From the NCBI GenBank assembly GCA_023395555.1, contig JAEWYQ010000025.1:62001-126000 (forward strand): a stretch of DNA of 64,000 nucleotides. The letters run 5' to 3'. The translations under genes and the position numbers were made by a program. This DNA is from Bacillota bacterium (GTDB lineage Bacteria > Bacillota > Clostridia > Lachnospirales > Lachnospiraceae). Positions 1-64,000 of the stretch are shown here, one piece after another; positions within the stretch are counted from its first letter, which is position 1, and every line of letters begins with the position of its first letter. Below the pieces are notes generated by a model. The model was not told the origin of the DNA. It ran no database searches and saw only the letters and a list, made by a program, of their open reading frames with translations.

Positions 1-249
1 CAGCAGCAGAGGGTATCCATCGGAAGGGCTTTAATGAACGCACCTTCCATCGTTTTAGCCGACGAGCCTACGGGCAATTTAGACCGTAAAAACAGCCAGG
101 AAATTATTGAGTTATTGAAAACCTCCAATCAGATGTATCATCAGACTTTAATTATCATCACTCATGATGACAGCATTGCCCTGCAGGCGGATCGCATTCT
201 GGCCATTGAGGACGGTAAAATTATCCGTGATGAGGTGATCCGTCCATGA
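1..249 (+). CDS. ABC transporter ATP-binding protein, 3' end only
   Basis: Only the last 82 codons are in the window; the frame is open from base 1. It carries the end of an ABC signature (QQQRVSIGRAL), the Walker B and D-loop (IVLADEPTGNLD) and the H-loop histidine (ITHDD), so it is the nucleotide-binding subunit of a MacB/LolD-type ABC transporter. Its last bases overlap the start of the permease at 246 (ATGA overlap), so the two are translationally coupled and form one transporter. Substrate unknown; such pairs in Firmicutes export or detach peptides, antibiotics or lipoproteins. Confidence 0.93.
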   Translation, partial: QQQRVSIGRALMNAPSIVLADEPTGNLDRKNSQEIIELLKTSNQMYHQTLIIITHDDSIALQADRILAIEDGKIIRDEVIRP

Positions 250-2846
250 ATATTATGAATAAGTATACCCTTCGTACCTTGAAAATGAATAAGGTCAGAA
301 CGCTGATTACGATTATAGGGATTGTTCTTTCGGTATCCATGCTGACTGCGGTGACCTCTTTTATCTCCAGCATTCAGCAGTTTTCCGTCAATCATGCTAT
401 TTCCACAGACGGCAGCTGGCATGGAGCGGTATTTCAATTGACAAAGGGGGAGCTGGATACCCTGCTTTCTGAGGAAAAGATAGTAAGGGCAGGTGTGGGA
501 CAGTATATTGGTTATGCTTATGGAGACACCATAAATAAAGATAAGCCTTATATTTATATATATGGGCTGGGAGAAGGCTTTACCGGACTGCTTCCTGTGA
601 AAATAACGGAAGGCAGTATGCCTGCCTCCAAAGATGAGATTATTCTGCCCAGTCATCTAAAATATAATGGAGGGGTAATGCATCACTTAGGAGATGAAAT
701 TACCTTGGAAATAGGGGACAGATACCTTGGAGAAGAGATACTGTACCAGCAAACCCCCTTTGTGTCAGGGGAGGACAGCGATCTACTGAAAAACAATGGG
801 ACAGAGAAATTAGGGATAAGAGAGAAAAGAACCTATAAGGTAACAGGATTTTATGAACGGCCATCCTTTGAGGATTACTCTGCCCCCGGATATACAGCCC
901 TTACTATGGCTGACAGTGACAGCGATACAGTGTACGATGCCTATATACAGGTGAAAAAGCCGAAGAACATTTACTCCTATATAGAAAATTATTATAAGGA
1001 AAAAGGGTCGGCATTTAACAGCGGTTATCTGAGATATCTGAATGCTTCCAACAATAGCAATTTTAATAGAACCTTATATAGTCTGGGAGCAATTTTAATT
1101 ATTATCATTATGTTTGGTTCCATATCATTGATATATAATGCTTTCTCCATCTCTGTCAGTGAACGGATAAAGCAATTTGGCCTGCTTTCCTCCATTGGCG
1201 GAACAAGAAAACAGATTATAAAAAGTGTATTGTTTGAGGCTGCTGTTTTAAGCGGAATAGGAATTCCCCTGGGAATTCTCGCCGGTATTGGCGGAATAGG
1301 GATCACCTTAATATTCACTGAATCGTTATTTTTAAATATACTGGATACGGATGTGGCACTGACTTTATATGTGTCGTGGCCATCTGTTGTAATCGCAGGG
1401 GTTGTAGGCTTTGTTACGGTACTGATATCTGCTCACATTCCGGCAAAACGGGCAGGAAAAGTGTCTGCTATCGATGCCATCCGCCAATCAAAAGATATTC
1501 TGATGAAAGGCAGAAAAATGAAAACTTCTCCTCTGGTTTATAAGGTCTTTGGTTTGGAAGGAATGATAGCATCCAAAAACTTTAAGCGAAACAGGAAGAA
1601 ATACAAAGCCACTGTAATTTCCCTTTTTATGAGTGTGGTATTATTTATCTCTGCCAGCAGTTTTTGTGCTTATTTAATCAAAGGAACAGGGACAGCGGTA
1701 AATGATCTGGAATATGATATTTATTATAGCTTTAATCCCGATGATGCCGGAGATATCGGATATGAGGACGGCGCCAGAATACTGGGAGGTGTGGAAGGCG
1801 TTACGAAGCTAAGCTATAATTGGAATGTCTACACCAGGATTAAGGTTAAGGCAGAGGAAGTAAATAAAAAGTATCTTGATTATATCGGCACGGGACAGGA
1901 TTCTAATGTTGATGCAGATGGAATGATTACGCTGGCAGGAAATCTTTTCTTCGTTGATGACAGCACCTTTTGGGAGTACTGGAAGGAAAGGGGGTATTCT
2001 GCGGAAGACAAGGATGAATTTCCTTCCGCAATCATTGTAGATACAGTTAACTTTTATGTCCAGGAGGAAGGAAGATATCATACTTACCGGACATTTGACA
2101 AGAAAGAGATAGAATTCCAGCTGCAGCCGGAGAACCAGGATACACAGGAAACCGGCGGACAGGCAGCTTTGACTGCGAGGGTGGAGGAGAAGGGTCCCTT
2201 TGGAGTAAACAACTATAATTACGGGGCCGCGGTTGTTGTTTTCCCCTTGAGTCAGATCGAAGATGCTTTAGAGCTTTTGGGTATAGAAAATGCCCGCTAT
2301 TCCTATTCCGTGTATATGAAAACAACAAATCATAAGGAAGTGTATCAAAGGCTTTATAAAGCGGCGGAAGAAGGAGGGCTTTCCCCTTATCGCCTGTATG
2401 ATGTGATGGAACGTGCAGAAGGAGAACGGGCGATGATTACGGTAATACGTATTTTCTCCTACGGATTTATCACCCTGATATCATTAATTGCGGCTGCAAA
2501 TGTATTCAATACCATCACGACCAATATTGCCCTGAGGCGGGTGGAATTCGCTATGTTAAAATCTACAGGCATGACCAGGAAGGGCTTTCGGAAAATGATG
2601 AATTATGAATGCCTTCTATATGGTCTCCGAAGTCTGCTCTTTGGAATACCGGTTTCTATCGGGATCACCTATTTGATTTACCGCAGCATGGGCTATGGGG
2701 TGGAAATGGAATTTTTCCTGCCCTGGGACAGCATTATAGTGGCGGTGGGAAGTGTGTTCTTAGTTGTATTTTCTACCATGCTTTATTCTATGCATAAAAT
2801 AAGCAAGGAAAATACCATAGATACATTAAAAAACGAAAATATATAA
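246..2846 (+). CDS. Large FtsX-type ABC transporter permease (866 aa)
   Basis: Membrane subunit partnering the ATPase ending at 249. It has the duplicated FtsX layout: a transmembrane helix near residues 14-36, an extracellular domain of about 230 residues, three helices (about 275-410), then a second copy with a helix near 455-475, another large extracellular domain and three helices at the C-terminus. The cytoplasmic loop motif after the second helix (SERIKQFGLLSSIGGTRKQI) and its counterpart (RVEFAMLKSTGMTRKGF) are typical coupling segments for the ATPase. Mechanotransmission-type exporters of this class move or sense substrates at the outer membrane face rather than through a channel. No two-component genes lie next to it in the window; the upstream side is cut. 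Confidence 0.9.
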   Translation: MNIMNKYTLRTLKMNKVRTLITIIGIVLSVSMLTAVTSFISSIQQFSVNHAISTDGSWHGAVFQLTKGELDTLLSEEKIVRAGVGQYIGYAYGDTINKDKPYIYIYGLGEGFTGLLPVKITEGSMPASKDEIILPSHLKYNGGVMHHLGDEITLEIGDRYLGEEILYQQTPFVSGEDSDLLKNNGTEKLGIREKRTYKVTGFYERPSFEDYSAPGYTALTMADSDSDTVYDAYIQVKKPKNIYSYIENYYKEKGSAFNSGYLRYLNASNNSNFNRTLYSLGAILIIIIMFGSISLIYNAFSISVSERIKQFGLLSSIGGTRKQIIKSVLFEAAVLSGIGIPLGILAGIGGIGITLIFTESLFLNILDTDVALTLYVSWPSVVIAGVVGFVTVLISAHIPAKRAGKVSAIDAIRQSKDILMKGRKMKTSPLVYKVFGLEGMIASKNFKRNRKKYKATVISLFMSVVLFISASSFCAYLIKGTGTAVNDLEYDIYYSFNPDDAGDIGYEDGARILGGVEGVTKLSYNWNVYTRIKVKAEEVNKKYLDYIGTGQDSNVDADGMITLAGNLFFVDDSTFWEYWKERGYSAEDKDEFPSAIIVDTVNFYVQEEGRYHTYRTFDKKEIEFQLQPENQDTQETGGQAALTARVEEKGPFGVNNYNYGAAVVVFPLSQIEDALELLGIENARYSYSVYMKTTNHKEVYQRLYKAAEEGGLSPYRLYDVMERAEGERAMITVIRIFSYGFITLISLIAAANVFNTITTNIALRRVEFAMLKSTGMTRKGFRKMMNYECLLYGLRSLLFGIPVSIGITYLIYRSMGYGVEMEFFLPWDSIIVAVGSVFLVVFSTMLYSMHKISKENTIDTLKNENI

Positions 2847-2915
2847 TAAGCCTCCCTGTTTGGGTGCAGTTTGATTTAGCGGAAGAAGAGAACAATGTAA
2901 AAATATTTCTGAATG

Positions 2916-2957
2916 ATCCTATCGAACAGGACATACTGTAGTCGTGTTCGATAGGAT
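2916..2957 (+). terminator. Hairpin after the ABC transporter operon
   Basis: Thirteen-base perfect inverted repeat ATCCTATCGAACA / TGTTCGATAGGAT with a 16-base loop, 70 bases after the permease stop. It is followed by AT-rich sequence rather than a clean T run, so termination is plausible but not certain. Confidence 0.5.
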
Positions 2958-3026
2958 ATTATATTCTTTGAAAATTTGTTTATGCGGTGAAAATAGTCCG
3001 ATAAAAAGATATCAAGGGGGAGAATT

Positions 3027-3503
3027 ATGTACCGATCAATGATACAGGTTTTTGTTAAGGAGAGCGGTAAAGCTCTTGAATTCTACCGCAATGTCTTCGA
3101 TGCTAAGGTGCTGTGCAGTTACCCTGATTCGGACGGAAGGTTACTGCATTCTGAGCTTGATATTTTCGGGCAGATTATGGCGATAAGCGAATTATCTGAG
3201 GAAACTGTCGTTACAGGAAACACGATGATGTTCTGCTTGCATTTTAGGGAAGGCAAGGAAGCTGTTGTTCAGAAAATATATGATATGCTAAAAGACGAAG
3301 CGGAAATGATTTCGCCCCTAGGCCCATGCGGATTCAAACCTTTCGAGAATGCAAACGAAATCATAAAAGCTTGCCGTAAGATTGAGGGCAGAAAACCGTT
3401 TGGCTTTCTGCCCTCTGTTTTACAGCATCCTTTGATTTGTATTACAGACTGCTATAAAATATATGAATTCCTTTTTCAATCTCATAGCTGCGGCCATCGA
3501 TAA
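3027..3503 (+). pseudogene. VOC (glyoxalase-fold, PhnB-like) protein, 3' end lost
   Basis: The first 110 or so residues read as a PhnB-like VOC protein: paired beta-alpha-beta-beta modules with YRNVFDAKVL and later ISPLGPCGF. Such proteins are usually small metal-dependent or non-enzymatic binding proteins of the glyoxalase/bleomycin-resistance fold. After CGF the expected last strand (a pattern like DxFGVxWxI) is absent. The frame instead runs through a terminator-like hairpin at 3384-3415 and into the 3' end of the opposite-strand rhamnosidase gene before stopping at 3503. A good ribosome site (GGGGGAG) precedes the ATG. Most likely a deletion removed the true C-terminus and stop, leaving a pseudogene or an extended, probably unfolded product. 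Confidence 0.7.
3384..3420 (+). terminator. Hairpin between the VOC remnant and the rhamnosidase gene
   Basis: GAGGGCAGAAA / TTTCTGCCCTC, 11 bp perfect stem with a 10-base loop, followed by TGTTTT on the plus strand. It lies inside the extended VOC reading frame and 22 bases beyond the rhamnosidase stop on the other strand, so it may end transcripts from either side. Confidence 0.6.
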
Positions 3504-5607
3504 GAACGGAGGTCTTCACCGGTGTTTCGATTTCATAACGCCATACACCGTCTCCCTTTTTCCATTCTGAACGGATTAAGCCGTGCCTGGTGTCCAGGGA
3601 AGCCTTTAACCAATCCAGACGCTGGTCCGGAATGGGAGAGATGGTCACCCTCTCGTACCCGGGATGTTCTTCCATGGGCTTAATTCCGGCAGCAACACCG
3701 TATACCCAGTCTGCTACGGCACCGTAAGCATAATGGTTATAGGAATTCATATCGGAGCTCCAGAAGTCTCCGTTTTCCATAATGCCGTCCCAGTGCTCCC
3801 AGATGGTGGTAGCTCCCTTTGTAACAGGGTATAACCAGGAAGGATACTGCCGGCGAAGCAGTAAGGAATAGGCTAATTCGGCATAACCGTAGTCGCTCAG
3901 TACATGGAGCAGATAAGGAGTCCCGACGAAACCGGTCTGAAGCTTAATACCGCATTCCTTCACCATAGCGGCCAATTGATCCGCAGCCGCCTGACAATCC
4001 GGGGCCAATTTAAAGTGCGCGGCAAGGACGCATTCGGTCTGCGTATGATACTCCGGATATGCGGCCCGGAAGGCAGTCACGATATTGCGGTATAATTCCT
4101 CGTATTCCCGTACATCCGCTCCCAGCACCCGGCCTGCCTTTACGGTCAGTGAGGCGGAGTAAGCATAGAAGGCGGAGGCGATAAAGTCTTCCCGTGAAGA
4201 TCCCTTGTAGCTTCCGGAGGGAGCATCCAGGCCCAGCCAGTCACCGAAATGAGTTCCGCCGGTCCAGAGGTATTGATCCCCGGTATGAGAGGTAATATAT
4301 CCGACCCATTTTTTCATGGAATCAAACTGGGATGCCAAAATCTGAGGGTTACCGTAGGCAAGATAGATTTCCCATGGACAGATGGCGGAAGCGTCGCCCC
4401 AGGCGGCACTGCCTCCCTGTCCCAATATATCGGGTATGACATGGCCGACCCGGCCGTCTTCCTCCTGGTCGGCGGCCATATCGGCCAGCCATTTGGTAAA
4501 GAACTTCTCCACATCAAAATTCAGCGCGGCTGTTTTCACAAACACCTGGGCATCGCCGGTCCAGCCTAAACGCTCATCCCTCTGGGGACAGTCCGTAGGA
4601 ACATCCAGGAAATTACCCTTCTGGCCCCAGATAATATTGTCAAAGAGCTGGTTCAGCAGAGGATCGGAGCAGCTGAGACGACCTGTCCGCTTGATATCGG
4701 AGTGTACCGCAATGGCATGGAAATTCTCCGGCTTGGCAGCCTCGATACCGCCGGGAAACTGATCCACACGGATGTAGCGGAAGCCGAAGAAGGTAAGCCG
4801 GGGCTTGTAGCTCTGTATGCCATCCTTGCAGATATAGTGATACTTTGCCTTCGCGCTGCGGTAATTCTCCGTATAGAAATTACCTTCCTTGTCCATTACC
4901 TCCGCATGGGAGAGGAGGACCTCCTCGCCAGCTTTTGCGCTTACATTGATTTCTACATAGCCGGTTACCACCTGGCCGAAATCAATTACCACCTCATCCT
5001 TGGGGGTGCGGAAGAGGCGTGCGGCCTGAAGGCGTTCCTGCTCATGAATTTCCTCGCCCTGCTGCTCGATCAGGGTATCATAAGGTCCCTGAAAGAGCTC
5101 GACAGCCTGTACCGTATCCGCAGTGAAGGCGGCATCGTAGGTTTCTCCGTCATAGATTTCAGAAAAGCGCACCTTACTTTCCTTGCAGCTCCAGGTCTCA
5201 TCCGTAAGGATCGCCGCAGCAGTACCGTCTTCGTAATGCAGCTCCAATTGTGCCAGAAGTCCGGCGGGCATTTTGCGCAAACCATCCTGCACATCTGCGC
5301 CGGGCCAGGCCAGCCTGCTTCGATACCAGCCTTTTCCTACGGTTACCAGAAGCTGATTATCCTCTTTCAGCAAATCCGTAACATCATATTCCTGATACTG
5401 GAGCCTCTTGGTATAAGTGGTCCATCCCGGAGCCAGGACATAATTGCCGATCCGTACTCCATTCAGCTCTGCCTCATATACGCCGAGAGCCGTAATGAAT
5501 AATTTTGCCTTCCGGATCTTGCCGTGGGCAGAGAAGCTCTTCAAAAACAGGGGGCTTACCTCGCCCATGTCAGCTGCCGGCTTCAGCCATTTTGCTTTCC
5601 ATTCCAT
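3442..5607 (-). CDS. Alpha-L-rhamnosidase, GH78 family (721 aa)
   Basis: Hydrolyses terminal alpha-L-rhamnose from plant or bacterial glycans by inversion. The order of parts fits GH78: N-terminal beta-sandwich carbohydrate-binding region (residues 1-290), then an (alpha/alpha)6 catalytic barrel with the hallmark DCPQRDERLGW near residue 340 holding the acidic general-acid region, a second acidic site in TIWEHWDG near residue 600, and a C-terminal beta-sandwich. At 721 residues it is on the short side for GH78, which often has an extra N-terminal domain. No signal peptide is visible, so it acts in the cytoplasm on imported oligosaccharides. It is divergent from an AraC-type regulator at 5743, which probably controls it. 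No transporter gene for rhamnosides is adjacent. Confidence 0.93.
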   Translation of the reverse strand: MEWKAKWLKPAADMGEVSPLFLKSFSAHGKIRKAKLFITALGVYEAELNGVRIGNYVLAPGWTTYTKRLQYQEYDVTDLLKEDNQLLVTVGKGWYRSRLAWPGADVQDGLRKMPAGLLAQLELHYEDGTAAAILTDETWSCKESKVRFSEIYDGETYDAAFTADTVQAVELFQGPYDTLIEQQGEEIHEQERLQAARLFRTPKDEVVIDFGQVVTGYVEINVSAKAGEEVLLSHAEVMDKEGNFYTENYRSAKAKYHYICKDGIQSYKPRLTFFGFRYIRVDQFPGGIEAAKPENFHAIAVHSDIKRTGRLSCSDPLLNQLFDNIIWGQKGNFLDVPTDCPQRDERLGWTGDAQVFVKTAALNFDVEKFFTKWLADMAADQEEDGRVGHVIPDILGQGGSAAWGDASAICPWEIYLAYGNPQILASQFDSMKKWVGYITSHTGDQYLWTGGTHFGDWLGLDAPSGSYKGSSREDFIASAFYAYSASLTVKAGRVLGADVREYEELYRNIVTAFRAAYPEYHTQTECVLAAHFKLAPDCQAAADQLAAMVKECGIKLQTGFVGTPYLLHVLSDYGYAELAYSLLLRRQYPSWLYPVTKGATTIWEHWDGIMENGDFWSSDMNSYNHYAYGAVADWVYGVAAGIKPMEEHPGYERVTISPIPDQRLDWLKASLDTRHGLIRSEWKKGDGVWRYEIETPVKTSVLIDGRSYEIEKGIHIFYSSL

Positions 5608-5664
5608 ACGATAACCCTTCCTTTCTAACGAATACCTCCATAATTATAAATGGTTATTTACCAG

Positions 5665-5693
5665 TTGACTTTAAGGATAGCAGAGAATATGAT
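5665..5693 (+). promoter_or_regulatory. Promoter of the AraC-type regulator gene
   Basis: TTGACT at 5665-5670, a 17-base spacer and TATGAT at 5688-5693, about 50 bases before the regulator start. It lies in the divergent gap shared with the rhamnosidase gene. Confidence 0.6.
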
Positions 5694-5742
5694 AAAATAA
5701 AATACCTGTTTATCGCTAATATAGGGGGTGATTTTAACCTGA

Positions 5743-6615
5743 ATGAAAAAAGAATATACCATGGGATTAAATGAATTATACGAGAACAGGAGCAGGGAGG
5801 ATAAACTGATTATCCGGCCTTATCAGCAGGAGGATATCGAGGCGCACGATCATGAGTTTTTTGAGCTCGCCTACATAACCGGAGGCTCCAGTCTTCACAC
5901 CCTGAATGATGTCAGCATTGCCGTGTCTGCGGGAGATTATTTTATCGTGGATTACGGAAGCGTTCACAGCTATACTTCCAGCCGGGACTTTGCCTTGATT
6001 AACTGTCTCTTCCTGCCGGAGATTATTGATGACACATTAAAAGGATGCATCTCCTTTGAGGAGCTGATGCACGGCTGTTTGCTGCGCTACCATAGGACAT
6101 ATCTGGGGAGGACGCCTGCAAACCGTATCTTCCGGGATGAGGACGGAAGGGTGCGGCAGCTTTTGGACGGTATGATGAAGGAGTACCGGGACAAGCAGGT
6201 GGGGTATACGGAGATATTCCGGTGCAGGCTGTTAGAAATCCTGATTATAATGATGCGGCATATTGTCGGCGGCGGCTCCGGCCTTACCAATAATACGGTG
6301 ATCCGGGATGTAATAGAATATATCAACACGCATTACACCGGACAGAAGATATTGGATGGATTTTGCAAAAAGCATCATTTTACCCCCCAGTATATCAGCC
6401 GTAAGTTCAAGCAGGAAACAGGCTTTACCGTAAGCGAATACCTGCAGCGGGTAAGGATGGAGAAATGCTGTGAAATGCTGACCGGCAGCTCCCGGACCGT
6501 TTCAGAAATTGCCCAGGCAGTGGGATATAACGATGTCAAATTTTTTAATAAGGTATTTAGAAGAATGCTAAAAATGTCGCCCAGGGAATACCGTAAGATG
6601 TCTTTTCATGGGTAG
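5743..6615 (+). CDS. AraC-family regulator with N-terminal cupin (290 aa)
   Basis: Transcription factor with an N-terminal cupin-type sensor (residues about 20-110; HDHEFFELAYITGG and later DYFIVDYGSVHSY) and two helix-turn-helix motifs in the last 100 residues (KKHHFTPQYISRKFKQETG, then VSEIAQAVGYNDVKFFNKVF and the closing MSPREYRK). Cupin-AraC proteins usually activate sugar-use genes when their sugar binds. It is divergent from the GH78 gene, so a rhamnose-containing ligand and activation of that gene are the simple inference. The start at 5743 has a GGGGGTG site about 12 bases upstream; the ATG at 5761 is an alternative. Confidence 0.9.
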   Translation: MKKEYTMGLNELYENRSREDKLIIRPYQQEDIEAHDHEFFELAYITGGSSLHTLNDVSIAVSAGDYFIVDYGSVHSYTSSRDFALINCLFLPEIIDDTLKGCISFEELMHGCLLRYHRTYLGRTPANRIFRDEDGRVRQLLDGMMKEYRDKQVGYTEIFRCRLLEILIIMMRHIVGGGSGLTNNTVIRDVIEYINTHYTGQKILDGFCKKHHFTPQYISRKFKQETGFTVSEYLQRVRMEKCCEMLTGSSRTVSEIAQAVGYNDVKFFNKVFRRMLKMSPREYRKMSFHG

Positions 6616-6670
6616 AAGAGCAGATGAGCTTACGGAGTCCCGGCTTACAGAGCTTCGGTCTGCAAAGTTC

Positions 6671-7027
6671 CTAGGTCCTGTTTGCAGAGTCCCGGTTTGC
6701 CGAATCCCGGAGCAGATGATGCAGGATAGCAATGACCAGGGCGGCAATCAGGGAATTCCGGAAACCGTTCATGTTGATTCCCCGCACCATGGCATCGGAC
6801 AGCATAATGGTCCAGGCATTCACAATAAAACGGAAGAGGCCAAAGGTAATCAGGTTAAGGGGCAGGGTCAATACAAGCAGGATGGGTTTTACCAGCAGAT
6901 TGACGAGGAACAGAACAAAGCCCATGACCAGCAGGGAAGGAATACTCTTAATGGTAATCGAAGGAATTACCTTGGACAGAAGAAAGATCGCTGCCACAGT
7001 GGATACATATTTTAAAAGAAGCCGCAT
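6671..7027 (-). CDS. YvlD-like / phage-holin-4-type membrane protein (118 aa)
   Basis: Small integral membrane protein with four hydrophobic segments and the family pattern VNLLVKPILLVLTLPLNLITFGLF. Proteins of this family (Bacillus YvlD and relatives, annotated as phage holin family) have no proven activity and are often in stress-responsive envelope operons. The start is placed at 7027 because GGGAGG lies four bases before that ATG; a longer frame from 7045 would contain this site. It is last in a minus-strand operon after a DUF2089 protein, a SHOCT-like protein and an unknown 104-residue protein. The C-terminus ends in a repeated tail (RDSANRDSANRT) encoded by a short degenerate tandem repeat. 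Confidence 0.85.
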   Translation of the reverse strand: MRLLLKYVSTVAAIFLLSKVIPSITIKSIPSLLVMGFVLFLVNLLVKPILLVLTLPLNLITFGLFRFIVNAWTIMLSDAMVRGINMNGFRNSLIAALVIAILHHLLRDSANRDSANRT

Positions 7028-7041
7028 GGTACCTCCCGAAT

Positions 7042-7356
7042 TCATAATATTTTGATAGAGACATTAACATTACCGGCATTCACCTCAACGAGATTGCAGG
7101 CCTTCTGGTCCATGAAAGACTGAAGCAGGATATCCGCGGACTCGGCCGCTTCCTTTGCGGCCTTCACCCACTGCCCGGCAGAGGAATGGGGAAGGAGATG
7201 CTTGGGAATGAAGAAATATACCAGGTCCATTATATCTGCCAGGCATTGGGATAATTCCTTCAGCGTATACAGGCTGACGGGCAAATTGAGGCGGAAGGGC
7301 TTGGTTCCGTCAGTATGAATCTTAATCCATATAATGCGGGAACCTCTAATCCACAT
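7042..7356 (-). CDS. Uncharacterised 104-residue operon protein
   Basis: Not recognised. It overlaps the preceding SHOCT-like gene by 11 bases and precedes the YvlD-like gene by 14 bases, so it is translated as part of that operon. No signal peptide or clear membrane helix is seen; the centre is rich in Leu/Ala helix. The final segment VEVNAGNVNVSIKIL resembles the beta-rich, repeating style of YvlB-type adhesin-like domains, so it may be a small relative or partner of the SHOCT-like protein. The start is uncertain because no strong ribosome site precedes it. Confidence 0.65.
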   Translation of the reverse strand: MWIRGSRIIWIKIHTDGTKPFRLNLPVSLYTLKELSQCLADIMDLVYFFIPKHLLPHSSAGQWVKAAKEAAESADILLQSFMDQKACNLVEVNAGNVNVSIKIL

Positions 7357-7798
7357 AGACTTTTACCCTTATTATAGAATTCTGCTCTTCGGACCAGGCT
7401 TCCACATTCACGATATCCGGGTCCTCCAGAGTTCCGTTAATAATATCATCAATGATTTGGGAAAGATTAATGCCGGTGATATCAATTCCCTTGCTTTCCA
7501 TCTTTGCTCTGGCATCGTCGGGGATCGCCCCGGTCATCCGGGTGGCTATTTCACCAACCGTTGATAATAACTGAAGGGGAACATTCACGCTTACATTAGT
7601 GGAAGCGTTGTCGGAGGTTACCCTGACCTTCAAAAACTTATATTTACCCGCGTTTTTAGTGACTCGGGGCAGCTTCGGAATATCCCCGCGGTCTGCCTCT
7701 CCGCCGGTCTGCTTCAAGGCCTCCAGCAGTTCCATTCCCTCAGCTGAAGTAATCTGTCCCTTTTCGATCATTTCCAGAATCTTTAATTGTTCACTCAT
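7346..7798 (-). CDS. SHOCT-like domain protein, YvlB N-terminal type (150 aa)
   Basis: The N-terminus (MSEQLKILEMIEKGQITSAE, then GMELLEAL) is a SHOCT-like helical hairpin seen in YvlB/LiaX-type proteins, followed by a segment with the pattern KFLKVRVTSDNASTNVSVNV found in clostridial members. LiaX/YvlB proteins in other Firmicutes take part in envelope stress responses, but this one lacks a visible signal or the long beta-helix part. Good ribosome site (GGGAGG). It sits between the DUF2089 gene and the 104-residue gene. Function not established. Confidence 0.8.
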   Translation of the reverse strand: MSEQLKILEMIEKGQITSAEGMELLEALKQTGGEADRGDIPKLPRVTKNAGKYKFLKVRVTSDNASTNVSVNVPLQLLSTVGEIATRMTGAIPDDARAKMESKGIDITGINLSQIIDDIINGTLEDPDIVNVEAWSEEQNSIIRVKVYVD

Positions 7799-7859
7799 AC
7801 TGTTACCTCCCTATTCTTATTGATCCTATGGCAAGTGTCGTATTGACTGCCTCTGATTC

Positions 7860-8249
7860 CTATAGATTTCTAATTCGGTCCGCCGCTTCCTTCGCTGTGA
7901 TCTCTCCCTGGGAAAGCTGTTCGAGAATCTGGTTTTTAGCCGCTTCCTTGGACTCCCGGTCTTTGAGCTCCTCCTTGGAAGGAGTCTCATATCCAAGGCT
8001 TCGGATGACGGAGTCCAGCTTGCTGCGGACAGTGGGGTAGGAGATTCCCAGTTCTTTCTCCACGTCCTTTATGCTGCCGCGGCATTTGATGAATATCTTG
8101 ACAAAGTCCAGATCCTCCTCCGGCAGACGGCAGAATTCACAGGGATGGAAATCTCCTTCAATGATTGTGGAACATTTCGGACAGTTCAGCTTTATGATCG
8201 AGAGCTTCTCTCCGCAGACAGGACATGTGCCCGGCGCTTTATATTTCAT
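7860..8249 (-). CDS. DUF2089 family protein, zinc-ribbon plus HTH (129 aa)
   Basis: Two CxxC pairs at the start (CPVCGEKL and CPKC) plus CEFC form zinc-ribbon-like motifs, followed by a sigma-region-4-like helix-turn-helix (SIKDVEKELGISYPTVRSKLD), the DUF2089 architecture. The C-terminal segment (LEQLSQGEITAKEAADRIRNL) resembles the SHOCT-like N-terminus of the next gene. It is the first gene of the operon, with a strong GGAGG site, and probably regulates it. The family is regarded as a DNA-binding regulator; targets are inferred only from position. Confidence 0.87.
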   Translation of the reverse strand: MKYKAPGTCPVCGEKLSIIKLNCPKCSTIIEGDFHPCEFCRLPEEDLDFVKIFIKCRGSIKDVEKELGISYPTVRSKLDSVIRSLGYETPSKEELKDRESKEAAKNQILEQLSQGEITAKEAADRIRNL

Positions 8250-8283
8250 CAGCCTTTCCCTCCTATTCTATGTTTATGCCATT

Positions 8284-8312
8284 AATATACATCTATTCAT
8301 GATTATTGTCAA
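8284..8312 (-). promoter_or_regulatory. Promoter of the DUF2089 operon
   Basis: On the minus strand TTGACA (8312-8307), a 17-base spacer and TATATT (8289-8284), 35 bases before the DUF2089 start. The surrounding 8320-8400 is very AT-rich with repeated TTAATA tracts and no gene. Confidence 0.65.
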
Positions 8313-8435
8313 TAATATTATTAATAAGCTTAACAATATAATTAATATTATTGATTTATGAATTAAATATATTGATAAAGGTATCATTAAGAATAAAGAA
8401 ATGAATTATTCAGTCAGGGAGTTTGTAAAAATTTA

Positions 8436-8464
8436 TTGTCTCCGGGAATAATTGATGGTAAGAT
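8436..8464 (+). promoter_or_regulatory. Candidate promoter of the DUF3877-like gene
   Basis: TTGTCT (8436-8441), 17 bases, TAAGAT (8459-8464). It lies 87 bases before the ATG at 8551, which has an AGAAAGGA ribosome site. By-eye match only. Confidence 0.45.
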
Positions 8465-8550
8465 GGATGTAAATCTTGGATAAGATTCAAGGGAAGAGTT
8501 TGAACGGTAACTTATAAGCTTAGGTTATTTAGATAGAAAGGACGTTTTAC

Positions 8551-9633
8551 ATGAATTATGACATGCTGGAGAAAGTAATCTGTGATACCATCAAGGAAGA
8601 GCAGATCAAGCTTGGATATGAAAAGGAAACGATCCGTCTGTATTACCCGATGAGGTCGTTGGCCAATATTCTGGAAGAAGATCTGAAGGAATATGCCGGA
8701 ATGGACGAAGCGCTGGAGCAGTTTGCCCTTAGGACTGCGGATAAGCTGGGCCGTTTGAAGATAAGCCATAATGGAGATCGTTATTGTATCTTGATACCGC
8801 CTGCGGGAGCGGCATATGTCCATGAGAATTATGGAGATAATCCATTCCTGTCCGCGTTCATTGATATAATAAGAAGGAATGACTGTACCCTGGAGCAGAT
8901 CATGGAAGTCTTCTATTCCTTTTCCAGTGAAGTGGAATGTGAGAGGAGCGCTACGGATGAATTTGATTATGTGATTTATTTCCGGGATAATGCGGCGGAT
9001 GATTACCGTTATTGTATTAAATTTGATTATGGGCATACTGTTTATCACCGTTTTACTCCGGTAGATTTTGAGAATCTCATGGAAGAGGTCTCGAAGGAAG
9101 CTTCCGGGGAAGCCGCAGAGGATGTACCGGAAGCCGGAGAGGCAGAGGCGGAGGAGCCTTCGGAGGAAGAGGAGGAAGAGGAGGAGGTCGACGCTGCGAA
9201 AGAGGGGAGATACCAGAAGCTGGTGAGGTTAAAGGATGCGATCCGCTGTATGACCACCTGTGATGAGAAGCTGGAAATGTATAAAAAGGCTGCAAAGCAG
9301 TTCAAAGTCATGGGTGATTATAAGGAATCCGGAGCATTTGCCGAAGAGTGCAGGCTTCTGATCAAGGAGACCAGAAAGAAGCTCAAGAAGAAAATATACA
9401 AGGCCGCCCTGGACAAAAAGGAATCAGCTAAAAAGGCTGAGGATTACAAGGCAGCGGCGGCGGAATTCCGTAAGCTCAGCGGTTATAAGGATGCGGATGA
9501 TCTGGCAATGGAGTGCGACACCTTGAGCAGCCGTATGGAAAACAGGATGGTAAAAGGGCGTCTGCTTCGCATGGGGCTGACGGTGGTTGCGGCAGCGGTA
9601 GTATTGTATCTGATGGTCAGCCGGATCATTTGA
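8551..9633 (+). CDS. DUF3877-like protein with acidic linker and C-terminal anchor (360 aa)
   Basis: The N-terminal 170 residues (IKEEQIKLGYEKETIRLYYP and onward) resemble, from memory, the DUF3877 family of Lachnospiraceae; function unknown. A Glu/Ala-rich linker follows (residues about 180-215, including an eight-Glu run), then a lysine-rich helical region with two copies of a short repeat (QFKVMGDYKESGAFAEEC and EFRKLSGYKDADDLAMEC) of the Sel1/TPR-like type. It ends in a single hydrophobic helix (GLTVVAAAVVLYLMV), so it is probably tail-anchored with the bulk in the cytoplasm. Neighbours are mostly uncharacterised and give no pathway. Confidence 0.8.
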   Translation: MNYDMLEKVICDTIKEEQIKLGYEKETIRLYYPMRSLANILEEDLKEYAGMDEALEQFALRTADKLGRLKISHNGDRYCILIPPAGAAYVHENYGDNPFLSAFIDIIRRNDCTLEQIMEVFYSFSSEVECERSATDEFDYVIYFRDNAADDYRYCIKFDYGHTVYHRFTPVDFENLMEEVSKEASGEAAEDVPEAGEAEAEEPSEEEEEEEEVDAAKEGRYQKLVRLKDAIRCMTTCDEKLEMYKKAAKQFKVMGDYKESGAFAEECRLLIKETRKKLKKKIYKAALDKKESAKKAEDYKAAAAEFRKLSGYKDADDLAMECDTLSSRMENRMVKGRLLRMGLTVVAAAVVLYLMVSRII

Positions 9634-9680
9634 AAGGGGTAAGTAAGCTTGCGGTCTATTCCTCCCATAAGGTAATTAGA

Positions 9681-10691
9681 CTATTGGTTATCTGTTACGT
9701 ATACGGTGCATCGGACCTTGGTACCGTCTTCGCTGGCGTAGACATAGGCCCGGCCCTTTTTCCAGGCAGTAATTTGGCCATTCTGGTCTACGGTGACAAC
9801 ATTCTCATTGCTGCTGCTCCAGGTAACGGGATTTCCCGAGGAGACCCGGGCGCTTAAGGATGCCGCGGCATTGACCTTTAGATTCAATTCGCTTTTACTC
9901 AGCTCAATTGCGGGAGATGAGACGGTTACCTCACAGCTGTGGGATACCCCGTCTACGGTGGCAGTAATTGTGGCGGTGCCATGCTTTATTGCCGTAATGG
10001 TTCCTGATTCATCTACGACAGCAACGCTTTTTCGATTGGTCTTCCATTTGGGAGCGACTCCGGAAGACACGGAGGCTGTCAGCCTGGAGGTCTGACCCCG
10101 GAACAGCTTTACCTTTGTCTGACTCAGCTTTACCGTTGGAAGCTTTACCTTGACCAGACAGGTCTGGGAGCTTTTGTCGGCCGAGGCGGTGATCAGCGTT
10201 TCTCCCGGCTTTATGCCGGTGATTTTACCGTTTTCGTCAATAATGGCGACACTCTTTTTGCTGCTTTTCCAGGTGATGGGGGTTTTTGTTGAGGACTTGG
10301 CCGTGAGCTGATGAACAGCGTTCCGTTCCAGAGAGACGGAGGCCTCACTGATTGTGATGGTTGTTTTCTGCACCGTGACATGGCAGGATGCTTCACCGCC
10401 TTTGATTTTGGCCGTGATGGTTGCCGTGCCCGCTTTCTTGGCGGTGATTTTACCATAGGTATTAACCGAGGCGATGGCGGAGGAGCTGCTCTTCCAGGCA
10501 GGCATTGTGCCGTTGGTAGTGATGGCGATTAGCTGGAGCTCATCACCGATGCTCATGGTTGCTTTATACTTGGAGAGTATTACAAATTGAATGGAATTTG
10601 CCTTGGCATGGACCGGCGGATGAAGAGCAGATACCGGGAGCAGGGCGGTGCAAATCAGGATTGACAATAAGAATTTTTTTAAATGTAACAT
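9681..10691 (-). CDS. Secreted protein with four bacterial Ig-like (Big_2) domains (336 aa)
   Basis: A signal peptide (LLSILICTALLPVSALHPPVHA) is followed by four Big_2-type repeats of about 75 residues, each with the pattern W-K/S-S-S/N ... V-x-x-x-G-x-I-T-A ... G-x-A-x-I-T-A (for example WKSSSSAIASVNTYGKITA). No anchor, LPXTG or enzymatic domain is present, so it is probably a secreted or loosely attached surface adhesin or structural protein. It converges with the DUF3877-like gene and is divergent from the rhomboid gene. Ligand unknown. Confidence 0.88.
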   Translation of the reverse strand: MLHLKKFLLSILICTALLPVSALHPPVHAKANSIQFVILSKYKATMSIGDELQLIAITTNGTMPAWKSSSSAIASVNTYGKITAKKAGTATITAKIKGGEASCHVTVQKTTITISEASVSLERNAVHQLTAKSSTKTPITWKSSKKSVAIIDENGKITGIKPGETLITASADKSSQTCLVKVKLPTVKLSQTKVKLFRGQTSRLTASVSSGVAPKWKTNRKSVAVVDESGTITAIKHGTATITATVDGVSHSCEVTVSSPAIELSKSELNLKVNAAASLSARVSSGNPVTWSSSNENVVTVDQNGQITAWKKGRAYVYASEDGTKVRCTVYVTDNQ

Positions 10692-10823
10692 AGGATCCTC
10701 CCTTTCTTGGATGGGAGGAATAGATCATATAGAAACAAGCTTACCCTTATTCTACCATATGGATTGGGAAAGGAATATTGGCAGAACAGATAAAAATCGG
10801 GCAGAAATTGGAGGAATTGAACA

Positions 10824-11411
10824 ATGAAGAAAATTGATGCAAATAAATCCTTTGGAATATTCCAATATAACGCACCGGTGACACTGTCCTTTGTTCTCCT
10901 GTCCTTTCTCGTGCTGATGCTGGGGCATCTCACCCGGAATGCATCCACGACCCTGTTGTTCTGCACCTATCCGGCACCGCTGACCAATCCCCTGACCTAT
11001 GTCCGGCTTCTGGGCCATGTGCTGGGGCATGCGGATTGGAAGCATTATTCCGGCAATATGGTGCTGTTCCTGGTGCTGGGGCCTCTGCTGGAAGAGAAGT
11101 ACGGCTCCGGAACTCTTCTTAAAATGTTTGCCTTTACTGCACTGATCTCCGGGTTGATTTACATGATTTTCTTTCCCCAGAACGCTCTCCTTGGCGCCAG
11201 CGGCATCGTATTTATGATGATCGTGCTGTCCTCGGTGGCGGGAATGCAAAACGGCAAGATTCCCATCACCCTTATTCTTGTGATTATCATCTATCTGGGC
11301 AGGGAAATAACAGACAGCCTGGGGTCAACCGACACCATAGCCCATGTGGCACATGTTACAGGAGGTTTGTGCGGCGCTGTGTTTGGAATGCTCCTGGTTA
11401 AGAAGCATTAA
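10824..11411 (+). CDS. Rhomboid-family intramembrane serine protease (195 aa)
   Basis: Membrane protein with about six hydrophobic segments. The catalytic serine is in GASG (Ser126) and the histidine in HVAHVTGG (His177), the rhomboid dyad; an H-x-x-x-N-like segment (HYSGNMV) in the second helix fits the oxyanion region. Rhomboids cut transmembrane helices of other proteins. The start has a GAGG site. Possible substrates cannot be told from the neighbours, though single-pass or tail-anchored proteins are encoded nearby. Confidence 0.9.
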   Translation: MKKIDANKSFGIFQYNAPVTLSFVLLSFLVLMLGHLTRNASTTLLFCTYPAPLTNPLTYVRLLGHVLGHADWKHYSGNMVLFLVLGPLLEEKYGSGTLLKMFAFTALISGLIYMIFFPQNALLGASGIVFMMIVLSSVAGMQNGKIPITLILVIIIYLGREITDSLGSTDTIAHVAHVTGGLCGAVFGMLLVKKH

Positions 11412-11475
11412 CCCCGTATTTATTAAAATTCTATGATTTTATTGCGGATTCACTTCACTATTTTGAAAACAATGT

Positions 11476-11481
11476 TATAAT
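11476..11481 (+). promoter_or_regulatory. Extended -10 promoter before the DUF5685 gene
   Basis: TGTTATAAT gives an extended -10 (TGn before TATAAT at 11476-11481); the -35 is poor. A start of transcription near 11488 would lie downstream of the ATG at 11480 and supports the later start at 11534. Confidence 0.5.
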
Positions 11482-11533
11482 GTCCAAGATGAGCAGATTA
11501 GTCCGTGACAGACCTTCCAGAAGAGGAGCAGAT

Positions 11534-12364
11534 ATGTTTGGTTACGTCAATGTATATAAACCGGAATTGAAGATGAAGGATTTTTATAAATATAAAGCGT
11601 ACTATTGCGGTTTATGTAAGACGCTGAAGGACAATTACGGACGTTTCGGCCAGATGACCCTCTCCTATGACATGACCTTTCTCATCCTGCTGCTTACCTC
11701 ACTGTATGAATGTGAGACGGTACATTTGCAGGGCAGATGTATGGCACACCCCATGAAAAAGCACGATTCCCTGGTGAATGAAATAACCGAATATGTGGCG
11801 GCCATGAACATCGCCCTTACGTATCATCATCTGCGGGATGACTGGAAGGATGAGAAGAATCCGGCGGGTCTGGCCGGAGCCGGAATGTTAAAACGGCACT
11901 ATCGGCGGATTAACCGCAAGTATCCAAGGCAATGCAAGGCGGTTGAAACGAGCCTGGCGGAGCTGGCGCAGTGTGAACAGCGCCGGGAGACCAATATCGA
12001 CCTGGCAGCGCGCTGCTTTGGGGAATTAATGTCAGAGCTCTTTGCCTACCGCCAGGATCAATGGGAAGAGGGACTCCGGACCATCGGTTTTTATCTTGGA
12101 AAGTATATCTACATCCTTGACGCATATGATGATATGGAAAAGGATAAGAAGCATAACAGCTATAACCCGCTGCTTTTGCAACAGGACCGGGAAGAGCTGG
12201 GGGAGGAATGCCGCCGTATTCTGACGATGATGATGGCGGAATGCACCAGGGAATTTGAAAAGCTTCCCTGTCTGCTGGATGTGGATATTCTCCGCAATAT
12301 CTTATACGACGGAGTATGGACGAAATTTGATAAAATTCAAAAGAGAGAGAAACAACCGCAATAG
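11534..12364 (+). CDS. DUF5685 family protein (276 aa)
   Basis: Matches the DUF5685 family of Clostridia by its opening [20 protein letters not shown] and the conserved YYCGLCKTL cysteine motif. An all-helical body carries [12 protein letters not shown] and similar acidic motifs that recall isoprenoid-synthase-like or metal-binding helices, but no function is known. The start at 11534 is chosen because GAGGAG sits seven bases upstream and a promoter lies at 11476. It is followed after 26 bases by a J-domain gene and then a membrane-protein gene; this trio appears to be one operon. Confidence 0.85.
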
Positions 12365-12390
12365 TTTACAATAAAGGAAGGAACAGAAGC

Positions 12391-13014
12391 ATGATATCGA
12401 ATCCCTATAAAGTACTTGAAGTATCCCCTAATGCGTCAAATGATGAAATAAAGAAAGCATACCGTGAGCTCAGCCGCAAATACCATCCGGATTCCTACGT
12501 GGATAATCCCCTGGCGGGCCTTGCCGAGGAGAAGTTCAAGGAGGTCCAGGAGGCCTATGAGCAGATCATGAAGGAGAGAGAGGGCGGTTATCATTCCGGC
12601 TCCGGTCAGGCTGGTTACGGCTCCTCAAGCTATAGCGGAGGCAGCGATTACGGCGAGCTTGACGCGGTGGTCGGCTATCTGAACGCCCGCCGGTACCGGG
12701 AAGCGCTGCAAATACTGTCCGCGGCGGAACACCGCAATGCGAGATGGTATTATTTCAGCGCCATAGCCAATGTAGGGATCGGAAATAATGTGACCGCACA
12801 TGACCACATCACCCAGGCCATGCGGATGGAGCCCAACAATCAGGAATATGTCAATTTATATAACCAGCTGCAATGGCAGAGCCAGAGATATAACGGAGGC
12901 CGCTACAACAGTCCGGCGAACGGCGGATATGGTACCAGCAACCTCTGTCTCGATCTGTGGTGTGCTGATACCTTGTGCGAATGTATGGGAGGAGATCTGA
13001 TTTCATGCTGCTAA
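12391..13014 (+). CDS. J-domain protein with TPR-like C-terminus (207 aa)
   Basis: Residues 4-66 form a J-domain with the HPD tripeptide at 32-34 (KYHPDSY), which stimulates an Hsp70 ATPase such as DnaK. A Gly/Ser/Tyr-rich linker follows (about 68-90), then a helical TPR-like stretch (about 92-160) and a cysteine-containing tail. It lacks the zinc fingers and substrate-binding domains of DnaJ, so it is a specialised class C J-protein that probably brings Hsp70 to a particular client. Ribosome site AAGGAAGG. Its stop overlaps the start of the membrane-protein gene at 13005. Confidence 0.9.
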
Positions 13015-13541
13015 ATGCAAAGAAGATGGCGTTCTTAGGTCTGCTGCTTGCGGTAACCGTATTGCTCATCGTATTAAGCGGAGTATTTGAATTTAACACT
13101 CTGTTTCTATTGGGAGCGGCTTCCTTCGGGGTGGGAATAGCGATTCGGGAGAGCAGTATCCGTTATGGCTTCGGTTTTTATCTGGGAGCGATTCTCCTGG
13201 GATTGATTCTGGCCCCCAATAAGCTCTATTGCATTACCTTTGCCGTCATGGGAATGTATCTGGTTGTAGCCGAATATTCCTTTGACCGGCTGACGGGCAT
13301 GAAGCAGAATGTGGACCGCCGGAAGCTGTATTGGCTGATCAAATATATCACTTTCAATATTATGTATCTGCCGCTGTTGATTTTTCTGCCTAAGCTGATC
13401 TATCAAGGGAAGATCAGCTGGGGGATACTCGGACTTCTGCTGATTGCAGGGCAGGCGGCACTGCTGGTATACGATATGGCATACCGGTATTTCCAGAGTA
13501 CTGTCTGGGGCAGAGTAAGAAACAAATTTCTTCAGAAATAA
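13005..13541 (+). CDS. Uncharacterised multi-pass membrane protein (178 aa)
   Basis: About five hydrophobic helices and no recognised enzymatic motif. The start at 13005 is preferred over 12975 because a strong GGGAGGAG site lies ten bases upstream; it overlaps the J-domain gene by ten bases, so translation is coupled. It may be the membrane partner of the J-domain and DUF5685 proteins. It converges with the ABC-2 permease genes. Function unknown. Confidence 0.75.
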
Positions 13542-13588
13542 ATATCTTTAGCAATAAGCTCCTATGGAATGAGCTTCTAAATGTAAAA

Positions 13589-14380
13589 TCAGCTGCCGGT
13601 GCTGGTGTAATGTCGGACCCCAATCCGCCAGACGGTCAGGGAGAGCAGGAGAAATGCCGCTCCGGAGGGCAGGGACAAAAAGCCCAAGGGAAGAGGCTCG
13701 CCCCAGCCGCAGATGACAGAGGCCGGATAATAGCTGATCAGGAGCATTGGCATGAAAAAGGTGAAGAGATTGCGCAGAGGAGCTGGAATATACTCCACGG
13801 GACAGCGGGTGATCTGATAGCTTGCATTGGTGAAGATATAGATCCAGTCCAGGGATTGGACGGTAAAAAAGGAGATTCCAGAGGTGAAGACGAACACCCC
13901 GGCGTAGGTCAGAAGGCCTCCGGCCAGGGCCAGGAGCAGGATGATCCAGTCCAGGAGCTTCAAAACCACCCCCATCTTTGCAAGACACCAGAAGATGGCG
14001 CAGATTCCGCTGACCACCCTGGCAACCCGGTGAATATGGAAGACGCTTGCTGCCACCTGGAGGACCAGGGATCTGGGTCTTAAGAGGATACGGTCAAAGT
14101 TCCCGCTTCTCACCATACTCCAGGGGAAGGAATCAAAGCCGCGTACGAAGGTCTCGGCCAATCCGAAGCTGGTCAGAGCCATGGCGTAGATTAAGAGGAT
14201 GCGCTCCGCAGACCAGGGACCGATGTTGCCGAAGCGGGAGAACATAAAAATCAGGCTGACAGGGTCGGTGATTACGACCAGGAAGACCTGAAGGATCATC
14301 AGCGGCCAGCCCTTATACTGCATACCGGCCAGAAAATTCATCCTGATAAATTTAAAATATAATCGGAGATCGTCAATCAT
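13589..14380 (-). CDS. ABC-2 type permease, second subunit (263 aa)
   Basis: Six-helix membrane protein of the ABC-2 class resembling the COG3694 group (SFGLAETFVRGFDSFPWSMVRSG and RPRSLVLQVAA patterns). These occur as pairs with a COG4587-type permease and a COG4586-type ATPase and are thought to export a small molecule or lipid. It follows the partner permease by 25 bases. No ATPase gene is present on either side, which is unusual. Ribosome site GAAAGGA. Confidence 0.85.
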   Translation of the reverse strand: MIDDLRLYFKFIRMNFLAGMQYKGWPLMILQVFLVVITDPVSLIFMFSRFGNIGPWSAERILLIYAMALTSFGLAETFVRGFDSFPWSMVRSGNFDRILLRPRSLVLQVAASVFHIHRVARVVSGICAIFWCLAKMGVVLKLLDWIILLLALAGGLLTYAGVFVFTSGISFFTVQSLDWIYIFTNASYQITRCPVEYIPAPLRNLFTFFMPMLLISYYPASVICGWGEPLPLGFLSLPSGAAFLLLSLTVWRIGVRHYTSTGS

Positions 14381-14405
14381 GGCATTTCCTTTCTACAGCC
14401 GGTTC

Positions 14406-15263
14406 TCATCCTCCTTGGATGATCAGCCGGTTGATTTTTCGTTTCATAACAGCTTTGCCCATAAGAACGAACAGAAAGCTCCAGAATATCTGCAGGCCCA
14501 GTGCCCAGAGAATTCGTTCCGGAGGGAGGCTGCCCAGATAGAAGCGGACAGGAATATCCAGATATCCGGCAAAGGGCTGGAACAGCAGATAGGGCTGGAG
14601 AGGTTCCGGCCATAGCTGCAGCGGCAGGTAGCTGCCGGATAGAAATCCGGCGGCTAGCATAATCATATAGACGGGACCATTACCCCACCGGATGCTTAAG
14701 CGGATGCTGCATACCAGAGTGCCGTAGGCGCTGCACAGCAGAAAGGCACTGAAGGTGGAGAGCAGGAAGCAAAGGAAGCCGGGAAGGGAAGCAGGCAGGC
14801 CAAGACCATAGGAGCGGGGAACCAGAAGTCCCACGGCCAGAAGGACAGATCCCCTTCCAAGAAGGGGAATCAGCCGGCCGGCAGCCACCTTGGCAAACCA
14901 GTGATGGTACAGCTTAAGCGGCCGGCATAGTTCCAGGGCGACATCACCGCTTTGAATTCTGCTCAGGATTTCGCTGTCCGTATTCATAGGCTGCATGGTA
15001 AAGAGAAACTGGGCGAGCCAGACATAGGTAATCACCTGCCGCAGGCTCAGCCCGGCCAGCAGCCCGGCAGAAGGGTGTTCCCCATGCAGGTAAAAAACGG
15101 AATACACCAGAATCTCCATGGCAATCCAAAAGAGGCTAATGGAGGCTCCGGCAAGAGCGGCGATCCGGTATTGAAGTCCTTCCGCAGCCTTCATCCGAAA
15201 GATGGACAGGTAAGCCCTGAGAGGCGGGCCGAGGGGGGACAGCTTAATTTGCGGCATTTGCAT
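14406..15263 (-). CDS. ABC-2 type permease, first subunit (285 aa)
   Basis: Partner of the permease that follows it, of the COG4587-like class: six hydrophobic segments with the cytoplasmic motif SGDVALELCRPLKLYHHW before the second pair of helices. The start at 15263 is chosen because AGGAGG lies seven bases upstream; the longer frame from 15359 lacks a ribosome site. Upstream lies intergenic sequence instead of the expected ATPase gene. The pair must use an ATPase encoded elsewhere or has lost its partner. Confidence 0.85.
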   Translation of the reverse strand: MQMPQIKLSPLGPPLRAYLSIFRMKAAEGLQYRIAALAGASISLFWIAMEILVYSVFYLHGEHPSAGLLAGLSLRQVITYVWLAQFLFTMQPMNTDSEILSRIQSGDVALELCRPLKLYHHWFAKVAAGRLIPLLGRGSVLLAVGLLVPRSYGLGLPASLPGFLCFLLSTFSAFLLCSAYGTLVCSIRLSIRWGNGPVYMIMLAAGFLSGSYLPLQLWPEPLQPYLLFQPFAGYLDIPVRFYLGSLPPERILWALGLQIFWSFLFVLMGKAVMKRKINRLIIQGG

Positions 15264-15413
15264 AGAATATCCTCCTAAAAGGGTCATTGAAAGGCTACCT
15301 GCCAATTTTACCGGATGGGGGAGCCTTTGTAAAATCAGAAAAAGGCGGCAGGATATCATGGCATCATGGGATATAACCGCGGCTCATTATTTCTCAATTA
15401 ATCTGTTTTTTTC

Positions 15414-15442
15414 TTGACAAACCGGCATTTTGGGGATATGCT
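15414..15442 (+). promoter_or_regulatory. Promoter of a short structured transcript
   Basis: TTGACA (15414-15419), 17-base spacer, TATGCT (15437-15442); a near-consensus sigma-A promoter with no gene start close behind it. Transcription would begin near 15449. Confidence 0.65.
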
Positions 15443-15448
15443 ATAAAT

Positions 15449-15566
15449 AGAATTTGAAGAAAAGATATCAAGGCTTTTCTATTCTGTTATCTTTTTTACG
15501 TTAGCGTATAGGGATAGGGCGTGGAAGATAGGAACGCGGGCATTGAATTTGGTTCAGTGCTTTTTT
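15449..15566 (+). ncRNA. Putative small structured RNA or leader (about 118 nt)
   Basis: Between the promoter at 15414 and an intrinsic terminator (GCATTGAA, loop TTTGG, TTCAGTGC, then six T at 15561-15566) lies sequence with no useful reading frame but two further hairpins: AAAAGATA/TATCTTTT (15460-15495) and GCGT...ACGC near 15520-15538. It does not match riboswitch consensus sequences I know. It could be a free small RNA or an attenuated leader of the surface-protein operon that starts 180 bases downstream. Function unknown. Confidence 0.45.
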
Positions 15567-15590
15567 ATTGTATAAATTTAAGAAAATTCA

Positions 15591-15646
15591 AAAAAGAGGT
15601 CATATCTTTCGGAAAAGTTGCCGATAACAGTTATGGCCTCCTTTTT
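15591..15646 (+). terminator. Second hairpin before the surface-protein operon
   Basis: AAAAAGAGGTCATA pairs with TATGGCCTCCTTTTT over about 14 positions with one mismatch and one wobble; the 3' arm ends in five T. With the terminator at 15540-15566 it makes two successive stop signals upstream of the gene at 15744, which suggests attenuation or insulation. Confidence 0.5.
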
Positions 15647-15743
15647 ATACAGGCTGTTTTGTGTTGACCAAGGTAATATCAAAAGAGGTGGATTGTTACC
15701 AGTCCATATCATACAGTAATGAAGAAAGGTGAAAGGAAGAATT

Positions 15744-18131
15744 ATGCACACAAACAAAACAACGAGCGGTACGCCCTTCGTCTTAAGTTCGTTTCAAAAG
15801 ACGAAAGGCTGCAGAAACCTGGGATTAGCTTTAATTCTTTTCTTGACGGCAGCGGCTGCCTTCCTGCTTCCCCGGTCGGCTCAGGCCTCCGGAAGTATTT
15901 CGATTAAAGAGATTAATTATCAGAACAGTACCATCACGCTGCAGTTAAACAGCGGTGATACGACAGCTTACTTTTCGGATTCCGCCAGAAACACATGGGA
16001 AGAGGTACCGGGAAGCGTCGGCAGCGGCAAGACCATCACCATGGATATTTCGTGGGTGAGCGCGGCCAAGAATTATGTAATGACTTTTAAAGGAGACAAA
16101 TCCGACACGGTTGTATCCGTAACGATACCCAAACAGGCAACTAATTTTAAAACCACCTTTAATAAGGTGAAAGGAACCGTGACCTTCAGCAATATGGGCG
16201 GACGTACCATTGAGTGGCGTAAAAAGGGAAGCACGGCCTGGAAGACGGTGGATACCAATACGATATCCAAAGAGGTGAGTTATCTCTATGCCAACGGCGC
16301 AACGCTTTATTTCCGTCTTGCTCCGGTGAACGGAACCGGCATAACCAATGTAGGCTTCCGCCCCAGTAAGGAAGTTACGATAACAATACCGAAGAAACCT
16401 TCGGCTCCTTCTATCTCCATCAACGGCTCCAGGTTCACGATTGCGGTGAAAAAGGGAATGGCATACCGTATCATGGATGCTGATGTTGCCGTTACGGACT
16501 GGATTAACATCGGCAGGAGTTCCGATCTGCCGCTGAAGAATGTGGCGCCGGAAGTTCTCTATGACACTCCGGCACAAAAGGAAGTGACTCTTCAGTTTAG
16601 AACCAATGCCACCAGTTCGGCGGTTGTTTCCAAGACGGCCACCGTTACGGTACCGGTGCAGGAAGGTCCCCCCGATGCGGACATTTACGGAATTTCTTTA
16701 AATTATACAAGTTCAACCTCTCTGTCCCTTCAGGTCAAAGCGGCCAGCGCAAAAGTGCCCTTTGAATATACGGTAATCCCGGATGGACATGAGCTGAACT
16801 ATCAGACGGCAGTCTGGACGGAGATCAATTCCAGCGCTGCGGTTACGCTGGACAGTACGAAAGCAAAAGCAGGCAGTCATATCTATGTGAGGAAAAAGTC
16901 TGTCGGTACCGCGGGCAGCGAGGAATATGCCCTGGCATCCTCCGAACTGGATGTGACAGGAAGCGGCGGGGTGGAATATCCGGCTTCTCCCACGGCTTCT
17001 GCATTGACCACACTGATTACTACATCGGGAGTATGTAAGAGCAGCAAGGCCTCCAGCTATCTGACCTTCACTCTGTACAGCGCCACTTCCACAACCGTAT
17101 CCTCCCTCAGCTTTGAGGATGCATATGGAATCAATCGGGGAACAGTGGATATTAAGAGTACGGTTGCCAAGAACTCCGCAAGCAGGGACAGCAGGGATCA
17201 GTATATTATTACGACGAAGATTACCTCGACAGAGAAGATGGACAGGGTTACGGAAGAATTATTATATGGGAAGATTACCCTGGCTAACACCGATGTCATC
17301 ACCAGCAGTGCAACAGCAGGAGTGCTCCTGTATCTGTATCCCAACAGCAGGGTGAATAACCCGGCGGACAGCACCGGTAAGGACTACACAACTGATTTTA
17401 AGAGAATATATATGTCCGGAGACGGAAGCGATGCATCCAGCTTCAAATTCCGTTTGGATCTGGGAACCAAATTTGTAATTGATCCCTCCGGAGTTAACAA
17501 GTATACCTCCGAACCCACCGCCATCAGCTACATCAAATTTGACGGTTATACTCTGGTGAAAGGTACGGACTATACCGTAGAAGATGCCTCCTATGTCAAC
17601 GATGAGGATGAAACGGTGCCGGCTGTGACGGTAACGGTCAATGTGGCCAACTTTGAAACATCTTCTCCCATTGATATCACGGATACGGCGGCTCCGCTGG
17701 AGATTTATCTGAACAACAATGAAGTCCTGGATGAAGATGTCCGTATCACCCTGGTTAATACCGCGACGCTGCAGGACGCGCCGATTGCCTGGTCCATTAC
17801 AGAGGGAAGCCTGAAGGAAACCACAACCTCTACGGTAACCAAACCCGATAATACCACCTCAACGGTAACGGAAGAGGTAATTACTTATACACTTGAGCTG
17901 AGCCTGTTCAGCAATTCCTACAGCGTAAGCGTCTCAGATGTGACCTGGGGAGGAACCTCCGTCTTCGGATCGGCTAAGATATCCGGCGGAAAGGCAATCA
18001 TACACCTGTCCAATGCAAAGATTAACAGGCTGACTACTGAGACCACCACGACGAATAATATAGTAATCACTCTGAGTAATGGTTTTGTCATCCGTACCGG
18101 ATGTAAGCTGACAATTCTGAATGCATCCTAG
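15744..18131 (+). CDS. Large secreted surface protein, paralogue 1 (795 aa)
   Basis: Not a named family. It has an N-terminal signal peptide (hydrophobic core LGLALILFLTAAAAFLL, likely cleavage after AQA) and is beta-rich throughout. Residues about 50-420 are homologous to the next gene: shared landmarks are MDISWVSA / MDIAWVSA, FKGD, the RPSxEVTITIP motif, TVTLQFR/EVTLQFR and IYVRKK/VYIRKK. A further C-terminal half (about 430-795) is Thr/Ser-rich and has no counterpart there. No LPXTG, SLH or membrane anchor. Start at 15744 because AGGAAG lies four bases upstream. First gene of an apparent unit with a paralogue, an SLH protein and a MacAB-type exporter. Confidence 0.82.
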   Translation: MHTNKTTSGTPFVLSSFQKTKGCRNLGLALILFLTAAAAFLLPRSAQASGSISIKEINYQNSTITLQLNSGDTTAYFSDSARNTWEEVPGSVGSGKTITMDISWVSAAKNYVMTFKGDKSDTVVSVTIPKQATNFKTTFNKVKGTVTFSNMGGRTIEWRKKGSTAWKTVDTNTISKEVSYLYANGATLYFRLAPVNGTGITNVGFRPSKEVTITIPKKPSAPSISINGSRFTIAVKKGMAYRIMDADVAVTDWINIGRSSDLPLKNVAPEVLYDTPAQKEVTLQFRTNATSSAVVSKTATVTVPVQEGPPDADIYGISLNYTSSTSLSLQVKAASAKVPFEYTVIPDGHELNYQTAVWTEINSSAAVTLDSTKAKAGSHIYVRKKSVGTAGSEEYALASSELDVTGSGGVEYPASPTASALTTLITTSGVCKSSKASSYLTFTLYSATSTTVSSLSFEDAYGINRGTVDIKSTVAKNSASRDSRDQYIITTKITSTEKMDRVTEELLYGKITLANTDVITSSATAGVLLYLYPNSRVNNPADSTGKDYTTDFKRIYMSGDGSDASSFKFRLDLGTKFVIDPSGVNKYTSEPTAISYIKFDGYTLVKGTDYTVEDASYVNDEDETVPAVTVTVNVANFETSSPIDITDTAAPLEIYLNNNEVLDEDVRITLVNTATLQDAPIAWSITEGSLKETTTSTVTKPDNTTSTVTEEVITYTLELSLFSNSYSVSVSDVTWGGTSVFGSAKISGGKAIIHLSNAKINRLTTETTTTNNIVITLSNGFVIRTGCKLTILNAS

Positions 18132-18143
18132 GAGGGAGAACTT

Positions 18144-19331
18144 ATGAAAAAGATTAGATATCAAATACTAACAATATGTGCGGCGGTTGTTCTTCTGTTC
18201 TGTCTGGCACCCCAGGGCAGAGCTTATGCAGGGACGGCTTCGGCTGTTTCCTTTGGAAGGATCGACTACGAGGATTTGACCATGCAGGTCTACAGCAACA
18301 ACAATGCGGTGGTATACTATTCCACCGACGGCAGTACCTGGTCGGAGCTGGAAAGTGAATACAATGCACAAGCCGGAGCCTATAGCATGGATATTGCCTG
18401 GGTATCCGCCTCCAGTGATGTCACCCTTTACTTTAAGGGAGATACGGTGAAGACAGTGAAGACGGTTGTGCTGCCTTCTGCCAATTCCTCTATCAGTGTG
18501 GAATATGACAGGGTGGAAGGGGAATTTACCTTCAGCTCCGTAGACGCGGCAGATGATTTTGAATGGAGAAAGACCTCGGACTATTACTGGAACAAGGTCA
18601 GCCTGACGGAAAGCTCCGCCAGCTACCAGGATTTTATGGCGACAATGGAGAGCCTGCGGACCAAGGGAGGAAAGATTGTCATCCGTACTCCCCAGACAAT
18701 CGGAACAAATGCCGATAATCCGGGAACACGTCCCAGTGCGGAGGTAACCATCACAATTCCGGCCAGGGCGGCAGCTCCGGCAATTAAGGTGAACCTCACG
18801 AAGCTGACACTGAATACTGCTTCCTCCATGGAGTATTATGATGAGGCAACCGGTTTTTGGATGGAGTGTGACAGTAATATGAGTATTGAAGATATTGCGC
18901 CGAAGGCATTGGCTGTCAATGGAGGACGGACGGTGACCCTGCAATTCCGCAAGGCAGCCACCAATACGGCACCCTATTCCAAGACCCGGATCCTGACCAT
19001 ACCCGGTCAGGGGGCGGCTCCCGCCATTGGGGGAAATACCAGCGATCTGTCCTATTATTATACGGGTAAGGATTCAAAGCTGGTACTGCAGTTCAACAGT
19101 GCCTCCGCTGCAAACGCATACCAGTATGTTATAGTGAAAGAAGGCGGAACCTTTAACCCGGCCGGCTCCTGGAAGACGGTGACTTCTTCCAAGGCAATTG
19201 TTCTTTCTAAAGCAACAGCACCCAAGGGCTGTACGGTTTATATAAGGAAAAAAGGAGTTGACGAAAATGCCGCGAAGAATATTCCTCTGGCATTGCCCTC
19301 CGCTATAAACAGCTTTATCACACTGAATTAG
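18144..19331 (+). CDS. Secreted surface protein, paralogue 2 (395 aa)
   Basis: Signal peptide ending near AYAGTA, then a beta-rich protein matching the N-terminal half of the preceding gene in order and spacing (FGRIDYEDLTMQVYS with IKEINYQNSTITLQL; GTRPSAEVTITIP with GFRPSKEVTITIP). The two genes are 12 bases apart, so this is a tandem duplication followed by length divergence. Ribosome site GGAGGG. A terminator follows at 19353. Likely a structural or adhesive surface protein; no enzymatic motif is seen. Confidence 0.83.
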   Translation: MKKIRYQILTICAAVVLLFCLAPQGRAYAGTASAVSFGRIDYEDLTMQVYSNNNAVVYYSTDGSTWSELESEYNAQAGAYSMDIAWVSASSDVTLYFKGDTVKTVKTVVLPSANSSISVEYDRVEGEFTFSSVDAADDFEWRKTSDYYWNKVSLTESSASYQDFMATMESLRTKGGKIVIRTPQTIGTNADNPGTRPSAEVTITIPARAAAPAIKVNLTKLTLNTASSMEYYDEATGFWMECDSNMSIEDIAPKALAVNGGRTVTLQFRKAATNTAPYSKTRILTIPGQGAAPAIGGNTSDLSYYYTGKDSKLVLQFNSASAANAYQYVIVKEGGTFNPAGSWKTVTSSKAIVLSKATAPKGCTVYIRKKGVDENAAKNIPLALPSAINSFITLN

Positions 19332-19352
19332 TAGCAACAGAGACATCAATAA

Positions 19353-19389
19353 GGTCTATGATCTGCCTTGCGGGTCATAGACCCTTTTA
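19353..19389 (+). terminator. Intrinsic terminator after the paralogous pair
   Basis: GGTCTATGA / TCATAGACC, nine-base perfect stem, followed by CTTTTATT. It separates the two paralogues from the SLH-domain gene, which has its own AT-rich upstream region (19390-19527). Confidence 0.75.
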
Positions 19390-19527
19390 TTGTGATTTTA
19401 TAAAGTTTTTATTATATTCATTCAGAAATCTCACATTTTAAACACAGAATATTCATAGTTATCCATTACTATTATATGGAAGGTTATAAAACACAAAATC
19501 ACTGCAATAAACAAAAGGAGACGGAAC

Positions 19528-21399
19528 ATGCGAAAAGTAACAGCTTTTATTATGGCTGCGGTTCTGCTGCTGCCAATTCCCATCTCAGCGCAGGGAACCA
19601 GGCACGCCCAGGCTGCAAGCAATGCGCAGAAAGTAATTGACGCATTGGAGATTATGAAGACGGATAAGGGGGAGATCAGCCCGGATACAACCAAGATTAC
19701 CAGGGCTCAGTTTGCACAGCTCCTTGTTAATATGTCGTCTTTAAAGGATGCCGCGGCGGTATCCAGCAATGTATCCTTATACAGTGACGTATCCAGGAAG
19801 CACTGGGCGGCGGGCTATATCAGGACAGCCATATCCGGCGGATGGATGTACGGCTATCTGGACGGTTCCTTTCAGCCGAACAAGGGCGTTACCCTGATGG
19901 AAGCAATCCATGGAGTGCTGAAGCTGCTGGGTTATACCGACAGCGACTTTGGAACCAATGCCACAGCCAGCAAGCTGGCGTTGTACACCTCCAAGAAATT
20001 AAATAAGGATATCACCGTGACGAGAAAGGATTCCTATCTCAACTACAGCGATTGTGTGAATCTGTTCTTTAATGTGCTGAATACCACAACAAAGGACGGC
20101 AGGGTATATGCCGAGACCCTGGGATATTCCCTGGACGGCAAGGGGGAACTGGATTACCTGTCGGTGGTTAACACCGGGACAGAGGGGCCGATCATTGCCG
20201 GTAATAACTGGTCCGCCTCCATTCCATTTTCCATTGAGAAGGCCTCTTTTTATAAGAACGATATCAAATGCAGCTATATGGATATCGATAAATACGATGT
20301 CCTGTATTATTCCGGGAGCGCCGGAATTGTATGGGCTTATGATAAAAAAGTGACCGGAATTCTCAGCGCAGTCAATCCGGACCGGATGAATCCCACCTCT
20401 GTGACGGTGGCGGGAACAGCCTACAGCTTTGAAAACAGCGCGGCCTCTCTTGCGTTCTCCTCCGTGGGGAGTATCTCCAAGGGGGATATCATTACCCTGC
20501 TGCTGGGTAAGAATAATACGGTGGCCGGTGTCCTGACACAGGAGGAGTACAGTACCACCATCACCGGACTGGTGATGAGCCAGGGAGTACATAGAGTAGA
20601 AAATAAGCAGGGGATTTACGAGAACACCAGTTATGTCAGCTTTGTGGATGCCGCAGGCAATACCTATACCCAGGATTATGATGAGAATGTGGTCTCTTTT
20701 TATGAGGAGGATATTATCCAGGTGAAATATGAGGGCGGTAAGGCCGCCGTCAGTAAGATGAATTCCTACTATTATACCTTGAACGGCACCTCTTTCAGCA
20801 GTGACGGCACCTCCCTGGGAGGAAAGAAGCTGGCCTGGGATGTTAAAATTCTGGATTACAGCAATGGCAAGTTCATCAGCGTATATCCGGTCCGCCTTGC
20901 CGGAAGCATTGTGATGGGCTGCTACTATTATGATACCAATGCCAGTGGCGAGATACAGAATCTCATTCTTAAAAATGCAACCGGGGATATGGACGCCTAT
21001 GGAATCTATACCGGCTTTTCCTTTACGGGAAATACGGGCACCTATCGTTATATTATCAATGGCACGGAAGGCGGGCTGAGCCAGTCTGTATACAGCGATT
21101 TCTCAATGACAGAAGGGCCGACGGGCTTTCGTTACAAGAATGACGAGATTTCCTCCTCCTATGCTTTGCAGGGGATTGAGGTGGATTCCGTCGCCGCCAC
21201 GTCCATTGTCTCACAGTCAAATACCTATGAGATGGCGGAGAACCTTGGGGTATATTATCTGTCTAATGGGGAGTATATTGCAACTACCCTGGATAAGGTT
21301 AAGAATCTGGCCGAGTATAAGCTGAAGGCATACTATGACAAAGCAGCCTCCCTGGGCGGAAGAATCCGCATCATTGTAGCTGAGAGCAGGATAAAATAA
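19528..21399 (+). CDS. S-layer-homology (SLH) domain surface protein (623 aa)
   Basis: Signal peptide (ITAFI-type core, cleavage near AQA) followed by SLH repeats. The clearest is at residues about 80-135 (LYSDVSRKHWAAGYIRTAIS ... GYLDGSFQPNKGVTLMEA), flanked by two weaker copies (ITRAQFAQLLVNM and LNYSDCVNLFFNVL). SLH domains bind secondary cell-wall polymers and anchor proteins to the wall. The remaining 450 residues are beta-rich and not recognised. It is followed after 15 bases by the membrane-fusion adaptor of a MacAB-type system, so surface anchoring and export genes are linked. Confidence 0.88.
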   Translation: MRKVTAFIMAAVLLLPIPISAQGTRHAQAASNAQKVIDALEIMKTDKGEISPDTTKITRAQFAQLLVNMSSLKDAAAVSSNVSLYSDVSRKHWAAGYIRTAISGGWMYGYLDGSFQPNKGVTLMEAIHGVLKLLGYTDSDFGTNATASKLALYTSKKLNKDITVTRKDSYLNYSDCVNLFFNVLNTTTKDGRVYAETLGYSLDGKGELDYLSVVNTGTEGPIIAGNNWSASIPFSIEKASFYKNDIKCSYMDIDKYDVLYYSGSAGIVWAYDKKVTGILSAVNPDRMNPTSVTVAGTAYSFENSAASLAFSSVGSISKGDIITLLLGKNNTVAGVLTQEEYSTTITGLVMSQGVHRVENKQGIYENTSYVSFVDAAGNTYTQDYDENVVSFYEEDIIQVKYEGGKAAVSKMNSYYYTLNGTSFSSDGTSLGGKKLAWDVKILDYSNGKFISVYPVRLAGSIVMGCYYYDTNASGEIQNLILKNATGDMDAYGIYTGFSFTGNTGTYRYIINGTEGGLSQSVYSDFSMTEGPTGFRYKNDEISSSYALQGIEVDSVAATSIVSQSNTYEMAENLGVYYLSNGEYIATTLDKVKNLAEYKLKAYYDKAASLGGRIRIIVAESRIK

Positions 21400-21414
21400 C
21401 GATGGAGGATTGGG

Positions 21415-23229
21415 ATGAAACGGATAGCCATGAAAATCAAATGGAAGAAGCTAATTATATGGGTGGTGGTTCTGGCAGTCATTGCGGCGGCGGTCAATAT
21501 GGGCCTTCAGAGGATGAGGGCAGATTTCGTCCAGAGCATGGCGGCTCAGGAAGTAATTAATACGGCGAAGGTGGAGATCCGCGATATCCAGAAGGTTCTT
21601 TCCTCTTCGGGAATCATTCAGCCGCTGAATACCTATGAGGTTACAACCCTGGTACAGGGAGAAATCATCGCTGCTGATTTTGAAGAAGGCGATCTTGTAG
21701 AGGAAGGCCAGGTGCTCTACCAGGTGACTACGGATAATCTGGATTCGGAGATTGAGACGGCCCAGACTTCATTGGACAGGGCAAAGAAAAATCTGACCAA
21801 GGCGGAGAAAAGCTATAGTGAAGCCCAGAAGGAGCATCAGGACGCCCTGGACGAATATAACAAGGCATTGAAGAAATACGGGAATCCTGAACTGCTTTCC
21901 AGGGAGACGGGAATCGTGAAGGCATTGTATGTGAAAGAAGGAGATACGGTACAGGCCGGTACCCAGATTGCGCAGATCTATGATAACAGTTCCATGCTTC
22001 TGGTTCTTCCCTTTTCTGCCGCCGAGGCGGATTCCTCTCTTATAGGAAAAAAAGCGGAGATTACCATAGTGGCAACGGATGAGACCCTGAGCGGAGTGGT
22101 AACCAAGGTAAGCACGATTGATGAGGTGCTGAGCGGCAGCCGGCTGGTGCGCCAGGTTACGATCCAGGTTGAGAATCCCGGCGGTCTGACCGGAGAAACC
22201 GCAGCGACTGCCGTAATCGGCAGCAATATCTACAGTATTGCGGAGGGAACCTTCGGGGTATTAACCGATACGGTGATTAAGGCGGATTCTTCCGGAGAGA
22301 TCGGAGAGCTGATGATCGAAGAAGGCAGTAAGATCAAAACCGGTGACCCGGTATACCGCCTGACGGATGAAACCATCGATGATCTGCTGGAGAGCTACCG
22401 GAATAAGATAGAAAGTGCCCAAAAAACCGTTGATAATGCCAGGGACAGTATGGAGACGGCAGAGGAAAGCATTGAGGATGCCCAGACGAAGCTTCAGGAG
22501 ATCATTGATACAAGATCGGACTACAGCATTACGGCACCGATTTCCGGAAGGATTGTCAGCAAGGGGGCGCTGGTGGGAGATACCATCAAATCCAATAGCG
22601 TAAACAGCAGCCTTTGCACCATCTATGACCTGTCGGCGGTCACCTTTGAGATGAGTGTCGATGAACTGGATGTGAAGAATGTCAAGGCGGGCCAGGAGGT
22701 AAATGTGTCGGCGGATGCTTATGAGGGCGAGATCTACCATGGTATCGTAACCAATGTAAGCCTCTTGAGCACCACCAGCCAGGGGGTTACCGAATATCCT
22801 GTTACTGTAAAGCTGACGGAAGCGGGAGAGCTTCTTCCCGGAATGAATGTAACCGGTGAGATCGTTATTGAGAAGGCGGAGCAGGCCATTGCGATTCCCA
22901 GCGATGCTCTGATGCGGGGGAATGTAGTATATGTGGAGGATCCTGCGGCTGTGGCGGAAGAGGAAGGGATTCCGGCCGGTTTCCGTCAGGTGCGGGTTGA
23001 GACGGGAATCACCGACGGGGATTATGTTGAGGTAATCAGCGGACTCACGGGAGAGGAGACAGTATATGTCCAGCGGATATCCCAGGCCTTGGATACCTTT
23101 ATATTCCCGGAAGGCGGAGTGAGCTTCCAGATGCAGGACGGTTCCGGTCAGGGCAGCTTCCCGGGCGGAACGCGGGGCGGCAGAAACGGGGGCGGCATGA
23201 ATGGCGGAGGAATGCCCGGCGGGCGATAA
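21415..23229 (+). CDS. MacA/HlyD-type periplasmic adaptor subunit (604 aa)
   Basis: One N-terminal transmembrane helix (residues about 12-32), a lipoyl/barrel-sandwich half (EVTTLVQGEIIAADFEEGD), two coiled-coil stretches (about 105-160 and 325-370), the second lipoyl half (YSITAPISGRIVSKGALVGD) and beta-barrel segments, and a Gly-rich tail (GGTRGGRNGGGMNGGGMPGG). This is the membrane fusion protein of a tripartite-like exporter; in Gram-positives it works with a MacB-type ATPase/permease, here the next two genes. It is longer than typical MacA (about 370 residues) because of a second lipoyl/coil insertion. Confidence 0.9.
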   Translation: MKRIAMKIKWKKLIIWVVVLAVIAAAVNMGLQRMRADFVQSMAAQEVINTAKVEIRDIQKVLSSSGIIQPLNTYEVTTLVQGEIIAADFEEGDLVEEGQVLYQVTTDNLDSEIETAQTSLDRAKKNLTKAEKSYSEAQKEHQDALDEYNKALKKYGNPELLSRETGIVKALYVKEGDTVQAGTQIAQIYDNSSMLLVLPFSAAEADSSLIGKKAEITIVATDETLSGVVTKVSTIDEVLSGSRLVRQVTIQVENPGGLTGETAATAVIGSNIYSIAEGTFGVLTDTVIKADSSGEIGELMIEEGSKIKTGDPVYRLTDETIDDLLESYRNKIESAQKTVDNARDSMETAEESIEDAQTKLQEIIDTRSDYSITAPISGRIVSKGALVGDTIKSNSVNSSLCTIYDLSAVTFEMSVDELDVKNVKAGQEVNVSADAYEGEIYHGIVTNVSLLSTTSQGVTEYPVTVKLTEAGELLPGMNVTGEIVIEKAEQAIAIPSDALMRGNVVYVEDPAAVAEEEGIPAGFRQVRVETGITDGDYVEVISGLTGEETVYVQRISQALDTFIFPEGGVSFQMQDGSGQGSFPGGTRGGRNGGGMNGGGMPGGR

Positions 23230-23243
23230 CAGGAGGTGCTTTT

Positions 23244-24017
23244 ATGAACAGCGAGGATTATAATCAAGCAATGACGGACAGCAGGGCGTCCACCCTGTCT
23301 TCCGCAAAAGTACCCCTGATACAGCTAATTGATATCCATAAAATATATCAGATGGGAGCTACGGAGGTCAGGGCCAATGATGGAATCAGCCTGGAGATCA
23401 TGGAGGGGGAATTTGTAGCTATCGTCGGGAAATCCGGAAGCGGCAAATCCACCATCATGAACATCATAGGAGCCTTGGATGTGCCCACCTCCGGGCAATA
23501 TATCCTGAAAGGCCGGGATGTCAGCAAGATGAAGGGGGATGCCCTTGCGGAGGTCAGGAATAAGACCATCGGCTTCATCTTCCAGCAGTATAATCTTCTG
23601 GCAAGGCAGTCCCTGCTGGAGAATGTGGAGCTTCCCCTGCTCTATGCGGGGATGGGCAAGAAGAAGAGGAAGCAGCAGGCAATGGAGGCTTTGAAGAGGG
23701 TGGGACTGGAGGATAAGTGGAGAAATCTTCCCAATCAGCTCTCTGGAGGACAGCAGCAGAGAGGCGCCGTAGCACGGGCGCTGGCGGGCAGTCCTTCCCT
23801 TATTCTTGCCGATGAGCCTACTGGAGCATTAGATTCCAGAACCAGCCGGGACTTGCTGGATTTTCTGAAGCAGCTTAATGAAGAAGGGAATACCATCGTA
23901 CTGATTACCCATGACCGGTCTGTGGCGGAAGAGGCGAAGCGGATTGTAACATTGAAGGATGGAAGGATTACCTTTGACGGTTCCGCAGAAGAGTACAGGA
24001 AGCAGGTGGAGAGATGA
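23244..24017 (+). CDS. MacB-type ABC transporter ATPase (257 aa)
   Basis: Complete ABC ATPase: Walker A GKSGSGKST, signature LSGGQQQRGAVARAL, Walker B LILADEPTGALD, H-loop LITHD. An extra N-terminal tail of about 25 residues precedes the usual start. It lies between the adaptor and the permease and overlaps the permease start (ATGA at 24014). It powers export or release of a substrate, plausibly a surface peptide or one of the secreted proteins of this cluster, but that is inference from position. Confidence 0.93.
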   Translation: MNSEDYNQAMTDSRASTLSSAKVPLIQLIDIHKIYQMGATEVRANDGISLEIMEGEFVAIVGKSGSGKSTIMNIIGALDVPTSGQYILKGRDVSKMKGDALAEVRNKTIGFIFQQYNLLARQSLLENVELPLLYAGMGKKKRKQQAMEALKRVGLEDKWRNLPNQLSGGQQQRGAVARALAGSPSLILADEPTGALDSRTSRDLLDFLKQLNEEGNTIVLITHDRSVAEEAKRIVTLKDGRITFDGSAEEYRKQVER

Positions 24018-25186
24018 AGTTCAGTCAGGCGTGCAAATTGGCATTCAAGAGTATCCTGGGCAGTAAAATGCGCTCCTTCCTTACCATGCTGGGCATGATT
24101 ATCGGTGTTGCCTCGGTCATTACGCTTCTGGGGCTGGTAACAGGCGTCACAAATTATATTGTGGATACCTTTTCCGATATGGGAACCAATATCATATCCG
24201 TCAATGTAACGAATACAGATACCCGTAAGGTGGATGTGGATGATATCTATGAATTTGCAGAGGAAAACAAGGATATTTTTACAGGTGTTACTCCGAGCCT
24301 TTCCTCCCGGTATACGGTAAAGAACGGGAATACTTCCCTGTCCACCACTGTGCTGGGGGTGGGTGAGGATTATATGGCAATCAATTCACTGGAGCTGGCG
24401 GAGGGACGGTTCATCCATTATGCGGATATTCTGAACCGGTATGAGGCTTGTGTGATCGGGACCTATGTGGCGGAGGAGCTGTTCGGCGGCAGGGCCGCAA
24501 TCGGTGATACCCTCAAGATCAACGGCAAGATGTTTAAGATTGTGGGAATACAGGAGGAAAAGGCGGACGGGGAGGCGAATTCCGCCGATGACCGCATTTA
24601 CATTCCTTATTCCACGGCGGCAAGACTATCAAAATCCAGTTCCATCTCCAGCTTTACCTTTGCCACAAAGAATACGGATTACACGGACAGAGCGGAGGAG
24701 CTGCTGGATAATTATCTGTACGGCATCATGAAGAACGAGGACCTTTATACGGTCACCAGTATGACGGAGCTTCTGGATGCCATCAATGAGATGACAGCCA
24801 TGCTGTCCGCAGTCCTTGGCGGCATCGCCGGAATCTCCCTTTTGGTGGCGGGAATTGGGATTATGAATATCATGCTTGTGTCCGTGGTCGAGAGAACCAA
24901 GGAGATCGGTATCCGCAAGTCCCTTGGCGCCAAGAAGCGGGATATTATGTCCCAGTTTGTAGTAGAGGCCTTCACCATCAGTATGCTGGGCGGGCTGATC
25001 GGTGTTATCATCGGCAGCGTGGCAACCAGCGTTCTGGGGAATGCCTTCGGCATTAAGGCGGCGCCTACTACGGGAGCCATATTGCTGGCCTTTGGAGTAT
25101 CAGCGGCCATTGGTATCGGCTTTGGCTACATGCCTGCCAACAAGGCGGCAAGGCTAAATCCCATTGATGCCCTGCGCAGCGAATAA
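24014..25186 (+). CDS. MacB-type ABC transporter permease (390 aa)
   Basis: Single FtsX-type permease: helix at residues 20-45 (MRSFLTMLGMIIGVASVITLL), a MacB-PCD extracellular domain of about 220 residues, then three helices with the coupling loop ERTKEIGIRKSLGAKKRDI. Ends with the common motif NKAARLNPIDALR. Last gene of the export set and followed by a strong terminator at 25231. Confidence 0.93.
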   Translation: MKFSQACKLAFKSILGSKMRSFLTMLGMIIGVASVITLLGLVTGVTNYIVDTFSDMGTNIISVNVTNTDTRKVDVDDIYEFAEENKDIFTGVTPSLSSRYTVKNGNTSLSTTVLGVGEDYMAINSLELAEGRFIHYADILNRYEACVIGTYVAEELFGGRAAIGDTLKINGKMFKIVGIQEEKADGEANSADDRIYIPYSTAARLSKSSSISSFTFATKNTDYTDRAEELLDNYLYGIMKNEDLYTVTSMTELLDAINEMTAMLSAVLGGIAGISLLVAGIGIMNIMLVSVVERTKEIGIRKSLGAKKRDIMSQFVVEAFTISMLGGLIGVIIGSVATSVLGNAFGIKAAPTTGAILLAFGVSAAIGIGFGYMPANKAARLNPIDALRSE

Positions 25187-25230
25187 CGTGGTTTGCAGTG
25201 AATTTGCATTGAAATAGAATAGCAGAGAAG

Positions 25231-25281
25231 AAGGGAACAGTATCCGGCCTAGGAAATTGGGAGGGTTTGTTCCCTTTTTTC
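25231..25281 (+). terminator. Intrinsic terminator after the MacAB-type operon
   Basis: AAGGGAACA / TGTTCCCTT stem around a 28-base loop, followed by a T run (TTTTTTC). Confidence 0.75.
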
Positions 25282-25373
25282 TTTACTTGGATTCAGACAT
25301 CATATATACTAAACTTAACCAATACCAAAGATTCAATGCATTTATTCCTATTATCATACGACAGGAGAAAACT

Positions 25374-27047
25374 ATGTTTAAATCGTTGACAAGAAAGATA
25401 CTGGCGGTCATGATTCTGCTGATTGCCATATGCTGTGCCTCCCTGATCGGAGTGTCTTATTATGAGATCCGGCAGGCAGTAACCGCACAGATGAAGAGTG
25501 ACGGCACTACCTTGATCCATAATCTGAAGAGGGAGATTGAGGAGGATCAGGTGAAGAGTCTGGCGGCTCTGCAGCACATTTTCCAGAATATTGTGCAGGA
25601 AAGCGAAGGGAATATTGTTTATGTCTCCCTCTCTGATAAGGAGGCAAAGGTTATCGTATCCAATGACTTTTTGGCGGAAGGCCCGGCGGAAACCGAAGCG
25701 GATGCGGTATCCTCCGCAACCTCGGAAGGGGACGTGAATCAGGTGCTGGAGCAGCAGGCAACCATGGGACAGATTCTTGCCATGGCGGACGGGGAGAAGG
25801 TATACAATGTCTCCACCAGCTTTGAGCGGACGGAGGAGATCTCCGGTGCGCTGAATCTGGGCATCTCTTTGAACGGAATGGACCGGCAGATCGGCGCGGC
25901 TCTTTTGGAAACGGTACTCCTGTCCCTGATTATCATGGTGATTGCCGTGGTGGTGGGGATTATTGTAGCCAGGATGATTATCCGGCCCATCACCATGATG
26001 TCCGGCAGCATACAGAATTTTGCACAGGGCGACTTTACCGTTGGCTTTCATAATACGAGCAGGGATGAAATCGGCGAGATGGGGAATGCCCTGAAGCATA
26101 TGCAGCAGACACTGAGAGAGATGGTCGGCAACATCACGGTAAATGCGACCAGGGTCAATGAAAGCTCCCACAAATTGAATGAGGTCTGCGGTGATACGGC
26201 CAGGATGGCGGAGGGTATCTCTCTGGCATCCGGTGAGCTGGCGACCTCCTCCAATGCGCTGGCCATGAATTCGGTGGAGGGCTGTGAACGCATGAATACC
26301 CTGGCGGAGGATATCAGGATCATATCCCTGGGGGCGGGGGGAATACAGGCAAGCATAACGGATACCAGGGAAGCGAATGAAACGGGCCTGGTCCATGCCC
26401 ATAAGCTGATGGATACCGTATCGGATAACGAGGAGATAACCCGGAAGATCAGGGATATGGCGGAGGTGCTGGGGGAGAAATCCGAAGCAATCACAGAGGT
26501 AACCAATGTAATTAAAAATATATCGGATCAGACCAGTTTGCTGGCCCTGAACGCGATGATCGAAAGCGCAAGGGCGGGTGAAAGCGGAAAGGGCTTTACA
26601 GTGGTAGCCAAGGAGATCGGTAAATTATCGGAGCAGACCTCCCAATCCATTGCCGGCATTGAGGGCATTGTGGATGAGGTGAGAGCAGCCATATCCGAAG
26701 TGCAGAATTATGTAGCCCAGGGCTCTGAGGCAATTGTCAGGACGGTCTCCGTCTCGCGGGATACCCGGGAGGCTTTCCGGAGGATTGATGAATCCATAGG
26801 AAGGATGATCCGTGAGATTGAGACAATGATCGGAAACATTGAGAAGGCGGATCGGGGTAAGAATGAAGTGGTGTCTACGATTGAGAGCACATCGGCAATT
26901 GCCGAGGAGACTACCTCCGCTACCCAGGAGATTGCCGCTTCCCTGCAGCAGCAGCTGGTATCGATTGAATATGCCTCTTCCTCTGCCGCACAGCTGCAGG
27001 AGATTGCCGCGGAGCTGGAGAAGCTGGTAGGGCAGTTCAAATTATAA
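25374..27047 (+). CDS. Methyl-accepting chemotaxis protein (557 aa)
   Basis: Transmembrane chemoreceptor: helix 1 at residues about 10-32, an extracytoplasmic sensor domain of about 150 residues, helix 2 near 180-205 ([18 protein letters not shown]), a HAMP domain ([18 protein letters not shown]) and a long signalling coil with the hairpin tip [20 protein letters not shown]. It would report to CheA/CheW. No chemotaxis or flagellar genes lie in the window. The start at 25374 has AGGAGA eight bases upstream; the longer open frame from 25257 runs through the terminator of the previous operon and is rejected. Ligand unknown. Confidence 0.93.
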
Positions 27048-27107
27048 CCAGATTATACCTTAGGATGGAGATTGATAGGTTAAAAACGGTAAGGCAGGAG
27101 ATTGCAT

Positions 27108-27160
27108 CATAATACAGGAAGGCATGGGCTCTTCTGAGCTCCAGGCCTTCCTGTATTATG
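27108..27160. terminator. Two-way hairpin between the chemoreceptor and serS
   Basis: Sixteen-base perfect inverted repeat (CATAATACAGGAAGGC / GCCTTCCTGTATTATG) with a 21-base loop lying between two convergent genes; AT-rich on both sides. Probably terminates both. Confidence 0.6.
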
Positions 27161-27203
27161 TCATAGCATTTTTTTGAATAAAATTTTATAAAATGGAATC
27201 CGA

Positions 27204-28481
27204 TTATTTTATTACCTTAAGACCGCCCATATACGGCTGCAGAGCCTCGGGAACGTTGATGGAGCCGTCCGCGTTCAGGTTGTTCTCCAGGAAAGCGATG
27301 AGCATACGGGGAGGAGCTACCACGGTATTGTTCAGGGTATGGGCGAAGTACTTACCGTCTTCTCCGGCCACACGGATCTTAAGGCGGCGGGCCTGAGCGT
27401 CGCCCAGATTGGAACAGCTGCCTACTTCAAAATATTTCTTCTGTCTGGGGGACCAGGCTTCCACATCGATGGATTTCACCTTTAAATCTGCCAGATCGCC
27501 GGAGCAGCATTCCAGGGTCCGCACCGGAATATCCAGCGTACGGAACAGATCCACGGTGTTCTGCCAGAGCTTGTCAAACCAGGCCATGCTGTCCTCCGGC
27601 TTGCATACCACGATCATTTCCTGCTTTTCAAACTGATGAATCCGGTATACTCCCCGTTCCTCCAGGCCATGGGCGCCCTTCTCCTTACGGAAGCAGGGGG
27701 AATAGCTGGTAAGAGCGTGGGGAAGGGTCTCCTCCGGAAGGATGGTATCAATGTATTTGCCGATCATGGAATGCTCGCTGGTGCCGATGAGGTAGAGATC
27801 CTCGCCCTCAATCTTATACATCATGGCATCCATCTCCGCAAAGCTCATAACACCGGTGACCACTTCGCTGCGGATCATGAAGGGAGGGATGCAGTAGGTG
27901 AAGCCGCGGTCAATCATGAAATCCCTGGCATAGGAGATTACCGCCGAATGCAGCCGGGCGATATTACCCATGAGATAATAAAAACCGTTGCCGGCCACCT
28001 TTCTTGCGCTGTCCAGATCGATGCCGCTTAATTTTTCCATGATTTCCGTATGGTAGGGAATATCAAAATCCGGTACCAGAGGCTCGCCGTAACGCTGCAC
28101 CTCTACGTTTTCACTGTCATCCTTGCCGATGGGTACGCTGGGATCGATGATATTGGGAAGGGTCATCATAATCTTTTTGATTTTCTCTCCCAGCTCCGCT
28201 TCCCTGGCCTCCAGCTCTGCCAGACGCTGGGAGTCGGCGGTAACCTGCTTTTTCAGCTCCTCAGCCTCAGCTCTCTTTCCCTGGCCCATCAAAGCGCCGA
28301 TTTCCTTGGAGATCTTATTTCTCTCGAATCTCAGGTTATCTGCTTCCTGTTTGGTATTTCTGCTTTCTGCATCCAGTTCGATTACTTCATCCACCAGGGG
28401 AAGCTTGTTATCCTGAAATTTTTTGCGGATATTTTCTCTTACCGCCTCAGGATTCTCTCTTACAAATTTTAAATCCAGCAT
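27204..28481 (-). CDS. serS: Seryl-tRNA synthetase
   Basis: Charges tRNA-Ser with serine in the cytoplasm. The N-terminal coiled-coil arm (residues about 25-105) and the class II core are both present: motif 2 (SPCFRKEKGAHG ... GVYRIHQFEKQE) and motif 3 (HTLNNTVVAPPRMLIAFLENN). Length 425 is normal. The start MLDLKFVREN at 28481 is the family's usual start; an upstream ATG at 28493 is in frame but less likely. A T-box leader lies upstream, so expression rises when uncharged tRNA-Ser accumulates. Confidence 0.97.
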   Translation of the reverse strand: MLDLKFVRENPEAVRENIRKKFQDNKLPLVDEVIELDAESRNTKQEADNLRFERNKISKEIGALMGQGKRAEAEELKKQVTADSQRLAELEAREAELGEKIKKIMMTLPNIIDPSVPIGKDDSENVEVQRYGEPLVPDFDIPYHTEIMEKLSGIDLDSARKVAGNGFYYLMGNIARLHSAVISYARDFMIDRGFTYCIPPFMIRSEVVTGVMSFAEMDAMMYKIEGEDLYLIGTSEHSMIGKYIDTILPEETLPHALTSYSPCFRKEKGAHGLEERGVYRIHQFEKQEMIVVCKPEDSMAWFDKLWQNTVDLFRTLDIPVRTLECCSGDLADLKVKSIDVEAWSPRQKKYFEVGSCSNLGDAQARRLKIRVAGEDGKYFAHTLNNTVVAPPRMLIAFLENNLNADGSINVPEALQPYMGGLKVIK

Positions 28482-28566
28482 CAATGCCTCCATTCTGCCG
28501 ATTGCTACGGCTGTTTTTTGATTGATTGGTATGGGAATATTGATAGGAAATTTTGTTCCGTAAATA

Positions 28567-28849
28567 AAAAAAGTCCTTCATCCCATACATATCATGGGAC
28601 GGAAGGAATCCGCGTTGCCACCCAAATTGCTGAATAATAATATTCAACCACTCTAAGGTACGATAAAGGGTACCGGCCTCCGGCTCATCACCGGCAGCTC
28701 CGAAAGTGGAAAGATCTAACCTTTCACCGGTTCACACCAACCACCGGCTCTCTGAAGAAATTGATAGACCGCAGTTTTCATCATCGCTGGGTTCATTCAT
28801 TTTCATTCTGTTCTTTATAAAAAGTCCGTATTACGTCCTTTCTATAATA
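28567..28849 (-). promoter_or_regulatory. T-box leader of serS
   Basis: Reading the minus strand from 28849, a stem I with the AG bulge and distal loop (AGAGAGCCGGTGG...GTGAACCGG) is followed by the T-box core GGGTGGCAACGCGG around 28610-28624. Then comes a terminator: TCCTTCCGTCCCAT / ATGGGATGAAGGA (28574-28607) ending in a T run. The antiterminator would form between the T-box bulge and the TTCC of the terminator arm. It senses uncharged tRNA-Ser by a specifier codon that I could not place with certainty. Confidence 0.92.
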
Positions 28850-28855
28850 CTCATT

Positions 28856-28884
28856 ATTATATATCCATTGGTACGGATTTTCAA
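28856..28884 (-). promoter_or_regulatory. Promoter of serS
   Basis: Minus strand TTGAAA (28884-28879), 17 bases, TATAAT (28861-28856). Transcription would start near 28849, giving the T-box leader above. Confidence 0.75.
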
Positions 28885-28907
28885 GTACAATTTAGAGAAG
28901 AATGCAG

Positions 28908-29136
28908 AAAGACGGGGATCGCCCTGTTTCTTATTGTAACCGGGATCAAGAACAGGAAGTATCTTGTATCTGTTTTTTCGGCCATTCAAACTCCGTTGAA
29001 TCTAAGGATTATCCTGGGAATGGAGGAAGAGATACCAAGCATCAGCTTTATCTACCCCTTTGCATTTATATATGAGAATGAGATTAAGGAACTCTTTGGG
29101 GTGATGATCCGGGATATTACGATGGACTTTAATAAT
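28908..29136 (+). pseudogene. Remnant of a hydrogenase NuoC/EchD-like subunit
   Basis: The open plus-strand frame contains IPSISFIYPFAFIYENEIKE followed by LFGV, the signature of the 30-kDa subunit family (NuoC, EchD, HycE N-terminus; pattern PSI..IYP.A...E.EI.dLFG). In intact proteins this family supports electron transfer to a [NiFe] or quinone site in a membrane complex. Here there is no proper start (only a TTG at 28996), the N-terminal part is barely recognisable, and the frame runs straight into a HypF-like fragment. It is a decayed piece. Confidence 0.65.
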
Positions 29137-29268
29137 CCCCTGGATCTGGTGCTTGAGGATGAGACGGTGGTAGAAGCAATTCTTACGAGAGAATGCGGAC
29201 CGTTGATTATGACCAGTGCCAGCCGGTCGGGACAGCCCATTATCCGGGAGGATCACAGGATGCCGGAG
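29137..29268 (+). pseudogene. Remnant of HypF (YrdC-like domain)
   Basis: In the same frame as the NuoC-like piece, TRECGPLIMTSASRSGQPII followed by RED matches the TSANxSGEPI core of the YrdC-like domain of HypF, the carbamoyltransferase that makes the cyanide ligands of [NiFe] hydrogenases. Only about 45 residues of a roughly 750-residue protein remain. A Sua5/TsaC origin is possible because the domain is shared, but the adjacent hypE fragment favours HypF. Confidence 0.55.
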
Positions 29269-29317
29269 ATCAGGTCTCCCGAAGTTCTTTCCCGGCGGGG
29301 TATATATTAATACCTCC

Positions 29318-29665
29318 GGTATCGGGGGGGGGCTGGCTACCATTTTAAATGAGATAACGGTTGGCTCCGGCTGCGGTGTGGCAATCAAGGAAGAAGCTAT
29401 TCCTGTCAGCAGCCAGATACGGGGGTTCTGTGATATTCTGGGATTAGACCCTCTGTATATGGCTAATGAGGGGAAGATGCTTGCTGTTGTTCCCGGGAAG
29501 AAAGCACAGCAGGCTTTGGCGGCAGTGAAAAGAAGCCGGTATGGCAAAGATGCGGCAGTCATCGGAGAGATAACGGAAGGAAGCAGCGTATCCATGACTA
29601 CCCGCCTGGGAGGCAGCCGCAGAATTGAACTTCTCTATGGGGAGGGACTGCCTCGGATCTGCTGA
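29318..29665 (+). pseudogene. Remnant of HypE, C-terminal domain
   Basis: GGGLATILNEI, then VSSQIRGFCDILGLDPLYMA, NEGKMLAVVP and the terminal GEGLPRIC are the C-terminal domain of HypE, including the essential C-terminal PRIC cysteine that carries the thiocyanate group. The N-terminal AIRS domain (about 180-200 residues) is missing, no start codon fits, and the upstream join has a run of eight G that may mark a frameshift. It is one of three hydrogenase pieces in 760 bases. Confidence 0.85.
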
Positions 29666-29802
29666 TACCGGCTTGGAAAGGTGAATATTTTAGTTATCGC
29701 AACAAGGGTTTGTTTCAACGAGGGTAAACTTTCAAAGCCGGCAATACTGCGTGAGATTGACGGATCACTTAAAAGATGGGGCACTGTTTCCCAAATAAAA
29801 AG

Positions 29803-31851
29803 TTATAACTTGTGAACCGTAAGCGACTTGACAATACCATCAGTCATAATGGAAGCAGTGCGGGCAAGTGTGTTATTTGTATATATTCTGGATGCGCAGT
29901 AACATTGTTCATCAAAGAAGCATTCCACCACAGAACGGTCAATTATGACCCGTAAGGTAATGGTATCGCCATTCACTTTAACATCCGCTGCTTTCCCGGA
30001 ATATGCGTCACTGCGAAAGCCGAAGTCAGAGCTGTCTTTGTAATAGGACAATGTTTTGTTGCCCAGGAATAAAGTAAAGTCCGTATCAGGCAGTTCCATC
30101 AAAATCTCATATTCACCGTTGTTCAAGCCGGCAAGTGCCTGATTCACTTGTTCTTCGTTAGAATCCCGGAGCGTCAGAATGGTTTCTTTACGTAACCCTT
30201 TGACTTCCTCTATAGGTTTTACACGAAGTTCGTCGTTCTCCACCCAGACATCAAGAGGGAGAGAAGCACAGTGGGCATATCCCGCCGCACCGTCCGCATC
30301 ACTGCTGCGCATGCCTTGTGTGATTAAGAATAATACGGTTCGCCCGTCCGGTGTAACAAATCCGGTTCCGCCGATGCTTAAAGCGTTTTCATCAATGGCG
30401 CGCGGTGTAATGTCTTTAGGGATAAATTTGCCTGTCTCTGCATCGAACCTTCCAAGCCAGTAATATGTCTTAACAGGATCGCCGCTTTCCACACGGCATG
30501 CGCAAACAGACAAAATATGAGTAATATCCGCGCTCCCGCCCTTAATAGGGAGGAGTACCGGAAGCTCCCAGTCGTGACCGACCATCGGTATGTAATCATA
30601 GTCCATCAGGAAGCCTTTATATTCCCATTGGGTAAGGTTGCCGTCCTTCGCTAAATAGACTCCGGCATTACCGGCTGAAGTAGCGGCATCACCTGTACCG
30701 ACGAGACACCAGTAGCTTCCGTTTTCCTGGAAAACAAATGGATCTCTGAACTCACCGGAAAGCATAACGTCTTTTTCCTGGGTGATAACCGCTTTTGCGT
30801 CCTTTGACCAGCGTGTCAGATCCGGATCGCTTAAATCCTCGGGCCGCGCAACCGCGACCATTTGATTCGGGCTTTTCCCATCGTCACCGGCAGTGTAAAA
30901 AATGAGCGGTGTTCCGTCCGGTCCTATCACGGACGAACCTGACCAGCACCCATCCGGGCTGACTGTGCCGAATTCCGGATCAAGAACTGTTGAGAGATTC
31001 TCCCAGTGTACCATATCTTCTGAAACCCAATGCCCCCAGCAAAGATTGTTAAAATAAGGACCGTGCGGGTTCGATTGATAGAAAAGATGGTACTTGCCAC
31101 GGTAGTAAATGGGTCCATGGGGTTCGTTCATCCATTTTTCAACAGGCTGGGCATGAAATACGGGGTGGTTCACCTCGTATTTTAACTCTTTTGACGGCGC
31201 AATGGATACTTTACCTTGAGCGTGCCGCTCAGTGATATACCCGTCAAAAACGTTGCGGATCATAAGTCCTCCGCCGATGATATCGCGGTCATAGTTGCAG
31301 CCAATCCGTTTTTCCACATTTGCCGGTACGATTTTTATACCGGCATCAATTTTAACCTCTTGGGCAATCTCGCCATTTACGGTAATCGTAACCGTTCCCA
31401 GATCTCCTCGGAAATCTACCTGGACCGTATTCCACTCATTTTTGTGAAGTACATTTGCTCCTGTTTGAACCAGGATGGTTTTGGTTCCGGTGCCAAAGCG
31501 GAAGGCAACCCTTCGGTATCTGCCGGTAGACAAATCATAGCCGGCATGATCCGCAGCTGAAAATTCGCTTACAATTCCGGTGAAAACAGTTTCCCAGCTT
31601 GCAGGAGCGATACTGTAGAAAAGCGAGAGAACTTCTGTTGGCTTCGATAAAGCGGCTTCGGCCGTCTGATATCTGGAATATCCGTCGTACCGGAAAAGCA
31701 CGGAGGTATCCACGTCAGAAACAGCGGGAATGCTGTCTCCTGTCGGGGAACCGTTATCAGTGCTTTGCGCATCGTGGGCCGCTCCACTGCAGGATACGGG
31801 AACAAGAGGAAGAAGCACAGCCGTTAGAAAAAGTTTAATATAATGTTTCAT
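29803..31851 (-). CDS. GH32 fructosidase-like lipoprotein with N-terminal LamG-like domain (682 aa)
   Basis: Signal peptide with a lipobox-like PVSC (Cys at residue 21), so it is probably a surface lipoprotein. Residues about 50-200 are a laminin-G/concanavalin-like module that may bind glycan. The GH32 five-bladed propeller and C-terminal beta-sandwich follow. Catalytic motifs: WMNEPHGP (residues 240-247) in place of WMNDPNG, putting Glu243 at the nucleophile position; FRDPFVF with Asp370 (transition-state stabiliser); DWELPV with Glu429 (acid/base). Such enzymes act on fructans or fructosyl sugars outside the cell. Ribosome site GGAGG. It lies 12 bases after the intracellular GH32 gene in the lacI operon. 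Confidence 0.88.
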   Translation of the reverse strand: MKHYIKLFLTAVLLPLVPVSCSGAAHDAQSTDNGSPTGDSIPAVSDVDTSVLFRYDGYSRYQTAEAALSKPTEVLSLFYSIAPASWETVFTGIVSEFSAADHAGYDLSTGRYRRVAFRFGTGTKTILVQTGANVLHKNEWNTVQVDFRGDLGTVTITVNGEIAQEVKIDAGIKIVPANVEKRIGCNYDRDIIGGGLMIRNVFDGYITERHAQGKVSIAPSKELKYEVNHPVFHAQPVEKWMNEPHGPIYYRGKYHLFYQSNPHGPYFNNLCWGHWVSEDMVHWENLSTVLDPEFGTVSPDGCWSGSSVIGPDGTPLIFYTAGDDGKSPNQMVAVARPEDLSDPDLTRWSKDAKAVITQEKDVMLSGEFRDPFVFQENGSYWCLVGTGDAATSAGNAGVYLAKDGNLTQWEYKGFLMDYDYIPMVGHDWELPVLLPIKGGSADITHILSVCACRVESGDPVKTYYWLGRFDAETGKFIPKDITPRAIDENALSIGGTGFVTPDGRTVLFLITQGMRSSDADGAAGYAHCASLPLDVWVENDELRVKPIEEVKGLRKETILTLRDSNEEQVNQALAGLNNGEYEILMELPDTDFTLFLGNKTLSYYKDSSDFGFRSDAYSGKAADVKVNGDTITLRVIIDRSVVECFFDEQCYCASRIYTNNTLARTASIMTDGIVKSLTVHKL

Positions 31852-31863
31852 CTGAAGGACCTC

Positions 31864-33219
31864 CTAAATGAGTATGTCATACTTTATTGCTTCATAGCTG
31901 TATTGATTGCCGCTATATTCGATTCTGTCACAATCCAGGGGCGTATATAACAGAGAGGTCAAAACCTGTTCGCCATCATTGACGAAAACCTCCATGATGT
32001 ATCGATCCATCAGGATACGAAGCTTCAGCTTTCCTTCCTGGTTGCGCACATCAATTGTACGGAGGTGCAGAACATCCTTGCGGCTGCCCGAATGCGTCCG
32101 GTCAACGGTAAGCGTATTTCGTATGTAATCATAGGACAGAGATGTATACCGTCTTCCGTCAGAAGCAAGCCGGACAGAAAACCAGTCCCGTGTATCTGCT
32201 TCAATACGTAAGTCAAAAATACGGCCGTGGTTTTGCCGGTCACTTTCCTTTAAGTAAGCATCTAATTCACGTACAGGGGCTTGCAATAATCGATCGCCGC
32301 ATAATGACAGCTCTCTCGGAACCGTCATTATGCCCGAATAACGAAATTCTTCCGGTGTGAGATAGTTCTCCCAGTTTTGTGCCCATGCGATCATAACACG
32401 CCTTCCGTCTGGTGTTTCCAGGGTTTGCGGAGCGTAGAAATCAAGGCCGTAATCGACGGCCCGCGGCTCGCTCTCTCTTTGGTTGTTTGCTCCGTGAATA
32501 AGATAAAAGTTTGCGTTGCCGGGATGGAGTTCTCTTCCGTCGCCCTCCGTTTCCTGTGAAGACAGCAGGATGATCCGCCTGCCGTCAAGCTGGAACAAAT
32601 CCGGACACTCCCACATTTTCCCGAGTTTGTTGTCGCTGCGATCAATCACGTCAGACCGTTCCCAGCTCTTCAGATCATATGACCGATATTCCAGAAGTTC
32701 GCCGGAATTATCTTTACTTCGATTCGCGACAACCGCTCTGTAGCAATTGCCGTCACGCCAGATCTTCGGATCACGAAAATCCGCCGAGTTAATATCAATG
32801 ACAGGATTATCAGATAGTTTTTCATAATCAATGCCGTCGCCAATGGCGATACATTGTGTCTGGCATCCGTTCGCGACGCCGGTATACATTAATATGTGTT
32901 TCCCGTCATGTTCCATCGCCGTGCCTGAAAAGCAGCCGTCTTTATCCGGGGCGGTATCCGGAGCAAGCGCACAGGGAAGCACCGTCCAACGGATGAAGTC
33001 GTCAGACTTGAGATGGCCCCAGTGCATCGGTCCCCAGTGGGTGGAATACGGATGATATTGATAAAACAAATGATAATGCCCCCCAAACATTGAGAAGCCA
33101 TTGGGATCGTTAATCCACCCGACAGGCGCAGTTGCGTGAAAGGTGGGTTTTGTTTCTGCGCTTGCGGCAAAATTCGTTTCATAGGTTCGGGCTTTTTCCA
33201 GTGTTTCGCTTATCCTCAT
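31864..33219 (-). CDS. GH32 beta-fructofuranosidase / sucrose-6-phosphate hydrolase type (451 aa)
   Basis: Cytoplasmic GH32 enzyme without signal peptide. All three catalytic motifs are canonical: WINDPNG (nucleophile Asp38), FRDPKIW and MWECPD. It splits terminal beta-fructose from sucrose or short fructo-oligosaccharides. Because the linked importer is an ABC system rather than a PTS, the substrate is probably unphosphorylated. It starts 18 bases after the lacI stop, with AAGGGA some distance before the ATG, and is followed by the lipoprotein GH32. The fructose it releases would feed the fructokinase at 41371. Confidence 0.93.
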   Translation of the reverse strand: MRISETLEKARTYETNFAASAETKPTFHATAPVGWINDPNGFSMFGGHYHLFYQYHPYSTHWGPMHWGHLKSDDFIRWTVLPCALAPDTAPDKDGCFSGTAMEHDGKHILMYTGVANGCQTQCIAIGDGIDYEKLSDNPVIDINSADFRDPKIWRDGNCYRAVVANRSKDNSGELLEYRSYDLKSWERSDVIDRSDNKLGKMWECPDLFQLDGRRIILLSSQETEGDGRELHPGNANFYLIHGANNQRESEPRAVDYGLDFYAPQTLETPDGRRVMIAWAQNWENYLTPEEFRYSGIMTVPRELSLCGDRLLQAPVRELDAYLKESDRQNHGRIFDLRIEADTRDWFSVRLASDGRRYTSLSYDYIRNTLTVDRTHSGSRKDVLHLRTIDVRNQEGKLKLRILMDRYIMEVFVNDGEQVLTSLLYTPLDCDRIEYSGNQYSYEAIKYDILI

Positions 33220-33237
33220 AATGATTTTGTTATCCCT

Positions 33238-34242
33238 TCATAGTAATTTAGTCGTACCGCCATATTCAAACTTTACAGGCAACAGGGTTAGTGTGGGAAC
33301 GGTGCTTTGATCTTCGGTAAGTACCAATTCGACGCATTTCTCCGCAATAAGCTGTGTTGGTTGTACGATAGAGGAGACATATAACGGCGCATCAGAAGAG
33401 TTGAAATGACGGATGCCGTCAAAACCGATAATTTGTACGTCCTCAGGGATACGACAGCCCACTCCGCTTAACAATGTTTTCGCGGTAAATGCAAGAAAGT
33501 CGGTGTTGCAGAAAATACAATCAAACTGAAAACTGCCGTCACTAATGCGATGCTCCTCGATAAGCTTCATCACAGCGGATTCGGGGGTGCTTTCATCGGT
33601 TATGTCTACAATGACAGGCTTTATGCCATGCTTTTCGCAAGCAAAGAGAAAGCCGTCCTTACGCTTGTCAGCCTCCCCGGGGAACGTCGAGTGAACCCGG
33701 ATAAATGCGGGCGCGCTGCAGCCAAGTTCAAAGAACTTTTCAGCGGCCATCACTCCGCCTAAGAAATTATCGGATGAAACACGCGGCGAGGTATTATTTG
33801 TGAACTGCCGGTCAAAGGTTACAAGAGGGATATCGCAAGAAATGTATTTTTCAATATCTCCATAAGTCAACGCAATGATGCCGTCCACTTTATTCATTTG
33901 CACGAGATTGAGATATTCGGCTTCTTTCGCTGTTTCGCCATTGGAACAGCAGAGCATCAGTTTGTAACCTTGTTTGTAGAGCGCGAATTCAATATGGTGT
34001 GCGAATGACGCAAAAAACGGAGTCAGTATGTCGGGAATGATGAGGGCGATGGCATTTGACTTGCTGACCTTTAATCCACGGGCATAAACGTTCATTTTAT
34101 ATCCCAACTCATCAATTGCACGATCTACTTTACTTTTGTAAGCTTCTCCTACATGCTGACCGTTGATGACTTTTGATACAGTGCCAAGTGCAACTCCCGC
34201 AACACGTGCGACATCCTTCATCGTAGGTGCTGATGATTTCAT
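33238..34242 (-). CDS. LacI-family regulator of the fructosyl-sugar island (334 aa)
   Basis: N-terminal LacI helix-turn-helix (TMKDVARVAGVALGTVSKVI with hinge helix ending YARGLKVSKSNAIALIIPD) and a periplasmic-binding-protein-like sugar-sensing domain. The start at 34242 has AAAGGAAG upstream; an ATG at 34263 is in frame but lacks a site. It is the first gene of the operon with both GH32 genes, and its own promoter overlaps the palindrome at 34339, so it is probably autorepressed and released by an imported sugar. Other likely targets are the importer promoter and the radical-enzyme gene. Confidence 0.93.
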   Translation of the reverse strand: MKSSAPTMKDVARVAGVALGTVSKVINGQHVGEAYKSKVDRAIDELGYKMNVYARGLKVSKSNAIALIIPDILTPFFASFAHHIEFALYKQGYKLMLCCSNGETAKEAEYLNLVQMNKVDGIIALTYGDIEKYISCDIPLVTFDRQFTNNTSPRVSSDNFLGGVMAAEKFFELGCSAPAFIRVHSTFPGEADKRKDGFLFACEKHGIKPVIVDITDESTPESAVMKLIEEHRISDGSFQFDCIFCNTDFLAFTAKTLLSGVGCRIPEDVQIIGFDGIRHFNSSDAPLYVSSIVQPTQLIAEKCVELVLTEDQSTVPTLTLLPVKFEYGGTTKLL

Positions 34243-34321
34243 AAAATCTTCCTTTCTAAGCAAAATTATGTCCCTTTTGCATGGATGACGGAAAAGGACA
34301 TATTACATATAATACATCTTA

Positions 34322-34350
34322 ACTATATCACTATTGGAGAAACGTTTCAA
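34322..34350 (-). promoter_or_regulatory. lacI operon promoter with embedded operator
   Basis: Minus strand TTGAAA (34350-34345), 17 bases, TATAGT (34327-34322). The palindrome GAAACGTTTC (34339-34348) covers the -35, so regulator binding would block RNA polymerase. Confidence 0.7.
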
Positions 34351-34478
34351 TTGTTAATAATGCACAATTTTTATATCAATATAAAATCAATAGAGCATTG
34401 TGATGGCATATGTTGAATAAATTTCATTATATAAAATTTATATAATTTGACGAATGTGATATACATCATATAATCCTA

Positions 34479-34507
34479 TTGACAAATCAATAGAATGGTC
34501 ATATAAT
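34479..34507 (+). promoter_or_regulatory. Promoter of the ABC sugar importer operon
   Basis: Consensus TTGACA (34479-34484), 17-base spacer, consensus TATAAT (34502-34507). Strong constitutive promoter controlled by the operator immediately downstream. Confidence 0.85.
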
Positions 34508-34521
34508 ATCAATATAGATAC

Positions 34522-34535
34522 ATGAAACGTTTCAT
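34522..34535 (+). promoter_or_regulatory. LacI-family operator at the importer promoter
   Basis: ATGAAACGTTTCAT is a 14-base perfect palindrome, the usual form of LacI/GalR-family operators (TGAAACGTTTCA). It starts 14 bases after the -10, overlapping the early transcribed region. Two related sites lie at 34339 and 38278. Confidence 0.85.
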
Positions 34536-34595
34536 ATCACATTTGCTTCAGGATTAATTGGGAGCAACGATATAAGATGGAAGGGGATTGTCATT

Positions 34596-35546
34596 ATGGT
34601 ACAAGTAAAAGGCACCGCACCGCAAACAAAACAGATCAGGTCTGATGTAATTAAACATGGTTTTCTGAAGTATTGGCAGCTCTATCTACTACTTATTCCC
34701 GGTGTCGTGCTTACGCTTATTTTTAAGTACATCCCGATGTATGGCGTACAAATCGCATTTCGTGATTATAATGCGGCGGACGGTTTTTTTGGAAGCAGAT
34801 GGGTTGGTCTGGAGTATTTTAAGCAATTCTTTACGAACTATAACTCCGTCCGCATGATTCGGAATACGGTGCTTATCTCGTTGTACAGCCTTCTTTGGTC
34901 GTTTCCAATACCGATTATATTGTCTTTGTTCATTAACACTATAAAAAATAAGAAATTCCAGCATGTGGTGCAAACGACGATTTATGCTCCGCACTTCATA
35001 TCCCTGATGGTTATCTGCGGCATGATCAAGATGTTTCTCTCTCCGGGCGGCGGATTGATCACCACCATGCTGCATGGCTTCGGTATACCGATTACAAATT
35101 TTCTTGAGGATCCTTCAAAGTTCAGAACCATCTACATAGCATCCGGAATCTGGCAGGATGCCGGTTGGAATTGCATTATTTATCTTGCGACACTGTCGAG
35201 TGTTGACCTGTCCCTTCATGAAGCCGCAATGGTTGACGGCGCTTCTATATGGAAGAGAATATTGCATGTAGACATTCCCGCGCTGATCCCGATCATCATT
35301 ATCTGCCTGATTATGAGTTTTGGAAGTCTGATGAGCGTAGGCTTTGAAAAAGCCTATCTGCTGGGCAATGATTTGAACAAGCCGACAAGTGAAATTATTG
35401 CAACGTATGTATATCGGCAGGGTATCGAAAAGGCAGCGTACAGCTTTTCAACCGCCGTGGGTCTTTTTAATACAATCGTAAACATCATTCTGTTATCCGC
35501 CGTGAATAAAATAGCGAAAAAAGCGGCAGATGTGAGTTTCATCTGA
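34596..35546 (+). CDS. LplB-type sugar ABC transporter permease (316 aa)
   Basis: First permease of an oligosaccharide ABC importer. It has six helices and the LplB-type opening (YWQLYLLLIPGVVLTLIFKYIPMYGVQIAF). The EAA loop that docks the ATPase is LHEAAMVDGASIWKRILHVD. Ribosome site GGAAGGGG. It works with the permease at 35563 and the binding protein at 36530; the shared ATPase (MsmX-like) is not encoded here, as is usual for this class. Confidence 0.93.
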   Translation: MVQVKGTAPQTKQIRSDVIKHGFLKYWQLYLLLIPGVVLTLIFKYIPMYGVQIAFRDYNAADGFFGSRWVGLEYFKQFFTNYNSVRMIRNTVLISLYSLLWSFPIPIILSLFINTIKNKKFQHVVQTTIYAPHFISLMVICGMIKMFLSPGGGLITTMLHGFGIPITNFLEDPSKFRTIYIASGIWQDAGWNCIIYLATLSSVDLSLHEAAMVDGASIWKRILHVDIPALIPIIIICLIMSFGSLMSVGFEKAYLLGNDLNKPTSEIIATYVYRQGIEKAAYSFSTAVGLFNTIVNIILLSAVNKIAKKAADVSFI

Positions 35547-35562
35547 TGAGGAGGGGGAAGCT

Positions 35563-36480
35563 ATGGCACGTTCAAACAAAGCTGCTGCAATAAACAAGTC
35601 ACCGGGAGGAATGTCAGACAAAACATTCCGCATCCTTACTTACCTTTTCATGGGTATCATCATGCTGATTATTATCTATCCGCTATACTATGTCGTAATC
35701 GCAAGTTTTTCAGATCCCTTTGAAGTATTTGCAGGAAAAACATTTTTTTGGGTTTCACGGCCTACAATAGAAGGCTATCAGCGCGTATTCAGAGAACCCA
35801 CGATTCTAACAGGTTATCGTAATACGATTTTATATACTTTCATTGGAACCTTATTCTCAACCACCCTCGTGATGCTTACAGCGTATCCGTTCTCAAGAAA
35901 GCTTCCGGGGAAGAAATGGATTATGATTTTCTTTGTCATTACTATGTACTTTGGCGGGGGGCTGATTCCGACGTATCTGGTTGTTCAGAAATGCCATTTG
36001 ATCAATCGTATCTGGGCTTTGTTCCTGCCTGGGGGTGTCTCGGTATTCAACGTGATTGTCGCAAGGAATTTCTTTGAAACAAGCATACCGAATGAGCTTT
36101 ACGATGCCGCTGCGATTGACGGCACAGATGAATTTACGATATTTGCACGAATTGTGCTGCCTCTGGCGAAACCGATTATCGCCGTTATGGTTATCTTTTC
36201 TATGGTTGCTTATTGGAATGACTGGTTCTCGGCGCTGATCTACTTACCGGATAAGAGTAAAGAGCCGCTGCAGCTGGTTCTTAGACAAATCTTGATGAAG
36301 AACCAGACCGCCGGCAGTATGATGTCAGGCATGAGCGGCGGGTATGCGGATAAACAGCGCGTAACAGAGCTGATCAAGTTTTCGTCAATCGTTATCTCAA
36401 CCGTACCCATGCTGGTCTTTTACCCGTTCGTACAAAAATATTTTGAAAAAGGTTTAATAGCAGGCGCTGTCAAGGGCTGA
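35563..36480 (+). CDS. LplC/YtcP-type sugar ABC transporter permease (305 aa)
   Basis: Second permease of the importer: six helices, EAA loop LYDAAAIDGTDEFTIFARIVL and the family C-terminus PFVQKYFEKGLIAGAVKG. It follows the first permease by 16 bases. The pair forms the transmembrane channel. Confidence 0.93.
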   Translation: MARSNKAAAINKSPGGMSDKTFRILTYLFMGIIMLIIIYPLYYVVIASFSDPFEVFAGKTFFWVSRPTIEGYQRVFREPTILTGYRNTILYTFIGTLFSTTLVMLTAYPFSRKLPGKKWIMIFFVITMYFGGGLIPTYLVVQKCHLINRIWALFLPGGVSVFNVIVARNFFETSIPNELYDAAAIDGTDEFTIFARIVLPLAKPIIAVMVIFSMVAYWNDWFSALIYLPDKSKEPLQLVLRQILMKNQTAGSMMSGMSGGYADKQRVTELIKFSSIVISTVPMLVFYPFVQKYFEKGLIAGAVKG

Positions 36481-36529
36481 GCTTTCAAACAAATAATGTT
36501 AAGAATTCAAAAATCAAGGAGGAGATGTA

Positions 36530-38188
36530 ATGAAGAAAAAGCTGTTCAGTACAATTTTAGTCTGTGTCATGATTGGTATAGTGTTAGCGGGCTGCGCAAG
36601 CAAACCTGCTGAACCAGGGGGAACGCAGACGCCCGACTCAGCCGGAAGCAACGACGGGAGTTCGGATCAATCAAAAGCAAAGGATTCCGCAGATACAAAA
36701 TTCAAGATTTTTGCCCAGATCGGAGCAATGTCGCCGGATAACAGTGAAAAAACGCTTGTGAAGGAAATGATAGCGAACATTCCCGTTACCATTGAATGGA
36801 ACTGTGTTTCAGGCGATGCGTTGGCAGAGCGCAAAAACTTAATCTTCGGTGCGGGCACGGATTATCCGGATGCCTTCATGGGAGCGGCTATGAGTGACTA
36901 TGAACTGGTTACATACGGATCCCGCGGGGTTCTTATCCCTCTCGAAAAATATATTACTCCGGAAATCATGCCGAATCTCACTAAAATTAAAGAGAAACGG
37001 CCCGATGCGATTGCTTCCATGTACATGCCGGACGGTCATATGTACGGACTTCCCACGATCGGCGAAATGGGCTTTACAAAAGACGGCGAAAATTACGAAA
37101 TTGGTTCAGTTCGGCATATGACCATGATCAACAAGAAATGGCTGGATGCTTTAGGCTTGAAAATGCCGGCTACGATCGGTGAGCTGCATACGGTTCTAAA
37201 AGCATTTAAAGAAAATGATCCTAATCAAAATGGGAAGGCGGATGAAATTCCGGTTGGTTTCAATAACGCCAATAATTTCTGCGGAAATTTGAAACTGCTT
37301 TACACTGCGTTTGGTTTTACGGATTTTAATGATGATCATAGAAATTATAAGGACGGCACGGTTTCTTTTGGAGCACTTGATCCAAGACTCAAAAATGTCG
37401 TCAACATGCTTCATACATGGTCGGAGGAAGGCCTTCTTGATATTGAAGGGTTTACGCAAGATGATTCGCAGTATATTTCTAAGGGAAAACAAGGTTTATA
37501 CGGCATTCTCACCTGGTGGGAAATACCGGAGATCACGGGGGACTTTGCGGATGATTATGTATACCTTCCTCCGCTGAAAGGTGATGACGGCACATTTGCT
37601 TATGACCTCTGCGAAACGGGCACTTCCGGGCGGGATAATTTCTCCGTAACAAGCAGCTGCAAAAATCCTGAATTGCTTCTGAAATGGATTGATCAATTGT
37701 ATATTCCGCTCAATTCGATGCAAAAAATTTACGGCCCGATCGGTGAATTCTATAATCCGGAACCCGATGCCAATGGTATTTATAGAATGCGCGAACTGAA
37801 ATCCGGTGAAACCGCCGGTGAGCTGAAGGGAAGATTGGAGCTTTTTGGACCGTCCGCACAGCTTTCTGATTATTACACGGAATTCTGGGAACTGGAGCCT
37901 CGCGCACAGAAAAGGCTGGATGACATTCGGGACTTCTGGCTTCCTTATATCACGAATAAGACCGCTTTCCCCTCACCGGTATCCTATACCGAGGACGAAA
38001 TCAATACACTGAATAAAATGGGCGATATCAAAGATTTCTGCAATGAAAAGTTCGCCGGCTGGGTTAGAAATGGCAATGCGGATAAGGAATGGGATACATA
38101 TGTAAAGCAGTTGGATAATATGGGCGTGAATGAAGTCGTTGCGGCTTGGCAAGCTGCTGCTGACCGCTACAACACGAGCTTGAAGTAA
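36530..38188 (+). CDS. Extracellular solute-binding lipoprotein, LipO type (552 aa)
   Basis: Lipoprotein signal with lipobox LAGC (Cys22), a Ser/Asp-rich linker and a large two-lobed binding protein of the family that serves LplBC permeases. It captures an oligosaccharide or glycoside outside the cell and delivers it to the permeases at 34596 and 35563. Ribosome site GGAGGAG. Its sugar is unknown; linked GH32 genes and fructokinase suggest a fructosyl compound. Confidence 0.92.
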   Translation: MKKKLFSTILVCVMIGIVLAGCASKPAEPGGTQTPDSAGSNDGSSDQSKAKDSADTKFKIFAQIGAMSPDNSEKTLVKEMIANIPVTIEWNCVSGDALAERKNLIFGAGTDYPDAFMGAAMSDYELVTYGSRGVLIPLEKYITPEIMPNLTKIKEKRPDAIASMYMPDGHMYGLPTIGEMGFTKDGENYEIGSVRHMTMINKKWLDALGLKMPATIGELHTVLKAFKENDPNQNGKADEIPVGFNNANNFCGNLKLLYTAFGFTDFNDDHRNYKDGTVSFGALDPRLKNVVNMLHTWSEEGLLDIEGFTQDDSQYISKGKQGLYGILTWWEIPEITGDFADDYVYLPPLKGDDGTFAYDLCETGTSGRDNFSVTSSCKNPELLLKWIDQLYIPLNSMQKIYGPIGEFYNPEPDANGIYRMRELKSGETAGELKGRLELFGPSAQLSDYYTEFWELEPRAQKRLDDIRDFWLPYITNKTAFPSPVSYTEDEINTLNKMGDIKDFCNEKFAGWVRNGNADKEWDTYVKQLDNMGVNEVVAAWQAAADRYNTSLK

Positions 38189-38277
38189 TCTGCTTCTATT
38201 CAGTTTTGCAGTAAAAACGATCAAAAGGGGCTGTCGGAAAATAAACAGATATTGCTTCAATTATTTAGGACTTATCG

Positions 38278-38289
38278 TGAAACGTTACA
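38278..38289 (+). promoter_or_regulatory. Third LacI-type operator, before the glycyl radical enzyme gene
   Basis: TGAAACGTTACA differs from the perfect palindrome at 34523 by one base. It lies 150 bases before the radical-enzyme start, in the gap after the binding-protein gene. It implies that this second half of the cluster is under the same regulator. A matching promoter could not be identified with confidence. A 14-base CcpA cre site is less likely because the spacing is two bases short. Confidence 0.6.
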
Positions 38290-38350
38290 TAAGTGAAAGG
38301 TATTTAATGGAAGAAGCAAGAGCGGTTTATTTTCTGAACATTTTCTCAGA

Positions 38351-38385
38351 TATCTCAATGGCAGCAGATTGCTGCCATTGAGATA
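38351..38385 (+). other. Perfect 16-bp hairpin in the leader of the radical-enzyme gene
   Basis: TATCTCAATGGCAGCA and its exact complement flank a three-base loop (GAT). No T run follows, so it is not a normal intrinsic terminator. It could limit read-through, set an RNA-processing point between importer and enzyme messages, or bind a protein. Confidence 0.6.
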
Positions 38386-38439
38386 ATCAAGTATGAAAAG
38401 ATAGTTAAAAAATCATAGTAAGATGGTGGTATTGATAAG

Positions 38440-40470
38440 ATGAATCGCATCGAAAAGTATTTGTCATTATTCCATGAATTTATATCAAGTAAAGAGATTT
38501 GTATCCCTGGTCAGGGCTTATTGGCAGGTTGTCGCACTGCATGTGATAAAAGTCGTTTTTTATGGGAAATGTTTGAATATGATAATGCGCATTTTCCGCT
38601 GGGAGATGCCTTTTTTCAATATGGTATAAAGGGAATTATTCAAAGAACAGAAGCAATCCACGGTAATATTGATGTGGATAGAGAGTATATAAAAGCAGTT
38701 CGAGAAGTATATAGCGAAATATATGCTTATATTGAGAAGCATGCGGTTCTTGCCAAAACAATGGCTGAAGAAGCATTTACTGTTAGTGAAAAAAACAGAC
38801 TGGAAGAGATTTCAAATAATTGTAAAGCATTAATTCAAGGGGTTCCTAAAACCGTTGCACAGGCTTTGCAGTTATTTTGGTTTATATATATGATACGAAA
38901 TCCATATGGTGGCGGATGCATCGGCCGATTGGATCAAAGGCTCTTTCCTTTTTATGAAAACGAGAAAAAGCAGGGATTAATGGATAAAAGAAAAGCAATA
39001 GAATTAATTATAGAGTTTTATAGCTGCCTTAATGAAATGGGTACCGGAGATACGCTTAGAAATCTTATGCTATCAGGACAAGATGCTGAGGGTAATGATG
39101 AGACGAATGAGGTTACTTATTTGCTTCTGGAGGCTTATGAAAAACTGGGAGATGCAGAACCTCATCTAAATGTCAGATTTCATCAAAGAACACCTGAAAA
39201 ACTAATCAAAATATGTTTAGAGCTTTTGGGGACGGGGAAAGGACAGCCAACCATATATTTTGATGATAATATTATTCCGGCTATGGAACAAGCAGGTATC
39301 TCCCATGACTTAGCCTGCAGATATACAAATGATGGCTGCACGGAAACCGTTATTGACGGTGCAAGCAGTATTACCTTTTTACAGCATGAAATGGTAAAAA
39401 CGGTGGAATTAACTCTTTTTAACGGAAGAGAAAATCCCGGTATTTATCCTGTTAAAATGAAGAAATCAAATCGGTTTGGCCCAACGATGGAGCCAAAGAC
39501 AGCTTTGGTATTTGGATATGAATCAGGGGATGTTACGGCGATGGAATCCTTTGATGAGATATATGCTGCTTTTGAGCGTCAATTAACATTTCAAATAGTC
39601 AGGTGGCTGCAGTTAATCGGCAGAAAAATGGAAGAGGATGAGAAATACAAAGTCACTTCTCCGTTAGTGGGAGGAAGCCTGAAGCTTTGCCTGGAAAGCG
39701 GCAGGGATCCGCTTCGGGGAGGCGGATTTTTAGTTGGCAATTATCAGTTATTATCTGGGAGCATAGGCACTGCTGCGGATTGCCTCATGGGTGTTCGATC
39801 AGCAGTCTATGATAACAAATGGTGCACCATGAAAGAGTTAGTGGATGCACTGGCCTGTGATTTTAAAGGGCAGGAAGTGCTGAGACAGAGACTTTTGCAT
39901 AGCCCTAAATATGGAAACGGTGAGGAGCAGGTAGATGCAATAGCAGCCAGAATAGCTTCTAAGTTTATTGAACTTGTAAACGGATACCGAAATGAGAAAG
40001 GCAAGCGTGTATGGCCCGGATTATACGATATTGACTTTAAGATATCTGCAAACATCACTGGGGCTACTCCCGATGGACGAAAATTCAGAGATCCAATCGG
40101 AGAGCATTGTTCGCCAACACCGGGTATGGCAAAGAAGGGGCCAACTGCCATTTTAGAATCTGCATCGAGGCTGCCTATGAGGGATGGATATGCATCCTCT
40201 CCGCTTCATCTAACCTTGGATAAAGGAAGCTTTATCATGGGAGCTGAGAAAGATAAAATACTGTATAGTATATTATCAGCAGCCGGAGAACGAGGGATAC
40301 CTGTACTCAATATTTCGATGTACAGCAGGGAAGAATTGATAGATGCTAAAAAGCATCCGGAACAGTATCCAGACTTGGTGGTACGCGTTTGGGGGTTTAA
40401 TGCCAGATTTGTTGAGTTGGATGAAGAATTACAGGAACACATTATCAGGCGGATAAGTGAAACAAGTTGA
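38440..40470 (+). CDS. Glycyl radical enzyme of unknown substrate (676 aa)
   Basis: Member of the pyruvate-formate-lyase superfamily. It has the thiyl-radical cysteine in NDGCTET (Cys300, with Glu302 in the place of the base used by dehydratases and other C-x-E lyases) and the glycyl radical site VRVWGFNARF (Gly652, 24 residues from the C-terminus). True pyruvate formate-lyase has a Cys-Cys pair here and is ruled out. It is about 100 residues shorter than most family members, lacking much of the usual N-terminal region. Its activase is next door. Context (operator site, sugar importer, GH32, fructokinase) points to a sugar- or polyol-derived substrate and a C-O, C-C or C-N cleavage. It must be oxygen-sensitive. 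Confidence 0.93.
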   Translation: MNRIEKYLSLFHEFISSKEICIPGQGLLAGCRTACDKSRFLWEMFEYDNAHFPLGDAFFQYGIKGIIQRTEAIHGNIDVDREYIKAVREVYSEIYAYIEKHAVLAKTMAEEAFTVSEKNRLEEISNNCKALIQGVPKTVAQALQLFWFIYMIRNPYGGGCIGRLDQRLFPFYENEKKQGLMDKRKAIELIIEFYSCLNEMGTGDTLRNLMLSGQDAEGNDETNEVTYLLLEAYEKLGDAEPHLNVRFHQRTPEKLIKICLELLGTGKGQPTIYFDDNIIPAMEQAGISHDLACRYTNDGCTETVIDGASSITFLQHEMVKTVELTLFNGRENPGIYPVKMKKSNRFGPTMEPKTALVFGYESGDVTAMESFDEIYAAFERQLTFQIVRWLQLIGRKMEEDEKYKVTSPLVGGSLKLCLESGRDPLRGGGFLVGNYQLLSGSIGTAADCLMGVRSAVYDNKWCTMKELVDALACDFKGQEVLRQRLLHSPKYGNGEEQVDAIAARIASKFIELVNGYRNEKGKRVWPGLYDIDFKISANITGATPDGRKFRDPIGEHCSPTPGMAKKGPTAILESASRLPMRDGYASSPLHLTLDKGSFIMGAEKDKILYSILSAAGERGIPVLNISMYSREELIDAKKHPEQYPDLVVRVWGFNARFVELDEELQEHIIRRISETS

Positions 40471-40479
40471 GGAAAAGGT

Positions 40480-41325
40480 ATGAATACAGCAATTATTATG
40501 GAGATACAAAGATATTCTATCCATGATGGTCCGGGTATAAGAACAACAGTTTTCTTTAAAGGTTGTCATATGAAATGCGGCTGGTGTCATAATCCTGAGT
40601 CTCAATCAAAGAAACCTGAGATGATGTTTTTTGAAAGCAGCTGTATTCAATGCAGGGAATGTGAAGCGATTTGCCAGAGAGACGCACATTATTTTGCGGA
40701 TAAAAGTCACAAGATAAATCTGGAACTATGCAAAAACTGTGATAAACAGGAACAGTGTCAGGAAATCTGTTGTACTAATAGTTTTAAACTATGTGGAAAG
40801 AGGATGAAGGTAGAGGAAGTATTCAGGGAAATAATGAGAGACAGGGGTTACTATGGAGGCTTGGGAGGTGTTACATTTTCCGGAGGAGAACCTTTAATCC
40901 AGTATGAGTATTTAAAGGAAATTATGAGATGCTGCAAACAGGCAGGAATCTCGGTTTGTCTGGACACGACACTGAATGTAGAGTGGAAGATTATTGAAAG
41001 TATAACACCATATACAGACTTATATTTAATTGACCTGAAGTGTATGGATGAAAATCTGCACATTGCTTTAACTGGGGTTAGCAATAAGAATCTGTTTGCA
41101 AACATAAAAAGACTCTCTGATCTGGGAGCCAGAATGATAATCCGCATGCCCATTATTGAGGGTATTAATGATTCAGAAACAGAAATGCAAGAACGAAAAA
41201 TGTTTTGTCAAGATATAAGAGGTTTGGAACGAATAGATAGGATACCTGTTTCCAATTATGGGAGGGTAAAATATAAAGCGTTAGGTAAAAACATACCACA
41301 ATACATCCCCGAAACATATAAATAA
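40480..41325 (+). CDS. Glycyl radical enzyme activating enzyme, radical SAM (281 aa)
   Basis: Installs the glycyl radical on the preceding enzyme using S-adenosylmethionine. It has the radical SAM motif CHMKCGWC after the opening SIHDGPGIRTTVFFKGC, and an inserted ferredoxin-like region with two further cysteine clusters (CIQCRECEAIC and CKNCDKQEQCQEICC) typical of activases for dehydratase-type enzymes. TFSGGEPL and the conserved DLK follow. The C-terminus is slightly short but ends in the usual KYKALGKNI region. It starts nine bases after the enzyme stop. Confidence 0.93.
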   Translation: MNTAIIMEIQRYSIHDGPGIRTTVFFKGCHMKCGWCHNPESQSKKPEMMFFESSCIQCRECEAICQRDAHYFADKSHKINLELCKNCDKQEQCQEICCTNSFKLCGKRMKVEEVFREIMRDRGYYGGLGGVTFSGGEPLIQYEYLKEIMRCCKQAGISVCLDTTLNVEWKIIESITPYTDLYLIDLKCMDENLHIALTGVSNKNLFANIKRLSDLGARMIIRMPIIEGINDSETEMQERKMFCQDIRGLERIDRIPVSNYGRVKYKALGKNIPQYIPETYK

Positions 41326-41370
41326 ACCACGTTTACTTGGCTGTAATCGTATGATACGAGGAGGAACGAC

Positions 41371-42351
41371 ATGAAAAAATTTGATGTGATTGCACTTGGG
41401 GAATTACTGATTGATTTTACGGATAACGAATTAAGTGCTCAGGGAAATACTTTATTTGAAGCAAATCCTGGCGGAGCTCCTTGCAATGTTCTGGCAATGT
41501 TAAATAAATTTGGCCGCAAAACTGCATTTATAGGTAAAGTGGGAAAGGATTTATTCGGGATAAAATTAAAAGCAGCATTGGAGGAGGTGGGGATAAATAC
41601 TGCCAACCTGATCATGGATAAAGATGTAAATACAACCCTGGCTTTTGTTCGGACTTTAAAAAATGGGGACCGTGATTTCTCATTCTACCGTAATCCGGGT
41701 GCAGATATGATGCTAACAGCGAAAGAAGTGCAGGATAATCTTGTAAAGGAAGCACGTATTTTTCATTTTGGATCTCTTTCCATGACTCATGAGATAGTCC
41801 GGGACGCCACAAGAAAAGCAATCCGGCTGGCTAAGGAAAGCGGTGCGGTAATATCCTTTGATCCAAACCTCCGGGAGCCATTATGGGATTCTCTCGAAGA
41901 TGCAAAAAAACAGGTTGCATATGGATTATCGCAGTGTGATGTGTTGAAAATTTCTGATAATGAAATCAGGTGGTTTATTGGAGAGAATGATTTCGATGCA
42001 GGTATTGGAAAATTGAAAGCAGAGTATAACATACCGCTTATCTTATTATCTATGGGACGTGACGGAAGTCGTGCGTATTATAAAGATAAACGTGTGGAAG
42101 TGCCGTCTTTCCTCCAAAAGAATACGGTTGAAACTACAGGTGCAGGAGATACATTTGGAGGATGCTGTCTGAACTTTATATTGAAATATGGACTTAACAG
42201 CTTGAATGAAGATAGATTGACAGAAATGCTGACTTTTGCAAATGCAGCTGCATCAATCATTACAACCAGAAGGGGCGCATTACGCGTCATGCCTGAAATA
42301 GATGAAGTGAAAGCCTTTATTGGGAGTTATATGTACATGGCCAATGAATGA
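41371..42351 (+). CDS. PfkB-family carbohydrate kinase, probable fructokinase (326 aa)
   Basis: Ribokinase/PfkB fold: N-terminal signature GELLIDFT ... NPGGAPCNVLAMLNKFG, and C-terminal TTGAGDTFGG with the catalytic base Asp260. Overall it is most like bacterial fructokinases that make fructose-6-phosphate in the cytoplasm, which suits fructose released by the linked GH32 enzymes. Ribosome site GAGGAGG. Specificity for another keto-sugar cannot be excluded. It closes the sugar island; an inverted repeat follows at 42393. Confidence 0.88.
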   Translation: MKKFDVIALGELLIDFTDNELSAQGNTLFEANPGGAPCNVLAMLNKFGRKTAFIGKVGKDLFGIKLKAALEEVGINTANLIMDKDVNTTLAFVRTLKNGDRDFSFYRNPGADMMLTAKEVQDNLVKEARIFHFGSLSMTHEIVRDATRKAIRLAKESGAVISFDPNLREPLWDSLEDAKKQVAYGLSQCDVLKISDNEIRWFIGENDFDAGIGKLKAEYNIPLILLSMGRDGSRAYYKDKRVEVPSFLQKNTVETTGAGDTFGGCCLNFILKYGLNSLNEDRLTEMLTFANAAASIITTRRGALRVMPEIDEVKAFIGSYMYMANE

Positions 42352-42392
42352 AATATACTTTACTTCGTACAGCTCTATCGTTATACTTATGA

Positions 42393-42457
42393 TAGGAGTG
42401 TCAAAAGCATCTGTGGTGTTGTTTTGATCTGCACTGCATTCTCTTTTGACACTCCTA
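42393..42457. terminator. Long inverted repeat at the end of the sugar island
   Basis: TAGGAGTGTCAAAAG / CTTTTGACACTCCTA, 15 bp perfect (16 with the next pair), loop 35 bases. The 3' arm is followed by TTAAATTAATAG, only weakly T-rich. It may terminate the fructokinase transcript. Confidence 0.5.
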
Positions 42458-42493
42458 TTAAATTAATAGTGTGTAGATAGAAAGGGGTAGGAC

Positions 42494-43177
42494 ATGAAGA
42501 AGTTTCAGACCTTACTTTTTGATGCCGACGATACGCTCTTTGATTTTGCGGCTTGCGAGAGGGAAGCATTTAATCTGGCCTTTCGGCAGTTTGGTTATCC
42601 TCTGGACGATGAGATCCGCAGGCAGTATGAGGAGATTAATCAGGGGCTGTGGAAAAAATATGAGCAGGGGCTGCTGGACCGCAAAACAGTTATTTATTCC
42701 CGTTTTGGACTTTTATTTGATCAGATCGGAATTGAGGACGATGGGATTCATTTTGAAGATGTGTATCAGAATCTCCTTGGACAGCAGCATTTTATTTTGC
42801 CCGGTGCCCCGGAGATAATAGACTATCTTTATCCTAACTATGATTTATATATTGTAACCAACGGGGTCACGGCGACGCAGTTCAGCAGATTGAGGGACTC
42901 CGGGCTGGACCGCCGTATGAAGAAGATCTTTGTATCAGAAGAGACCGGATACCAGAAGCCGAAGAAGGAGTTCTTTGCGTATTGCTTTGAGCGGATTCCC
43001 GGGCTGGTACTGGAGCGGACGATGATTATCGGAGATTCCCTGTCCTCGGATATGAAGGGAGGCAACAATGCGGGAATCAGCACCTGCTGGTATAATCCCG
43101 GCTGTCTGGAGAATGATGCAGAGGTTCGGATTGATTATGAAATCCACAGCTTAGAGGAGCTTTACGGGATATTATAA
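42494..43177 (+). CDS. YjjG-type HAD phosphatase (227 aa)
   Basis: HAD hydrolase with motif I FDADDTLFD (Asp10, Asp12), motif II (VTNG), motif III Lys (GYQKPKKEFF) and motif IV GDSLSSDMKGG, and a helical cap. Sequence style matches the YjjG family, which removes phosphate from noncanonical pyrimidine nucleotides as house-cleaning. It is followed by a surface nucleotidase gene, which fits a nucleotide theme but may be chance. Confidence 0.88.
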   Translation: MKKFQTLLFDADDTLFDFAACEREAFNLAFRQFGYPLDDEIRRQYEEINQGLWKKYEQGLLDRKTVIYSRFGLLFDQIGIEDDGIHFEDVYQNLLGQQHFILPGAPEIIDYLYPNYDLYIVTNGVTATQFSRLRDSGLDRRMKKIFVSEETGYQKPKKEFFAYCFERIPGLVLERTMIIGDSLSSDMKGGNNAGISTCWYNPGCLENDAEVRIDYEIHSLEELYGIL

Positions 43178-43262
43178 ATAAAGGAAAGTCTTTTAAAGTC
43201 TTGATGCCGGAACGCAGGTGTAGTAAAATGGGGAAATAGATAAGATAAAGGGGAGAAGAGTA

Positions 43263-45314
43263 ATGAGAATTCAATGGAAGGAATTACGATATCGCCTTGG
43301 AAGAAGGATGGCTTTCATAGGGGCGATATTCCTGATGCTGGCTTTTGTGATACCGGGTGCAGCGCCAACAGGTGTCCATGCGTCAATTGTGCAGGCGGCA
43401 ATCGGGTCGGAGAATGAGAAGACTTTAACCATATTATTTACCCATGATCTGCATGACAATCTGCTGTCGTTTCGCTCTGTCAGCAATGGAGAGATCGCAA
43501 TGTACGGCGGCTTTGCAAGGCTTAAGGCGGCAATTGATGCCCAGCGCGCGTTGGATTCGGAGGCATTGCTTCTGGACGGAGGAGATTTCTCCATGGGAAC
43601 TCCCTTTCAGACCATATTTGAAACGGCTTCTCCGGCCCTCACCCTGTTGGGGGTTATGGGCTATGATGCCACAACTCTTGGAAATCATGAATTTGATTAC
43701 CGGCCCGCGGGCTTGACGGCCAGCCTGATTACGGCAGCCAAGGGGGACCGGAAGCGTACCCCCATTTTGCAATCCAATATTGTGTTCCCCCAGGGAGAGG
43801 ACGCCGATATGGCGGAGGAGTTGGCTCAGCTTAAGAGTGCCATGGAGGAATATGGGGTATATGATTATACCATATTGGAAAGGAAAGGGGTTCGCATCGG
43901 TATCTTCGGGGTCATGGGAGAGGAGTCGGCTTCCATGGCGCCGATGAGCGGGGTTACCTTCGGCGATGAGGTGAAGCAGGCCAAAAGAGTGGTGAAGGTG
44001 CTGAAGGAACAGGAAAAGGTAGATTTTATCATCTGCCTGTCCCATTCGGGTACGAAAGCGGATCCCAAGGAATCGGAGGATGAGATTCTTGCTAAAGAGG
44101 TTCCGGAGATCAATCTGATTATCAGCGGTCACACCCATACAATCCTGCATGAGCCCATCCTGGTGGGAAATACGGTGATTGGAAGCGCCGGAAGCTATGG
44201 GAAGTATCTGGGCTGTGTTAAGATGGCCCGGAGTACGGAAGGATCAAAATCGGATAAAGCCTGGGAGGTTGTCGATTACAAATTGCTTCCCATTGATGGG
44301 AAGCTGGATGAGGACAGAGAGATCGCAGGGCTGGTTGAAGAATATAAAAAGAGTGTTCAAACCAATTATTTTGACGTCTTCGGGCTGGAGTATGATGAGG
44401 TGTTAGCTTCCTCCGATATTCAGTTCCAGACTCCGGATGAGTTATCCATACTGCACGGGGAAGCAACCCTTGGCAATCTGATCAGCGATGCTTATATTTA
44501 TGCGGTGAAGAAAGCGGAGGGAGAGGATTATATTCCTGTGGATGCCGCCATAGTGCCCTGCGGAACAATACGGGATACTATCTTTAAGGGAGAGGTGACG
44601 ACGGCCAATGCCTTTAGTATCAGCTCCCTGGGAATCGGAGCGGATAAGAGGCCGGGATATCCCCTGATCAGCGCTTATCTTACGGGAAAAGAGCTGAAGA
44701 CGGCCTGTGAGGTGGATGCCTCCATTACGCCGCTGATGCCGGAGGCTCAGCTGTATATGTCCGGCATAAGCTTTACCTTTAATCCCAACCGGCTTATCTT
44801 TAACAAGGTGGTTAAGTCGGAGCTGGTGAAGGAGGATGGGACCAGGGAAAAGATTGATGATAACAAGCTGTACCGCGTGGTATGCAATCTTTACTCCGCC
44901 CAGATGCTCTCCATTGTAGGGGATAAATCCTTTGGCCTTATGTCCATTATTCCGAAAGACCGGGAAGGGAACCGGATCACTGATTTTGAGGCTCAGATCA
45001 TATATGACGGGTCAGGGCGGGAGACCAGCGAACTGAAGGAGTGGTATGCGGTGGTCCAGTATCTCCAGTCCTTTGACAGGAAGGACGGGGCGGCCCAGAT
45101 ACCGGCGTATTATGGGGCGGCCCAGGGCAGGAAGGTAATTGAGCAGAGCCGTAATATCATTAATCTGCTGAAAAAGCCTAACCGTATCGGGATTGCAGTG
45201 TATTGTATTGTGCTGCTGTTAGCGGTACCCATTGTTCTGATCATAAGAGTGATGGTACGCAGACGGCTGAAGAAGAGAAAGAACAGCAAGAGATTCCGGG
45301 CGAATTCGGATTGA
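43263..45314 (+). CDS. Surface-anchored 5'-nucleotidase / metallophosphatase (683 aa)
   Basis: Signal peptide (residues about 14-40), a two-metal calcineurin-type phosphatase domain (FTHDLHDN, DGGDFSMG, GNHEFDY, SGHTHT), a C-terminal 5'-nucleotidase substrate domain (about 350-590, with GTIRDTIFKGEVT) and a C-terminal membrane helix (about 645-668) followed by basic residues. It splits phosphate from extracellular nucleotides or related esters and is held at the cell surface. Lies 85 bases after the YjjG-type gene. Confidence 0.92.
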   Translation: MRIQWKELRYRLGRRMAFIGAIFLMLAFVIPGAAPTGVHASIVQAAIGSENEKTLTILFTHDLHDNLLSFRSVSNGEIAMYGGFARLKAAIDAQRALDSEALLLDGGDFSMGTPFQTIFETASPALTLLGVMGYDATTLGNHEFDYRPAGLTASLITAAKGDRKRTPILQSNIVFPQGEDADMAEELAQLKSAMEEYGVYDYTILERKGVRIGIFGVMGEESASMAPMSGVTFGDEVKQAKRVVKVLKEQEKVDFIICLSHSGTKADPKESEDEILAKEVPEINLIISGHTHTILHEPILVGNTVIGSAGSYGKYLGCVKMARSTEGSKSDKAWEVVDYKLLPIDGKLDEDREIAGLVEEYKKSVQTNYFDVFGLEYDEVLASSDIQFQTPDELSILHGEATLGNLISDAYIYAVKKAEGEDYIPVDAAIVPCGTIRDTIFKGEVTTANAFSISSLGIGADKRPGYPLISAYLTGKELKTACEVDASITPLMPEAQLYMSGISFTFNPNRLIFNKVVKSELVKEDGTREKIDDNKLYRVVCNLYSAQMLSIVGDKSFGLMSIIPKDREGNRITDFEAQIIYDGSGRETSELKEWYAVVQYLQSFDRKDGAAQIPAYYGAAQGRKVIEQSRNIINLLKKPNRIGIAVYCIVLLLAVPIVLIIRVMVRRRLKKRKNSKRFRANSD

Positions 45315-45399
45315 CCGGAGACAACCCGAAGAGACAACCCGAAGAGATAAGTTGGTACTGGGAGTATAGAAAATAGCAAGGATGGGAGGAGGGAATGGC

Positions 45400-45675
45400 G
45401 TGCAGCTTGAAAAAAATCAGGTTACGGAATGCCGCATGGGATGCGGAGCCTGCTGTATTGCACCCTCCATCTCTTCCTCTATTCCAGGCATGCCGGAGGG
45501 AAAACCGGCAGGGGTGCGCTGCATTCAATTGTCGGAGGATAATTTGTGCCGGATCTTTAATTCCCCCCTGCGTCCCGCGGTATGCGCCAGCCTGAAGCCC
45601 TCTCAGGAGATGTGCGGGAGGAATAATCAGGAGGCCCTGGAATATCTTACGAGGCTGGAGAAAGAAACGGGATAG
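45400..45675 (+). CDS. YkgJ-type cysteine-cluster protein (91 aa)
   Basis: Small protein with CRMGCGACC, a later C-x7-C ([10 protein letters not shown]), then C (VCASLKP) and C (MCGRNN), the pattern of the YkgJ/zinc- or iron-chelating cysteine-cluster family; function unknown, perhaps metal binding. The GTG at 45400 is chosen because GGGAGGAGGG lies just before it; the ATG at 45382 would place that ribosome site inside the gene. Converges with the ABC exporter genes. Confidence 0.8.
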
Positions 45676-45735
45676 GAAAGTAAAGCTTTACCGGTTCTTC
45701 CTCTCTTGTTTTAGCTGACTTTTCAAACAGTAGTT

Positions 45736-48156
45736 CTACATTTGTCGCCCTAGAAGTTCGACTATTGTAGAACGCTGCAATCGGTGAGAAGCCAGCAGGG
45801 TGATTGCATAGGGGACAAGTCCCATGACACAGCAGAGTAAAACCAGCGGCCAAAAGGGAAATGTAAATTGAAGATAGTATACGCCGATTTTGACCAGCAG
45901 CCGGTATAGGCCAAACCCCAGGCCTAATCCGAGCACAGTGGAGAGCACCGAGCAGATCAACGATACAAGTATTCCTTCATGCGTAAGCAGCTTGTGGATG
46001 CTTTTTCGGCTTAGCCCTATTGCCATCAATACAGCCAATTCCTTTTTCCGTTGTTCTATTCCCATATATGTCGCACTGGCCAGATTGAGGAAGCCGATTA
46101 ATGCCACAACAGCTACAATCAGGAGAACCAGCAGGGTTACGCCGGTAATCTGCCGCTTGAGCTCGTCAGAAAGCGCTTTCTGTGATTTTAATGACAGCTC
46201 CGGCTCTTGCAGGCAAAGGGTTTTAATAACCGGATACAGGTCGTCATGCATTTCTTCGTCTATGGTTAGTATGGCTCGCCGGTAATTCTCATTCCAGCCG
46301 AAGGCTTTAAAGGAATCCTGCAGAGTGTACAGCATGGGAAGCGATCCCCAGAACCCGGCATAATTTACATCACCAGCGTCTGCCACACCGACGATGCGAA
46401 ATGTCATAGCTTTATCATCTGAGTCGGGATGGAGCATATCCCGATAGGTTAGTGTTATTTCCTTCCCTGCAGGAAAGGCAGCCAGGAGAGGTGATTTGTC
46501 ATAGTCAGAGGAATTCCTGATTACGGCGATTACATTGTGCGGATCATTAAAATCTTCCATTGTTACGTGTCCATCCTTGATATGGGAAAGAATTTTCTCC
46601 ATAGTGTGTTCCTCTACACCTGCGACAGCGGTATCGCCGCTCATCCAGTCTTCTTCCGATCGATAATAGGCGTTGAGCATCACGGTGTCCACTTCTATAA
46701 CGCCACCTAATCCGCGTATGGTATCAACCAGATCATGGCTCAGAGGGTCATTAATCAGGATAGTGCCGTCCTCGTATTGAACCGTTTTGAAAGTGTCATT
46801 GGATATCACTATATCCCCGGCAACCCGCTTGCTTACAAGAGAATCAATACTGTCCCGCAACGAAAAAGCAATGGTGGAAACCCCGATAAACAATATCCCG
46901 CTAAAGGTAAGGGAGAGCACCGTACCAATGGTGCGGCTGCGTTTCCGGGACAGGTTGATATGTGCCAGGGTGTCCAGCGTGATGGTTTCAACCGTTGGTC
47001 TATGCCCTTGCTTGTCCTTTGCACCAGTAAACCGGACAGCATCGACCGGCGCTATTTGTGAAGCTTTCCTGGAAGGGCGCATAACGCCGATTAGCACCAT
47101 AACCAGTGTTACCGCAGCGGAGAGCAGATAGGCGGCGGGCGATAAGGTATAAGTGATAGGAAGCCCTGCGATGGCATCGATCGTCCCTATTCCGAAATAT
47201 CCGGTGAGGGTACCCGCAAGCAGACCGAAGGGTAAGCCAAGGAGGGTGCAATAGAGGGCTTCTGTACGTACACAGCTCTGTACCTGTTTTTTTGATGCGC
47301 CGATGAGAAGCAGAAGGCCATATTGATGAATCTTCTTCTCAATGGAGAGATTATAGGCATTATAGATAACCAGTGCGCCCGCTGCGCATAGGATCAGCAG
47401 AACCGCCGCGGTAAAAAGGATGACGGAGAAATCATGAAAATTGGCGGATAAATATTTTTCATTAAGAGAGATATCCTGTTTTGGTATATTCGCAAGTTCT
47501 GCCAGCCGGGAGACGGTACTCCGTGGTTCATACTTCCCTTTGAAGCGCAAAAACAGTTCTGCCCTGTGATCGAACTTTTCCGTGAGGGGGAGTGACACAA
47601 AAATGTCGTATATATCCATTGCCGCATACATGCGCTGTTCCTGCAGTATGCCGGAGACGATAAAATGCAGGGTAGTTTTCTCAGTAAGGCTTCCGTCGGG
47701 CCCTTGCGCTTGAAAGCTCAGGTCAAACTCTGCCCCGATCTTTGGATCAATACCCAGATATTCCGCAACATGGGGCGGTATCGCCGCTTCCTGCTCCTGT
47801 TGGGGCGGCCTGCCGGAGGTCAGCTTAAAGCCTGCCATCTGCCCCAAGGCTGAAGAATAGGAGAGTATAATTCCATCTTCCCCCTTGATGGGATTACCCC
47901 ACCCGTTCATACGCAGATGCAGGTCAGACAATGCGACTTCCCTTTGCGAGGACAGCAGTGCGATCTGTTCTTCTGTAACGAAATTGTACTTTACATGGCA
48001 GTCTCCCGTGGACTCCAGCAGATTATCAATGAGGGACTGCTGTACGCTGAAGCCCAGATTAACAACGGCGCAAATCAGAGCAGAGGCCAATGCGATCATT
48101 AAAATGATGTGTTTGCTCTGACTGACGCTTTTTCGTGCGAAAGAGGAAATCTTCAT
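45736..48156 (-). CDS. Large FtsX-type ABC exporter permease (806 aa)
   Basis: Same double-FtsX layout as the permease at 246: helix at the N-terminus, extracellular domain, three helices with coupling loop EKKIHQYGLLLLIGASKKQV, then a second copy with EQRKKELAVLMAIGLSRKSI and three C-terminal helices. Start set at 48156 because GGGAGGG lies six bases before; the ATG at 48159 overlaps the stop of the ATPase gene. With the ATPase (48159-48824) and the two-component system (48889-50384) it resembles antimicrobial-peptide sensing and detoxification modules. Confidence 0.9.
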   Translation of the reverse strand: MKISSFARKSVSQSKHIILMIALASALICAVVNLGFSVQQSLIDNLLESTGDCHVKYNFVTEEQIALLSSQREVALSDLHLRMNGWGNPIKGEDGIILSYSSALGQMAGFKLTSGRPPQQEQEAAIPPHVAEYLGIDPKIGAEFDLSFQAQGPDGSLTEKTTLHFIVSGILQEQRMYAAMDIYDIFVSLPLTEKFDHRAELFLRFKGKYEPRSTVSRLAELANIPKQDISLNEKYLSANFHDFSVILFTAAVLLILCAAGALVIYNAYNLSIEKKIHQYGLLLLIGASKKQVQSCVRTEALYCTLLGLPFGLLAGTLTGYFGIGTIDAIAGLPITYTLSPAAYLLSAAVTLVMVLIGVMRPSRKASQIAPVDAVRFTGAKDKQGHRPTVETITLDTLAHINLSRKRSRTIGTVLSLTFSGILFIGVSTIAFSLRDSIDSLVSKRVAGDIVISNDTFKTVQYEDGTILINDPLSHDLVDTIRGLGGVIEVDTVMLNAYYRSEEDWMSGDTAVAGVEEHTMEKILSHIKDGHVTMEDFNDPHNVIAVIRNSSDYDKSPLLAAFPAGKEITLTYRDMLHPDSDDKAMTFRIVGVADAGDVNYAGFWGSLPMLYTLQDSFKAFGWNENYRRAILTIDEEMHDDLYPVIKTLCLQEPELSLKSQKALSDELKRQITGVTLLVLLIVAVVALIGFLNLASATYMGIEQRKKELAVLMAIGLSRKSIHKLLTHEGILVSLICSVLSTVLGLGLGFGLYRLLVKIGVYYLQFTFPFWPLVLLCCVMGLVPYAITLLASHRLQRSTIVELLGRQM

Positions 48157-48158
48157 CA

Positions 48159-48824
48159 TCAGCCCTCCCATACCACGCCGTCTTCGATGCGCAGCACCCG
48201 GTCGCAGAATTGGGCCACCTTCTCATCGTGGGTGATGATGGTCATGGTCTGTCCCAGCTTTTGCGCCGACGAGCGGAGCAGGTTCAGCACCTCCGCGCCG
48301 GTTTTGGAATCGAGATTGCCTGTGGGTTCGTCAGCCAACAGTATCGCGGGCTGGGTTACCAGAGCCCGGGCAATAGCAACACGCTGCTGCTGGCCGCCGG
48401 ACAATTGACTGGGCAGACTTTTCTGCTTGTCCCCAAGCCCCAGATTCTCCAGCAAAGCCTGAACGCGGGGCTGGTCCACAATGCGCCCGTCCAGACCGAG
48501 GGGCAGCACGGTATTTTCATAGACATTCAGCTGCGGCATGAGATTATACATCTGAAAAACAAATCCGATACGCCGGCGGCGAAGCAGGGCCAGTGTTTCG
48601 TCGCTGTGGGAGTAGATATCCTCCTCTTCAATCAATACCCTGCCATCCGTAGGACGGTCAATCCCCCCCAGCAGATGCAATAAGGTGCTTTTTCCTGAAC
48701 CGGAGGAGCCGACGATGGCCACCGCTTCCCCGCGTTGGATTGTGATGCTGGCTCCTTTCAGCGCATGAACCTGGGTTTCTCCTATTTGATATGTTTTTGA
48801 TAGGTTTTCTGTCTTTACAACCAT
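48159..48824 (-). CDS. ABC exporter ATPase (221 aa)
   Basis: Complete MacB/LolD-type ATPase: Walker A GSSGSGKST, signature LSGGQQQRVAIARAL, Walker B ILLADEPTGNLD, H-loop ITHD. Stop overlaps the permease start region. It is downstream of and in line with a histidine kinase and response regulator on the same strand, which probably induce it. Confidence 0.94.
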   Translation of the reverse strand: MVVKTENLSKTYQIGETQVHALKGASITIQRGEAVAIVGSSGSGKSTLLHLLGGIDRPTDGRVLIEEEDIYSHSDETLALLRRRRIGFVFQMYNLMPQLNVYENTVLPLGLDGRIVDQPRVQALLENLGLGDKQKSLPSQLSGGQQQRVAIARALVTQPAILLADEPTGNLDSKTGAEVLNLLRSSAQKLGQTMTIITHDEKVAQFCDRVLRIEDGVVWEG

Positions 48825-48888
48825 AAATTATCCCTTCCTTTCCAGAAGACATCATAGCACATGAACCTTACGGCATTCTGACACCAAC

Positions 48889-49716
48889 CTAACAATTTTG
48901 TAAGAATACTGAGAAAACGCTTCCTTTTCCTTTCTCGGAGGCCACGGTAATATTGCCGCCCTGCTGGCGCAGGATTTCACGGGCAATGGTTAATCCCAGG
49001 CCGGTTCCCTCCGCACGCCGGGCCTCATTGCAGCGAACGCGGTAGAAGCGTGTGAAAATCCTGGTATATTCCAGGGGATCAAGTCCGATTCCTGTGTCGG
49101 CAATATCAATGCGGGTATAGATGGGACCCTTCTCTACAGCTACGGTAATTCCGCCGGTGAAGGTATACTTAATGGCATTATCCAGGATATTGCATAAGGC
49201 CTCCCTTGTCCAAACGGGATCATGGGCCAGCTCCAGCGTATCGGGCAGAGAAGGGGTAATGGTTAATCCCTTTGCCTCGGCCTGTGCCGTAACGGAGGAT
49301 ACCGCGGCACACACTGTTTTTACAAGATCCGAAGGGACTTTTTTCACAGCCACCAGCCCGTTTTCCAATCGTGTGATCTTAAACAGCGCATCGGTGAGCC
49401 AGTTTATTTTCTCAGCCTGTTTTTTGCATTGGTCAAGAAATTCCGCTTGTTCTTCTGCGGTATGGGAGGGGTCACCGGCCAGATCCAGATGCAGCATTAA
49501 CGAGGAGAGCGGGGTCTTAATCTGATGGGAAATATCGCTCATCAAACCCAGAATGCTTTCGCGTTCGGCATTACTTTTTTGTTTGCCGGCCTCTAAAGAC
49601 CGCAGCACCTGCCAGACCTTTTCTTCCAGAATACCCGCCGGCATTTCTATATGCTCTCCGTTCAGCAGTTTATCTAATTTTGCAACCAGTTTTATTTCTT
49701 TTCTTTTTAAGAACAT
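48889..49716 (-). CDS. Sensor histidine kinase without membrane helices (275 aa)
   Basis: Kinase core is complete: phosphoacceptor SDISHQIKTPLSS, N-box NILDNAIKY, G1 DTGIGLD, G2 GTGLGLTIA. The 70 residues before it contain no transmembrane segment, although most relatives regulating ABC exporters have two helices. The start overlaps the regulator stop by one base (TAATG), leaving no room for a missing N-terminus, so the protein is cytoplasmic or docks to the exporter permease, as in Bce-type systems where the transporter is the sensor. Confidence 0.9.
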   Translation of the reverse strand: MFLKRKEIKLVAKLDKLLNGEHIEMPAGILEEKVWQVLRSLEAGKQKSNAERESILGLMSDISHQIKTPLSSLMLHLDLAGDPSHTAEEQAEFLDQCKKQAEKINWLTDALFKITRLENGLVAVKKVPSDLVKTVCAAVSSVTAQAEAKGLTITPSLPDTLELAHDPVWTREALCNILDNAIKYTFTGGITVAVEKGPIYTRIDIADTGIGLDPLEYTRIFTRFYRVRCNEARRAEGTGLGLTIAREILRQQGGNITVASEKGKGSVFSVFLQNC

Positions 49717-50384
49717 TACGCATCACCATTTAGACGATAGCCAACCCCGCGCACCGTCTCGATGAAAGACGGACGGGAGGGATCACGCTCTACCTTTTCA
49801 CGCAAGCGGCGTATATTGACCGCCAATGTGTTCTCATCAACAAATTCGCCGTTGACATCCCAGAGCTCCTGTAAAAGCCGTTCCTTTGTTACTATTTGTC
49901 CGGCGTTGCGCAGCAGGAGATTAAGCAGCCGCAGCTCATTCCGTGTCAGCAAAACGGCTGTTCCGCGAACATATGCGGATTGCCTGGAGGTATCCAGGGA
50001 TATTGTGCCCGTACTTGGATCGGTTTCAATGCGGCGGGCCACCGCATTGCATTTGCTCAATAGGACGGATATACTGAAGGGCTTGGTGAGATAATCATCC
50101 GCACCTATGTCGTAGCCCATGATGATGTCTGTCTCTGTATCCTTCGCCGTAAGGAACAGGATATGGGTTGCAGGTGCGGTCTGGCGTATGCGGCGGCACA
50201 GCTCAAGTCCGCTTCCGTCGGGAAGGCTGATGTCTAAAATCGCCATGTGAAAGTTGCCGTTATTTAACAGGGAAAGGGCGCCTTCCACACTATCGGCACA
50301 GGCGACCTCATTTCCTTCTTTGTTAAGTTTGAATGAAATTCCATTTTGAAGAGATAAATCATCTTCCACAAGTAATATGCGCAT
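49716..50384 (-). CDS. OmpR-family response regulator (222 aa)
   Basis: Receiver domain (VEDDLSLQ, phospho-acceptor in MAILDISLPDGSG, switch Thr and Lys in LTAKD and TKPF) and a winged-helix DNA-binding domain (VLLTRNELRLLNLLLRNAG ... RRLREKVERDP). First gene of an operon with the kinase; probable activator of the ABC exporter genes downstream. Confidence 0.94.
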   Translation of the reverse strand: MRILLVEDDLSLQNGISFKLNKEGNEVACADSVEGALSLLNNGNFHMAILDISLPDGSGLELCRRIRQTAPATHILFLTAKDTETDIIMGYDIGADDYLTKPFSISVLLSKCNAVARRIETDPSTGTISLDTSRQSAYVRGTAVLLTRNELRLLNLLLRNAGQIVTKERLLQELWDVNGEFVDENTLAVNIRRLREKVERDPSRPSFIETVRGVGYRLNGDA

Positions 50385-50510
50385 ACTTCACCTTCCATTT
50401 CATTCCTGAAATTTTTTATTATCACGATGTGGTAAAAGCTATCACCATATTATATACGAGGAAACGAACAGGATCAAGCTGTGTAAAGCTGTTTTTAGAG
50501 AAATCAACTA

Positions 50511-50554
50511 AAAAGCTCCGCTGCCTTCCGAGAGAAATCGGCTGGCAGCAGAGC
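50511..50554 (-). terminator. Intrinsic terminator downstream of the REC-HDOD gene
   Basis: On the minus strand GCTCTGCTGCC...GGCAGCGGAGC with an inner CCGA/TCGG stem, followed by TTTT. It separates the HDOD gene from the OmpR-type regulator operon. Confidence 0.75.
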
Positions 50555-50660
50555 ATGATAAGCATATAAACAGAAATGCCGGCATTATAGATAACATCCG
50601 CAGATTAGAAACTCAAGGACTGCCTCATCTATCATGGACTAATCTGCTCATCGTGGACAT

Positions 50661-51845
50661 TTATACCGTAACACTGTGGCACAGATCGCATTTCAGGTAT
50701 CTGCTGAGACGCTTCTCAAAATCCTGCAAATCCACATCCATGCTGTCAAAGATCGATTGATCCACCGTATCGGCCACGGGAGCGCCCATGCATCTCCAGG
50801 CATAATGCTGTGCGATATGAGTGCAGGATACAAGCTCGTGATGGATGATACAGCGGTCCATGGGACGGTGATGATAAGCGGCTATTTCATACATCGGGAA
50901 GGGAAGCTCCCAGAGATCGATAAAATGACCTCCGATTTCCTGGTGCTGGAGCTCATATTCATTTTGATCCAGCAGGACATAGTCCTCCAACGTCAGATTC
51001 CTGCCCAGAGTACCCTGCTTCTGCAGGCCTCTGACCAGAAGGATTAAACCGATGTTGTGCAGGAGCCCGGCAAACATGGAAGCATCCGGGGGCTGTTTGT
51101 GAAAGAAGGTCTCATAGAGGAAGAGAAGGATACGGTTGGTCAGATAGGCATGTTTCCACAGCAGATCCGGTTCCTCCCCCCGGTCTTCCTCGGGTACGGC
51201 GGTGCCTACAACGCAGGCCCAGTACATAAAGCTTTTCAGATTATGCAGCCCGACATAATTCACCATCTGCCGGATTGTACCCGGCATAACCCCGTATACC
51301 GCTGATTTGCCCACCTGAAGGAGAAGATTGGAGATGGCGGGTTCCTGTTCCATGGCTTCAATCACAGCCTCCGCATTCTCTTCCTCGATAAGGGAAATTA
51401 TCTTGTCACAGCCGTCGGGGATGCAGGAGCTGCAGCCCATTTCTTCGATCATATCGGTCAGATAACTGGAATTGAGCGCCGTATCATCCTCAAAAAGCTT
51501 ATTGATATTCTCCAGCAGCTCGTTGTTATTCCAGGGTTTAAATACATATAGTTTAGCTATGTTATGCAAGAGAGCGCGATACATGGGTTTTTCATCAGTA
51601 TAGCCGCTTAGGATGACACGGATGATCTTCGGGTATTTTTCTTTGATTATGCTTAAGAGCTGATAGCCATCGAGCACCGGCATGCGCATATCGCTGATTA
51701 CCATATCAACGTTGGTAGTTTCCATCAGCTTCAATGCATCCATGCCATTTTCCGCCGTAAATATCTCATAATCTGTTTCAAAAAACAATCTCGATAGAGC
51801 CTTCAGGATCTGCACTTCGTTGTCAACGATTAAAATTTTATTCAT
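50661..51845 (-). CDS. Response regulator with HDOD output domain (394 aa)
   Basis: Receiver domain at residues 1-120 (ILIVDNE, phospho-Asp in VDMVISDMRMP, Lys in FKPW), then an HDOD domain (about 150-350) with LLQVGKSAVYG and the HD-like FAGLLHNIGLILL. HDOD proteins are thought to act in signalling, often near cyclic-di-GMP or stress control, but usually lack catalytic metal sites. The start at 51845 has AAAGGA nine bases upstream. It lies 67 bases after a REC-histidine kinase gene and is its likely phosphorylation partner. Confidence 0.9.
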   Translation of the reverse strand: MNKILIVDNEVQILKALSRLFFETDYEIFTAENGMDALKLMETTNVDMVISDMRMPVLDGYQLLSIIKEKYPKIIRVILSGYTDEKPMYRALLHNIAKLYVFKPWNNNELLENINKLFEDDTALNSSYLTDMIEEMGCSSCIPDGCDKIISLIEEENAEAVIEAMEQEPAISNLLLQVGKSAVYGVMPGTIRQMVNYVGLHNLKSFMYWACVVGTAVPEEDRGEEPDLLWKHAYLTNRILLFLYETFFHKQPPDASMFAGLLHNIGLILLVRGLQKQGTLGRNLTLEDYVLLDQNEYELQHQEIGGHFIDLWELPFPMYEIAAYHHRPMDRCIIHHELVSCTHIAQHYAWRCMGAPVADTVDQSIFDSMDVDLQDFEKRLSRYLKCDLCHSVTV

Positions 51846-51912
51846 ACCCATCATCCTTTCGTTTTGTAAAGTCATGTTATGATTAGTCTGGCAAATGCGC
51901 TGTCCAGACCGT

Positions 51913-53214
51913 TTACATTGCCGGTAGGATCGGCAGTGTAATCAGGAAAGCCGCACCCTTGCCAAGCTCACTTTTCACGTCAATTGAGCCCTTGTGTTTG
52001 TTCACAATGATGTCATAAGATATGCTTAAGCCCAGACCGGTTCCTTCGCCGGTCACTTTGGTGGTGAAGAAGGGCTCGAATATCCTGGGAAGACTTGCTT
52101 CGGGAATTCCGGGACCGTCATCGAGGATCTGAATGAAAACCTGCTGGTCTGCCTTTCTGGCAATGATTTGGATTAAGCCCCGGCCCGGACGTTCCTGTGA
52201 CCGGATTGCCTCTGCCGCGTTGAGAATGATATTGATAAATACCTGCCCCAATTGAACCCGGTTACAGTAAATAATGATGTCATCCGGCACCTCCAGCCGG
52301 ACATCGGCCACAGGGCTGACTTCATCGTGGGTAGTGAGGATAATCTGGGAGAGCATATCCAATAATACATGGGTGCTCTTCACGCTGTCTCCGGAGGTGC
52401 GGGCGGATACTCTTAAGGAAGTGATAATATCCGTTATTCTCTTGATACCGCTGTCGGTATCGGAGAAGATATCCTCCAGATTGTTTAATATTATATCCAT
52501 TTTTAAAGTACGGTATTTGTCCGTCACCTGGGTTTTGTACCGGTGAAAAACGGACTGCTGCAAATCGCCGGAGAGCGCCTCCTCATTCATTCCGGCCTGT
52601 ACCAGGTCCAGAAATTCCTTTATGCGGATGAAATATCTTCGCAGAATATCAAAGTTGCTGCTGACAAAGCCCATGGGATTATTGATTTCGTGGGCAATTC
52701 CGGCAGCCAGCTGGCCGATGGCGGCCATCTTTTCCGACTGGACAAGACTGAACTTAGCCTCCGTAAGCTGTGCGTTCATTATCTTGAGTTCCTCATTCTG
52801 CTTCTGTGTCATTTCGATCAGCGCTTTGAGGCGGTTGGAGCTGTTCTTCGCTTCAATGGCTACCTTAAGGCGGGCATTGAATTCAATGTGATTAATGGGC
52901 TTGTTGATATAATCAAAAGCACCCAGATCAAAACACCTTGTATAGCTTTCCAGATCATCCAGAGAGGTGAGCATAATAACAGGCACATCATTATATTCAG
53001 GATCGGATTTTAGCCGGGCCAGCAGATCAATGCCCGTAACTGCCGGCATGAGGATATCCAGGATGATAATATCAATGCTCTCCTGGGCCAGCAAAAGCTC
53101 TACCTGAATGGGATCATTGCACAGGAAGATCTGCGTGATGTCTGGGATGGCGTCTAAATAACTTTTGGCGATGGTAAGATTGAGTTGACTGTCATCGACG
53201 ACCAGTACCTTCAT
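51913..53214 (-). CDS. Receiver-linked histidine kinase, REC-coil-HisKA-HATPase (433 aa)
   Basis: Cytoplasmic kinase with an N-terminal receiver ([10 protein letters not shown], phospho-Asp in IIILDILMP, Lys in NKPI), a coiled coil (about 125-165), the phosphoacceptor [15 protein letters not shown], and an ATPase domain (N-box [12 protein letters not shown]1 DDGPGIPE, G2 GTGLGLSIS). The layout suits a relay protein taking phosphate or a signal through its own receiver. Start at 53214 has GGAG eight bases upstream. Confidence 0.92.
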
Positions 53215-53258
53215 ATTATAGTCTCCGTTCCTGAGTGGGATTGTCTTTTGTTTATACA

Positions 53259-53287
53259 ATTATATCAAATGAAAGAAAATATTTCAA
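53259..53287 (-). promoter_or_regulatory. Promoter of the REC-kinase / REC-HDOD operon
   Basis: Minus strand TTGAAA (53287-53282), 17 bases, TATAAT (53264-53259), 45 bases before the kinase start. Confidence 0.75.
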
Positions 53288-53413
53288 CTAAGGATGTGCA
53301 TTTTAACGATAAATGGTGTGTCATATTTCTGTGCGATATAACAATAGCACAAAGATTGATAAAAAATGATAAAGTATTTATTCCCGTTTTATGCCGTATT
53401 ATACGGAAAAAAA

Positions 53414-53442
53414 GTGACTTTATCGGGCGGACATGGTATAAT
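53414..53442 (+). promoter_or_regulatory. Candidate promoter of the endonuclease III gene
   Basis: GTGACT (53414-53419), 17 bases, TATAAT (53437-53442), giving a leader of about 120 bases. The rest of the 53215-53571 gap holds a small palindrome (CCGTATTATACGG, 53393-53405) and no gene I can support. Confidence 0.55.
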
Positions 53443-53571
53443 GTCGGCAGACATTATGGACCAATGCAACGTGAACGAAAGGGCGCAGTCCTTGAGTTCC
53501 CAATCTAGTTCCCAAGCTGCAGACACGACAGGTTCTGAATTCGACAAAGCGATAAGGTACAAAGGAGCAAG

Positions 53572-54201
53572 ATGACAAAGGAAGCGGTTAAGCAGATGTT
53601 ATCTGTATTGGATAAAGAATACGGCACCACAAAGGAAGGGTTTCTATACGAAGCAGACTGGCAGCTTTTGCTGGCAATCATGCTGAGTGCACAGAGCACA
53701 GACAAGCAGGTGGACGAGGTTCTGCCGGGACTTTGGAAGCGGTTTTCCACTGTCCGGCAGATAGCCGAGGCCAGCGAGGAAGAAATCCAGGATCAGATCA
53801 GAATGGTGGGCTTATATAAAAACAAGGCAAAAAATATGAAGCAATGCTGCCGCCAGATTATGGATGAATATGGCGGTAAGGTTCCTGCGGCCATTGACGA
53901 GCTTCTTAAGCTGGCGGGAGTGGGAAGGAAGACGGCCACATTGTTTTTGGCGGATGCCTATAATATACCGGGAGTCACTGTGGATACCCATGTTTTTAGA
54001 ATAGCCAGGAGGCTTGGCTGGGCAGAAGGAAAGAATCCGGTGCAGGTGGAGTTTGAATTGATGGAGCTGCTCCCGGAGGAGCACTGGAACCGGATTAATT
54101 TTCAATTGATTTATCATGGACGGAGCATCTGTACCGCAAGAAAATGTCATTGTGAGCGTTGCTTTCTGAGCACCTGGTGTGACAAGAAATGTGATGCTTA
54201 G
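53572..54201 (+). CDS. nth: Endonuclease III
   Basis: DNA glycosylase/AP lyase that removes oxidised pyrimidines in base excision repair. Helix-hairpin-helix LLKLAGVGRKTA with catalytic Lys120, and the GPD-type Asp138 in GVTVDTHVFRIARRL. The C-terminal [4Fe-4S] cluster has the classic C-x6-C-x2-C-x5-C spacing (CTARKCHCERCFLSTWC). Length 209 is normal. Ribosome site AAGGAG. Confidence 0.97.
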   Translation: MTKEAVKQMLSVLDKEYGTTKEGFLYEADWQLLLAIMLSAQSTDKQVDEVLPGLWKRFSTVRQIAEASEEEIQDQIRMVGLYKNKAKNMKQCCRQIMDEYGGKVPAAIDELLKLAGVGRKTATLFLADAYNIPGVTVDTHVFRIARRLGWAEGKNPVQVEFELMELLPEEHWNRINFQLIYHGRSICTARKCHCERCFLSTWCDKKCDA

Positions 54202-54283
54202 TGTCATGATAGAGAGGGAGCTGCTTACCGATAAAATCAAAAGGAAAAGATAAAGTTAATTAAGAGCTGGAAGGAGAAAATAA

Positions 54284-55009
54284 ATGAAATTGATTATAAT
54301 ACGCCACGCAGATCCGGATTATTCCATAGATTCTCTTACGGAAAAGGGTTGGAAGGAGGCGGAGCTTCTTTCCAACCGTATCGCGGCTATGGATGTAAAA
54401 GCATTTTATGTTTCACCTCTGGGAAGGGCAAGGGATACGGCCTCTGTTACGCTGAAGAAAATGAAGCGGGAAGGAAAGGTGCTTCCCTGGCTGCAGGAAT
54501 TCCGCGTACCGATTGTTGATCCCGATACCGGGAAGGAGCGGATACCCTGGGATTGGCTTCCTTCTCGGTGGACAAAGGCAGAGGATTATTATGACAAGAA
54601 TCGCTGGCATCAGGCTCCCGTCATGAAAGCAGGACTGGTATATGAAGAAGCGATGAAGGTATATACAGGGCTTGATGAAGTGTTGAAGGAACATGGGTAT
54701 GAACGTGAGGGCAAGCTTTACCGTGTCCTTAATCCTAATTGTGATACGATTGTTATGTTCTGTCACTTTGGTGTGGAGTGCGTGATGCTGGGCCATCTTC
54801 TCAGCATATCACCTATGGTATTATGGCATGGCTTCTGTGCGGCGCCGTCCTCTGTTACCACGCTTGTTACCGAGGAGAGAACGAAGGGGATTGCCAGCTT
54901 CCGGATGGGCTTTTTCGGAGATATTTCACATTTGTATGCAGCCGGTGAAGAGCCTGCTTTTGCAGCCAGGTTTTGTGAAATCTATGATAATATGGATGAA
55001 AGGCATTAA
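54284..55009 (+). CDS. Histidine phosphatase family protein (241 aa)
   Basis: Phosphoglycerate-mutase-like fold: IIRHADPDYS puts the phospho-acceptor His8 in an RHA motif, followed by SPLGRARDTA and the second catalytic histidine in MFCHFGVEC. The middle carries a family-specific insert rich in Trp/Arg. Substrate unknown; many relatives act on small phosphate esters. A strong terminator follows at 55071. Confidence 0.88.
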   Translation: MKLIIIRHADPDYSIDSLTEKGWKEAELLSNRIAAMDVKAFYVSPLGRARDTASVTLKKMKREGKVLPWLQEFRVPIVDPDTGKERIPWDWLPSRWTKAEDYYDKNRWHQAPVMKAGLVYEEAMKVYTGLDEVLKEHGYEREGKLYRVLNPNCDTIVMFCHFGVECVMLGHLLSISPMVLWHGFCAAPSSVTTLVTEERTKGIASFRMGFFGDISHLYAAGEEPAFAARFCEIYDNMDERH

Positions 55010-55070
55010 GAAGCGGGTGGCTGAAGAGCCGGAGAGATAGATGAATTTATTGTAAAATGTGCATAAGAAG

Positions 55071-55097
55071 GGCCGGGTTGAATAACCCCGGCCTTTT
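55071..55097 (+). terminator. Intrinsic terminator after the histidine phosphatase gene
   Basis: GGCCGGG-TT paired with AACCCCGGCC around a four-base loop, followed by TTTT. Confidence 0.8.
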
Positions 55098-55167
55098 GTG
55101 ACGAAATTTATTATCGGTTTGATGTGACTTTATCACACAGATAATGAGTAAAATGGCAGTACCCATC

Positions 55168-55214
55168 TTGACATTAATATCACTATATCGTAATATTTGA
55201 ATATAGTGATATTA
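55168..55214 (+). promoter_or_regulatory. Promoter and operator of the ArsR-type gene
   Basis: TTGACA (55168-55173), 17 bases, TAATAT (55191-55196). A 14-base inverted repeat, TAATATCACTATAT (55175-55188) and ATATAGTGATATTA (55201-55214) with a 12-base spacer, brackets the -10. This is the size and place expected for an ArsR/SmtB-type operator, so the gene is probably autorepressed together with the downstream oxidoreductase. Confidence 0.82.
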
Positions 55215-55275
55215 TAATTAGAGCACCAAAAGGCGCTGCAATTACTATAATTGGGTTACGGAAAGAAGGGGTGGT

Positions 55276-55578
55276 ATGAATAATAATTTCCATAAGTACA
55301 ACGAAACGGCAGAGCTGCTGAAGACCATTGCTCATCCCGTCAGATTGTGCATTATCAAAGGCCTGCTGGAGAAGGGGGAGTGTAATGTGACCTATATGCA
55401 ATCCTGTCTTGGCACGCCCCAGTCGACGGTGTCACAGCATATCCAGAAGCTGAAGGCAGCCGGAATTATTGAAGGGCGAAGAAGCGGGTTAGAGATATTT
55501 TATAAGGTGAAAAACAACAAGGTGGCTGAGTTGATACGGCTGCTGTTTTATGAGGAAAGCAATACGGCACAATTATAA
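55276..55578 (+). CDS. ArsR-family regulator, possible persulfide or redox sensor (100 aa)
   Basis: Winged-helix repressor: TIAHPVRLCIIKGLLEKGEC, then recognition helix TPQSTVSQHIQKLKAAGIIEGRR and the wing. Cysteines are at 25, 36 and 44; the last two lie around helices 2-3, the region where SqrR/BigR-type persulfide sensors and metal sensors hold one ligand, though the second C-terminal cysteine of SqrR is absent. It is 25 bases upstream of a sulfur-transfer oxidoreductase, so sulfur species or CoA disulfide are likely signals. Ribosome site AAGGGGTGG. Confidence 0.9.
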   Translation: MNNNFHKYNETAELLKTIAHPVRLCIIKGLLEKGECNVTYMQSCLGTPQSTVSQHIQKLKAAGIIEGRRSGLEIFYKVKNNKVAELIRLLFYEESNTAQL

Positions 55579-55603
55579 ATCAGGTATGATGGAGGAATAA
55601 GGA

Positions 55604-58102
55604 ATGAGTAAAAAAGTATTGATTGTAGGCGGCGTGGCAGGCGGAGCATCCGCGGCGGCCAGACTGAGAAGATTGGATGAGACGGCAGAGATTATTATGT
55701 TTGAGAGGGATGAATACATCTCCTTCGCCAATTGCGGCCTGCCCTATTATATCGGTGAGAATATCAAGGAACGGGAGAAGCTCCTGGTACAGACACCGGA
55801 GTCCATGAAAGCCAGATTTCATATCGATGTGAGGAATAATACAGAGGTAACCGGAGTCAATCCGGCAGGCAAGACGGTTACCGTTAATTCAAAAACACGG
55901 GGAAGCTATGAGGAAACCTATGATTATCTCATCCTGTCTCCCGGAGCAAAGGCTCTGAGGCCTAATATTCCTGGAATTGACAGCGATAAGATATTCACGC
56001 TGAGAAATATCCCCGATACGGACAGGATAAAGGCCTATGTGGATCAAAAGGGTATAGGGAGCGCAATCGTAATCGGCGGCGGCTTCGTAGGCGTGGAGAT
56101 GGCGGAAAATCTCAGGGAGCGGAAGCTGAAGGTAACGCTTGTGGAAGCGGCGCCCCACATTCTTGCCCCATTTGATTCTGACATGGTGATTATTGCTGAA
56201 AAGGAGCTGGTGGAGAATGGAGTAAGCCTGCATCTGAACGATGGAGTGAAAAGCTTCCATGAAGCAGCGAATCAGGTGGAGGTTACTTTGAACAGCGGGA
56301 CTGTGCTGAGTGCGGATATGGTGGTATTGGCCATTGGCGTTGCTCCGGATACGGCATTTCTTAAGGACAGCGGAATTGAACTGGGGGCCAGAGGGCATAT
56401 TCTTGTCAATGACCGGATGCAGACCAACATGGACGGCATTTATGCCGTGGGTGATGCCATCGAGGTGGTGGATTACGTGACCGGGGCGAAGACGGCGATA
56501 CCGCTGGCGGGTCCTGCCAATAAGCAGGGGAGAATCGCGGCGGACAATGTGGCCGGATTGAACTCCGCCTTCAAGGGATCTCAGGGAACCTCCATTCTTA
56601 AGGTGTTCGGACTGACGGCAGCCAGTACCGGCGCTAATGAAAGAATCCTTCAGAGACAGAACATAGCTTATAAAACGGTTACCATTCATCCGGTATCCCA
56701 CGCATCCTACTATCCCGGAGCGGCACCGATGACATTGAAGCTGATTTTCGGAGAGGACGGGAAGGTTCTGGGAGCACAGGGTATGGGCTATGACGGCGTG
56801 GATAAACGGATTGATGTGATTGCGACGGTCATCCGTCTGAAGGGCAGCATCTATGATCTGACGGAGCTGGAGCTGTCCTACGCGCCTCCCTTCTCCTCGG
56901 CAAAGGACCCGGTAAATATGGCAGGGTTTGTCGCACAGAATATTCTGGAGGGAAGAAGCCATATAGCAACCTGGAGCCAGGTGGAGGAAATGCCCAGGGA
57001 GGACTATATTCTGCTGGATGTCCGTACGGAGGAGGAGTATTATAACGGACATGTGGAGGGTGCGGTTAATATTCCGGTAGACAGCCTGAGAGAACGTATG
57101 TTCGAGCTGGATAAAAACAAAAAGATAGTGGAGTATTGCCAGGTGGGTCTTCGGGGATATGTGGCAGACCGTATCCTAAGTCAAAACGGCTATGATGTTC
57201 TCAATGTTACCGGCGGATATAAGACGGCAGACGCCCTTCGCTTTGATCCTCAGGCGGCGGAAAGCAGCGAAGCACAGGGCGGGAACAAGCCGTCCGGCAA
57301 TACCGGACATACGGTTATTGATCCGGATACTCAGACGGTAAAAAAGGAAGCGGACTGGAACGGGAAGATCCATAAGACCCTGGATGCCTGCGGATTGTGC
57401 TGCCCGGGCCCTTTGATGCAGATGAAGGCATCCCTGGCTGACATGGAGGAAGGGCAGATACTGAAGGTTATTTCTACCGATCCGGGCTTTTATGAAGATA
57501 TTAAGGCCTGGTGTAAGCGCACCAACCATGAGCTTCTGGAGGTGACGAAGGCGGGATACAATATTACGGCATTCATCAGGAAATGTACGAAGGACGATAC
57601 GGTGAACCCCGCCGGTCTGTCAGCGCCGGTCAGGGATAATAAGACCATGGTGGTCTTCAGCGGGGATCTGGATAAGGCGATTGCATCCTTCATCATAGCC
57701 AACGGCGCGGCATCCATGGGAAAAAAGGTGACCATGTTCTTCACCTTCTGGGGACTTAATATTTTGCGCAAGCCGGAGAAGATGAAGCTGGAAAAAGGCG
57801 TGGTTGAGCGTATGTTTGGAATGATGATGCCCAGAGGCAGCAGAAAGCTGAAGCTGTCCAAGATGAATATGATGGGAATGGGCGGCAAGATGATCCGTAA
57901 GGTTATGAAGGATAAGAATGTCTCTTCCCTGGAGGAGTTGATTCGGTCCGCAATGGACAGCGGTATCGAGATCGTTGCCTGTCAGATGTCAATGGATGTA
58001 ATGGGATTGAAGAAGGAAGAGCTGATTGACGGAATTAAAATCGGCGGAGTAGGCTATTATCTTGGAGAAGCAGAGGATTCCAATGTAAATCTGTTTATCT
58101 GA
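55604..58102 (+). CDS. CoA-disulfide/persulfide reductase fused to rhodanese, TusA and DsrE-like domains (832 aa)
   Basis: Four domains in order: FAD/NAD(P)H pyridine-nucleotide disulfide reductase (residues 1-445; GGVAGGASAAARLRR, redox Cys44 in FANCGLPYYIG, second nucleotide motif IGGGFVGVEMAE); rhodanese (about 460-550, persulfide Cys512 in YCQVGLRG); TusA/SirA (about 590-660, DACGLCCPGPL with Cys596, 599, 600); and a DsrE/DsrF-like domain (about 675-832). The protein can reduce CoA or glutathione-like persulfides and pass sulfane sulfur between its own cysteines. The fusion is known in Firmicutes; its exact route is not settled. Cytoplasmic; co-transcribed with the ArsR-type gene. Confidence 0.93.
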   Translation: MSKKVLIVGGVAGGASAAARLRRLDETAEIIMFERDEYISFANCGLPYYIGENIKEREKLLVQTPESMKARFHIDVRNNTEVTGVNPAGKTVTVNSKTRGSYEETYDYLILSPGAKALRPNIPGIDSDKIFTLRNIPDTDRIKAYVDQKGIGSAIVIGGGFVGVEMAENLRERKLKVTLVEAAPHILAPFDSDMVIIAEKELVENGVSLHLNDGVKSFHEAANQVEVTLNSGTVLSADMVVLAIGVAPDTAFLKDSGIELGARGHILVNDRMQTNMDGIYAVGDAIEVVDYVTGAKTAIPLAGPANKQGRIAADNVAGLNSAFKGSQGTSILKVFGLTAASTGANERILQRQNIAYKTVTIHPVSHASYYPGAAPMTLKLIFGEDGKVLGAQGMGYDGVDKRIDVIATVIRLKGSIYDLTELELSYAPPFSSAKDPVNMAGFVAQNILEGRSHIATWSQVEEMPREDYILLDVRTEEEYYNGHVEGAVNIPVDSLRERMFELDKNKKIVEYCQVGLRGYVADRILSQNGYDVLNVTGGYKTADALRFDPQAAESSEAQGGNKPSGNTGHTVIDPDTQTVKKEADWNGKIHKTLDACGLCCPGPLMQMKASLADMEEGQILKVISTDPGFYEDIKAWCKRTNHELLEVTKAGYNITAFIRKCTKDDTVNPAGLSAPVRDNKTMVVFSGDLDKAIASFIIANGAASMGKKVTMFFTFWGLNILRKPEKMKLEKGVVERMFGMMMPRGSRKLKLSKMNMMGMGGKMIRKVMKDKNVSSLEELIRSAMDSGIEIVACQMSMDVMGLKKEELIDGIKIGGVGYYLGEAEDSNVNLFI

Positions 58103-58132
58103 TTAATGTGTGTATGAACACAGGGAAATAAG

Positions 58133-58242
58133 ATACCCTTGAATAATTTCTTATCATTGATGGTGTCAGCAGGAAGCGGGGATATTCCGGAAGGAGGTAT
58201 TTGTGCAGATGCCGTTGCATTATGAGAGATTTTCAAGGGTAT
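58133..58242. repeat. Short inverted repeats enclosing about 110 bases
   Basis: ATACCCTTGAA (58133-58143) and TTCAAGGGTAT (58232-58242). They could be ends of a small non-autonomous element or stems of a long hairpin; no flanking target duplication was recognised. Confidence 0.35.
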
Positions 58243-58313
58243 TATTGTATATTGATTGCAAAAACGGGAATGGAACTTTGTATTTTTATGTTTGTTTAGT
58301 GGAAAGTATTTGA
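58203..58313 (+). CDS. Candidate small protein (36 aa)
   Basis: GTG start five bases after a perfect AGGAGG; an ATG two codons later is also possible. The product (MQMPLHYERF...) has no recognised family. Against it: it sits between 11-bp inverted repeats and its stop overlaps a candidate promoter at 58300-58328. Low confidence. Confidence 0.25.
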   Translation: MQMPLHYERFSRVLLYIDCKNGNGTLYFYVCLVESI

Positions 58314-58328
58314 AGATGATGATATAAT
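58300..58328 (+). promoter_or_regulatory. Candidate promoter in the gap before the coiled-coil / FtsEX-like genes
   Basis: TGGAAA (58300-58305), 17 bases, TATAAT (58323-58328). The -10 and the following ten bases recur exactly at 58480-58495. Confidence 0.45.
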
Positions 58329-58527
58329 AAAGCGTAGTAAGCATGATACGAGCTTGCCTGTAATTATATGATCTAATGAAAGCGGAATGAGGATAGTGCG
58401 AGAAGAACATTCGCACAGCAAGCCTGCCTGCAAATTCCGATTGGAGCAACAAGATCATGAACCGGGTTTTGGTTCAGGGTATAATAAAGCGTAGTGCCCA
58501 GTGCGAGGAAGATACATGCACGGCAAG
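58323..58527 (+). repeat. Two imperfect copies of a promoter-like and hairpin repeat
   Basis: TATAATAAAGCGTAGT occurs at 58323-58338 and 58480-58495. A hairpin element starting AGTGCGAG and ending in GCAAG occurs at 58395-58422 and 58500-58527, with about 80 percent identity by eye. The two parts are 72 bases apart in copy 1 and 20 in copy 2, so copy 2 looks like an internally deleted duplicate. No reading frame explains the sequence. Confidence 0.6.
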
Positions 58528-58561
58528 GAGAGCGTTTGCACAAAATAGAGGATAGTAAGGG

Positions 58562-58588
58562 AAGGATGCTGAAGGAATCAGCATCCTT
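58562..58588 (+). other. Perfect 11-bp hairpin before the coiled-coil gene
   Basis: AAGGATGCTGA / TCAGCATCCTT with a five-base loop, ending 35 bases before the start codon. There is no T run, so an attenuator or RNA-stability role is as likely as termination. Confidence 0.5.
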
Positions 58589-58623
58589 GAGAATATTAAC
58601 ATGGTGAAGTTAGGAGATGTGGG

Positions 58624-59754
58624 ATGCTTAATCATAGAAATATTCAATTTAACAGAGCGGCTGCAATCCTGATGATTTTGATTCTGGTTTTTGTTCCGGT
58701 TCATGCTTCCGGCGAGGTTGCACCCATTGAGGAGGCTCAGGAGGAGATCGAGAACATCTCTCAGGAGGAGATGGGAGTTCTGGAGGAGCTGTTTGTCATC
58801 TCGAAGGAGATGGAGGAGATCCAAAGGGAGGAAGCCAGGATAAAGGAAGAGGTTACCGCTCTTACCCGGCAGGCCGCTGACCTGGAGGAGGAGATCGGGA
58901 GGATGCAGACCGACTATGACACCGGACTTGAGGTGTTGAAGCAGGTGCTGATTTATTACCAGCGGGGAGGCCCGGCAACCTATCTTGAGATTTTGCTCAA
59001 TGCGGAGAGCTTTACCCAGTTTTTGAAAAGCCTCAATGTTCTCAGGGACATTTCCCGCAATGTAGGCGATTTATTGACCTCCCTGGAGGAGGGAAGAATT
59101 GCGCTGGAGGAAGAGAAGCGGCATTTGGATGAAAATATGGCAGCGCTTCAGAAGAAGCAGGAAGAGCTGGAAGAAAAATGGACACAGCGGGAGCAGGTGC
59201 GTCAGAAGCAGGAGGCCTATCTTTCCGGTTTGCAGGAAAAAAGGGTTTATTATGAGGAGCAGCTTCAAAAGCTGGAGCTGTTGTGGACCAACTGTCAGGA
59301 GCTGTTTCAGAATATTGTTGCCGAGACCGGCAGAATCATTGGAGAGGGTTATTTTACTATCGAGGATCTGAATCTGGGATTAGGGCTGTTTTCACTGCCC
59401 GGGTCCATCGGAGAGGAGACCTTTAACCGGGTGCTGAATGACAATTCCGATATGGAGGAGACCTATTTCCATTTCCATGAGGAAGGAGTTACTCTTGAAG
59501 TGCCCGGGCTGCATCTGGTCCTACAGGGGGATTTCATCCTGGCTGGGGAGCGGGGAATACAGTATGAGGTGTTATCCGGAAGCTTTTATGAGCTGCCTCT
59601 GGATGAAGTATCCCTTGGCGGGCTCTTTGAAAAAGGTTCGTTGGTCCTGGATTTTAGCCAGATTGCCGGTGAGATTGGCAGCATTGACTTTGCCCTGCAG
59701 GAAGTGGAGAGTCAGGAGGGCAGCCTGGCATTTGTCGTAAAATTGAAGTGGTAG
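58624..59754 (+). CDS. Secreted coiled-coil protein linked to FtsEX-like genes (376 aa)
   Basis: Signal peptide (AAILMILILVFVPVHA), then a long coiled coil (residues about 30-240) like the N-terminal half of EnvC, PcsB and CwlO, the partners that FtsEX activates in cell-wall cleavage. The small helical stretch ILIYYQRGGPATYLEILL-type (VLIYYQRGGPATYLEILLNA region, about 100-120) is also seen in those proteins. Unlike them, the C-terminal 130 residues are a beta-rich region with no NlpC/P60, CHAP or LytM catalytic motif. It may regulate a separate hydrolase. Followed after 22 bases by an FtsE-like ATPase and an FtsX-like permease. Confidence 0.83.
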   Translation: MLNHRNIQFNRAAAILMILILVFVPVHASGEVAPIEEAQEEIENISQEEMGVLEELFVISKEMEEIQREEARIKEEVTALTRQAADLEEEIGRMQTDYDTGLEVLKQVLIYYQRGGPATYLEILLNAESFTQFLKSLNVLRDISRNVGDLLTSLEEGRIALEEEKRHLDENMAALQKKQEELEEKWTQREQVRQKQEAYLSGLQEKRVYYEEQLQKLELLWTNCQELFQNIVAETGRIIGEGYFTIEDLNLGLGLFSLPGSIGEETFNRVLNDNSDMEETYFHFHEEGVTLEVPGLHLVLQGDFILAGERGIQYEVLSGSFYELPLDEVSLGGLFEKGSLVLDFSQIAGEIGSIDFALQEVESQEGSLAFVVKLKW

Positions 59755-59776
59755 CGGATGGGAGGTTTCACATAGT

Positions 59777-60502
59777 ATGATAGAAGCGAGGAATGTATCC
59801 CTGGTCTATCCCGACGGAACCAGGGCTTTGAATAATGTCAGTCTAAAGATAGAGCAGGGGGAACTGGTGTTTATCACAGGACCCAGCGGATCGGGGAAGA
59901 CCAGTCTGCTGAAGCTTCTGATCGGCATGGAGTATGCCAGCCAGGGAGAATTAACCGTCCTCAGGCAGGAGATGGTAAAGGGGAAGGAAGGAAAAATCCG
60001 CAGGCTGCGCAAGGCTATGGGTCCGGTATTCCAGGAGTTTAAGCTGATCGAGGGAAGAACAGCCTTAGAGAATGTCATGATGGGAATGCGATTTTTGGGG
60101 ATGTCGCCCCGCAAAATCAAGGAAGAGGCAGGAAATGCGTTGATTCGGGTTGGATTGGAAGAGAAACGGTATACCAGGGTGGAGAATCTGTCCTGGGGTC
60201 AGGCACAGAGGGTAGCCATAGCCAGGGCTGTTGCAAGAAAGCCGGCGCTGATTCTGGCGGATGAGCCTACCGGGAATCTGGATCATGCCAATGCGGTGCA
60301 TATCCTGGAATTGCTGGCCGGTTTTAAGGACAGCCGTACCACGGTGGTTATTACAACCCATGCGACTCACCTGATCGAGGAATATAAGGAGGCCGTCTTT
60401 GTATCGGTCAGCGGCGGTGAAATAACCGTCCAAAGGGGTGCGGATGCTTCCGGTGTGTCAGAGCCGGCAGGTAATATCGGGCATTATGGAGGGAAGGAAT
60501 GA
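59777..60502 (+). CDS. FtsE-like ABC ATPase (241 aa)
   Basis: Short ABC ATPase with FtsE-like features: opening MIEARNVSLVYPDGTRALNN, Walker A GPSGSGKT (35-42), Walker B ALILADEPTGNLD, H-loop TTHAT. The signature is LSWGQAQRVAIARAV, with Trp replacing the usual second-position Gly, a noticeable variant. It overlaps the next gene by four bases (ATGA). It should drive conformational signalling through the FtsX-like protein to the coiled-coil partner rather than transport. Confidence 0.88.
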   Translation: MIEARNVSLVYPDGTRALNNVSLKIEQGELVFITGPSGSGKTSLLKLLIGMEYASQGELTVLRQEMVKGKEGKIRRLRKAMGPVFQEFKLIEGRTALENVMMGMRFLGMSPRKIKEEAGNALIRVGLEEKRYTRVENLSWGQAQRVAIARAVARKPALILADEPTGNLDHANAVHILELLAGFKDSRTTVVITTHATHLIEEYKEAVFVSVSGGEITVQRGADASGVSEPAGNIGHYGGKE

Positions 60503-61392
60503 AGACATTTTTCTATAATATAGGATATTTTATTCTTGAGGCGGCCCGAACTATCCGATTCAGCCCTCTGTCTAATTTCTTCTCAGTAATCGGAACCGGT
60601 CTGATCCTGTTTCTTCTTGGGATCGTATGTGTTGGCTGGTCCGTGGGGGACAGGATAGTACAGATGCTGGAGCAGGAGGCGGAGATCAGCGCCTATATTA
60701 CGGATACTGCCGATCCGGCACAGATTGAAGAGCTGGAACAGAGGATTCTCAGAATCAATGGGGTGACGGAGGTTACATTTATTTCGGAGGAACAGGCGAA
60801 ATCTCAGATGGAGAAGCTTCTGGGGGAGGAAGCCCGGATACTGGAGCTGTTTGATGAGAATCCCTTTGAGAGGTTTTTGGAAGTCAGAATCAGGCTGGAC
60901 CGGATGGATGAGGTGATTGCCGGATTGGAGCTGCTGCCGGGGATTGATTATGTAAGGGATAACCGGGAGGTTCTGGAGCAAATGAGGGGAATTACAGAGG
61001 GAATGAAGCTGGGCGGGGCCTTTCTTATTCTTGCCGTGGGAATTACTACCTTGATTATTATCTCCCATATGATCCGCCAGGGCATCTACAATAACCGGGA
61101 GCAGATTAAGACCCTTCGGCTCCTGGGAGCGCCGGGGGGCTTCATTGGCTTTCCGTTTCTGCTGGCAGGAACTCTTATGACCCTTCTTGGAGGGATATTG
61201 GCGGCTCTTGTACTGTATCTGATGCTGCAGGAGGGATACCGGCAGCTGGGCGAAGCCCTTTTATTCCTTCCCCTGCCGGGAAAGGAAACGCTGCAGAGAG
61301 AGGTCAGCATGATCCTGCTGACAGTCAGTGCCGTGTTAGGGCTGCTGGGCAGCCTGTTCGGCCTGGGGAGTATGAGAACACGAGCTACATAA
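60499..61392 (+). CDS. FtsX-like permease (297 aa)
   Basis: FtsX topology: cytoplasmic N-terminus, helix at about 27-50, an extracellular domain (about 55-170) with the FtsX pattern YITDTADPAQIEELEQRI ... VTFISEEQA, and three C-terminal helices. The loop NREQIKTLRLLGAPGGFI is the ATPase coupling segment. With the preceding genes it forms an FtsEX-type cell-wall-control unit; whether it is the cell's main FtsEX or a second set cannot be judged from this window. Confidence 0.9.
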   Translation: MKTFFYNIGYFILEAARTIRFSPLSNFFSVIGTGLILFLLGIVCVGWSVGDRIVQMLEQEAEISAYITDTADPAQIEELEQRILRINGVTEVTFISEEQAKSQMEKLLGEEARILELFDENPFERFLEVRIRLDRMDEVIAGLELLPGIDYVRDNREVLEQMRGITEGMKLGGAFLILAVGITTLIIISHMIRQGIYNNREQIKTLRLLGAPGGFIGFPFLLAGTLMTLLGGILAALVLYLMLQEGYRQLGEALLFLPLPGKETLQREVSMILLTVSAVLGLLGSLFGLGSMRTRAT

Positions 61393-61410
61393 GACGGACG
61401 GAGGAAGGAC

Positions 61411-62430
61411 ATGATTCAATTTATAAATGACTACAGTGAGGGAGCACATCCCAGAATATTAGAACAGATGATGAAATCAAATCTGGAGCAGAATACGGGC
61501 TACGGAGAGGACATTCACAGTGACCGGGCAAGAGCTTATATGAAAAGGGAGCTGGGGAGGGAGGATGTGGACATTCATTTTATTCCCGGAGGGACACAGA
61601 CGAATCTCCTGGTGATTTCTTCTTTCTTAAGGCCGCACCAGTGCGTTATTGCAGCGGATACGGGGCATGTGAATGTTCATGAGACGGGAGCGATTGAGGC
61701 AACCGGCCACAAGGTGGTAACCGTACCCCACCGGGACGGCAAGCTGACCACAGATGGCATTAAAGAGGCTTTGCACCGCCATGAAGGAGAACACATGGTG
61801 CAGCCGAGGATGGTATATATCTCCAATACTACAGAGCTGGGAACGATTTATAATAAAAAAGAGCTGACGGCGATTCAGGAGCTGTGCAAGGAGGAGAGCC
61901 TGCTGTTATTTCTGGACGGGGCCCGTATGGGAAGCGCCCTTACCTGCAGGGAGAATGACCTTACCCTGAAGGATATTGCTGGTCTGACGGATGTGTTCTA
62001 TATCGGAGGAACCAAGAACGGCGCCCTTTTGGGAGAGGCCCTGGTCATCTGCCGGCAGGAGCTGAAGGAGGATTTTCGATATCTCATCAAGCAGCGGGGC
62101 GCCATGTCGGCCAAGGGCTTTGTTCTTGGCATACAGTTTGAGGTGCTTTTCCAGGACAGGCTGTATTATGAGCTGGGAGCCCATGCAAACCGTATGGCAG
62201 AAAAGCTGGCGGCGGCCATTGAAGAAAGAGGCTTTGCCTTCTTTGCACCGGTATGCTCCAATCAGCTCTTTCCCATCCTGCCCAATGAAATGCTTGAGCG
62301 GATGGCTGGGGAGTATGGATTTTTAGTACAGGAGGCTTTGGATGAGGAGCACAGTGTAATCCGCCTGGTCACCTCCTGGGCAACCCGGGAGAGCGATGTT
62401 GACCGGTTGATTGATTTTATTAGAGTATAA
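61411..62430 (+). CDS. Low-specificity threonine aldolase / beta-eliminating lyase (339 aa)
   Basis: PLP enzyme of fold type I: opening INDYSEGAHPRILEQMM, FLDGARMGSAL for the cofactor Asp/Arg, and the Schiff-base Lys202 in GGTKNGALLGEA. It splits L-threonine or L-allo-threonine to glycine and acetaldehyde, or related 3-hydroxy amino acids. Length normal. Lies 18 bases after the FtsX-like gene, so it may be read from the same transcript. Confidence 0.92.
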   Translation: MIQFINDYSEGAHPRILEQMMKSNLEQNTGYGEDIHSDRARAYMKRELGREDVDIHFIPGGTQTNLLVISSFLRPHQCVIAADTGHVNVHETGAIEATGHKVVTVPHRDGKLTTDGIKEALHRHEGEHMVQPRMVYISNTTELGTIYNKKELTAIQELCKEESLLLFLDGARMGSALTCRENDLTLKDIAGLTDVFYIGGTKNGALLGEALVICRQELKEDFRYLIKQRGAMSAKGFVLGIQFEVLFQDRLYYELGAHANRMAEKLAAAIEERGFAFFAPVCSNQLFPILPNEMLERMAGEYGFLVQEALDEEHSVIRLVTSWATRESDVDRLIDFIRV

Positions 62431-62458
62431 ACATTTTATTAAAGATAGAGGATGAATG

Positions 62459-63649
62459 ATGCTGACAAGAACGAATCAGAAAAACGGGGATGAATTATCC
62501 ATTCTGGGATTTGGGTGTATGCGGTTTCCTGCAAAGGGAGGGGGAATTGACGAGCCGAGATCCATTGCTTTAATCCGGTCCGCCATAGACGGAGGAGTGA
62601 ATTATTTTGATACCGCTTATTTTTATTACGCGGGAAGAAGTGAATCACTTCTGGGAGAGGCTCTGACAGGAGGTTACCGCAGCAAGGTGAAGATTGCTAC
62701 GAAGCTGCCACCCTATATGGTCAGCAAGCTGGAGGGTGCGAAGAAGATCTTCGAGACACAGTGCACCAAGCTGAAAACGGATTATATTGATTATTACCTG
62801 CTCCATATACTGTCCGACAAGGCGACCTTGGACCGGATGATTCAAATCGGTGTTATGGAATGGCTGGAGAAGCTGAAGCAGGAGGGACGAATCCGCAATA
62901 TCGGCTTTTCCTTCCATGGGGAAAAGACGGATTTTGAAGAGCTTTTGAGGGCGTATCCCTGGGATTTCTGCCAGATACAATATAATTATCTGGATGAGAA
63001 TAACCAGGCCACAAAATCAGGGCTTGAGCTGGCCGGTTCCATGGGAATACCGGTGATCATCATGGAGCCGCTGCGCGGAGGAAAGCTGGTGAACAATCTT
63101 CCGGCAGAGGTGGTGAAGGCCTTCCGGGATTTTGATGAGGAGAGGACACCCGCCAACTGGGCTCTGCGATGGATCTGGAATCATCCCCAGGTAACGGTGG
63201 TTCTGTCGGGGATGAGTGATGAACAACAGTTGGAGGAGAATCTGGAGATTGCCTCCATGGCAAGGGCCAATTCCCTGTCCCCGGAGGAGCTGGCGGTATT
63301 TGACCGGGTGAAGAAGATTATATTGGAGAAGACCCGGGTTCCCTGCACCGCCTGTGCTTACTGCATGCCTTGTCCATACGGGGTTAATATTCCGGGGTGC
63401 TTTTCTGTTTATAACGACAAATATCTGCTGAATCTCAAGAGAAACCGGCGGAAATACATGCAGACACTGGGGATTACCTCGAAGCATCCGGCTTATGCTT
63501 CCTTGTGCACGGAATGCGGAAAGTGTGAGCGGCATTGTCCCCAGAACATAGCAATCCGGAAGGAACTAAAGGCAGTTAAAAAGGAAATGGAAGGTCCTCT
63601 GTTTCGTTATATAGCAGGGATCTCCAGATGGTTATTGAAGGTGAAATAG
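62459..63649 (+). CDS. Ferredoxin-type aldo/keto reductase (396 aa)
   Basis: Aldo/keto reductase barrel (opening LGFGCMRFP, catalytic region FDTAYFYYAGRSE, and LLHIL strand motif) with a C-terminal pair of ferredoxin-like clusters: CTACAYCMPCPYGVNIPGC and CTECGKCERHCPQN. This subfamily is common in strict anaerobes; the clusters presumably carry electrons, but natural substrates are unknown. AGAGGATGA precedes two adjacent ATG codons (62456, 62459); either may start. Confidence 0.92.
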   Translation: MLTRTNQKNGDELSILGFGCMRFPAKGGGIDEPRSIALIRSAIDGGVNYFDTAYFYYAGRSESLLGEALTGGYRSKVKIATKLPPYMVSKLEGAKKIFETQCTKLKTDYIDYYLLHILSDKATLDRMIQIGVMEWLEKLKQEGRIRNIGFSFHGEKTDFEELLRAYPWDFCQIQYNYLDENNQATKSGLELAGSMGIPVIIMEPLRGGKLVNNLPAEVVKAFRDFDEERTPANWALRWIWNHPQVTVVLSGMSDEQQLEENLEIASMARANSLSPEELAVFDRVKKIILEKTRVPCTACAYCMPCPYGVNIPGCFSVYNDKYLLNLKRNRRKYMQTLGITSKHPAYASLCTECGKCERHCPQNIAIRKELKAVKKEMEGPLFRYIAGISRWLLKVK

Positions 63650-63748
63650 AAATCCAATACTGAGAAGAGAGGCAGAATAGATATGTTTTAAAAATATCAC
63701 ATAGGAGAAAGGCCATAGGGCGGGAGACCCTGGGGTATTGTGGGAAGC

Positions 63749-64000
63749 ATGAGAAAGAATTGGCAGAAGGCAATTTGTATTTTTATTGGTCTGTTTTCTT
63801 TATTAGTAAGCCTGATTTGGACGTATCGGGGATTAAAAACATATTCTGCAACTATTATTTATCTGTTTAATATCTTAATTATCCTTCTTCTTGTCAGCAT
63901 ATTGATGCATGGGAAGGGAAGGAGCAGGAAAGCCGTGGACCACAGCAATTATACGGAATGGATTACGGATGGAAATATTGAAAACTGCAGCAAGCTCAGT
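63749..64000 (+). CDS. Uncharacterised small membrane protein, cut by the window edge
   Basis: The frame is open from ATG 63749 to the last base (84 codons). It begins MRKNWQKAICIFIGLF and has two hydrophobic helices (about 9-25 and 36-55), then a basic cytoplasmic-like region. A GTG at 63740 is in frame; neither start has a strong ribosome site. No family recognised. Confidence 0.55.
   Translation, partial: MRKNWQKAICIFIGLFSLLVSLIWTYRGLKTYSATIIYLFNILIILLLVSILMHGKGRSRKAVDHSNYTEWITDGNIENCSKLS

Follow-up and report, generated by a model that had tools for sequence, protein, structure and literature searches.

A putative subclass of short glycyl radical enzymes encoded beside genes for sugar import and fructoside use

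Background

Glycyl radical enzymes (GREs), a family sensitive to oxygen, carry out some of the hardest chemistry of anaerobic life, and the recognition of new subclasses has repeatedly opened up pathways. In the 64-kb stretch of DNA analysed here (the window), which belongs to a relative of Anaerocolumna, a GRE of unusually compact build is encoded among genes for the import and hydrolysis of sugars, and the locus thereby raises the question of what kind of GRE this is and on which compound it would act. No need for such an enzyme is evident, since GH32 and GH172 enzymes and a fructokinase would suffice for the use of fructosides. Should the link to sugars prove true, it would place radical chemistry in the anaerobic breakdown of fructans or caramel sugars, beyond the anhydrohexitol route. 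Sugar chemistry by GREs already has a precedent, because YbiW and PflD of E. coli are reported to cleave anhydrohexitol phosphates after phosphorylation by the phosphotransferase system (PTS) (PMC12441222).

The glycyl radical enzyme and its partners

Three genes on the same strand form the centre of the locus:

38440..40470, plus strand: short GRE, 676 aa, with Cys300, Glu302 and Gly652
40480..41325, plus strand: GRE activase of the radical-SAM type, carrying an additional cysteine motif (TIGR02494, 303.2 bits, cut-off 174.35)
41371..42351, plus strand: PfkB-family kinase (PF00294), nearest to fructokinases

The open reading frame at 38440-40470 matches the Pfam model PF02901 with 300.5 bits, and its C-terminal radical loop matches PF01228 with 54.1 bits against a cut-off of 22.2, which makes the protein a member of the superfamily. 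For comparison we aligned 32 short GREs, hand-picked from the listed matches (14 of subfamily 1 and 18 of subfamily 2), with 11 full-length references (alignment A2). Gly652 shows no variation across this alignment, and Cys300, which lies in a barrel like that of pyruvate formate-lyase, is invariant in the 43 rows aligned. Glu302, two residues past the cysteine, is found in all 32 short rows and in 10 of the 11 references and marks the C-x-E eliminases; every short row thus has Cys, Glu and Gly at the radical positions. The initial annotation had described Cys300-x-Glu302 and Gly652 as intact and the Cys-Cys pair of pyruvate formate-lyase as absent, and both descriptions hold with the same residue numbers, the sequence reading GCTE in place of the pair. 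It had also placed a dedicated activase and a PfkB-type kinase after the GRE, and Pfam domains agree for both. The activase has a Radical_SAM domain and two cysteine motifs, CHMKCGWC (residue 29) and CIQCRECEAIC (residue 55), and its gene follows that of the GRE by 9 bp, as befits a partner activase. The kinase scores 191 bits with the NCBIfam fructokinase model, below its cut-off of 450, and has the fructokinase 3ljs as its best match in the PDB.

The length of the protein calls for closer attention. An in-frame stop lies upstream at 38419 with no ATG, GTG or TTG between it and the GRE start, so the 5' end of the gene is intact and a truncated gene is ruled out; a chance open reading frame was likewise rejected as a reading of 38440-40470. 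About 100 N-terminal residues had been thought missing. The shortening is real, but alignment A2 shows that it is not purely N-terminal: it combines a shorter N-terminus with an internal deletion of some 70 residues, for which a gain of 20 makes up in part. Ahead of the IPxxGLLAG motif there are 18-45 residues in the 32 short GREs as against 57-118 in the 11 full-length proteins, and between that motif and His51 there are 17-30 as against 73-95. The region 198-203 holds 5 residues in short GREs and also in the reference L012, but 17-18 in the other ten; the region 329-359 holds 29-30 in short GREs, 22 in L012 and 3-10 in those ten. As this architecture is common to all 32 aligned short GREs, the shortening is inherited and is the product of neither damage nor chance. 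The short GREs also have signature residues, namely GDTL, EPH, NDGCTE, EH and a Trp preceding the radical Gly. The unusual length and the insertion might suggest a GRE that is catalytically dead or misannotated, but we find this scarcely credible for a protein in which every radical residue is present and conserved, whose model is predicted with the GRE fold at high confidence (pLDDT falls below 50 at residues 203-205, within the GDTL signature), and whose activase is encoded next to it.

Placement among known glycyl radical enzymes

In a tree with the 11 full-length GREs, among them YbiW, PflD, HypD and CutC, the short GREs form a separate clade with support of 100/100. Glycerol dehydratase, pyruvate formate-lyase (PFL), benzylsuccinate synthase and the arylacetate decarboxylases are outside the scope of this tree and were compared through NCBIfam, PDB-sequence and fold searches; the 1r8w-type dehydratases, 2f3o and the full-length GRE stretches L019-L023, L025 and L027 are also outside it. 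The window GRE matches 12 NCBIfam models, in each case with a score below the cut-off. It is not a pyruvate formate-lyase (TIGR01255, 63.5 bits against 994.2, with GCTE for the Cys-Cys pair), nor a member of the PFL2/glycerol dehydratase subfamily (TIGR01774, 311 bits against 678.2), nor a HypD (268.7 against 1100, and a distinct clade in the tree); CutC (229.2 bits) and sulfopropanediol dehydratase (257.7 and 230.3 bits) are excluded by equivalog cut-offs of 1000-1100, and a place in one clade with YbiW or PflD, the anhydrohexitol-phosphate lyases, by the tree. The tree and these scores bear out the earlier proposal of a separate subclass, and the best reading of the sequences is that the short GREs make up an unnamed subclass of Cys-x-Glu GREs.

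The differences from the nearest characterized systems are of several kinds. YbiW and PflD, the 1,5-anhydroglucitol- and anhydromannitol-6-phosphate lyases, have 809 and 765 aa, are 27% and 26% identical to the window GRE, and lack the short-GRE signature residues. The trans-4-hydroxy-L-proline dehydratase HypD belongs to another clade. The B12-independent glycerol dehydratase and 1,2-propanediol dehydratase are C-x-E eliminases, a group whose Cys-x-Glu motif the short GREs share, and are the best Foldseek matches, and the glycerol dehydratase 1r8w is the best PDB sequence match (1e-65); yet 1r8w is 24-28% identical to the window GRE, these dehydratases have 787-843 residues, and in 1r8w the radical Gly is preceded by Ala instead of Trp. 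Asp447 of glycerol dehydratase, which we take to be a glycerol-binding position, corresponds to the variable residue 312 of short GREs when alignment columns are read by eye, so that glycerol-type binding appears not to be kept. In the A. fulgidus "pyruvate formate-lyase 2" (2f3o), of 776 residues, EPH and GQ are missing, and so is the Trp that precedes the radical Gly.

Three protein searches, with the best 120 matches of each, gave at least 259 protein identifiers, 247 of them for proteins of 660-720 aa. The listed matches include relatives that are 51-60% identical, and a second subfamily at about 35% identity. Source names among these matches are pyruvate formate lyase (family), formate C-acetyltransferase and hypothetical protein. 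Clostridium sp. KNHs205 is a named strain with the GRE locus, and the function of short GREs is directly testable because of this strain, the compact build and the clear signature residues.

A locus for sugar import and fructoside use

The genes and sites upstream of the GRE are as follows:

29803..31851, minus strand: GH32-like protein, 682 aa (PF00251, 194 bits)
31864..33219, minus strand: ScrB-like GH32 protein, 451 aa (PF00251, 290 bits; motifs NDPNG, RDP and WECP)
33238..34263, minus strand: LacI-family regulator (PF00356/PF00532; 55% identical to the LacI of L001)
34338..34349, unstranded: operator-like site AGAAACGTTTCA, 1 mismatch
34479..34507, plus strand: promoter-like site TTGACA-17-TATAAT, 12/12, a consensus match only
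34523..34534, unstranded: operator-like site TGAAACGTTTCA, a perfect palindrome immediately 3' of the promoter-like site
34596..35546, plus strand: sugar ABC importer permease 1 (PF00528; 70% against L001)
35563..36480, plus strand: sugar ABC importer permease 2 (PF00528; 64% against L001)
36530..38188, plus strand: importer solute-binding protein (PF01547; 48% against L001)
38278..38289, unstranded: third operator-like site TGAAACGTTACA, 150 bp 5' of the GRE start
38351..38385, plus strand: perfect 16-bp inverted repeat with a 3-nt loop, between the third site and the GRE

By gene content (GH32 with NDPNG/RDP/EC motifs, importer, regulator and fructokinase-like kinase) this is a predicted fructoside-utilisation operon, with the qualification that one of the two GH32 proteins has a variant motif and that the ScrB and fructokinase models stay below their NCBIfam cut-offs, the 451-aa protein scoring 332 bits with TIGR01322, slightly short of 356. 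The variant protein, of 682 aa, has what by eye is a lipoprotein-type N-terminus, then a region of about 200 residues ahead of the GH32 part, reads NEPHG in place of the usual NDPNG, and is 36% identical to its L001 counterpart. The operator-like 12-mer occurs at three places only in the window, and TGAAACGTTACA is identical to three sites in L001; we regard the TGAAACGTTWCA sites as putative operators and candidate targets of LacI. The stretch 38189-38445 folds with a z of -6.4. The inverted repeat was rejected as an intrinsic terminator, as it has no T-run downstream and is missing from the terminator scan, and Rfam gave no match near the gathering score over 29000-43500.

Loci of relatives

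Four short-GRE neighbourhoods were read, those of the window, L001, L002 and L006/L010. GH32, GRE, activase and PfkB occur together in all three readable subfamily-1 loci (the window, L001 and L002), two of which also have a GH172-family gene, so that the sugar genes sought near homologues do recur. These are, however, loci of close relatives (seryl-tRNA synthetase is 86% identical, and two belong to one GTDB genus), and the linkage could therefore be inherited and not functional. The GRE-activase pair might act on a non-sugar compound and sit in a sugar operon by history, an explanation that we rank second among the alternatives and think unlikely. It would fit with fructoside use being already accounted for by GH32, GH172 and the kinase, with the absence of operator-like sites from the L002 locus and, in L001, from the vicinity of the GRE, and with the subfamily-2 locus, where a Pfam scan of 10 ORFs found neither GH32 nor a kinase. 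Against it, the window GRE has an operator-like site upstream, the pair lies between GH32-type genes in both L001 and L002, and the one subfamily-2 locus read is another sugar locus, where a LacI regulator and an ABC importer are encoded along with a GH2-type enzyme.

Conservation within the operon bears on a further alternative. PfkB (89% identical), the activase and the GRE are the three best-conserved operon proteins between the window and L001, as might be expected if PfkB phosphorylated an imported anhydrohexitol or similar compound and the short GRE then opened its ring to give a 1-deoxyketose phosphate. YbiW and PflD are reported to perform the same ring opening following PTS phosphorylation (PMC12441222), and G001 has one match to the TAL_FSA aldolase family. 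Though first among the alternatives, this ABC-plus-kinase route is also improbable in our judgement: the short GREs branch away from YbiW and PflD, which are fed by PTS uptake and not by an ABC importer as at the window locus; PfkB resembles an ordinary fructokinase relative, which fructose released by GH32 would require regardless; and the operon has no aldolase gene, with no TAL_FSA match in G002.

A possible role in sugar breakdown

The protein has a clade of its own among the GREs compared, the radical residues, an adjacent activase and an architecture common to its relatives, and its locus combines sugar import, GH32, kinase and LacI genes with repeated operator-like sites. We consider it somewhat probable that it represents a new GRE subclass whose substrate, a compound of the sugar or polyol type supplied by the import/GH32 locus, undergoes C-O elimination. 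Against this reading stands, besides the close kinship of the three linked loci and the operator-like sites missing in L001 and L002, that PfkB is not always as outstanding as its two partners: against L002 it is 68% identical, and the GRE and activase are 78% and 77%. The activase would generate the radical at Gly652, from which Cys300 would become a thiyl radical and abstract hydrogen from a carbinol carbon; Glu302 would take up the hydroxyl proton, and the adjacent C-O bond (of a hydroxyl, ring ether or glycosyl oxygen) would be eliminated to leave a carbonyl and a deoxy carbon. The substrate, most likely a sugar- or polyol-type unit, would enter through the ABC importer and either be set free by the GH32/GH172 enzymes or be processed next to them, and PfkB may phosphorylate either released fructose or the substrate or product of the GRE for entry into glycolysis.

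C-x-E GREs act on a carbinol next to a C-O bond, an arrangement that is present in fructofuranosides, and the GRE might accordingly cleave the fructofuranosidic bond of a fructoside or difructose dianhydride by radical elimination instead of hydrolysis. The block that is reduced at the N-terminus of short GREs might leave room for a disaccharide. All GRE substrates known to us are small molecules, and hydrolases for such bonds are present; we regard this cleavage as quite improbable. Neighbouring GH172-family and GH32 genes do point to alpha/beta fructosides or dianhydrides, the GH172 DFA I synthase/hydrolase being reported to handle alpha-fructosides and dianhydrides (PMC8605356), and the L001 DUF2961 protein is nearer to exo-alpha-D-arabinofuranosidase (3.4e-79) than to alphaFFase1 (2.7e-43). 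The GH172 DFA I and GH91 DFA III clusters of Blautia, which handle the same compounds, resemble the GRE loci in having GH32 and an ABC importer, and a sugar kinase in two strains (PMC11538131), but the term "glycyl radical" is absent from the main text of that report. No GRE in a fructan or GH32 locus appears in the titles and abstract openings matched in an open-access library; PMC7996765 contains each of the terms "glycyl radical", "GH32" and "fructan" a single time.

Distribution

Genome surveys were made in overlapping draws, each centred on one matched genome. Short-GRE searches matched G001 and G213 among 397 genomes of the family (E up to 1e-120), G213 only in a second family draw (378 genomes, 1e-110), G001 only in the class (391 genomes, 1e-100, query P0039), G001 and G1047 in the order (392 genomes, 1e-100), and G001 and G1454 in the phylum (398 genomes, 1e-110), the G1047 GRE having 782 aa and the G1454 open frame 829 aa. 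The genus scan (15 genomes, 1e-90) matched G001 and G002, and that of the genus of G213 (6 genomes) matched G213. None of 21 pattern matches in viral contigs was a relative. On plasmids, tblastn matched 23 places in 10 records, with the best place per record 25.8-29.6% identical, and the four annotated matches that were inspected have 802-825 aa.

The sugar operon of the window

The glycyl radical enzyme (GRE) of the window is encoded among genes for sugar uptake and breakdown, which are listed here with three operator-like sites that match TGAAACGTTWCA.

29803-34263 (-): LacI regulator and two GH32 genes, divergent from the permease genes
34338 and 34523: operator-like sites in the gap between lacI and permease
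34596-38188 (+): two permeases and a solute-binding protein (SBP), upstream of the GRE
38278: operator-like site, 150 bp upstream of the GRE
38440-40470 (+): short GRE, 676 residues (PF02901, 300.5 bits; PF01228, 54.1 bits)
40480-41325: radical-SAM activase, 9 bp after the GRE
41371-42351: PfkB kinase, 45 bp after the activase

Cys300, Glu302 and Gly652, as read from the 676-residue protein, lie where the initial annotation had placed them, and the Pfam scan and coordinates bear out its activase and PfkB kinase downstream; the loss of residues that it had put at the N-terminus is not simply N-terminal. The scanned flanking genes on both sides (seryl-tRNA synthetase, chemotaxis receptor, nucleotidases and two-component systems) look unrelated to the operon. 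Clostridium sp. KNHs205 and an Anaerocolumna MAG, which share a GTDB genus, have seryl-tRNA synthetases with 86% identity to that of the window, so the window can be assigned to a close relative of both.

A clade of short GREs

We aligned 43 proteins for IQ-TREE: 14 short GREs of subfamily 1, 18 of subfamily 2 and 11 full-length references, which include YbiW, PflD, HypD, CutC and a sulfopropanediol dehydratase and leave aside glycerol dehydratase, AfPFL2, PFL, benzylsuccinate synthase and the arylacetate decarboxylases. The 32 short GREs split from these references with support of 100/100, and the subfamilies have values of 100/100 and 100/99. Signature residues that all or nearly all short GREs have, and none of the 11 references, are Asp204 (of GDTL), His242 (of EPH), Gln269, His556, Tyr628 and Trp651, directly before the radical Gly (each in 32/32), and Asp298 of NDGCTE (31/32). 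His51, which 90% or more of the 43 aligned proteins share, aligns by eye with His164 of glycerol dehydratase, a residue that contacts the substrate. The window GRE falls under the cut-off of all 12 NCBIfam models matched, including the broad TIGR01774 (311 versus 678 bits). The separate subclass proposed in the initial annotation thus stands on the clade and these cut-offs, and the short GREs are a real, uncharacterised subclass within a known superfamily.

Searches with the P0001 protein (E up to 0.001), the subfamily-2 protein of G213 and an 11-row short-GRE profile (E up to 1e-80) matched at least 266, 276 and 772 proteins, respectively, of which the best 120 each are listed; matches beyond these may include full-length GREs. 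Among the 259 ids listed, 247 have 660-720 residues, two are longer (724 and 736) and ten shorter. A 782-aa GRE of genome G1047 (L012:9887-12235, -), on the longest end branch of the tree, has a short 198-203 loop, 22 residues at 329-359 and a nearly full N-terminal block, and is possibly intermediate between full-length and short GREs.

Neighbourhoods in relatives

The subfamily-1 locus L001 encodes LacI, two permeases, SBP, GH32, GRE, activase, GH32, DUF2961, GH32 and PfkB, and L002, its upstream side cut by a contig end, GH32, GRE, activase, DUF2961, PfkB and GH32. GH32, activase and PfkB genes thus accompany the GRE in all three subfamily-1 loci that were read, DUF2961 in two (L001, L002), and LacI with an importer in both uncut loci (window, L001). 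Between the window and L001, PfkB (89%), activase (84%) and GRE (83%) are conserved on a par with seryl-tRNA synthetase; identities are lower for the permeases (64-70%), LacI (55%), SBP (48%) and GH32s (36-51%). Against L002 they are 78% (GRE), 77% (activase), 68% (PfkB) and 48% (ScrB-like GH32). DUF2961 holds GH172, to which difructose dianhydride I synthase/hydrolase belongs (PMC8605356). The L001 protein is closer to an exo-alpha-D-arabinofuranosidase than to alphaFFase1; the alpha-fructofuranosidase activity of the former is reported to be the weaker of the two (PMC10509167).

In the subfamily-2 locus of G213 (L006:9879-13241 and L010), the GRE and its activase, followed by a small cupin-like protein (152 aa; weak DUF4867 match, E 0.18), lie beside LacI, DUF624, SBP, a pair of permeases and a GH2-type enzyme, with GH5-type genes further along. 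Neither GH32 nor a kinase was found in the 10 ORFs that were scanned with Pfam.

Operator-like sites

At up to one mismatch, the 64-kb window carries TGAAACGTTWCA three times, or six strand matches, where 0.47 were expected and 0/100 shuffles reached six. L001 has three sites, none adjoining its GRE: the lacI-permease gap holds two, and the third falls within the opening bases of the permease ORF as listed, directly ahead of a later ATG. L002, whose record stops short of any lacI gene, has no site. Because of its upstream site and the segment GVALGTVSKVING common to the LacI proteins of the window and L001, the window GRE is probably a member of the LacI regulon.

Proposed reaction

From its machinery, the activated GRE is predicted to pass its radical from glycyl to thiyl; the thiyl radical would take hydrogen from a carbinol carbon of the substrate, and a neighbouring group would then be eliminated with Glu302 as base. 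Other C-x-E GREs proceed likewise, by a thiyl radical, carbinol hydrogen abstraction and elimination with Glu as base. An oxygen-linked leaving group and a sugar- or polyol-like substrate would be expected, which rests on the sugar genes of the four loci that were read and on YbiW/PflD, a precedent for a sugar-type GRE substrate described in PMC12441222.

The interpretation in the initial annotation is partly supported: gene order and, for the window only, the operator-like site link the GRE to fructoside breakdown in close relatives. Fructoside use can also be accounted for by GH32, GH172 and fructokinase, with no part for a GRE. Therefore either the imported compound also includes a unit other than fructose, or the GRE acts on the fructoside in some other way, or it merely neighbours the sugar genes.

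Other features of the loci

Downstream of the operon, a YjjG-type HAD nucleotidase (42494-43177, over its own cut-off) and a 5'-nucleotidase-like metallophosphatase (43263-45314) probably form a separate unit. A short way upstream of the GRE (38351-38385), a 3-nt loop separates the arms of a perfect 16-bp inverted repeat, which has no T-run and no close copy elsewhere in the window; the surrounding 257 nt fold far more stably than shuffled versions (z -6.4). Divergent GH32-like proteins without NDPNG occur at L001:12914-14356, with GH32 enzymes such as 6r3r and 8a9y as nearest structures, and at L002:7123-8562. The lipoprotein-type GH32 of the window (29803-31851, -) has WMNEPHG at residues 240-246, and its L001 counterpart (7467-9704) WMNEPHA, in place of the WMNDPNG usual in GH32 enzymes, so that the Asp that usually serves as nucleophile is replaced by Glu; both retain the RDP motif and have WEL for WEC.
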